A DNA stretch of 35,809 nucleotides from Acetobacteraceae bacterium (GTDB lineage Bacteria; Pseudomonadota; Alphaproteobacteria; Acetobacterales; Acetobacteraceae): positions 4,141 through 39,949 of the forward strand of contig PLTJ01000068.1 in assembly GCA_003164455.1 (NCBI GenBank), in the 5' to 3' direction. Shown piece by piece: positions 1-35,809 of this stretch. Each line of letters begins with the position of its first letter. Position 1 is the first letter of the stretch. The position numbers and the translations under genes were made by a program. The notes beneath the pieces were generated by a model that was not told the origin of the DNA, made no database searches, and worked only from the letters and a program-made list of their open reading frames with translations.

Positions 1-708
<708 letters not shown>

Positions 709-731
709 GCGGCGGGGCGGGTCTGACCGAG

Positions 732-765
732 CGGCCCCTGGGGCAACCCAGGGGCCGTTCTGTTT
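732..765 (+). terminator. Rho-independent terminator after hppA
   Basis: Perfect 11-bp stem CGGCCCCTGGG (732-742) / CCCAGGGGCCG (747-757), loop GCAA, followed by TTCTGTTTT. Confidence 0.85.
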
Positions 766-814
766 TACGGTGTGCGCTCTGCCGCGCATCGCACCGATCT
801 GCTAACTTGGCATC

Positions 815-1369
815 ATGCACAACGACACCGACCAAGCTGACTCGTGCATCGCCGCGGTGGTGTTCGAGCGGAGTGACGATGTCGACGCCGCTATAATGGC
901 GGCAGTGGCCGCATTGCGTAAGGCCGGACTGAGCATCGGCGGCCTACTGCAGGCGTTCGGGCCGATGGTCGGCTCTGGCCGGCGGCGGATTACTCTTCTC
1001 GTTCTGCCCAGCGGCGAGCGGATCCGCCTGGATCAGCCGCTTGGCGCCGAAGCGCAGAGCTGCAGTCTGGACGGCGATGCTCTGGCTCGGGCGGCACAGG
1101 CGCTGCGCGAGGCGGTTGATGCGCGCCCGGACCTGCTCGTGGTGAGCCGGTTTGGCAAGCAGGAGGCGCTGGGCGGCGGGATGCGCGCCGAGATTGCCGA
1201 GGCGTTGCTTTCCGGCACGCCGGTGTTGGTGGCGGTGAGTACCTCGCTGCGTGCGGAGTGGGAGCGCTTCCTGGGAGCCCCGTCGCGCACGTTGCCGGTC
1301 TGTGCCGAGGCCATTGCCACCTGGGCGCTTGCCCAGGTGGCAATGGCGCGGCGCCGAGCCATCCCCTGA
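815..1369 (+). CDS. DUF2478 domain-containing protein (NTPase-like)
   Basis: 184-aa ORF; RPDLLVVSRFGKQEALGGGMRAEIAEALLSGTPVLVAV resembles the DUF2478 family. Confidence 0.7.
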   Translation: MHNDTDQADSCIAAVVFERSDDVDAAIMAAVAALRKAGLSIGGLLQAFGPMVGSGRRRITLLVLPSGERIRLDQPLGAEAQSCSLDGDALARAAQALREAVDARPDLLVVSRFGKQEALGGGMRAEIAEALLSGTPVLVAVSTSLRAEWERFLGAPSRTLPVCAEAIATWALAQVAMARRRAIP

Positions 1370-1431
1370 TACATGGGGCACGCCGCGCTGGCGGGGCCGG
1401 GCTGGCCCGTTTCGTGCGAACACGAACGGGC

Positions 1432-2373
1432 ATGACAAGCAAGCGCTGCCTTACCCTGTCTGTCCCAATGCTTGCCGCCCTGTTGGCCTGCACCCCGAGT
1501 GGCATGTGTCGGGCCGATACGACGGCGGGATCACCGCCTTCTGCCATCTGGACACCTGCGTCACGGCCCGCATCCACGTTCTTTCGGATGCCGCCGGGCA
1601 CGTTCCCCCCTGCCACCGACCCACGGGCGCTGCCGGTCCCCACCGTGGCGGCGCCGAACCTCCCTGTTCGCCCGGCAACGATTGCCGGGTCGTTTCCGCC
1701 TTCGCCCGGCGAAGCGTGCCGGGTGGCCATTCTTGGGGCGGCCGCCCGCTACGGTATTCCCGCCGATCTGATGCTTGCCATCAGCCTGGTCGAAAGCGGC
1801 CGGACGGATCCCGCCACCGGGGTCAGGATGCCCTGGCCCTGGACGGCCAATGTCGAGGGGCAGGATTACCGGTTCGAAACCGCCGCACAGGCCGTCGCAT
1901 GGGTGCGCCAACAGCAGGCCCACAATGTCGTTTCGATCGACACCGGCTGCATGCAGGTGAACCTGAAGCACCATCCCGACGCCTTCGCAACCACCGAGGC
2001 GGCATTCGACCCGGAGCGCAACGCCGACTACGCCGCGCGCTTCTTGCGTTCCCTCTACGACGGCCCGGCCGACCGGGTGTGGTTGCGCGCGGCCGGCTTC
2101 TATCACTCGCAGACGCCGGAGCGCGCCGATTGGTACCGCGGGCTTGTCGAAACCGCGATGAAAGGTCCATTGCCCGCCCAGAGCGTGCCGCCCGGCATGT
2201 TCGGGTCGGTCGGAGGCGGTGGGCAGTCCTTATCGAACCATGCCGAGCGGGCACGGATTCTACCGGCGCCCAGCGGACAGGTCAGCCGTTCACTCGATGC
2301 CTACAGAAGAGGGGCGATTCCGGTTACGAACCATGGTCCACGGTTGTCGATCATGGCGTCGTTGCGGCGATAG
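1432..2373 (+). CDS. Lytic transglycosylase-like protein with signal peptide
   Basis: Within the 1258..2373 ORF, the internal ATG at 1432 gives a signal/lipobox-like N-terminus (MTSKRCLTLSVPMLAALLAC). YGIPADLMLAISLVESG and DTGCMQVNLKHHP are SLT-fold motifs. Confidence 0.75.
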   Translation: MTSKRCLTLSVPMLAALLACTPSGMCRADTTAGSPPSAIWTPASRPASTFFRMPPGTFPPATDPRALPVPTVAAPNLPVRPATIAGSFPPSPGEACRVAILGAAARYGIPADLMLAISLVESGRTDPATGVRMPWPWTANVEGQDYRFETAAQAVAWVRQQQAHNVVSIDTGCMQVNLKHHPDAFATTEAAFDPERNADYAARFLRSLYDGPADRVWLRAAGFYHSQTPERADWYRGLVETAMKGPLPAQSVPPGMFGSVGGGGQSLSNHAERARILPAPSGQVSRSLDAYRRGAIPVTNHGPRLSIMASLRR

Positions 2374-2649
2374 GAGAACGTCGCTGACCGGCCGTTGGTC
2401 CTCAACCCGCCAGGACTCTCGGCGGTCGCTCCGGCAGGCCGGTCAGCGGCCTCCTACACCACGGGCCGGGACACGACCAAGCGACGCCGCATCGCACAAC
2501 GGAAAGTTAAGAAATGGGCAGGTTATTGAGACGGTCGACATTGCGGGACTCGATCGTAGACGCCATGGAGCGGAATCGGGACAACGCCGATACCGGACGG
2601 ATTACGGAAGTTTGACAAACTGAATGAGCGCCGACGTGGCGCTTTACCA

Positions 2650-3840
2650 TCATCTGACGCGCCCCGCGTGGAACGCTTCGATGGTCCGCAGCACGCCGCG
2701 AATCTCAGCCAGGCCTTTCAGGCGGCCGATATTCGAGTAGCCCGGGTTCATCTTCTTGCCGACATCGTCACCCAGTAGGTGGCCGTGATCCGGTCGCACG
2801 GGAATTTGTGCGTCGGCGCGGCCTTCGGTGGCCCGCCGCTCCTCCTCGCGCACCAGCGCGGCGGCGACCCCGATGAGGTCGGTGTCGCCGTCCAGGTGGT
2901 CGGCCTCGTAGAACGAGCCGTCAGGCTCGTGGCGCGTGTTGCGCAGATGGGCGAAGTGGATCCGTGGCGCGAACTCCTCGGCCATGGCGACAAGGTCGTT
3001 GCCGCGGTTGGAGCCGAACGAGCCAGTGCACAGAGTCAGGCCGCAAGCCTGGCTCGGCACCGCGGCGTACATCGCACGCACATCCGCCGCCGAACTCATC
3101 ACCCGCGGCAGGCCGAAGATCGGGAAGGATGGATCGTCCGCGTGGATGCACAGGCGGGCGCCTTCCTCGTCCGCGACCGGCACGATCTCGCGCAGGAAGG
3201 CGAACAGGTGCTCGCGCAGTCCTTCCGTCGAGATATCCCGGTAGAGGTCCAGCATGCGCGAAAATCCGGCACGGTCGTAAACGAAGTCGCGGGCGGGTAG
3301 CCAGTCGATCAGGATCTTCTCCAGTGCATCAATCTGCGCCGGGGTCTTGGTCTTGAAGCGCGCTTCCGCCGCGGCGATGCGTTCAGCCGGATAGTCAGCC
3401 TCGGCACCCTTGCGCTTCAGGACGAACAGGTCGTACATCGCAAAGTCAACAGAATCAAAACGCAAAGCATATCCGCCGGTCGGCAGCTTCCACGCGAGAT
3501 CGGTGCGCGTCCAGTCGGTAATTGCCATGAAATTATAGCAAATCACCTTTACCCCGGCGCGAGCGACTTCCCGGATGGACTGCTTGTAGTTGTCAATCTT
3601 GGTCTGGAAGTTTCCCGTGCGTGTCTTGATTTCCTCGCCCACGCCGATGCTCTCCACCACCGACCAGACGAGCCCAGCATCCTCGATCTGCTGGCGACGC
3701 TTCAGCACCTCGGCTTGAGGCCACGCGCCGCCGGTGTTGAGATGGTGCAGCGCGCTGACGACTCCCGTTGCCCCCGCCTGCTTGACGTTGTCCAGAGTAA
3801 CGACGTCGTCCGGACCGAACCATCGCCAGGTTTGCAGCAT
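2650..3840 (-). CDS. uxuA: Mannonate dehydratase
   Basis: [33 protein letters not shown]... and [11 protein letters not shown]...[18 protein letters not shown] are characteristic of UxuA. Confidence 0.95.
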
Positions 3841-3879
3841 GTTGACCTCGAAGAATGAGATGAAGAAAAACGGGCCGCT

Positions 3880-5391
3880 TCAGCGGCGCAGGAAGTTGGC
3901 AAGCGCCCGGCGCATCCCGTCGGCCTGGATGGCGCGCAGGTTCTCCGTCACGGCGGTCTTGAAGGCGGCGTGCGCCCCGATTTCGGGCACGAAGATGTCG
4001 GATATGGCGAACAATGCGTCCACCAGCGTGCCGGCATCGTTCCCGCAGGATTCTCCGATTCGCAGCAGCCGGTCGCTCAGCGGGTCGGAAACGGTGTAAG
4101 GATTGCCGGCGTCGTTCCGGCCGGACAGGAAGCGCATCCAGGCTGCCACCACCAAAGCGACACAGCGCGCATCGCCGCCCGCACGCACCCGTTCGAGCGC
4201 CGGCTCGATGAGGCGCGGCGGCAGCTTCTGCGAGCCGTCCATGGCGATCTGAAGGGTCAGGTGCCGGATCGCCGGATTGCGGAACCGCTCTTCCAGCTCC
4301 GCAGTGTAGTGGTCGATATCCGTGCCCGGGACGGGCGGTACCGTCGGCACCAGGTCTTCGGCCCACAGGCGGTGGATGAAGGCCGACAGATCGGAATCGG
4401 CCATGGCAGCGGCCACTGTATCGAACCCGGCCACCACGCCGATATAGGCCAGCGCCGAATGCGCGCCGTTCAGGCAACGCAGCTTCATGAGTTCGAACGG
4501 ATGCACGTCGTCGACAAGCAGGGCGCCGACTTCCTCCCAGCGTGGCCGCCCGGCGGGAAAGTTGTCCTCGATTACCCACTGGCGAAACGGCTCAGTCACC
4601 ACCGGCCAAGCATCCGCGTAGCCGTAGGAAGCGGTCAGGAGCTGGCGGTCTTCGTCGCGGGTCGCCGGCGTGATGCGATCCACCATGGTGCACGGGAAGG
4701 CAATCTGCTCGGCGACGAACCGACCAAGACCGGCATCGCGCAGGGCCGCGAAGCGGGCAACGATACGGTGCACCTTGGCACCGTTCTGGGCGAGGTTGTC
4801 GCAGACCAGAACGGTGAAAGGCGCAATCTGCGCCTTCCGGCGACGATCAATGGCCTCGGTCAGCAATCCTGGAACGCTGCGCGGCAGCGCCGTTGCCGCA
4901 AGGTCGGCCTGGATGGCAGGGTGGGCCTCGTCCAGCTCGCCGGTTGCGGCATCCTGGCAATAGCCCTTCTCTGTCACCGTAAGCGTGACGATGCGCGTGC
5001 GCGGGTCCGTCATGTGCCGCAGCGTCGCTTCGCCCTCGTCCGGCACCGAAAGCAGCTCCGTCAAGGAGCCGACGACGCGCCCCCGGTCGCCGTCCGGGCC
5101 GCGTACCAGCAAAGTGTATAACCAGTCCTGTGGGCGTAGCGCGTCGCGGACGGCAGGCGAGAGCGGGTCGGCTCCGACGATGCCCCAATCCATGGTCCCG
5201 GCGGCGAGCACATCATCGGTATAGACGGCCAGATGCGCTCGGCAGAAAGCCCCCGGACCCACATGCACGATACCCGGCGAAACGCTGGACCGATCGTAGC
5301 GGGGCTTCTGGATGGATGTCGGGATCGCGGTCAGATTGGCCTGTGAAAGCCGCAGCGTCGACACTGTGCCGTTCGTCTTGGCGACCGTCAT
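3880..5391 (-). CDS. uxuB: Mannitol dehydrogenase family / fructuronate reductase
   Basis: 503 aa; IVHVGPGAFCRAHLAVYTDD, ITPATRDED, FPAGRPRWEEVGALLVDDVHPFELMKLRCLNGAHSALAYIG; same strand as and directly upstream of uxuA. Confidence 0.92.
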   Translation of the reverse strand: MTVAKTNGTVSTLRLSQANLTAIPTSIQKPRYDRSSVSPGIVHVGPGAFCRAHLAVYTDDVLAAGTMDWGIVGADPLSPAVRDALRPQDWLYTLLVRGPDGDRGRVVGSLTELLSVPDEGEATLRHMTDPRTRIVTLTVTEKGYCQDAATGELDEAHPAIQADLAATALPRSVPGLLTEAIDRRRKAQIAPFTVLVCDNLAQNGAKVHRIVARFAALRDAGLGRFVAEQIAFPCTMVDRITPATRDEDRQLLTASYGYADAWPVVTEPFRQWVIEDNFPAGRPRWEEVGALLVDDVHPFELMKLRCLNGAHSALAYIGVVAGFDTVAAAMADSDLSAFIHRLWAEDLVPTVPPVPGTDIDHYTAELEERFRNPAIRHLTLQIAMDGSQKLPPRLIEPALERVRAGGDARCVALVVAAWMRFLSGRNDAGNPYTVSDPLSDRLLRIGESCGNDAGTLVDALFAISDIFVPEIGAHAAFKTAVTENLRAIQADGMRRALANFLRR

Positions 5392-5572
5392 GACCCGATC
5401 CTCTAGAAGCCCTTATCCCCAGTATGGTAGCATACCCGACGCCAACGCCATCATGAACGTGCCATCGGAAGTCGGCTGGGCGCTTGCTACCGCTGCTGCG
5501 GCACGGTTTCAATCCGGCGCTACGATCCGCTACTGTGGCTCGACCCGCTGCCCAGACCAGACAGGACCCGAC

Positions 5573-6994
5573 GTGTCCGCATCCACACTCGCCCCGCCCA
5601 GCCGCGCCGTGCCTCCGCCCCGTTCCGCCGCGCCCGGCGTGCCCGTGCCGATCGGCGAGGTGTACACCATCGCGCAGGAATACATCGAGGCCAACAGGCT
5701 GGATGCCGCGGAGCGGATGCTGGGTCACATCCTCGGGCCGCTGCCGAACCATCCGGATTCGCTGCACGCCAAGGGGCTCATTGCCTATCGCCGCGGCCGG
5801 CTGGACCAGGCGGTGGCGCTGATGGAGCGAGGTATCGCCACCGGTGGCACGCGGCCCGTGCACTGGCGCAACATCTCCGAGGCGTACCGACTGGTCGGGC
5901 GGTTGGACGACGCGTTGGCGGCGGCACGCCGGGCGGTGACGCTGGACCCGGCCGATCCGCTGGGACCGTTCAACCTGGCGATGGTGTTGTACGATCGTAT
6001 GGAGTTGCCTGCCTGTATTGCGGCCGCGCGGCACTGCCTGGATTTGCGGCCTGATCTGCCGCAGGGTCACATGAAGATGGCGCAGGCCCTGCTGCTGACC
6101 GGCGAAATGGCGAGTGGCTGGGAGCACTATGAATGGCGCTACCAGATCCCGGGTGCTGCCCCACTGATGCCGTCCACCGACCGCAAGCAGTGGGACGGGC
6201 GCCCGCTGCGTGGCGAACGGCTGCTGCTGATCGGCGACCAGGGCTACGGAGACGTGGTGATGTTCGCCCGCTACGTTCCCTGGGTGCGCAGCCGCGCCGA
6301 TATCGTCGTACTGGCCTGCAGCCGGGAGATGGAGCCGACCATGCGGCGCATGTTCCCGGGGGTGAAAATCTACACCCAGTGGGATCTTATCCCGCCCTAC
6401 ACCTGCTTCTGCCCGTTATCTGGGCTGCCGCGGTTGCACGGCACGACGCTGGAGAACATCCTACCCGTCGGGTCGCCTTACCAGGCCGACCCGGCGCTGG
6501 CGGCGCAGTGGAAGGCACGGCTGGACCGCGACATTCCGCTCGGGCTGCGCCGGGTGGGCATCGCCTGGGCGGGCCGGCCAACACATAACAACGACCGCAA
6601 CCGCTCGCTGGCGCTGTCGGCTTTCGCGCCAATCGGAGCGGTGGAAGGCATCGCCCTGGTGTCGCTCCAGAAGGGCCCGGCGGCGGCACAGGCGAAGGCG
6701 TGGGACGGCACCGCGAAGCTGTTGGATCTCGATGCTGAGATCGGTAGCTTCGAGGATACCGCGGCGATCATCGATGGGCTCGACCTGGTGGTCTGCGTCG
6801 ACACCTCGGTGGGGCATGTGGCTGGGGTGATGGGCAAGCCGGCTTGGATCATGCTGCCCTACGCGCCGGACTGGCGCTGGCTGATCGGGCGTTCGGACAC
6901 GCCCTGGTATCCGACATTGCGACTGTTCCGCGCCCCTGCTCCGAAACGGCTGGACGCGGCGGTTGCCGCAGTGGCCGCGGCACTCGCGGGCTGA
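5573..6994 (+). CDS. TPR-repeat protein with GT9-like glycosyltransferase domain
   Basis: TPR units (YTIAQEYIEANRLDAAERMLGHIL..., YRLVGRLDDALAAARRAVTLDPADP) followed by RVGIAWAGRPTHNNDRNRS and DTSVGHVAGVMGKPAWIMLPYAPDWRW. ORF open from 5312; GTG start at 5573 chosen, start uncertain. Confidence 0.75.
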   Translation: MSASTLAPPSRAVPPPRSAAPGVPVPIGEVYTIAQEYIEANRLDAAERMLGHILGPLPNHPDSLHAKGLIAYRRGRLDQAVALMERGIATGGTRPVHWRNISEAYRLVGRLDDALAAARRAVTLDPADPLGPFNLAMVLYDRMELPACIAAARHCLDLRPDLPQGHMKMAQALLLTGEMASGWEHYEWRYQIPGAAPLMPSTDRKQWDGRPLRGERLLLIGDQGYGDVVMFARYVPWVRSRADIVVLACSREMEPTMRRMFPGVKIYTQWDLIPPYTCFCPLSGLPRLHGTTLENILPVGSPYQADPALAAQWKARLDRDIPLGLRRVGIAWAGRPTHNNDRNRSLALSAFAPIGAVEGIALVSLQKGPAAAQAKAWDGTAKLLDLDAEIGSFEDTAAIIDGLDLVVCVDTSVGHVAGVMGKPAWIMLPYAPDWRWLIGRSDTPWYPTLRLFRAPAPKRLDAAVAAVAAALAG

Positions 6995-7004
6995 CGCCGC
7001 GCGA

Positions 7005-7346
7005 CTACGTACGTGTGCTGACGGCCAAGCGCTTCGGCGCCGTCATGCGCCAACTGCGGTCGATCAGGTCTGCCAGTTCGTGCCAGTCCGTGGTGCGGTC
7101 CAACCGGATGCCGATCCAGCCGTTGCGCCCGACATAGGGCGGCACGAAGAAGCGCTCCGGCGCCACCTCCACCAGCATCAGTTGCACACCCGGCGGGGCC
7201 TTGCACCACACCGCCTCGCCCGGTTCGGCAACATGCATGGCGAAGATGCGGCCACGCACGCGGAAGGTGGCACAATCCCAGGTGCGGCGCTCTTCGGCTT
7301 CCGGCAAAGCCAGGCACAGGTGGCGCAGACGTACCAGCGCGGCCAC
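7005..7346 (-). CDS. MmcQ/YjbR family DNA-binding protein
   Basis: 113 aa; LALPEAEERRTWDCATFRVRGRIFAM...GWIGIRLDRTTDWHELADLIDRSWRM fits MmcQ/YjbR (CyaY-like fold). Confidence 0.8.
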   Translation of the reverse strand: MAALVRLRHLCLALPEAEERRTWDCATFRVRGRIFAMHVAEPGEAVWCKAPPGVQLMLVEVAPERFFVPPYVGRNGWIGIRLDRTTDWHELADLIDRSWRMTAPKRLAVSTRT

Positions 7347-7349
7347 GGC

Positions 7350-7937
7350 TCAGTTTTCCAGTTCGCTATCCCAGTACAGGAAGTCCCGCCAACTCTGGTG
7401 CAGGTAGTTCGGCGGGAAGGCGCGGCCATTGTCTTGCAATTCCCAGGTGGAGGGCTGGCGTGGCGCGCGCCGCGGATACATCCGACATTCGCGTGGTAGC
7501 CTGCTGCCTTTACGCAGGTTGCACGGGCCACAGGCAGTGACGACGTTCTCCCAGGCGGTGCGACCACCCCGGCAGCGCGGGATGACGTGGTCGAAGGTCA
7601 AGTCCGGAGTGGGTTGGCGCCCGCCGCAATACTGGCAGGCGAAGGCGTCGCGCAGGAACACATTGAACCGGGTGAAGGCCGGGCGGCGCGCGGCTGGGAT
7701 GTAGTCCTTCAGCGCGATCACGCTGGGCAGGCGCATGGACAGGTTGGGCGAATGGACCTCGACCTCGTACTCGCTCAACACGCTCACACGGTCGAGAAAC
7801 ACCGCTTTGACGGCGTCCTGCCAGGACCAGACGGATAACGGGAAATACGACAACGGACGAAAGTCCGCGTTCAGGACAAGCGCAGGAAAGTGTTGTTCGC
7901 CGTCAGGCAAAACCAACTCCCCAAGGTGCGGCACCAT
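7350..7937 (-). CDS. HNH endonuclease
   Basis: 195 aa; FACQYCGGRQPTPDLTFDHVIPRCRGGRTAWENVVTACGPCNLRKGSRLP contains two CxxC pairs and the HNH core. Confidence 0.92.
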   Translation of the reverse strand: MVPHLGELVLPDGEQHFPALVLNADFRPLSYFPLSVWSWQDAVKAVFLDRVSVLSEYEVEVHSPNLSMRLPSVIALKDYIPAARRPAFTRFNVFLRDAFACQYCGGRQPTPDLTFDHVIPRCRGGRTAWENVVTACGPCNLRKGSRLPRECRMYPRRAPRQPSTWELQDNGRAFPPNYLHQSWRDFLYWDSELEN

Positions 7938-8058
7938 AGACCTGGGGGAGGTTAACCGAAACGCCCCGCCAGATATTGTGCGCCGCAGTGTACCGGGTCA
8001 ATTTATCGCATCGCCTTGACGTCACCGCAAGCCGGACGGGGCGGGTTTCACTGCTCGG

Positions 8059-8709
8059 TCACGCGGCGCAGGCGCGTTGCAGAAACAGTGCGCCTGCGGC
8101 CAGGCCGGCTTCGTCGATGCCGTGGCCGAGACGTGGGCAGAACAGGCTGTCGACGGCGAAACCGGCGGCGCGCAGCGCGCATTCCGCTGCGCGCGAGCGG
8201 GACGCCGGCACGACGTCGTCGGCCTCGCCGTGCACCAGCAGGATCGGCGGACGCGACTGCGTCTGTGCCAGCAGCTCCGGCGCGAGCAGGGCACCGGAGT
8301 AGGCGAGGATGGCGCGTGGCGTCACGGCCCGGCGCGGCCCGGCATGCAACACGATCATCGCGCCCTGACTGAATCCAACCAGCGCGCAAGCGTCACCGGG
8401 CAGGCCGAGTCGCGCCAGTTCCGCATCGAGGAAATCGTCGAGCAGCAGCGAGGCGGCGTCCGCTCCGGCCTGCATCTGCGCCGGCGTGCGGTTCCAGAGA
8501 GGGAACCATTGGCGGCCCATCGGCGCGGAGTCATACGGCTCGGGCGCATCGGGGGCGACGAAGGCGGCCTGCGGCAGGGCCGCCGCCCACGACGGGGCGA
8601 GGTCGATCAGGTCGTGCCCGTCGGCGCCGACGCCGTGGCAGAGCACGACCAGTTGCTCCGCCCGTCCCTGTTTAGGTCCCCAGCGTGGGCCGTCCAGCAT
8701 CGCCTGCAC
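8059..8709 (-). CDS. Alpha/beta hydrolase, phospholipase/carboxylesterase family
   Basis: 216 aa; LVVLCHGVGADGHDLIDLAPSWA, GFSQGAMIVLHAG, ILLVHGEADDVVP, LGHGID (Ser-Asp-His triad context). Confidence 0.88.
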   Translation of the reverse strand: MQAMLDGPRWGPKQGRAEQLVVLCHGVGADGHDLIDLAPSWAAALPQAAFVAPDAPEPYDSAPMGRQWFPLWNRTPAQMQAGADAASLLLDDFLDAELARLGLPGDACALVGFSQGAMIVLHAGPRRAVTPRAILAYSGALLAPELLAQTQSRPPILLVHGEADDVVPASRSRAAECALRAAGFAVDSLFCPRLGHGIDEAGLAAGALFLQRACAA

Positions 8710-8747
8710 TCCCGGTTGGCGGCTGCGGCCTGTATATCGGACCGCAC

Positions 8748-9599
8748 ATGGAGATCGTTACCCGCTTCGCCCCCAGCCCGACCGGCTATTTGCACCTCGG
8801 CCACGCCTTCTCGGCGCTGACCGCTTGGCGGCGGGCGCGGCAGGCCGGGGGGCGCTTCCTGCTACGGCTGGAGGACATTGACCCCGGGCGCTGCCGGCCG
8901 GAATTTTCTACCGCGATCCTGGACGACCTGGCTTGGCTGGGGCTCGATTGGGATGGCGAGGTGCGCGTGCAGTCCGCGCATCTACCCGACTACCGGACCG
9001 TACTGGACGGGCTGGCGGCGCGGGGCTTGGTGTATCCCTGTTTCTGCACACGGGCAAAAATCGCTCGCGAGGTGGCCGAGTCGGCCGCCGCCCCGCATGG
9101 GCCGGATGGTGCGCCGCTTTATCCCGGCACCTGCCGCCGTCTGCCCGAGGCGGTGCGGGCGGCACGACTGGCCGCTGGCGAGGAGCATGCATTGCGGCTG
9201 GACATGGTACGGGCCCTCGCGGTTGTGCCGGGACCGCTGGACTATGAGGAAGAAGGGAAGGGATCGGTGGCCTGCAACCCAGCGCGCTTCGGCGACGTTG
9301 TGCTGGCGCGCAAGGACGCGCCGGCCAGTTACCATCTCTGTGTGACGCATGACGATGCCTTGCAGGGGGTGACGCTGGTGACCCGCGGCGAAGACCTGAA
9401 GCCGGCGACTGACGTACATCGGCTGCTGCAGGCGCTGATGGGCTGGCCGGTGCCGCACTACGCGCACCACGCCCTGCTGACCGACGCCACCGGGCAGCGC
9501 TTGGCCAAGCGCGACCGCGCGGAGACACTGCGGCAGATGCGCGCCGCCGGTATGACGCCGGCCGAACTGAGGGCGCGCCTCGGCGCGGCGGGAGCGTAA
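8748..9599 (+). CDS. gluQRS: tRNA glutamyl-Q(34) synthetase
   Basis: MEIVTRFAPSPTGYLHLGHAFSALTAWRRAR (HIGH motif), RLEDIDPGRCRPEF, CFCTRAKI, QRLAKRDRAETL (KMSKS-like), no anticodon-binding domain. ATG at 8748 preferred over 8685. Confidence 0.92.
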   Translation: MEIVTRFAPSPTGYLHLGHAFSALTAWRRARQAGGRFLLRLEDIDPGRCRPEFSTAILDDLAWLGLDWDGEVRVQSAHLPDYRTVLDGLAARGLVYPCFCTRAKIAREVAESAAAPHGPDGAPLYPGTCRRLPEAVRAARLAAGEEHALRLDMVRALAVVPGPLDYEEEGKGSVACNPARFGDVVLARKDAPASYHLCVTHDDALQGVTLVTRGEDLKPATDVHRLLQALMGWPVPHYAHHALLTDATGQRLAKRDRAETLRQMRAAGMTPAELRARLGAAGA

Positions 9600-9754
9600 C
9601 GGAAGGTCGGCAGCACGGTTGTTGCGTCGGATACAGCGGCTGCGTCGGATGCCCTCCGATAGGCGAGCGGAAGGCGTGCCGCCCGGCTGCGAACCGGCGA
9701 CGGGGGGCGGGGTGTTCTTGCGTGACGATGCCGACCCGTTGGTCGCGTGATGGA

Positions 9755-9768
9755 TAAGGGGTCCTTAA
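9755..9768. repeat. Putative attL: 14-nt direct repeat TAAGGGGTCCTTAA
   Basis: Exact copy of 25659-25672; the two copies bracket the integrase-containing segment. Confidence 0.65.
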
Positions 9769-9864
9769 AGGCGAATGAGGCGTAATACCATGTAATCGTT
9801 ATAATAATCTCCTAGACGCTCGGTTCTAGGTAACGTTTGTATAACGAGACGCCCGATGTGCTAG

Positions 9865-10317
9865 CCTTCACGCCGGGCACGGACAAGCCAAATTCCCAAA
9901 GGAAAATCCGTCCTGCGGCGCCGGCACCTGAGCGAGAGCCAGGCGGATATCACACCCCGTCCCGCAGCGTCTGCCGGCCTATCCCCGCCGTCCGCGCCGC
10001 TATCCCGCGGGTCACCCAGCCCTGCCGCCGCGCGCTACACCTTCGCTTGGTTGACGCATGCCTACGTCGACTTGGACCTTTATCCAAGCGGGACCGTTTC
10101 GAAAGTGCAGCACTGGGCTCGTCCCTTCAAGATCTACTTGAACGGGCGCTGGGTCAGCAGCGTTGGATGCCAGGGCACCCGTATAACCGGTGTCAGGGAA
10201 GAGAGGATTATCGCGGGCAACGATAGGCATGCCTATGCGGGTATTTGCGAGGCAACCATCGGGTTCGCCTTCCTGGATACGTTGCTACCGGATGCCACTC
10301 GGCTGGTGGCAAGATGA
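9865..10317 (+). other. Open frame with possible C-terminal coding content; no ATG or GTG start (TTG at 10051 or CTG)
   Basis: Frame open after TAG at 9862-9864; translation ends ...THAYVDLDLYPSGTVSKVQHWARPFKIYLNGRWVSSVGCQGTRITGVREERIIAGNDRHAYAGICEATIGFAFLDTLLPDATRLVAR. Confidence 0.35.
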
Positions 10318-10450
10318 TCGGGCTCGATCCCCGCCCCTGCGTTGGCGGCGATTCGGCTTGACATTGTGACGGGCACGGACCATTCGTGCCGCCCGTCGCT
10401 GTGCGCGGCCTCAGCTTCGAACGGCCGCTGCTTCGGAGCTGCTAGCCGCT

Positions 10451-13400
10451 ATGGAAGACAGCAGGGACTCCCCGACCGAAGCGGAGCCAAGTGATCGGGA
10501 GGAAGTGAAGACAGCTTCCCAGGGAGCGCCGCAGGCTCCAGGCTCCGTGTCCTTGTCGGCCACCGTTCTGCCCGCGATCAACGTGGCGCTCTGGGCCAAC
10601 CATGTTCCAGTGCTCTCCGAACTCAGCCTCGGAAACGACACCGCCGACCGCCTGGATGACGTGGAGATCGAGGTCGAGAGCATCCCGCCAGCGGTGCGGA
10701 GCCGAAGCTGGCGCCTCGCTCAGGTGAGCAGCGGCCAGATGTGCGTCCTCAAGGACCTCGACATCAAGCTTGATGGCCCCTGGCTTGCCAGCCTCACCGA
10801 GAGCGTCCGCGGCACCGTGATCTTCAGGGCCAAGTGCGGCGAGAGGCTGCTGGTCGAGGTCGAGCGGGAGGTCCGGTTCCTTGCCCATAACGAGTGGGGC
10901 GGATCCGCGGCCATTCCCGATGTGCTCGCGGCGTTCGTTGAGCCCAACGACCCTGCCGTGCCAGTGGTGCTACGCAAGGCATCCGACCTGCTGCGTGCCC
11001 AGAGCAAGCCGGACAGCCTGGAAGGCTATCAAGCGACATCGAAGCAGCGGCTGTGGGAACAGGCGGCAGCGATCTGGAGCGCGGTTTGCTCGCTCGACAT
11101 CCGTTACGTGAACCCGCCGCCATCCTTCGAGCGGGAAGGCCAGCGGATCAGGCCGCCGAGTCAGGTGCTGCATGAGCGGCTCGCGACCTGCCTCGATCTC
11201 GCCGTGCTGTTCGGCGCCTGCCTGGAGCACGTCGGCCTCCGCCCGCTGATCGTGCTCACCAAGGGCCACGCCTTCGCTGGCGTCTGGCTTTCGCGCCACG
11301 ACTTCGGGGCGTCCGTCGCGAGCGATGCGCCGAGCCTCCGCACCCGCCTCGCGCTGCACGATCTGCTGGTTTTCGAGACCACGCTGTGCTGTCAGTCCCC
11401 AGCCCCGGGGTTCAAGAGGGCCTGCGCCGCGGGCACCGAACGCGTTGCGGCGGAGTTCGACGGGGAGTTTGAGGGCATTGTCGATGTGATGCGTGCCCGC
11501 CAGCGGCGGATCTTGCCGATGGGGTCGGCCAGCGGCACCTACGCCCGCATCTCAATTCCCGGCGTCGCGGGCGATCTCCCGGAAGCGGGGCCGCCACAAA
11601 TCGAGGAGGCTCCTCCGCTTCGCGATGACGAGGACGAGCCCGATGCCGAAGCGGCCCCTGCCAGCGCCGCGGACCGCCTCGCCCGATGGCAGAAGCGCCT
11701 GCTTGACCTGTCGGGGCGCAACCGCCTCCTGAACCTGCGGGTGGGGGGCAAGCAGGCCCTCGCGATAGACTGCCACGATCCGGCCAAGCTCGAGGACGCG
11801 CTGGCGGGGATGCGCGGCGTCCCGAAGGCAGCCCCGTTCCGCTTCCAGCCATGGCCGGACCTAATGTCCGGCGCTGACCCGCGAAGCGCCGTGCTCCACC
11901 GCGATCGGATGAACGAAGCTGCGGACCGTGCCTTTGCCCGCGATGCCCAGGAAAAGCGCGAGCTCCTTGTCGCGCTGGACGAGGAGAAGCTCCAGGGGGC
12001 GCTGACCGAGCTCTACCGGACGGCGCGGGCCGCGGCGCAGGAGGGCGGAGCGAACACCCTCTTCTTGACGATCGGCGCTCTGCTCTGGAAGGCGAAGGGC
12101 AAGGACAAGCCCTACCGGGCGCCGCTTGTCCTGGTGCCGGCCATCCTGGAGCGCCCGAGCGTCCGCTCAGGCTTCCGCCTCCGCGCCCACGATGACGAGA
12201 CGCGCGTGAACTCCACGCTGCTGGAGATGCTCAAGGAGGAGTACGGGATCCGCCTGCCCGACATGGAAGCCGCCCTGCCCGAGGATGGTTCCGGCCTCGA
12301 CGTGAACGCGATTCTCGACGCGTTCCGGAGGCAGGTGCGGGAAATCCCCGGCTGGGAGGTGACCGAGGACATCGCGATCACCAACCTGTCCTTCACCAAG
12401 TACCTGATGTGGAAGGACCTGACCGATCGCGCGGACGAGCTGCGGGCGAACGAAGTTGCCCGCCGCCTGATGGACGGGGCGCAGGAAACGGATGCAGTGG
12501 AGCCGTCGTCCAGCCATGGTGGCGCCCATGAGGACTACGTCGGGGCCACCCTTGACGAAGATCCCATGCTTGCCACCCTTGCCTGCCCGATGGAGGCCGA
12601 TTCCTCGCAGCTGCGCGCCGTGGCGGCGGCCGCGCACGGCGAGAGCTATGTTCTGATCGGGCCGCCCGGCACGGGCAAGAGCCAGACGATCGCCAATATC
12701 ATCTCGAACACGCTCGCGCAGGGGCGCAGCGTGCTGTTCGTCGCCGAGAAGCGCGCCGCGCTGGAGGTTGTGCAGCGTCGTCTCCGCATGGCCGGGTTGG
12801 GCGATTTCTGCCTCGACCTTTTCTCGGTCAAGGCATCGAAGATGGCCGTGCTGGAGCAGCTCAACCACGCCCAGGAGGCCAGGGAGACCATCGATCCTGG
12901 CGAGTGGGCCACCGCCCATCAGGAGGGCGCGGATCTCCGCGCCGAACTCAATGGGTATGTCCGCGAACTCCATCGTCGAGGGCGGAACGGCTGGACGGCA
13001 TACCGGGCGATCGGCTGCATCCTCCGGGCCGAGACAGGCGGCGTGCCGGATGTCTCGCTTTCCTGGCCGGATGCCGACACCCACGATGCGGCCGCATACC
13101 AGAAACTGGTCGAAGCGGTCGAGGACGCGGCCGCCGTCTTCTCGCGCCTGAGCGACATCGCGGCATGCACGGCCCTCGTCGGGATCGATCGGCCCGAATG
13201 GTCGCCAAGCTGGCAAGCCGCGATCGTGGAGGCAGCGCGAGCCTCGGCCATGGCCCTCGGACACCTGCAGAAGGCGGCGGCGCCGGCGGTCCGCGCGCTG
13301 TCTCTCCCGGCGGAACTGCCGCTCACCCTCCAGGCGTTCCGCGCCATTGACGCCCTTGCGGGCATGCTCCTCGATCCGGCATCCCAGGAAGCGGCCTGGG

Positions 13401-16400
13401 CGCTGGCAAGCGGGTCCCAGGACACCCTGGACGCACTGCGGTCTGCCGCAGAGGTCGCGCGGGCTCACGCCGATCTGGCGAGCCGCCTGTCGACCCAATG
13501 GACCCCGGATGTGAAGGGCCTCCCCTTAACGTCCCTCCTGGCCGACTGGCGGGAGGCGGCCACACGTTGGTGGCCCGCGCGCCGATCCCGGCAAAAGGCG
13601 ATCCTGGAGCGCCTCCGCGCCGCCGCTGCGGATGTGCCCGAGGATCCGGTCCCCGACCTCCAGAAGCTTATCGCCATGGCAGCCAAGGAAGCAGAGCTAG
13701 GCGCCCTGGCGGAGCATCTCGCACCGACGCTCGGGCGGCGCTGGCGGGGCCTCCAGACAGATTTTTCACGCCTCGACGAAGCAGGCCAGAAGGCTACTGG
13801 CATCAGGGCCGCCGCGGCCGCCTGCGCGCCCGATCCCACAACGCTGCTCGCGCTCCGGGGGCACATCCAGCGGCTGCTCGGCGATGGCGCGGACCTCCTG
13901 GCCAATGCGGGTGCGGTGGGTGCCCCGCTCCAGCATTTCCGGGCCGCCTACGCCGAGGCGATGGCCAGCCTCGCCGCGCTGGCCCCGCTGTGCTGCGGGG
14001 AGCCCCAGTCCGCGGTGGAGGAATCGCGGGAGGACTGGGCGACCGCGCTCGCGGAGCACCTCGGTGGCTGGGTTAGGAACGCAAGGCTCCTGCGGGATTG
14101 GTGCGGATGGCGCGGGGTCACGCAGCGGGCCGAGTCCATCGGTCTCGCCCCCCTTCTCAGGGCCATGGAGAGCGGCAGCGTCGCCGTTGCCGACACGCCG
14201 CGGGTGTTCGAGGCGAACTACGCGCGCTGGTGGATCAGCGTGGCTGTGGACGACCTGCCACGCCTGCGCGCCTTCGTGGCGGCCGCGCACGAGCAGCGGA
14301 TCGAGCGCTTCCGCGCCCTGGACAAAAAGCTTCTCGACCTGTCGGCGCGGTTCGCCCGAGCGGGGGTGATCGCAGGCGTCCCTGGCGCCGCCGAGAGATC
14401 AGCAAGCTCCGAGTTCGCGGTGCTGACGCACGAGTTGGCCAAGCGCCAGCGGCACCTGCCAGTGCGGCAGCTTCTCAACCGGATGCCGCATGCTCTCCGG
14501 CGACTCACCCCATGCCTGATGATGAGTCCGCTTTCCGTCGCCCAGTATCTCCCGGCCAACGCGGCGCCGTTCGACCTCGTGATCTTCGACGAGGCGTCCC
14601 AGATTCCCACGTGGGACGCAATCGGCGCGATTGGGCGTGGCCGCCAGGTCATCGTGGCCGGAGACCCGAAGCAGCTCCCGCCGACGCGCTTCTTCGAGCG
14701 CGTCATTCCGGAGTCCGGGGAAAACAGCGAAGGCGAAACGGTGGAGGTCGACACCGAGGATCTCGAATCCATCCTGGACGAGTGCCGCGGGGCGGGCATC
14801 CGCAACATCGAGCTCACGTGGCACTACCGGAGCCGCTACGAGGCGCTGATTGCATTCTCGAACTACCAGTACTACGGCGGGCGGCTGGTCACCTTCCCGT
14901 CCCCCGTGGTCAAGGACACCGCGGTGTCCTATCGGCATGTCGCCGACGGTGTCTACGCGCGGGCGGGCGCCCGGACCAACCAGGCCGAGGCCCAGGCGGT
15001 CGTGGCAGAGGTCGTGGGCCATCTCCGCGCCATCGCGGATGGCGGCCCCGAAAAGTCGATCGGCATTGTCTCATTCAACGCCGAGCAGCAAGCGCTGATC
15101 GAGAACCTGCTCGACCAGGCCCGCCGCGACGACCCATCCATCGAGCGGTTCTTCTCCGAAGACCTCGCCGAACCCGTCCTGGTGAAGAACCTTGAAGGCG
15201 TGCAGGGCGAGGAGCGAGACGTGATCATCTTCTCGCTCACCTATGGACCGGACGTCACTGGGCGCGTGTCCATGAACTTCGGCCCCATGAACCAGTCCGG
15301 CGGCGAGCGCCGTCTGAACGTCGCGGTCACCCGGGCGCGAGAAGCGATGATCGTGTTCGGCAGCCTGCGGGCGGACCACATCGACCTGAACCGGACCTCC
15401 ACCTCCGCGGTGGGGGTTGCCCACCTCAAGCAATTCCTCGCCTATGCAGAGCACGGAGCAAGAGCGTTCGCCACGGCCGCCACCGGACCGCTCGGCGATT
15501 TCGAAAGCCCATTCGAGGCGGCCGTGGCCGAACGGCTCCGGAACCTGGGCTGGGTGGTGCACCCACAAATCGGAGTGTCTGGGTTCCGCGTTGATCTCGG
15601 CGTGGTGAATGTCGACGCGCCAGGGGCCTACCTCGCCGGCGTCGAGTGCGACGGCGCGACCTACCACCGCGCCGCCTCGGCCCGGGACCGGGACAGGCTG
15701 CGTCAGGCCGTGCTGGAGAACCTCGGCTGGCGGATCCTGCGCGTGTGGTCAACCGACTGGTGGACGAACGCCCGCAGGGAAGCCGATCGACTGCACGCGG
15801 TGCTCAATGAGATGCTCCACGCGGCCAGAGAGGCCCGGTCCGCCGTGCAAGAGGCGAGCACTGCCGCTGCTGGACATGAAGTCGCGCCGCAAAACGCCGC
15901 GGTGGCGGAATCCGCTGAAGAATTCGCGGCGTCCGGGGACACCGCGCCTGCCAGCGCGGCGCCGCCCGACCTCACCGCTGGGCTCGATCCCGAGCGCTTC
16001 TACGATATTGATTACGTTCCGCGCCTGACCACCCTGGTCGAGGTTATCCTGCGCGCCGAGGCTCCGATGCGCGACGAGCAGCTTGCCCAGCGTGTCGCCC
16101 GCGCACACGGTTTCCAACGCACGGGTCGACGCATCAGGGACGCCGTGTTTGCCCTTGTCCCCCGCGGCTGCGCAATCACCAAGGAGTCCGAAGCTGCATT
16201 CATCTGGCCGCCGAGCATTGCGCCCTCGTCTTGGTCGGTCTTCCGCGATCCGGGGCGGGGAGAGCAGCGTGACCCCGCGGACGTGCCCATCGAGGAACTG
16301 GCTGCGCTCGCGCGCCGTGTCCTCCATGGCGCCGCGGATGAGGAGGCGGCTCTTATCCTTATGCGCGACGCCTGTGGCTTGGCAAAGCTGCGCGACGCCA

Positions 16401-16453
16401 CTAGGGAGCGCTGCGAGGCGGCAATTCGGAAGGTAAGCGGCACTCTGATCTAG
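10451..16453 (+). CDS. DUF4011 / SF1 (COG1112-type) helicase / Vsr-like endonuclease / DUF3320 protein, Hhe-type anti-phage defence candidate
   Basis: 2000-aa ORF: DUF4011-like RLARWQKRLLDLSGRNRLLNLR; Walker A GPPGTGKS (12659-12682); Walker B LVIFDEASQIP and GDPKQLPP; SF1 C-terminal EGVQGEERDVIIFSLTYG and NVAVTRAREAMIVFGS; Vsr/MTES-like GVECDGATYHRAASARDRDRLRQAVLENLGWRILRVWSTDWW; DUF3320-like C-terminus. Confidence 0.88.
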   Translation: MEDSRDSPTEAEPSDREEVKTASQGAPQAPGSVSLSATVLPAINVALWANHVPVLSELSLGNDTADRLDDVEIEVESIPPAVRSRSWRLAQVSSGQMCVLKDLDIKLDGPWLASLTESVRGTVIFRAKCGERLLVEVEREVRFLAHNEWGGSAAIPDVLAAFVEPNDPAVPVVLRKASDLLRAQSKPDSLEGYQATSKQRLWEQAAAIWSAVCSLDIRYVNPPPSFEREGQRIRPPSQVLHERLATCLDLAVLFGACLEHVGLRPLIVLTKGHAFAGVWLSRHDFGASVASDAPSLRTRLALHDLLVFETTLCCQSPAPGFKRACAAGTERVAAEFDGEFEGIVDVMRARQRRILPMGSASGTYARISIPGVAGDLPEAGPPQIEEAPPLRDDEDEPDAEAAPASAADRLARWQKRLLDLSGRNRLLNLRVGGKQALAIDCHDPAKLEDALAGMRGVPKAAPFRFQPWPDLMSGADPRSAVLHRDRMNEAADRAFARDAQEKRELLVALDEEKLQGALTELYRTARAAAQEGGANTLFLTIGALLWKAKGKDKPYRAPLVLVPAILERPSVRSGFRLRAHDDETRVNSTLLEMLKEEYGIRLPDMEAALPEDGSGLDVNAILDAFRRQVREIPGWEVTEDIAITNLSFTKYLMWKDLTDRADELRANEVARRLMDGAQETDAVEPSSSHGGAHEDYVGATLDEDPMLATLACPMEADSSQLRAVAAAAHGESYVLIGPPGTGKSQTIANIISNTLAQGRSVLFVAEKRAALEVVQRRLRMAGLGDFCLDLFSVKASKMAVLEQLNHAQEARETIDPGEWATAHQEGADLRAELNGYVRELHRRGRNGWTAYRAIGCILRAETGGVPDVSLSWPDADTHDAAAYQKLVEAVEDAAAVFSRLSDIAACTALVGIDRPEWSPSWQAAIVEAARASAMALGHLQKAAAPAVRALSLPAELPLTLQAFRAIDALAGMLLDPASQEAAWALASGSQDTLDALRSAAEVARAHADLASRLSTQWTPDVKGLPLTSLLADWREAATRWWPARRSRQKAILERLRAAAADVPEDPVPDLQKLIAMAAKEAELGALAEHLAPTLGRRWRGLQTDFSRLDEAGQKATGIRAAAAACAPDPTTLLALRGHIQRLLGDGADLLANAGAVGAPLQHFRAAYAEAMASLAALAPLCCGEPQSAVEESREDWATALAEHLGGWVRNARLLRDWCGWRGVTQRAESIGLAPLLRAMESGSVAVADTPRVFEANYARWWISVAVDDLPRLRAFVAAAHEQRIERFRALDKKLLDLSARFARAGVIAGVPGAAERSASSEFAVLTHELAKRQRHLPVRQLLNRMPHALRRLTPCLMMSPLSVAQYLPANAAPFDLVIFDEASQIPTWDAIGAIGRGRQVIVAGDPKQLPPTRFFERVIPESGENSEGETVEVDTEDLESILDECRGAGIRNIELTWHYRSRYEALIAFSNYQYYGGRLVTFPSPVVKDTAVSYRHVADGVYARAGARTNQAEAQAVVAEVVGHLRAIADGGPEKSIGIVSFNAEQQALIENLLDQARRDDPSIERFFSEDLAEPVLVKNLEGVQGEERDVIIFSLTYGPDVTGRVSMNFGPMNQSGGERRLNVAVTRAREAMIVFGSLRADHIDLNRTSTSAVGVAHLKQFLAYAEHGARAFATAATGPLGDFESPFEAAVAERLRNLGWVVHPQIGVSGFRVDLGVVNVDAPGAYLAGVECDGATYHRAASARDRDRLRQAVLENLGWRILRVWSTDWWTNARREADRLHAVLNEMLHAAREARSAVQEASTAAAGHEVAPQNAAVAESAEEFAASGDTAPASAAPPDLTAGLDPERFYDIDYVPRLTTLVEVILRAEAPMRDEQLAQRVARAHGFQRTGRRIRDAVFALVPRGCAITKESEAAFIWPPSIAPSSWSVFRDPGRGEQRDPADVPIEELAALARRVLHGAADEEAALILMRDACGLAKLRDATRERCEAAIRKVSGTLI

Positions 16454-16548
16454 CGGGACCAGGCACCAGAACCGCAGAGTGAGGCGCTTGAGGTACGCCA
16501 ACCACGCCGCCGTCCAGCGCTACGCGCAGAAGGCGGCGCTGCTGGGCA

Positions 16549-16660
16549 ATGCGCGGAAACGTGGGGGGCTGTGTCATGCTGATCGTCCTATGCCTGTTCT
16601 TCCCGCCGGCCATCCCGTTCGTCATCCTCTACTATCTGTTCCGCGGCAGAGGGCAGCGGC
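16549..16660 (+). repeat. Diverged direct repeat, copy 1 (5' leader and TM-encoding segment)
   Basis: ATGCGCGGAAACGTGGGG...ATGCTGATCGTCCTATGC...CCCGCCGGCCATCCC...GGGCAGCGGC closely matches 17254-17369. Confidence 0.85.
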
Positions 16661-17226
16661 ACCTGTTTTTCGTTGCACTGCTTGTTTTGACCGGATGCGC
16701 CACCGCTGCGCAGCGCCAGCCACAGCAAGCCGGTGCAGCGATAGGAGAGACGCCAGCGCAGTTTAGAGCTTGCCTGACGGCGGTCATCACCAAGCCTGAG
16801 TACGCTTCGCTGCTTCCGCACACCCCTGATCTCACAACGGGTCTATCCACGGCGCAGTTGACCGATGAGACCTTTATTTCTCCGGAAGGCGCTAGACTCC
16901 TTATCGCCAGACATCGTGAAGTGAGTTCCTGCCAAACATACTGTTTGAATGCACTCTTGCCCGTGAGACCGGATATGGTCCCGATCTTGGCCGACGAGTA
17001 CACCAAAGAGACCGCCCTTTCGGTGCAGTTGGTCGAGCGGAAGATCACCTGGGGGGAAGGCGCGCGGCAGGGTCAGGCGGTAATGAGTGACTTAGCCAAG
17101 CTCATCGTCGCTGCTGACCGGCAGTGGTTTGTGCAGCGCCAGGCCGCGGGTGCCGCATTGATGCGGTGGTCGGCACAAGAGCAGTTAGCCCAGCAGCGGA
17201 TGATCGACGCGATGAGCCACCCGTGA
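16576..17226 (+). CDS. Hypothetical membrane/lipoprotein-like protein
   Basis: Hydrophobic N-terminus MLIVLCLFFPPAIPFVILYYLF, then LLVLTGCATAAQ lipobox-like segment. Annotated ORF starts at 16549; ATG at 16576 preferred because the paralogous gene starts at the same point. Confidence 0.65.
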   Translation: MLIVLCLFFPPAIPFVILYYLFRGRGQRHLFFVALLVLTGCATAAQRQPQQAGAAIGETPAQFRACLTAVITKPEYASLLPHTPDLTTGLSTAQLTDETFISPEGARLLIARHREVSSCQTYCLNALLPVRPDMVPILADEYTKETALSVQLVERKITWGEGARQGQAVMSDLAKLIVAADRQWFVQRQAAGAALMRWSAQEQLAQQRMIDAMSHP

Positions 17227-17253
17227 TGACCAATTGCGCGGTATTCGGCTCGA

Positions 17254-17369
17254 ATGCGCGGAAACGTGGGGAGGAGACTGTGCCATGCTGATCGTTCTTT
17301 GCATCGTCTTCCCGCCGGCCATCCCCTTCGTCATCCTCTACTACCTGTTCCACGGCGGCGGGCAGCGGC
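17254..17369 (+). repeat. Diverged direct repeat, copy 2
   Basis: See copy 1; differs by a few substitutions and a net 4-nt insertion before the second ATG. Confidence 0.85.
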
Positions 17370-18979
17370 GCCGGCTGATCCAGCTCCAGGCGCGGACCAC
17401 CGTGGCCGCGGAGCGGCTGGCGGGCATCGAGCCCCCACCTGCGATGCCGTGGTGGCGGTGGGTTATGGTTGGGATGATCGTCATTGCATCCGTGATCGGA
17501 GTTATTGTTTCGCGAGTGCATCACGGAGAGGATACCACTGCACCAGCGCAGGCAGATCAGGCTAAGAACACCGTACAACCTCACCCTGCCGCAGCAGCCC
17601 CAGAGCGATTTGTGACCGCTGATGATTTCCCGACGGTCGAGCAGGTTCCGGTGACGGCAACCGTCGGCTCCGGCCGTGCGATCGGCCCGAGCTTCGACTG
17701 CAATACCGAGCAGACGCCGGAGGCGCAGTTCATCTGCGCCAGCCCCGACCTGTCCCGAACCGAGCTGGAATTCGTGCAGGCATACTACGCGTTGCGGCAG
17801 CAGGTGGGGCCGGCCGGCTGGCAAGTCCTGAAACGGGAAAATCTTGATTCACAGCACCGAACCGAGGTGCAGTGCGGAATCGCCCCGTCAGGCGCACTCC
17901 CACCCGATGCCGTGGCGCTCGCCGCGTGCCTGCGGCAGGGCTACGTGGCGCAGCGGTCCCTCTGGCTGGCGCGTCTGAGTGGTGCTGCGCGGGAGGAAGC
18001 CAGCCGTCCCGTCGAACAGCACGTGGCATTGCAGCGCGATCTCCAGGCGTTGGGCTTCCTCCCACCGACAGCGACCATAGACGGCGTGTATGGGGCGGCG
18101 ACCCGGACCGCCATCTCGGCATGGCAGCGCGCGAACAACCAGCCCGATACCGGCTTCATCAGCAACACCGACGCGGGTCTGTTGACGAATACGGACCGTT
18201 CGACGGCATCTGTTGCCGCACCCACGCCATCGGCAACTCAGCCGTCAGCCGCCTTCCAGCAGGGACTTGCGGACCGGCAGGGTTGGGAGGATTGGTTCGG
18301 CAGTCAGACGGGAGACTATCTTGCCGGCGCCGAGTATTGGGCGTCGCAACGAAGCGAACGTCATCCAGGCCCGTGCGTGAGGACAGACGGCAACACTGCT
18401 TGGGTGGCAGGTTGCCGCGAGGCGCACGGTCGCCTCGCTCCGACCGATGCCCGTCGTCTCAGCGAGCCTGAATACCGGTCAGGATGGAACGCCTTCGAAG
18501 AGCCGGTCGCGGTTCCTCAGGCTCCTCCGCTGCCACCACGCGGCGCCCCGGCTGCGGCGATTGCCTTGCCCCTGGCCGGACTTCCCGCTCACGGGGAGAA
18601 CCTACGCATGGTTGCCGCCCGGTTCGGCCGGCTCGGTTTGTTCGGGTGGGGCGGTGGGGCGCTCGTTTGCCCAACTGTCGACGCTGGACGCCTCGCCCTG
18701 GACCTGATGACGGAGGACTACCGACAACATCTCATCTATCGGGCTCTGGGCAAGGTTGCCACCGAGATGCATGGCCCCGCCCCCACGGCCCACTTCGATC
18801 CGGCCAGCCTGGGCTGTGTGATTGTGCCTCCAGGCACCCCGCTTGAGCACAACACGGCTCTGCCATTCTTCCATGTAAGCGGCCAGTTGCCCGACGGGCA
18901 GGTTTTCAGTGGCCAAGCGGCAGTGGGGACGTTCGTGTTCGAGGCTCCCACCGCTGGCAACGCCCCACCAGGACGGTAG
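17285..18979 (+). CDS. Membrane-anchored protein with LprI/DUF1311-like and peptidoglycan-binding domains
   Basis: N-terminal TM MLIVLCIVFPPAIPFVILYYLF; SFDCNTEQTPEAQFICASPDLSRTELEFVQAYYALRQ (LprI/DUF1311-like); LQRDLQALGFLPPTATIDGVYGAATRTAISAWQRAN (PG_binding_1-like). Confidence 0.75.
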   Translation: MLIVLCIVFPPAIPFVILYYLFHGGGQRRRLIQLQARTTVAAERLAGIEPPPAMPWWRWVMVGMIVIASVIGVIVSRVHHGEDTTAPAQADQAKNTVQPHPAAAAPERFVTADDFPTVEQVPVTATVGSGRAIGPSFDCNTEQTPEAQFICASPDLSRTELEFVQAYYALRQQVGPAGWQVLKRENLDSQHRTEVQCGIAPSGALPPDAVALAACLRQGYVAQRSLWLARLSGAAREEASRPVEQHVALQRDLQALGFLPPTATIDGVYGAATRTAISAWQRANNQPDTGFISNTDAGLLTNTDRSTASVAAPTPSATQPSAAFQQGLADRQGWEDWFGSQTGDYLAGAEYWASQRSERHPGPCVRTDGNTAWVAGCREAHGRLAPTDARRLSEPEYRSGWNAFEEPVAVPQAPPLPPRGAPAAAIALPLAGLPAHGENLRMVAARFGRLGLFGWGGGALVCPTVDAGRLALDLMTEDYRQHLIYRALGKVATEMHGPAPTAHFDPASLGCVIVPPGTPLEHNTALPFFHVSGQLPDGQVFSGQAAVGTFVFEAPTAGNAPPGR

Positions 18980-19079
18980 AGGCGAGCTGTGTCCATGGCG
19001 CGGGGTAGCTCAGCCCCATGGCGCGGGCGCGTTATTGCGCTGAAATTCCGCGGATCGGCATTGTGTGCGCCGCTACAGC

Positions 19080-19343
19080 TTACACCACCTCGCACAACCG
19101 CGCCGTGCTGGCCTTCAACCGCGCGATCAGCGCCCGCAGCGCGCGAGCCTCGGCACTGCGGCCACCGTGAACCGTCCGGGCCGCGGCCAGCCGGGCCAAC
19201 CCCTCGGCGGTGCGCGGGCCGGTGCTGCAACCCCCATGAAGCCGGCATCGGCCGTTGGGCATAGGCCATCGGCGGCACGGCGTTCCTGCCCGCGTGCGGG
19301 CACCACAGCGGCCTTCCACGGGGTTTTGCGCCCGATCCGGCAT
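19080..19343 (-). CDS. HGGxSTG domain-containing small protein
   Basis: 87 aa; CGARTRAGTPCRRWPMPNGRCRLHGGCSTGPRTAEGLARLAAARTVHG. Confidence 0.8.
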   Translation of the reverse strand: MPDRAQNPVEGRCGARTRAGTPCRRWPMPNGRCRLHGGCSTGPRTAEGLARLAAARTVHGGRSAEARALRALIARLKASTARLCEVV

Positions 19344-19346
19344 GGC

Positions 19347-19985
19347 TTACCCCTCCCCCCTGCCAGGGACGCCAGTGCCGGCCGACACGGCGCCGACGAT
19401 GGCCTGCCCGCCGTCCTGCACCACTACCCGCTCGACCCGCACCACCTGCGGCCCCTTGCCGCGCTTGCGGGCGATGGCGTCGAGCATCTCGGTCATGCCA
19501 CGCGCGAGATTGGCGCCGTCCCTGCGCAGCTTGCTGGCGATGTCGAAAGGCTGATCCGGGATCATTGCCCGGCGGAAACACTCCATGGCGCCGAAGTGCA
19601 GCGCGGTAGCTTGCGCGGCCAACATGCCCTCGATCTCGTCCTTGGGCTTGAACGCCATGAGTGCGGCCATAACCGCGCGGCTGCGTTGATCCTGCCCGTC
19701 ATGCTCGCCACCGGGAACCCTTATCGTCCCCAACGTCTCGCGCAGGATGACGCTGTTGAACTCTGTCACCCAGGACCCGCCTATCTTGCGGAACGGGTTG
19801 GCGTCCACTTCGGCTTTCACCATCGGGGCACTTGGCCCTGGTTCGGCCGAGACGCGCAGCTTCAGCGCCTCAGCCGGCCGCGGCGGGGTCGTGGCGGGCA
19901 CAGGGGCACCAGGTGCGGCGACAGCACCGGCCGCGCGCGCGCGCCGCTGGGGGATGGAAGCGGCTGGATCGGTCAAGGCGTACAT
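19347..19985 (-). CDS. Hypothetical protein, mobile-element associated
   Basis: ORF annotated to 20117, but the ATG at 19985 (MYALTDPAASIPQ) has AGGAG just upstream (minus strand ACAGGAGATG). Ends 3 nt before the HGGxSTG gene. Confidence 0.65.
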   Translation of the reverse strand: MYALTDPAASIPQRRARAAGAVAAPGAPVPATTPPRPAEALKLRVSAEPGPSAPMVKAEVDANPFRKIGGSWVTEFNSVILRETLGTIRVPGGEHDGQDQRSRAVMAALMAFKPKDEIEGMLAAQATALHFGAMECFRRAMIPDQPFDIASKLRRDGANLARGMTEMLDAIARKRGKGPQVVRVERVVVQDGGQAIVGAVSAGTGVPGRGEG

Positions 19986-20130
19986 CTCCTGTCCAGACGG
20001 TCCCGCTGGGGTGTGCCCGGGGGGGTGGCGAGGCGCGGAAGCATCGCGAAGCTGGAGAGCAGCGGCGCGGCGCGGCGATTTCCAGCGGCGATGTGCGTCC
20101 GGTGGCCAGAAGGACACTCGGTTGCCGGAG

Positions 20131-20242
20131 GGCCGGGGGCGGTTAGGTTAGCCTGGGTTACCCTTGCCAAGCGCTGTACGGAACTGGCAATGTAAGTTCC
20201 ATGGTACTGCTGGACAGGGTAACCCAGGCTAACCCCTCGGCC
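20131..20242. repeat. Long inverted repeat with 19-bp perfect arms and GGTTA iterations
   Basis: GGTTAGCCTGGGTTACCCT (20146-20164) and exact reverse complement AGGGTAACCCAGGCTAACC (20216-20234), with outer GGCCG/CGGCC. Confidence 0.95.
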
Positions 20243-20262
20243 ACAGCCCCTCCCATTGGCCA

Positions 20263-21930
20263 TCACTTTGGCACAGCCTCCAGCTTCCACTTGGTGGCGC
20301 TGTGCGCGGTGCCGTCCACCGCGAACCGGTAGGGCGACCCGTCGGCTCCGCAGGACACGATGCGTTGTGCGTTCTTTTTCAGCCATTCCCCCAACCGGGT
20401 TGGGCTGATGTATTCTGCCCCCTGGCCGGCCGCGACGGCGCGGAGCGCATCCCGCAGTTCGGGGTGCGCCGGGTCGCCTTCATCGCCAAACGCGGCTCCC
20501 CTCGGCAACGTTTCCTGCGCCTTCTGGCGCACGTCGCGGACCAGCACCCCTTTGTCTGCGCCGATGGCTTCCAGCCACGCCGCCGCGACCGCGCGCAGGG
20601 CGGCCAGCTTCGGGTCATGGCCACGGGTGCGCTCCATGACATCGCAGGGATCGGCCTCGCCCAACCATGTTAGCGCCGAGCGCACCATCTTGGACCAGAC
20701 CTCGAACGACCCGAGCGGCGTCTCGGTCGGGCGCTCGCCGGACATCGCATAGGCGCGGATGACGGTCAGGGCCTTGACGATCAACATAGGGCGTGCCCGC
20801 TTAGCCAACGCCACCGGATCGAACTTGAAGTCGCGCAACTCAGGGCGCTCGACATGGGGGTCAATCCGGCCGACCAGGGCGCGCCGGGTCAGGTCGCCAA
20901 CCAGGACCAAGTTGTTACCGGTGGCCGCAAGGAAGAACGTGTTCGGGACCATCACATTCTTGCTGCCCCCCAGGGGTCGGATGTTGACCAGAGGCTGCGT
21001 CAGCAGTTGACACAGCAGCTCGCCGCCGAGTGGGTGGTCGGTGTTGTCGATTGTGATCACCGCATGGCCGGCCAGCACCAACGCGACCACCCGCTTTTCC
21101 AACTCGGCGTCGCCATATTTATCGTGGCCGGTGGAGGTGACCGCTGCTTCGTGCCCTGTCGCGATGATCGACGCGACGTCAACAATCTTACTTTTGCCGC
21201 TGCCGGCGGTCGGTCCGTCAAAGGTGTGCATCGGCGCAGTCGGGATCGAGCAGCGTACAGCCGCCGTCAGGACGGCCGACAGTGCTACCGACTCGTCGGC
21301 CTTGGTCTCGAATTCGTATCCACGGAACAGTCGTTTGATTGAGGCGAGCGCTTTCCGCGCCACCTCCTTATCCGGGTGCTCAGGGACCTGGGCGAACCGC
21401 ACGCCGAGGGGGTTGAACAACAGGCCCGTCGCGGTGTCGTAACCCGGCGTTTCGATGATGGACATGTCCGGCCGGAAGGTCGGCGCGGTGGTCACGGCAA
21501 GCAGCGGTCGGAGGCGCCAGTCGCCGTCGCGCGCGAGGTAGGCCTCGGCAACAAGCCGCGGGCAGTCGCACGGCACGGAGTCACCCGCCCTGCCATCAAA
21601 TTTCTCGAAGCGAGCCGCACGCATAAACTGTTCTATCAGAGCGGCGGGTTCCACCGCCGCAAGGCGCGGCGCATCGGCGGTGCCCCCGCCGGATATCTTG
21701 ATCTTGTCGATAATCACATGGACAACTCGGCCACCGCTTTGGAAGATGTCGCCCGCTGCCTGAACGAGCGCAGCTTCTGCCTCATCGACTACGCGGGGCA
21801 GCCCCCCCGGTGTCACGTTGACCACGGGCAGGTCCGGATCTGTCGCGGGTGCCGGACGCTTCTTCTTGCCGCGTTGCGCCCGCCCCTCGGCCAGGTTGAT
21901 GATATTGGATTCCTCGGTCATCGCCGACAC
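20263..21930 (-). CDS. Phage/plasmid-type AAA+ ATPase (replicative helicase-like)
   Basis: 555 aa; Walker A FDGPTAGSGKSKIVDV, acidic block AVITIDNTDHP, PNTFFLAATGNNLVLVGDLTRRALVGRIDPHVERPELRDF; overlaps the upstream prim-pol gene by 13 nt. Confidence 0.75.
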   Translation of the reverse strand: MSAMTEESNIINLAEGRAQRGKKKRPAPATDPDLPVVNVTPGGLPRVVDEAEAALVQAAGDIFQSGGRVVHVIIDKIKISGGGTADAPRLAAVEPAALIEQFMRAARFEKFDGRAGDSVPCDCPRLVAEAYLARDGDWRLRPLLAVTTAPTFRPDMSIIETPGYDTATGLLFNPLGVRFAQVPEHPDKEVARKALASIKRLFRGYEFETKADESVALSAVLTAAVRCSIPTAPMHTFDGPTAGSGKSKIVDVASIIATGHEAAVTSTGHDKYGDAELEKRVVALVLAGHAVITIDNTDHPLGGELLCQLLTQPLVNIRPLGGSKNVMVPNTFFLAATGNNLVLVGDLTRRALVGRIDPHVERPELRDFKFDPVALAKRARPMLIVKALTVIRAYAMSGERPTETPLGSFEVWSKMVRSALTWLGEADPCDVMERTRGHDPKLAALRAVAAAWLEAIGADKGVLVRDVRQKAQETLPRGAAFGDEGDPAHPELRDALRAVAAGQGAEYISPTRLGEWLKKNAQRIVSCGADGSPYRFAVDGTAHSATKWKLEAVPK

Positions 21931-22733
21931 CTCCGGGCTTCGCGTTTACAGATCGAGTCAACGACGCGCGTCAGCTCGTCGTTATCCAGCGAGGGCCGGC
22001 AGCGGGCCGCATTCCACATCCGCATCACGTCAAGAACCAACAGCGGGTCCACCCAGTGCCGAAGCAGATACCCGGTAAGCTGCGCGACTGCTGCGTTGCG
22101 GGTGCCTTGTGTCGCCCCGGCCGCGAACAGGTCCCGGTGCCGCTCGGGCGAGGCAACGGTAGCGCCCGCCGGCCCGCTACCGCCGGCTTGCTGAGCGGCC
22201 AGCAGCAGCCACGGTGGCGCATGCCCGACGGCAACCACCTCCGGCCCATGGCCTGGGTGCCAGCGGTAGCAACCACCGTTAGGGTGGACAGACGGCGGCG
22301 CGACCACGTAGCCGCCATCGGAACGCACGTCGATGCCCGGCGCGAACTTGCCGACACTGTTCCGGATGCCGGGCGCGCCAGCGAAGTAGAGGTGCCAGCC
22401 GCCCCCGCCGGTGGTGGCCACGACCGTCTCGCCGACGCCGCCGTGCTCGCGTCGCAAGTCGGCGAAGGACACGTCGCCGCCGTGCCGCGGATCGCCGTCT
22501 ATGACGAACAGGTTGCTTACTGAGCCTGTGGCGATGCCGACGTTGGCGGCCGGGTATTCGGTCCACCAGCGCCGGATCGCCGCCTCGTCCGTGGTGGCGT
22601 CCAGGCACCCGCGCCCACCGCGTTCCTTGGCGATGAACGGCAGCTTGCTGCGCACACCCAGGGGGAAGACCGCCCACCCAAGCGCGGCATAGCCGAGCGC
22701 CGCGTCGAGGTGCGTCGTCTTGCCGCCGCTCAT
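21918..22733 (-). CDS. Bifunctional DNA primase/polymerase (prim-pol domain)
   Basis: 271 aa; ALGYAALGWAVFPLGVRSKLPFI, WWTEYPAANVGIATGSVSNLFVIDGDPRHGG, TTGGGGWHLYFAGAPGIRNSVGKFAPGIDVRSDGGYVVAPPSVHPNG. Confidence 0.92.
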   Translation of the reverse strand: MSGGKTTHLDAALGYAALGWAVFPLGVRSKLPFIAKERGGRGCLDATTDEAAIRRWWTEYPAANVGIATGSVSNLFVIDGDPRHGGDVSFADLRREHGGVGETVVATTGGGGWHLYFAGAPGIRNSVGKFAPGIDVRSDGGYVVAPPSVHPNGGCYRWHPGHGPEVVAVGHAPPWLLLAAQQAGGSGPAGATVASPERHRDLFAAGATQGTRNAAVAQLTGYLLRHWVDPLLVLDVMRMWNAARCRPSLDNDELTRVVDSICKREARRCRR

Positions 22734-22948
22734 AGTGGTCGCGCCGCCTGACGCACATCTTCCTGGCGCGACGCCGACGGTGGCGCGGGGTAAGGTTGGG
22801 CCTGTAAAAGGAACATTTTCGGAACCTCGGTGACTTTTGAGATCCCAGCGCGGTCTTCACTTTCGGGCGGCGGCGCGGTAAACTTGGTTGTTTCCAGTTG
22901 CTTCCAAGCCTGCCGCTTCGCCCTAACCGTCCACGCTGGGGCGAAGTT

Positions 22949-23347
22949 TTATGCGGCGACGACGACGACCGGCTCCACGACCTTCCGTGGCCTGCCGCTC
23001 CGCCCGCTCGCCTTGCAGGCCGTCGTACCGGGAAAGGTGCGTCCAGCCGGTGCGTCGTTCGTTCCCTGCCGCGGCAGCGACTCTCTGAATGCCTCGATTT
23101 CGCTCCGCAACCAGAAGACCCGCGAGCCGACGTATCGGCCGGGCGCTAGCTTGCCCTCCCGCACCATTTTCCAGAGCGTGGGGTAGGAGGAGTGCAGCAG
23201 GAGGCACGTCTCCGCCTTCGTAACGAGCGGGTCTTCACCGGCCCATGCCGCGGTCGGCGCGAGCACGCCGACACCGGCCGGGTGATCCAACATGCCGCCC
23301 GCGGCGGTAGGCGCAGTCGGCGCGGTCGACTCCATCACCTTGGACAT
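22949..23347 (-). CDS. Helix-turn-helix (AlpA/excisionase-like) protein
   Basis: 132 aa; DPLVTKAETCLLLHSSYPTLWKMVREGKLAPGRYVGSRVFWLRSEIEAFRESLP is an AlpA-like wHTH. Confidence 0.75.
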   Translation of the reverse strand: MSKVMESTAPTAPTAAGGMLDHPAGVGVLAPTAAWAGEDPLVTKAETCLLLHSSYPTLWKMVREGKLAPGRYVGSRVFWLRSEIEAFRESLPRQGTNDAPAGRTFPGTTACKASGRSGRPRKVVEPVVVVAA

Positions 23348-23353
23348 TGCGAA

Positions 23354-23384
23354 ATTCCCGGTTAGTTAATGACTGGCCGGGAAT
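23354..23384. promoter_or_regulatory. Candidate operator upstream of HTH gene
   Basis: 8-bp inverted repeat ATTCCCGG (23354-23361) / CCGGGAAT (23377-23384), 7 nt from the HTH start codon. Confidence 0.45.
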
Positions 23385-23471
23385 GTATTTACTGCGCCGC
23401 GCACATGCGACCGCAAAGTCATGCCGAAAATACCTAGAATATCGGCCGACTTTAGGCAAGTCATCAGGGTC

Positions 23472-23594
23472 CGTACGGGGCTCCTCCCGTTGGTTCCGGC
23501 TGCTGGCTGCTAGCTACCAGATGTGGTAGCTGATCGGCCTATTTTACATGAATATGGTGGGCACCGGAGCCAACGGGAGGAGCTGCTCCGTACG
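23472..23594. repeat. Nested imperfect palindrome, about 120 nt
   Basis: Outer arms 23472-23499 and 23564-23594 (CTCCTCCCGTTGG / CCAACGGGAGGAG core); inner hairpin AGCTACCA (23512-23519) / TGGTAGCT (23524-23531). Confidence 0.9.
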
Positions 23595-24243
23595 CGACGA
23601 GCCTTGTAATGCGGCACAGCGCGCCAAGCATCTGCGGGTGGATGGTTTCCACGATCCGCTCGACGAACTGCATTGCGGCGCTTGAGGCGAGGGGCCGACC
23701 GTGCTTCGGGTCGGAAGGAGTCCATCCCCAACTAAACTTCTTGCCCGTCGTCTGTTCCCAGATGTGGCGCAGCTCCTTTACGAATTCCAACAGGCGGCGG
23801 CTGATCGGCGTTTCCTCTTCCTTCCGCGGCCTCCCCTTGGGCCGCTGGCCGCGGCGTTGCACGTCGAGCGCCGCGCGGCGGACAGCCTCCGTCTCGCGGG
23901 TCAGCGCGTCCAGGCGATCCACGGCAGTAATGATCGGATCACCCGAGGGATCATCATCGCCCCTCGCCAGCGAAAGGGCTAACGGCACGAAGTTGCGTTC
24001 ATCCCTCAGAAGCTCCAAGGCCGCACCGAGTCTCTTTGCCAAATCATCCAGGTCTTCGCCCGCCCAGTCGTCGGCCGTCTTGTGCGCGTCTGTGGTGTAG
24101 GTCACCGCTGCGATGTACGCGTCCACTGCCTTGCGCAGAGAATTGCGCAGGGCATCGCGATCGTGGATGTTGAACTTGGACGCCAGCGCGGCCACCAGCG
24201 CCGTCAGGTCGTTGTCTGTGATATCTCGCGGCGCCGCCGTCAC
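23539..24243 (-). CDS. Hypothetical protein translationally coupled to integrase
   Basis: 234 aa; start codon overlaps the integrase stop (24240-24243). Confidence 0.7.
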   Translation of the reverse strand: MTAAPRDITDNDLTALVAALASKFNIHDRDALRNSLRKAVDAYIAAVTYTTDAHKTADDWAGEDLDDLAKRLGAALELLRDERNFVPLALSLARGDDDPSGDPIITAVDRLDALTRETEAVRRAALDVQRRGQRPKGRPRKEEETPISRRLLEFVKELRHIWEQTTGKKFSWGWTPSDPKHGRPLASSAAMQFVERIVETIHPQMLGALCRITRLVAYGAAPPVGSGAHHIHVK

Positions 24244-25499
24244 GCCCGCAACTCCACCACGTTTCCCCCGGCCACGCGTCCGATGAGGGTCATGATCCGC
24301 CGCGTCACCGCCTCCTGGATCTTCTGATTCTCATCTGCGTATTGGTGCTGATCATACACATCGGCGATGCCGCCCTCCCGGTGATTCTGGATTCTGTTCA
24401 TCGCGTCGCGGCCAAAGCCGAGGCTGGTGATCATGGTGCCATGCGTCCGGCGCAAGTCGTGCGGCGTCACCTTGTCCGGCGCGAGGATGCCCAGGGCAGC
24501 GCACGTGTCCCGCATCGCGCCGTCCAGGCCCGCCACCGCCCGCGCGCCGCGCTCATCAGCCGGGAAGGCGAAGCCGGTCTTCGCTTCACCGACCTCGGCC
24601 AGTAGGTCCAGGACCGGTGCGGTCAGCCAAACCCTGTGTCCGGCGCCGTTCTTGGTGCCCGGCCAGCCAAGTGCGAGGTCCGGGTCGCCGGGCAGTTCCC
24701 ACCACCCGCCGCTGATATGTTCGCGGCGCATACAGGAGACCTCGCCCGGCCGTTGCCCGGTCAACAAGATTGTTTTCAGGGCCGCGCTGCGAACAAGCCC
24801 GGCCCTGTCGAACTCCGCCCAGAACCGCGGCAGTTCGGATTCGCTCAACACCCGCTCCCGTGATTTGGTCGCGTTGCGCGTCACGCCGTGACAGGGGTTC
24901 ACCGCGATATCGCCGAGCTCCTCCCTGATCGCCCAGGCGAAGATGGCGCTTGCCGAAGCAAGCACTTGGTTTGCCATCACAGGCGCACCGCCCTCGGTCA
25001 GCTTCCGGACGACCGCGCGGACATCGCCGCGTGTGACGTCGCGAGCGCGCAGCTTGCCCCACCGGGGAAGCAAATGCTTCGTCACCAACGCGTCGGCCTG
25101 CCGCCAGGATTTGTTGCCTCCCGGGCGCTTGGCGTGTTCCAGGTAGCGGGCGGCCACGTCCTGGAAGGTCTCGGCCCTGGTGCCGCGCAGCTTCTCGGCC
25201 TGCGGGTCCGTCCCGCGCGCCACCTGCCCCAGGAGGTCACGCGCCCGGTCGCGCGCGTCGGCGAGGCCAATCGCATCCGCCCGACCAATCGTGAACACTC
25301 GCAGCCGGCCGCCGGCCCGGTAGGTGAACCTCCAACTCCTGCTCCCGCTGGGCTGCACGGCCAGAGCGAGGCCGGGCGCTATCGCGTCCCAGAAGAGCAC
25401 GCGGTCGGGTCCCGGGGCGACGGACCGAATAAACCGGTCGCTGAGCCGAAGCTTGTTAGGCTGCCTCGGCGGTGACCCGTCTCGTCGGGGTCGTGGCAT
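24240..25499 (-). CDS. Tyrosine recombinase / phage integrase (P4-type, DUF4102-like N-terminus)
   Basis: 419 aa; LFWDAIAPGLALAVQPSGSRSWRFTYRAGGR N-terminus; catalytic TGQRPGEVSC, HDLRRTHGT, NHREGGIADVYDQHQY. Confidence 0.95.
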   Translation of the reverse strand: MPRPRRDGSPPRQPNKLRLSDRFIRSVAPGPDRVLFWDAIAPGLALAVQPSGSRSWRFTYRAGGRLRVFTIGRADAIGLADARDRARDLLGQVARGTDPQAEKLRGTRAETFQDVAARYLEHAKRPGGNKSWRQADALVTKHLLPRWGKLRARDVTRGDVRAVVRKLTEGGAPVMANQVLASASAIFAWAIREELGDIAVNPCHGVTRNATKSRERVLSESELPRFWAEFDRAGLVRSAALKTILLTGQRPGEVSCMRREHISGGWWELPGDPDLALGWPGTKNGAGHRVWLTAPVLDLLAEVGEAKTGFAFPADERGARAVAGLDGAMRDTCAALGILAPDKVTPHDLRRTHGTMITSLGFGRDAMNRIQNHREGGIADVYDQHQYADENQKIQEAVTRRIMTLIGRVAGGNVVELRA

Positions 25500-25657
25500 G
25501 GTCGGTCTCCGTATAACGCTGGGGTAACAGAGCGGCCTTAATGAACCCTAATACACCTTAACGCGGATTAACAGGGAAAACCGCGCAACCGACGGAGTTA
25601 CCGATGTTTTTTGCGCATCAAAAATAGCAGGCAAACAGGGGCAAACGGGCGCGCTTG

Positions 25658-25673
25658 TTAAGGGGTCCTTAAC
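25658..25673 (+). promoter_or_regulatory. Candidate CtrA box upstream of motB
   Basis: TTAA-GGGGTCC-TTAAC, a full match to the alphaproteobacterial CtrA consensus TTAA-N7-TTAAC, about 45 nt upstream of the motB start. Confidence 0.55.
25659..25672. repeat. Putative attR: 14-nt direct repeat TAAGGGGTCCTTAA
   Basis: Exact copy of 9755-9768, between the integrase gene and motB. Confidence 0.65.
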
Positions 25674-25717
25674 CGCGTGAACGCAGGATAGTCACCGGTT
25701 TCGGATGGTGATCGGCG

Positions 25718-26758
25718 ATGAGCGGCAAGCGGCGATCGGGCGACAAGTCGGCGCTGATCGTGATCAAGCACGACGGTGGGGAGGATGCCGAGCACCACGG
25801 CGGCGCCTGGAAGGTGGCCTATGCCGATTTCATGACCGCCATGATGGCGTTCTTCCTGCTGATGTGGCTGCTGAACGCCACCACGGAGGCGCAGAAGCAT
25901 GGCCTTGCCGACTATTTCTCGCCGACCGCCTCGCTGATCCACTCCGTGTCAGGCACTGGTCTGCCGTTCGGTGGCCGTACGCCGTTCGACAACGGCGCCA
26001 TGGTCTCCGACCAGGGTGCCATGAGCGTCATGCCGGCCAACTCGGTCGCACCGCCCGACCCCGACGAAGACGATTCGGATGCCTCGACGGAGCCGGTCCA
26101 CCCGAACAGCCTCCAAAACTCCGGCCTGGAGCAAGGCACCGCGAGCGGCAATGCGGCGGTTGCCGGGCCACAATCCGGCATCCAGGCGCCCGGCGGCGGC
26201 CCGGCGCTGACCGAGGCGGCAGCGCCGCCGACACAGGCGCAGACCGCCGGGTTGCTGCGGGCCGAGCAGGAGCATCGCCAGGCGGCGGCGTTCCAGGAAG
26301 CTGCCGAGCAGATCCGCCAGGCCGTGCTCGCCGACCCGCAATTGGTCACGCTCGCGAGCCAGCTTGCCATCGACGTGACGCCGGAGGGGTTGCGCATCCA
26401 GATCCTGGACGAGGACCACCGGCCGATGTTCGACTCAGGGTCTTCCGTGTTGCTGGACCGCGCCCACGCACTGCTGCTGAAAGTCGCCCCCGTACTGGCG
26501 AAGCTGTCGGAAGGCATTGCCATCTCAGGCCATACCGATGCCGCGCCTTATCGCGGCGGCGACAAGTCGAACTGGGAGCTTTCCACCGAGCGTGCCAATG
26601 CCACCCGCCGGCTGTTGGTCGAGGCAGGGCTGCAGGATTCCCGTTTCCGCAGCGTGTCGGGGAATGCCGACCGTGATCCATTGCTGCCGGCCGATCCGTT
26701 CGCCGCGGCGAACCGGCGGATCACCATCGTGGTGTTGCGGTCCGCGCCGAGAAACTGA
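25718..26758 (+). CDS. motB: Flagellar motor protein MotB
   Basis: AWKVAYADFMTAMMAFFLLMWLLNAT plug/TM segment; OmpA-like ISGHTDAAPYRGGDKSNWELSTERANATRRLLVEAG. Confidence 0.95.
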   Translation: MSGKRRSGDKSALIVIKHDGGEDAEHHGGAWKVAYADFMTAMMAFFLLMWLLNATTEAQKHGLADYFSPTASLIHSVSGTGLPFGGRTPFDNGAMVSDQGAMSVMPANSVAPPDPDEDDSDASTEPVHPNSLQNSGLEQGTASGNAAVAGPQSGIQAPGGGPALTEAAAPPTQAQTAGLLRAEQEHRQAAAFQEAAEQIRQAVLADPQLVTLASQLAIDVTPEGLRIQILDEDHRPMFDSGSSVLLDRAHALLLKVAPVLAKLSEGIAISGHTDAAPYRGGDKSNWELSTERANATRRLLVEAGLQDSRFRSVSGNADRDPLLPADPFAAANRRITIVVLRSAPRN

Positions 26759-26767
26759 GCGGGGCCC

Positions 26768-27634
26768 ATGCTCGTCATCGGTGGATTGGTTTTCCTGCTC
26801 GTCTGTGTGTTCGGCAGCTACATGGCTTCCGGCGGCAGCCTCGGGGTTTTGCTCGAGGCACTCCCGTTTGAGATACTGACCATCGGCGGCGCGGCAGTCG
26901 GCTCCTTCGTCATGGCTAACAGCATTTACGACGTGAAGCACACACTGGTCGCGTTGCGGAAGGTTCTGAAGGGAACGGACTACAATAAATCCGACTACAT
27001 CGACCTGCTCTGCTTACTGTTTTTCTTCGTCAGACTGGCGAGCACCAAAGGCTCGATGGCGCTGGAACCGCACATCGAGAAGCCACTGGAAAGCGCCGCC
27101 TTCAGGAAATTCCCGAAGATCCTGGCAAACCACCATGCCTGTCCGATGATCTGCGACTACCTGCGCATGGTGGGCATGAACGCCGATGACCCTCACCAGA
27201 TTGAGGACGTGATGGGGCGGGAGTTGAAAAAGATGCTGTACGAGGAGCTGCATCCAGCGCATGCGATGCAAACCATCGCCGATGCATTGCCGGCGCTCGG
27301 TATCGTTGCGGCTGTGCTGGGCGTGGTCAAAACGATGTCCCACATCGACCAGCCGCCGGCGGTGCTGGGGGCGATGATCGGTAGCGCGCTGGTCGGAACT
27401 TTCCTGGGCGTGCTGCTGGCCTACGGGCTGGCCGGACCTTGCGCCAGCCGGATGAAGAGCATGGTCGAGGAGGAGAGCAAGTATTTCGAAGTGATCCGCG
27501 CCGTGCTGGTTGCCCATCTGCATGGCAATGCGCCGCAGGTGAGCGTGGAGGCCGGACGCAAAATGGCGCCCAACCAGCACATGCCGACATTCTTCGAGCT
27601 GGAGAACGCGGTGCAGGACCTGCAGATCGGCTGA
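26768..27634 (+). CDS. motA: Flagellar motor stator protein MotA
   Basis: MLVIGGLVFLLVCVFGSYMASGGSLGVLLEALPFEILTIGGAAVGSF and ADALPALGIVAAVLGVVKTM. Confidence 0.95.
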   Translation: MLVIGGLVFLLVCVFGSYMASGGSLGVLLEALPFEILTIGGAAVGSFVMANSIYDVKHTLVALRKVLKGTDYNKSDYIDLLCLLFFFVRLASTKGSMALEPHIEKPLESAAFRKFPKILANHHACPMICDYLRMVGMNADDPHQIEDVMGRELKKMLYEELHPAHAMQTIADALPALGIVAAVLGVVKTMSHIDQPPAVLGAMIGSALVGTFLGVLLAYGLAGPCASRMKSMVEEESKYFEVIRAVLVAHLHGNAPQVSVEAGRKMAPNQHMPTFFELENAVQDLQIG

Positions 27635-27724
27635 GCCCGATGCGCTGTTTGATCCATATCAAGGCGGAATACCGTCCTGTGTGGGATTTCGAAACGAACC
27701 CACACAGCGCGAAAGGTTCGGACG

Positions 27725-29215
27725 ATGTCCGTTACCACCCTCGCCACCCGACCTCTACCCTCCCGCGCGCCCCTGTGGGGCCTGGGACTGGCGGTGGCCG
27801 TGCTTGTCCTCATCCTTGCCTGTCCCACACCGGAGGGCCTGCCGCTTGCCGGTCAGCGCATGCTGGCGGTGTTCGGCTTTGCCGTCGTCGTCTGGATAAC
27901 AGAGACATTGGATTACGCCGTCAGCGCCGTCGTCATCGGCGCACTGATGGCAATCCTGCTTGGTATTTCACCCGATCCGGCCAAACCACAGGTCCTGATG
28001 GGCACGGTGCAGGGCCTGACGCTGGCGGTCAGCGGCTTCAGCAACACCGCGCTGATCCTGGTGGCCGCCGCCTTGTTCCTGTCCGTCGCCATGACGATCA
28101 CCGGGCTGGACCGGCGGATCGCGCTATTCATCCTGTCCTGCGTCGGTACGCGCACCAGCCGCGTGGTGATCGGCGGCATCCTCGTTTCCATCGTGCTGAG
28201 CTTCCTGGTGCCCAGCGCAACCGCCCGTGCCGCAGCGGTGATCCCGATCATGATGGGTATCATCGTCGCTTTCGGCGTGGAGAAGCGTAGCCGGCTCGCA
28301 TCCCTGGTGATGATCACCACGGTGCAGGCGGTCAGTGTGTGGAATGTCGGGGTGAAGACCGCCGCGGCACAGAACATGATCGCCATCGGCTTCATCCAGC
28401 GGATGCTGGGCCACGATATCTCCTGGCTGCAGTGGCTGGCGGCGGCGGCACCGTTCTCCATCGCGATGTCGGTGGTGCTGTACGTGGTGATGATGCTGAT
28501 GCTGCCGCCGGAAACCGACGAGGTGCCCGGCGGCGCGGCTGCCATTGCCAAGGAGCGCGCCGCGTTGGGGCCGATGACCGGAAAGGAGCGTCGGCTGCTG
28601 ACGATCTCGTTGGTGTTGCTGTGCTTCTGGGCCACGGAGCAGGTGCTGCACCCGTTCGACAGCGCGACCACGACGACGGTGGCGGTGGCGCTGCTGTTCC
28701 TGCCCGGCATCGGCGTCATGCAGTGGAAGGAAGTGCAGGGACGAACCCCCTGGGGCACCATCGTCCTGTTCGGGATCGGCATCAGCCTCGGCACCGCGTT
28801 GTTGCAGACCCACGCGGCGTCCTGGCTCGCAAACCTGGTGGTCGCGACGTTCGGATTGGACCGGCTTGGCGCGCTGGCGATCCTGGCGGTCCTGGGCGCG
28901 TTCCTGATTATCATTCATCTGGGCTTCGCCAGTGCCACGGCGCTGGCGGCGTCGTTGATTCCGATCGTCATCGCGGTGCTTCAGAAGGTGCAGACGCCGG
29001 GGATCAACGTCATCGGTATGACGATGTTGCTGCAGTTCGTGGTCAGCTACGGCTTCGTGTTGCCGGTCAATTCGCCGCAGGGCATGCTGGCCTATGGCAC
29101 CGAAACCTTTGTCGCGCGCGATTTCATCCGCACCGGCCTGGTTCTGACGGTGTGTGCCTATGCGCTGACGTTGGTGTTCGGCGCGACCTACTGGCACTGG
29201 CTCGGCTACGTGTGA
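27725..29215 (+). CDS. DASS/SLC13-family anion:sodium symporter-like transporter
   Basis: 496-aa polytopic protein; RMLAVFGFAVVVWITETLDYAVSAVVIGALM, FVLPVNSPQGMLAYGTETFVARDFIRTGLVLTV. Confidence 0.85.
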   Translation: MSVTTLATRPLPSRAPLWGLGLAVAVLVLILACPTPEGLPLAGQRMLAVFGFAVVVWITETLDYAVSAVVIGALMAILLGISPDPAKPQVLMGTVQGLTLAVSGFSNTALILVAAALFLSVAMTITGLDRRIALFILSCVGTRTSRVVIGGILVSIVLSFLVPSATARAAAVIPIMMGIIVAFGVEKRSRLASLVMITTVQAVSVWNVGVKTAAAQNMIAIGFIQRMLGHDISWLQWLAAAAPFSIAMSVVLYVVMMLMLPPETDEVPGGAAAIAKERAALGPMTGKERRLLTISLVLLCFWATEQVLHPFDSATTTTVAVALLFLPGIGVMQWKEVQGRTPWGTIVLFGIGISLGTALLQTHAASWLANLVVATFGLDRLGALAILAVLGAFLIIIHLGFASATALAASLIPIVIAVLQKVQTPGINVIGMTMLLQFVVSYGFVLPVNSPQGMLAYGTETFVARDFIRTGLVLTVCAYALTLVFGATYWHWLGYV

Positions 29216-29239
29216 GGGCGGGAGCCGGGCACGCCGGCG

Positions 29240-29640
29240 GCGACCCCGGCCTTGCCTCGCCGGAGGCTGGCCGGCGCCTCGCCGAGCACATCGTGTCCAC
29301 CGCTGCCGAATACATCCAGGCGTTCCGTGAGGCGGAACGCCGCCACCGCCCGATGCGCTCGTGCACCAGCGTTACCAGTTCCCTCACCGCCGCCTCGGCA
29401 GGCCGGGCCACCCCGGCTTTCAGCACCATCAACCCGAGCGGCACCTGGCTTATCAGCGCATCTTTCGCCCCTACCCCGCGCATTCAGCGGCCGACTTCGT
29501 CGGACTGCGCAATCGGGATCGCGGCCAGCACTTCCTCCATCGCCCCGGCGGCCGGCTTGGCTGGAAACAGACCGAGCCCCGTGAAGCCGGCGGTGATCGC
29601 CCAGTCCGTCTCGGAATAGTCCACGACCGGCATGCGCAAC
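29240..29640 (-). pseudogene. Frameshifted remnant of an acyl-CoA (propionyl-CoA-like) synthetase C-terminus
   Basis: Minus-strand fragments in different frames: MPVVDYSETDWAITAGFTGLGLFPAKPAAG...MEEVLAAIP (29484-29633, then stop) and DALISQVPLGLMVLKAGVARPAEAAVRELVTLVHERIG (below 29483) resemble consecutive PrpE/AcsA blocks. Confidence 0.6.
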
Positions 29641-29855
29641 CTCTGCGCCGCCCAGCGGCGATGGTGCCGGGAACCGGCGTGGGCGGAACGGGCCGCATGT
29701 CCTTCGGGTGCCGCAACTCAATCCTTGCAATCCTGTCATGCATCATGGATATAGCGAACAGTCCGTTGCGCGCGACACGAAGCGGTGCGCCAGCGTGGCG
29801 AATCAAAAGCACCTCGGTCCCAAAAGTGGGCCGTCAGTGGTAGGGGGAGAGAGAA

Positions 29856-30158
29856 ATGAGCGGGGATGTCGTGAGTCGTGTCAAGGCGAATCCAAAATTC
29901 GCCGAACTAATAGCGAAAAGAAATAAATACAGTTGGACATTGGCTATTCTTATGCTGGTGATCTATTATGGATTTATCCTGCTGGTTGCATTCGACAAGC
30001 AGTTTCTGGCGATCAAGATCGGTGCAACGATCACGCTCGCTTTCCCGATCGGTCTGGGCGTGATCCTGTCGGCGATCATCATTACTGGCCTCTATGTGCT
30101 GCGGGCCAACAACGTTTACGACCCGATGACCCGCGCTATCGTAGAGGACGCACGATGA
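29856..30158 (+). CDS. DUF485 domain membrane protein (YjcH-like)
   Basis: 100 aa; [35 protein letters not shown]; stop overlaps the next gene start. Confidence 0.92.
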
Positions 30159-31822
30159 TGCGCGCCCGCATCCGCCGCATGCTGGCGTTGGCGGCGTTGC
30201 CCGCGCTCGCGGCCGTGCCCGCCTTGGCTGCCGGCCCCGATGTCGGCCAGACGCAGCAACAGGGGACCAATTTCACCGCCATCGCGATGTTCGCCGGCTT
30301 CGTCATCCTCACGCTGTTCATCACCTACTGGGCGGCCAAGCGCACCCGCTCGAGGGCGGATTTCTACGCCGCCGGCGGCGGCATCACCGGCTTTCAGAAT
30401 GGTTTGGCGATTGCCGGCGACTATATGTCGGCGGCCTCGTTTCTCGGCATCTCGGCGCTGGTCTATGCCAGCGGCTATGACGGTCTGATCTACTCGATCG
30501 GCTTCCTGGTGGGCTGGCCGATCATCGTGACCCTGATGGCCGAGCGGCTGCGCAACCTCGGCAAGTACACCTTCGCCGACGTGGTCAGCTACCGGCTAGC
30601 GCAGACCCCTCTGCGCTGCCTTTCGGCTGCCGGCACGCTGGTGGTGGTGGCATTCTACCTGATCGCGCAAATGGTCGGTGCCGGCCAGCTCATCAAGCTG
30701 CTGTTCGGTCTGGACTACAACGTCGCGGTCGTGCTCGTCGGCGTGCTGATGGTGCTGTACGTCACCTTCGGCGGCATGCTGGCCACCACCTGGGTGCAGA
30801 TCGTCAAGGCCACCCTGCTGCTCGGCGGCGCCACGTTGATCGCGGTGCTGGTGCTGGTGCAGTTCGGCTTCAATCCCGCCGCGCTGTTCGCCCGCGCGGT
30901 CGAGGTGCACCCGAAGCATGCCGCCATCATGCTGCCCGGCGCCATCGTGGCGAACCCGGTGGAGGCGATCTCGCTTGGACTGGCGCTGATGTTCGGCACC
31001 GCTGGGCTGCCGCACATCCTGATGCGCTTCTTCACCGTGGCGGATGCAAAGGAAGCCCGCAAGTCGGTGTTCTGGGCAACCACCTTCATCGGCTACTTCT
31101 ACATCCTGACCTTCATCATCGGTTTCGGCGCGATCACGCTGGTTGCCACCAACAGTTTCTACCTCGACGGCGGCGGGTTGCGCGGCGGCGCCAACATGGC
31201 TGCGGTGTGGCTGGCCCATGCCGTGGGCGGCAACCTGCTGCTCGGTTTCATCTCGGCGGTGGCCTTCGCCACCATCCTCGCCGTGGTGTCGGGGCTGACG
31301 CTGGCCGGCGCCTCGGCGGTGTCGCACGACCTCTACGCCAGCGTGTTCCGCCTCGGCCGTGCCAATGAGCGGGACGAGTTGCGCGTCTCCAAGATCACCA
31401 CGCTGGTGCTCGGCGTGGTGGCCATCGTGCTGGGCATCGCCTTCGAGACGCAGAACATCGCCTTCATGGTCGGTCTCGCCTTCGCCATCGCCGCCAGCGC
31501 CAACTTCCCGGTGCTGTTCCTGTCGATGTACTGGCGCGGGCTGACCACGCTGGGCGCGGTGGTCGGCGGCTGGGCGGGGCTGCTGACCGCGCTCGTGCTG
31601 ACCGTCCTCAGCCCGTCGATCTGGGTGGCGGTGCTGCACAATCCGGCGCCGATCTTCTCACATAACGCGCCGGCGCTGTTCTCCATGCCGGTCGCCTTCA
31701 TCGGCTGCTGGCTATTCTCGATCCTCGACAATTCCGCTCGGGCCCGGAGCGAGAAGGAACTGTTCGAGGCGCAGTACATCCGTAGCCAGACCGGCATCGG
31801 CGCGGAGGGGGCGTCGCACTGA
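30155..31822 (+). CDS. actP: Cation/acetate symporter
   Basis: [59 protein letters not shown]; signal-peptide-like N-terminus at ATG 30155. Confidence 0.93.
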
Positions 31823-31848
31823 CGCCCGGTCGCCTTTCTGTCCATATT

Positions 31849-31890
31849 GGGGCGTCCGGCCGCGGCCGGACGCCCCTGTCGTTTTCTTCG
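31849..31890 (+). terminator. Rho-independent terminator after actP
   Basis: Perfect 28-nt palindrome GGGGCGTCCGGCCG/CGGCCGGACGCCCC (31849-31876) followed by TGTCGTTTTCTTCG. Confidence 0.85.
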
Positions 31891-32062
31891 TACGCTACCC
31901 CGCATCCCAGTCGCGAACTGGCCGCGTTCGCCGTGCCATGCGCCCACCGCATCACCGAGGCGACGCCCACCCCGCTGGACGTGGCCGCGCGGTGTCGCTT
32001 CCTCTCTCTCCCGCGCCGGTTGGCCTGACCGAAGCGCCCGCCACCGAGGACCGCATTCGCTG

Positions 32063-35000
32063 ATGGACACCGCTTTGGGTTTCGGCACCGATTTCGCTGC
32101 ACTCGGCACCCGCGCCGGGCTGATCGCGCTCGACAAGAGCTTCCTCGACTACCTCGCCGGTCAGGATGCCGCCCTGTACGAGCGCCTGCTGGTCGCCCGC
32201 GCCGCTCCCGACGCGCTGGAGGCCCTGGCGGAAAGTCAGCTCATCATGGCGCTCGGCCCCGTGCTGGAAGGCTTTCTTTCCGAGCTGTTCGGCCTGGGCG
32301 ACGCGCTTGACACGCTGGTGGCGCGCACCCGCCGGCTCGACCCCGTACATGCCTGCAAGCGTCTGTTCGTGCAGCGCCAGGCGGTGAAAAAATACCCTGA
32401 CCCGTCCGACTTTGACGGCCCCGCCCTGCGCGCCGAATTGGTGGCCTGGATGGATGAGACGCTCACTGAGCCAGCCTTCGCCGCCCATGTGCAGGTGTGG
32501 CAACGCGACGACTGCGCCGCGCGGCTCGACACCGCGCTCCGCTACGCCGCCTGGGCCACGTTGACCCCGCAGGGCCACGCCGCGCACCCCGGCGGCACGC
32601 TGTTCCGGGTGCCAAGAAGGATCGACCCGCAGCGCCTGGTGCCGGTGCACACCGTCGAGCACAACGGCGTTACCATGTTGTGCCTGCCCGAGCACGACTG
32701 GCGCCATCGCGACGGTTTCGCGCTCACCGACACCGGCATGAGCGACCAGCAGGCGCTCGACCAGATGAACTACTGCATCTGGTGCCATGCGCAGGGCAAG
32801 GATTCCTGCAGCCGCGGGTTGAAGGATCGCAAGACCGGCGGGTTCCAGAAGTCGCCTTTCGGGGTCATCCTCGCGGGCTGCCCGCTGGAGGAAAAAATCA
32901 GCGAGATGCACGCCCTGCGCGCCCAGGGTTACGTGCTCGGCGCCTTCGCCACCATCGCTATCGACAACCCGATGATGGCGGCCACCGGCCACCGTATCTG
33001 CAACGACTGTATGAAGGCCTGCATCTATCAGAAGCAGGAGCCGGTCGACATTCCGCAGGCCGAGACCGCCATTCTCAAGGACGTGCTTGGCCTGCCCTGG
33101 GGTTTCGAACTCTATTCGCTGCTTACGCGATGGAACCCGCTGGACATCCGCCGACCGCTACCGCTGCCCGAATCGGGCAAAAAAGTGCTGATCGTCGGCC
33201 TGGGCCCTGCCGGCTTTACCCTTGCGCACCACCTCATGAACGACGGCCATACCGTGGTGGCGATCGACGGGCTGAAGATCGAGCCGCTCGGTTTCGATCC
33301 GTGCGCGCCGGTGCGCGATGTCGAGACGCTGTACGAGAACCTCGACGACCGTGTCATGGCCGGGTTCGGCGGCGTGGCCGAATACGGCATCACCGTTCGG
33401 TGGAACAAGAACTACCTGAAACTCGTCCGTATCCTGCTGGAGCGGCGGCGCGCGTTCGCCGCGTTCGGCGGCGTGCGCTTCGGTGGGGGTGCCACTCTCT
33501 CGGTCGATGATGCCTGGGCGATGGGCTTCGACCATGTGGCGCTGTGCATGGGGGCCGGCCGCCCCACCATCATCGACATGCCGAACGGCCTGGCCCGTGG
33601 CGTGCGCCAGGCCAGCGATTTCCTGATGGCGCTGCAACTCACCGGGGCGGCGAAGAAATCGTCCGTCGCCAACCTGCAGCTCCGCCTGCCCGTGGTGGTG
33701 ATCGGCGGCGGCCTGACCGCTATCGATACCGCCACCGAAAGCCTGTCCTATTATGTCCGCCAGGTGGAAAAATTCGCGTTTCGCCACCACACGCTCGTTG
33801 CCGAGCGCGGCGAGGCGGCCGTGCGCGCCGCCTGGACCGAGGAGGAGGTGCAGATTGCCGACACGTTCCTCCTCCACGCCGAGGCCATCCGCGCCGAGCG
33901 TGCCGCCGCCACCGCCGAGGGCCGCTTTCCCCGGCTCACCGAACTGCTGGATTCCTGGGGCGGCGCCACCATCGCCTATCGCCGGGGGCTGACCGACAGC
34001 CCTTCCTACACCCTGAACCACGAAGAGATACAAAAGGCGATGGAGGAGGGGGTGCGCTTCGCCGAGGGCCTGGCTCCGCTCGCCGTCGAGGTCGATCGTT
34101 TCGGCCATGCCGCCGGGTTGCGCTGTGGCCGCGCCGATGGCAGCGACGTGGTGCTGCCCGCTCGCGCCGTGCTGGTGGCTGCCGGCACGCACCCCAACAC
34201 GGTGCTGGCGCGCGAGCCGGATGCCATGAAGGAGGGCCGCATCCAGCTCGACGGCAAGTATTTTCAGGCGGTCGACGAAGCCGGCGACAAGGTGACGCCG
34301 GTGCGTTCGCTGGCCAAGCCGGACGAAAACCACGTTCTGATGCACCGCACCGCCGAGGGCCGTTTCATCAGCTTCTTCGGCGACCTGCACCCGAGCTTCT
34401 TCGGCAACGTCGTCAAGGCCATGGGCAGCGCCAAGCGCGGTTTCCCCCTTGTCACCCGCGTGCTGTCCCGGCTGCCACCTTCCCCGGTCTCCGGCCAGGA
34501 ACTCATCGCGCGCTGCCGCGACGAACTCACCGCCACCGTGCACGCAGTGACCCGGCTGACCCCCACTATCGTGGAAGTGGTGCTGCGCGCCCCGGCCGCC
34601 GCCCGCGCCTTCCGCCCCGGCCAGTTCTATCGGCTGCAGAACTATGAAATGAATGCCCTGCGTCTCGCGGAACCCGGTCTCGGTACCACCGTGCTGTCGA
34701 TGGAGGGGCTGGCGATGACCGGCGCCTGGACTGACAAGGCCCGGGGCTTGCTCTCCATCATCGTCCTCGAAATGGGCGGCAGTTCTGATCTTTGCGCCCA
34801 CCTGAAGCTGAACGAGCGCGTGGTGCTGATGGGGCCGACCGGCACGCCCACCGAAATTGATGCCAACACCACTGTCGCCCTGGTCGGCGGCGGGCTCGGC
34901 AACGCCGTGCTGTTCTCGATCGGCGCTGCCCTTCGCGCGACCGGATCGAAAGTCATCTACTTCGCTGGCTACAAGGCCGTACGCGACCGCTACAAGATGG

Positions 35001-35527
35001 AAGAGATCGAGCGCGCGGCCGATGTCATCATCTGGTGCTGCGACGAGGCGCCCGGCTTCGCGCCGACCCGTCCGCAGGACCGCGGCTTCGTCGGCAACAT
35101 CGTCCAGGCTATGGCAGCCTATGGCGCCGGCCGGCTGGGCGGCCAGCCGATCGGGCTGAATGAGGCCGAGCACCTGATCGTCATCGGCTCCGACCGCATG
35201 ATGCAGGCGGTCGGCGTGGCCCGCCACGGCGTGCTGGCGCCCTATCTCAAGCCGGGCCACACCGCCATTGGCAGCATCAACTCGCCGATGCAGTGCATGA
35301 TGAAGGAAGTCTGTGCCCAGTGCCTGCAACCGCAGGTTGACCCGCTAACCGGCGAACTCACGGTCATCTTCTCCTGCTTCAACCAGGACCAGCAACTCGA
35401 CCGGGTGGATTTCCCGGCGCTGCACGAACGCCTGCGTCAGAACAGCCTGCAGGAGAAACTCACCGCCCAGTGGATCGACCGCGCCCTGCGCAAACTCAAC
35501 GTCCGCCCCATGGAGAGCGTCGCATGA
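32063..35527 (+). CDS. Very large FAD-dependent oxidoreductase: Cys-rich Fe-S N-terminal region, GltD-like NAD(P)/FAD domain, C-terminal ferredoxin-reductase/PyrK-like domain
   Basis: About 1154 aa from ATG 32063; CIWCHAQGKDSC, CNDCMKACIYQ; KKVLIVGLGPAGFTLAHHLM; VVVIGGGLTAIDTATE; FRPGQFYRLQNYE and TTVALVGGGLGNAVLFSIGAALRATG; CMMKEVCAQCLQP. Confidence 0.8.
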   Translation: MDTALGFGTDFAALGTRAGLIALDKSFLDYLAGQDAALYERLLVARAAPDALEALAESQLIMALGPVLEGFLSELFGLGDALDTLVARTRRLDPVHACKRLFVQRQAVKKYPDPSDFDGPALRAELVAWMDETLTEPAFAAHVQVWQRDDCAARLDTALRYAAWATLTPQGHAAHPGGTLFRVPRRIDPQRLVPVHTVEHNGVTMLCLPEHDWRHRDGFALTDTGMSDQQALDQMNYCIWCHAQGKDSCSRGLKDRKTGGFQKSPFGVILAGCPLEEKISEMHALRAQGYVLGAFATIAIDNPMMAATGHRICNDCMKACIYQKQEPVDIPQAETAILKDVLGLPWGFELYSLLTRWNPLDIRRPLPLPESGKKVLIVGLGPAGFTLAHHLMNDGHTVVAIDGLKIEPLGFDPCAPVRDVETLYENLDDRVMAGFGGVAEYGITVRWNKNYLKLVRILLERRRAFAAFGGVRFGGGATLSVDDAWAMGFDHVALCMGAGRPTIIDMPNGLARGVRQASDFLMALQLTGAAKKSSVANLQLRLPVVVIGGGLTAIDTATESLSYYVRQVEKFAFRHHTLVAERGEAAVRAAWTEEEVQIADTFLLHAEAIRAERAAATAEGRFPRLTELLDSWGGATIAYRRGLTDSPSYTLNHEEIQKAMEEGVRFAEGLAPLAVEVDRFGHAAGLRCGRADGSDVVLPARAVLVAAGTHPNTVLAREPDAMKEGRIQLDGKYFQAVDEAGDKVTPVRSLAKPDENHVLMHRTAEGRFISFFGDLHPSFFGNVVKAMGSAKRGFPLVTRVLSRLPPSPVSGQELIARCRDELTATVHAVTRLTPTIVEVVLRAPAAARAFRPGQFYRLQNYEMNALRLAEPGLGTTVLSMEGLAMTGAWTDKARGLLSIIVLEMGGSSDLCAHLKLNERVVLMGPTGTPTEIDANTTVALVGGGLGNAVLFSIGAALRATGSKVIYFAGYKAVRDRYKMEEIERAADVIIWCCDEAPGFAPTRPQDRGFVGNIVQAMAAYGAGRLGGQPIGLNEAEHLIVIGSDRMMQAVGVARHGVLAPYLKPGHTAIGSINSPMQCMMKEVCAQCLQPQVDPLTGELTVIFSCFNQDQQLDRVDFPALHERLRQNSLQEKLTAQWIDRALRKLNVRPMESVA

Positions 35528-35809
35528 ACACGCCTCCGCTCGGCCCCGAGGTCGACACCACGCCCCGCCCGCTGCCGGTGCGTAGCCGGATCAGCGGGCG
35601 TTATGTGGAGCTCGAACCGCTGCACCCGCGTCACGTTGCCGACCTTTGGCGGTCGGCGCAGGGGGCGGATCCGTCCTGGGCTTACGTGCCCTATGGCCCG
35701 TTCGCCTCGCAGGACGCGATGGGTCGGCTCGTCGCCGATCTCGCCACCATGCACGACCCGATGGTCTGGGCGGCGCGCCCGATTGCCACCGGCATGGTGT
35801 CGGGCTGGC
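35524..35809 (+). CDS. GNAT-family N-acetyltransferase, N-terminal part (truncated by window)
   Basis: ATG overlaps previous stop; MNTPPLGPEVDTTPRPLPVRSRISGRYVELEPLHPRHVADLWRSAQGADPSWAYVPYGPF is RimJ/RimL-type. Confidence 0.85.
   Translation, partial: MNTPPLGPEVDTTPRPLPVRSRISGRYVELEPLHPRHVADLWRSAQGADPSWAYVPYGPFASQDAMGRLVADLATMHDPMVWAARPIATGMVSGW

Follow-up and report, generated by a model that had tools for sequence, protein, structure and literature searches.

The preference of integrases for tRNA genes and conserved coding ends is generally attributed to the conservation of these targets. The locus analysed here, a window of 35,809 nt from an Acetobacteraceae genome, carries an integrase gene at the edge of a putative island that ends just before the flagellar gene motB, and raises the question of what such an enzyme might recognize at a site of this kind.

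Delimitation and gene content of the island

An earlier note on this DNA had proposed that the segment between gluQRS and motB is an integrated island, inserted at an intergenic, non-tRNA site and bounded by a perfect 14-nt direct repeat, with the caution that a 14-mer could be repeated by chance. The repeat, TAAGGGGTCCTTAA, is indeed exact and delimits 15,904 bp (Table 1). It has no third exact copy across the 3.9-Mb assembly and does not occur elsewhere in the window at up to two mismatches. The caution was well placed, as direct repeats of 14 nt or more number 26 in the window (6-15 in Markov shuffles) and the repeat by itself is therefore weak proof; repeats with at least eight A/T, like TAAGGGGTCCTTAA, were found in none of 20 Markov shuffles. 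The deciding evidence for the island consists of empty sites in relatives and arm-type repeats at both ends, which are independent of the repeat and bear out the proposed boundaries. No tRNA or tmRNA was found in the window, in agreement with the site described in the note, and an Rfam search gave no match. The G+C profile of the window reveals no contrast between island and flanks, so that composition-based finders would miss the island.

Table 1. Positions of genes and attachment-site features in the window.
Feature	Position	Strand	Remarks
gluQRS	8685..9599	+	left chromosomal neighbour; tRNA-synt_1c
attL core	9755..9768	+	14-nt direct repeat TAAGGGGTCCTTAA, gluQRS side; context ATAA-GGGGTCC-TTAAA
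P-side arm-type pair GTTATACAAACGTTA	9831..9845	-	77 nt from core
cargo, 2000-aa DUF4011-helicase-MTES_1575 nuclease-DUF3320 protein	10451..16453	+	PADLOC PDC-S37, Hhe
small membrane-leader protein, 225 aa	16549..17226	+	5' region recurs at next gene
PG_binding_1 protein, 581 aa	17234..18979	+	
hypothetical protein, 256 aa	19347..20117	-	
replication ATPase-like protein	20263..21930	-	phrog_29234, DNA polymerase/primase C-terminal type
primase-polymerase	21918..22733	-	Prim-Pol + PriCT_1
AlpA/excisionase-like helix-turn-helix protein	22949..23347	-	HTH_17; phrog_66 excisionase
hypothetical protein, 234 aa	23539..24243	-	
tyrosine integrase, 419 aa	24240..25499	-	Arm-DNA-bind_3, Phage_int_M, Phage_integrase
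P'-side arm-type pair GTTACCCCAGCGTTA	25514..25528	-	144 nt from core
extra pair GTTAATCCGCGTTA	25559..25572	-	+100; G1014 has one at +99
full CtrA-type box TTAA-GGGGTCC-TTAACC	25658..25674	+	re-formed at attR; points at motB
attR core	25659..25672	+	second 14-nt repeat copy, motB side
motB	25718..26758	+	target gene
motA	26768-27634		follows motB

The left flank encodes UxuA, a mannitol dehydrogenase, a TPR protein and GluQRS, and the right flank MotB, MotA and transporters. Within the island, integrase residues R250, K283, H347, R350, H373 and Y382 are invariant in an alignment with four homologues, leaving the catalytic R-K-H-R-H-Y set intact, and the AlpA/excisionase-like protein is a candidate directionality factor. 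The Prim-Pol and replication ATPase-like reading frames lie on the same strand with a 13-nt overlap, and may represent a split or translationally coupled gene, because homologous profiles describe longer single proteins. In two neighbouring membrane-leader genes, the 5' ends share exact matches of 19, 19 and 17 nt (16548-16634 versus 17253-17343), spaced ~705-709 nt from each other, which points to a tandem duplication. The cargo protein matches the PADLOC profiles of two defence candidates, PDC-S37 (1230 bits; residues 406-1995 on positions 6-1533 of 1550) and Hhe (580 bits), and shares only 48% identity with its closest plasmid homologue. On the basis of these profile matches, it is a candidate anti-phage gene.

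The layout of the island, with an Arm-DNA-binding integrase at one end, an AlpA-type regulator, a Prim-Pol module, cargo at the other end and a flanking direct repeat, resembles that of tyrosine-integrase islands and P4-like elements. The integrase, AlpA-type regulator and primase are also traits of phage satellites (PICI or P4-like), an identity that was set aside for want of a packaging or capsid-interference gene, PHROG and Pfam searches having found no terminase small subunit or sid/psu-type gene among the nine island proteins. The element was likewise judged not to be a known phage or plasmid, given that the integrase had no match in the plasmid collection at E 1e-40 and that all its matches in the phage collection fell below 60% identity (24-29% among the matches listed). 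A family search of 250 genomes at E 1e-60 returned no copy of the element besides that in the window.

Empty sites before motB

In a genome of the same genus (G003), gluQRS adjoins motB without the island, and the junction, GAATAAGCCATCCTTAACCGCG, falls at the predicted position. The site before motB in two further relatives from that genus (G004 and G005) reads GGATAAGGGCTCCTTAACCGCG, identical at 21 of 22 bases to the predicted attB, GGATAAGGGGTCCTTAACCGCG. WTAAG-N4-CCTTAACC occurs a single time in each of these three genomes, always before motB, and GGATAAG stays on the gluQRS side and CCTTAACCGCG on the motB side, which is exactly what integration demands. Checked for the island genes as a syntenic core and for a junction lying elsewhere, the relatives favour the island reading of the earlier note. 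In G004 and G005, gluQRS lies at a distance of ~2.7 kb, beyond another gene; because the far side of the motif is thus occupied by a different gene, the site can be assigned to motB. The note had overlooked this point, and also that the insertion site has the sequence of a CtrA operator, one that an entire clade of integrases appears to use. The first half of the motif in the three relatives without the element is ATAA, not TTAA; in G006 the box has degenerated, and in G001 none could be seen before motB.

The CtrA motif has been given as TTAA-N7-TTAA (PMC9437464; PMC4287350) and as TTAA-N7-TTAAC (PMC7200025), and flagellar genes are CtrA-controlled in all alphaproteobacterial orders studied, Rhodospirillales included (PMC8116508). 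The attR sequence, TTAAGGGGTCCTTAACC, fits TTAA-N7-TTAA(C), and TTAA-N7-TTAAC occurs in the assembly of the window only at the motB junction and at one other place. Using a Caulobacter CtrA probe, orthologues were found in 9 of 11 genomes at E 1e-70, those of G004 and G005 being 59-60% identical to the probe; at this threshold none was found in the assembly of the window itself (G000, 81% complete) or in the incomplete assembly G003. No wide CtrA regulon emerged from a genome-wide motif scan in the genus, with 1-4 strict WTAA-N7-TTAACC sites per genome, mostly not before recognizable motility genes. Separately, TTAATCCCGACTTAAC is identical in two species of the genus (G000:C283:550-565, L038; G001:C1:1150504, L116), the G001 copy lying ~260 nt before a reading frame that by eye resembles sigma-32 (rpoH).

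A conserved box upstream of related integrases

The integrase and seven relatives (45-56% identical to it) make up a clade in eight alphaproteobacterial genomes: the window, G632 and G633 (a Rhizobiales MAG and a Bradyrhizobium strain), G258, G1014, G961, G703 and G744. The last four were sampled after the hypothesis had been formed and served as prospective tests. A TTAA-N7-YTAA box lies upstream of int in all eight, at -173 in the window (TTAAGGACCCCTTAAC), -155 in G633, -166 in G258, -174 in G1014, -172 in G961 and -176 in G703 and G744. The G632 box is at -389, with ~215 nt extra between arm pair and int start and a box-to-arm distance that is still 144 nt. One of the four prospective genomes presents strict TTAA-N7-TTAA and three present TTAA-N7-CTAACC on the island side, the island-side half being CTAA, not TTAA, in three elements at the ftsK locus. 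Spacers vary (GGGGTCC, CGGCGCC, TCGGGTC, GCGTGCC, CGCCGGA, GATGCCG) while the half-sites keep their sequence, and TTAACC is oriented toward the host gene in all elements.

Across ~327 kb (window, 36 kb; other seven genomes, 291 kb), TTAA-N7-YTAAC is restricted to att sites except in G1014, which has a second box at -74 from int and where the pattern also appears once between core and int. Genome-wide, strict sites number 33-56 per 4.6-9.2 Mb in G632, G633 and G258, and the chance of a strict site within 450 nt of int is ~0.3% each; since it was the window that first drew attention to the motif, multiplication of these chances is a guide only. Targets adjoining the box include motB, an aminotransferase-ftsK operon and, in G258, a bactofilin gene (the order-level search around G258 covered one genome); the G1014 box precedes an Asp/Asn hydroxylase gene by 335 nt.

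Five elements, including that of the window, carry the box as a direct repeat with copies 11-37 kb apart: 32.4 kb in G632 (TTAAGGCGCCGTTAAC), 37.0 kb in G961, 28.7 kb in G703 and 11.4 kb in G1014 (TAATCCGGCGTTAA, 14 nt as in the window). No second copy was seen in G633, G744 or G258, where contig ends intervene; in G633 the scan covered 25 kb. Sequence past the second G632 copy resembles the int-side end of an attP. Right behind the far att copy of G703 lies a second, truncated clade integrase accompanied by a box and arms of its own (G703:C67:233850-235088, L069), which we interpret as the remnant of a tandem insertion at the same site.

Four elements have inserted in front of the aminotransferase gene; in L046, ftsK and lolA come next after this gene. 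TTA[AG]-N7-TTAAC precedes this gene in 26 of 27 genomes (L085-L111); it is present in 22 of the 23 that lack an element at the locus, 18 of which have strict TTAA-N7-TTAAC (counts tallied by hand from search output). The G670 site, TGGTTAATCGGGTCTTAACCTCG, is the attB implied by the G961 ends. The strongly conserved box is a candidate CtrA site of this operon; the CtrA targets of Caulobacter include ftsK (PMC4287350). The far flanks of G961, G703 and G1014 shared no genes with empty ftsK loci in tblastn searches, so that no far-side synteny was seen there.

Arm-type sites and a circular contig

The attP order common to the clade is a GTTA-N7-GTTA pair, the box, a second pair and int. The P-side pair is found at -76/-77 in the window, G632, G961 and G703, and the P'-side pair at +143/144 in these four and in G744, and at +133 in G633. 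The P side of G1014 carries an imperfect pair, and no P' pair was detected in G258 by the GTTA-N7-GTTA pattern. The extra pair in the window (GTTAATCCGCGTTA) is a candidate second arm site or CtrA-like site. The window copy may itself be mobile, in which case an excised circle would be expected from the island ends to carry the junction TTGTTAAGGGGTCCTTAAAGGCG.

Scans of viral contigs for clade integrases returned only L062 and L063. L063 (IMGVR_UViG_3300018083_001367) is circular, measures 9,759 bp with a 123-nt terminal repeat, and has arm pairs at -87 and +118 around a half-matching core (GGTTAATTTTGGGGTAGCC) that keeps one box half only; we take it to be a member of the clade in its excised or free state. 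No N7-spaced box was found in L062 (8.2 kb). Both contigs combine clade integrases with primase/VapE genes, and small reading frames near one end resemble terminase small subunits by eye, with no Pfam match. The two contigs are possible phage satellites.

A proposed attachment site in CtrA-type operators

The recurrent association of integrase, box, direct repeat and arms makes it likely, in our judgement, that the integrase put the 15.9-kb element into a CtrA-type operator before motB, with the CtrA half-sites acting as integrase half-sites and the N7 spacer as crossover. The core-type half-sites of the clade, TTAA and TTAA(C), would then be the halves of the CtrA box, bound by both integrase and CtrA, and the 7-bp spacer would constitute the overlap region, which must match between attP and attB. 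Because attP would bring its own TTAA half and the same spacer, a complete TTAA-N7-TTAACC would be left at the gene-side junction, and at motB integration would convert ATAA-N7-TTAACC to the full consensus. With a full box regained on the gene side, the promoter would retain its operator. A change of spacer would redirect the element to another CtrA promoter (motB, the ftsK operon, bactofilin). Several observations tell against the proposal: no CtrA hit at E 1e-70 in G000 and G003, the ATAA half at motB and the degenerate or unseen box in G006 and G001, the CTAA halves of three ftsK-locus elements, the three elements with one box copy seen, and the half box of L063 and missing N7 box of L062. 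More speculatively, and as a possibility that we advance with reserve, CtrA and the integrase may compete or cooperate at the same half-sites, gating recombination according to whether CtrA occupies the site, and so according to cell-cycle stage or motility state, and a change in the 7-bp attP spacer alone might let the clade roam the CtrA regulon.

The clade could instead merely favour short AT-rich inverted repeats in promoters, their likeness to CtrA boxes being incidental. Imperfect inverted repeats are common in the core sites of tyrosine integrases, and the failure to find a CtrA gene in the 81%-complete assembly of the window at E 1e-70 also fits such a preference. We nonetheless consider it improbable: the N7 spacing and the gene-facing TTAACC recur in unrelated promoters with different spacers, the targets include motility genes and ftsK, which are CtrA targets elsewhere (PMC8116508, PMC4287350), and the site at the ftsK locus is kept in nearly all genomes without the element (22/23).

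The distance of the box from int (155-176 nt upstream for all elements but one of the eight), the second G1014 box at -74, and the existence of phages known to carry CtrA sites (PMC9437464) would all suit boxes that are CtrA-controlled promoters of the integrase or other element genes and not attachment sites. The same box, however, stands at the far end of five elements and in genomes without any element, and arms flank it on both sides, which makes an exclusively promoter role very improbable; the two roles could coexist. We give practically no credence to the idea that the repeat is accidental and borders an ordinary piece of chromosome, with the real island ends elsewhere: the abundance of direct repeats in the window (26 of at least 14 nt) would accommodate it, but it is already contradicted by the fit of the empty sites to the predicted junction (21/22 bases), by the uniqueness of the repeat in the assembly and by arms at -77 and +144, as in relatives.

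Relation to known systems and implications

Insertion into a CtrA-type operator, as proposed here, would distinguish the island from tyrosine-integrase islands and P4-like elements that have a tRNA gene or coding-gene end as target. Integrases that target tRNA genes restore the tRNA end, and restoration of the operator is proposed as a parallel. The dusA-targeting integrases (PMC4482086) likewise form one family with one conserved chromosomal target in many species, whereas the target of this clade would be a regulatory site present at many promoters, so that its members occupy different genes. Alphaproteobacterial phages examined for lytic deferment (PMC9437464) are also mobile elements with TTAA-N7-TTAA in CtrA hosts; their CtrA sites regulate phage genes, and a term search of that report found no use as attachment sites, whereas in this clade the box is a proposed recombination site. 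No report of a CtrA box serving as attachment site was found in the openly licensed literature, which is not proof of absence.

With the finding, the use of transcription-factor operators as attachment sites becomes open to direct testing, and the sites of the clade suggest where to seek islands missed by tRNA-based and composition-based finders. The clade integrases possibly have a programmable 7-bp overlap. If the proposal is true, the CtrA operator represents a different solution to the choice of a target, one that every CtrA-using host would offer at many of its promoters; the target would stay functional after insertion, and the regulator occupying it could gate recombination.
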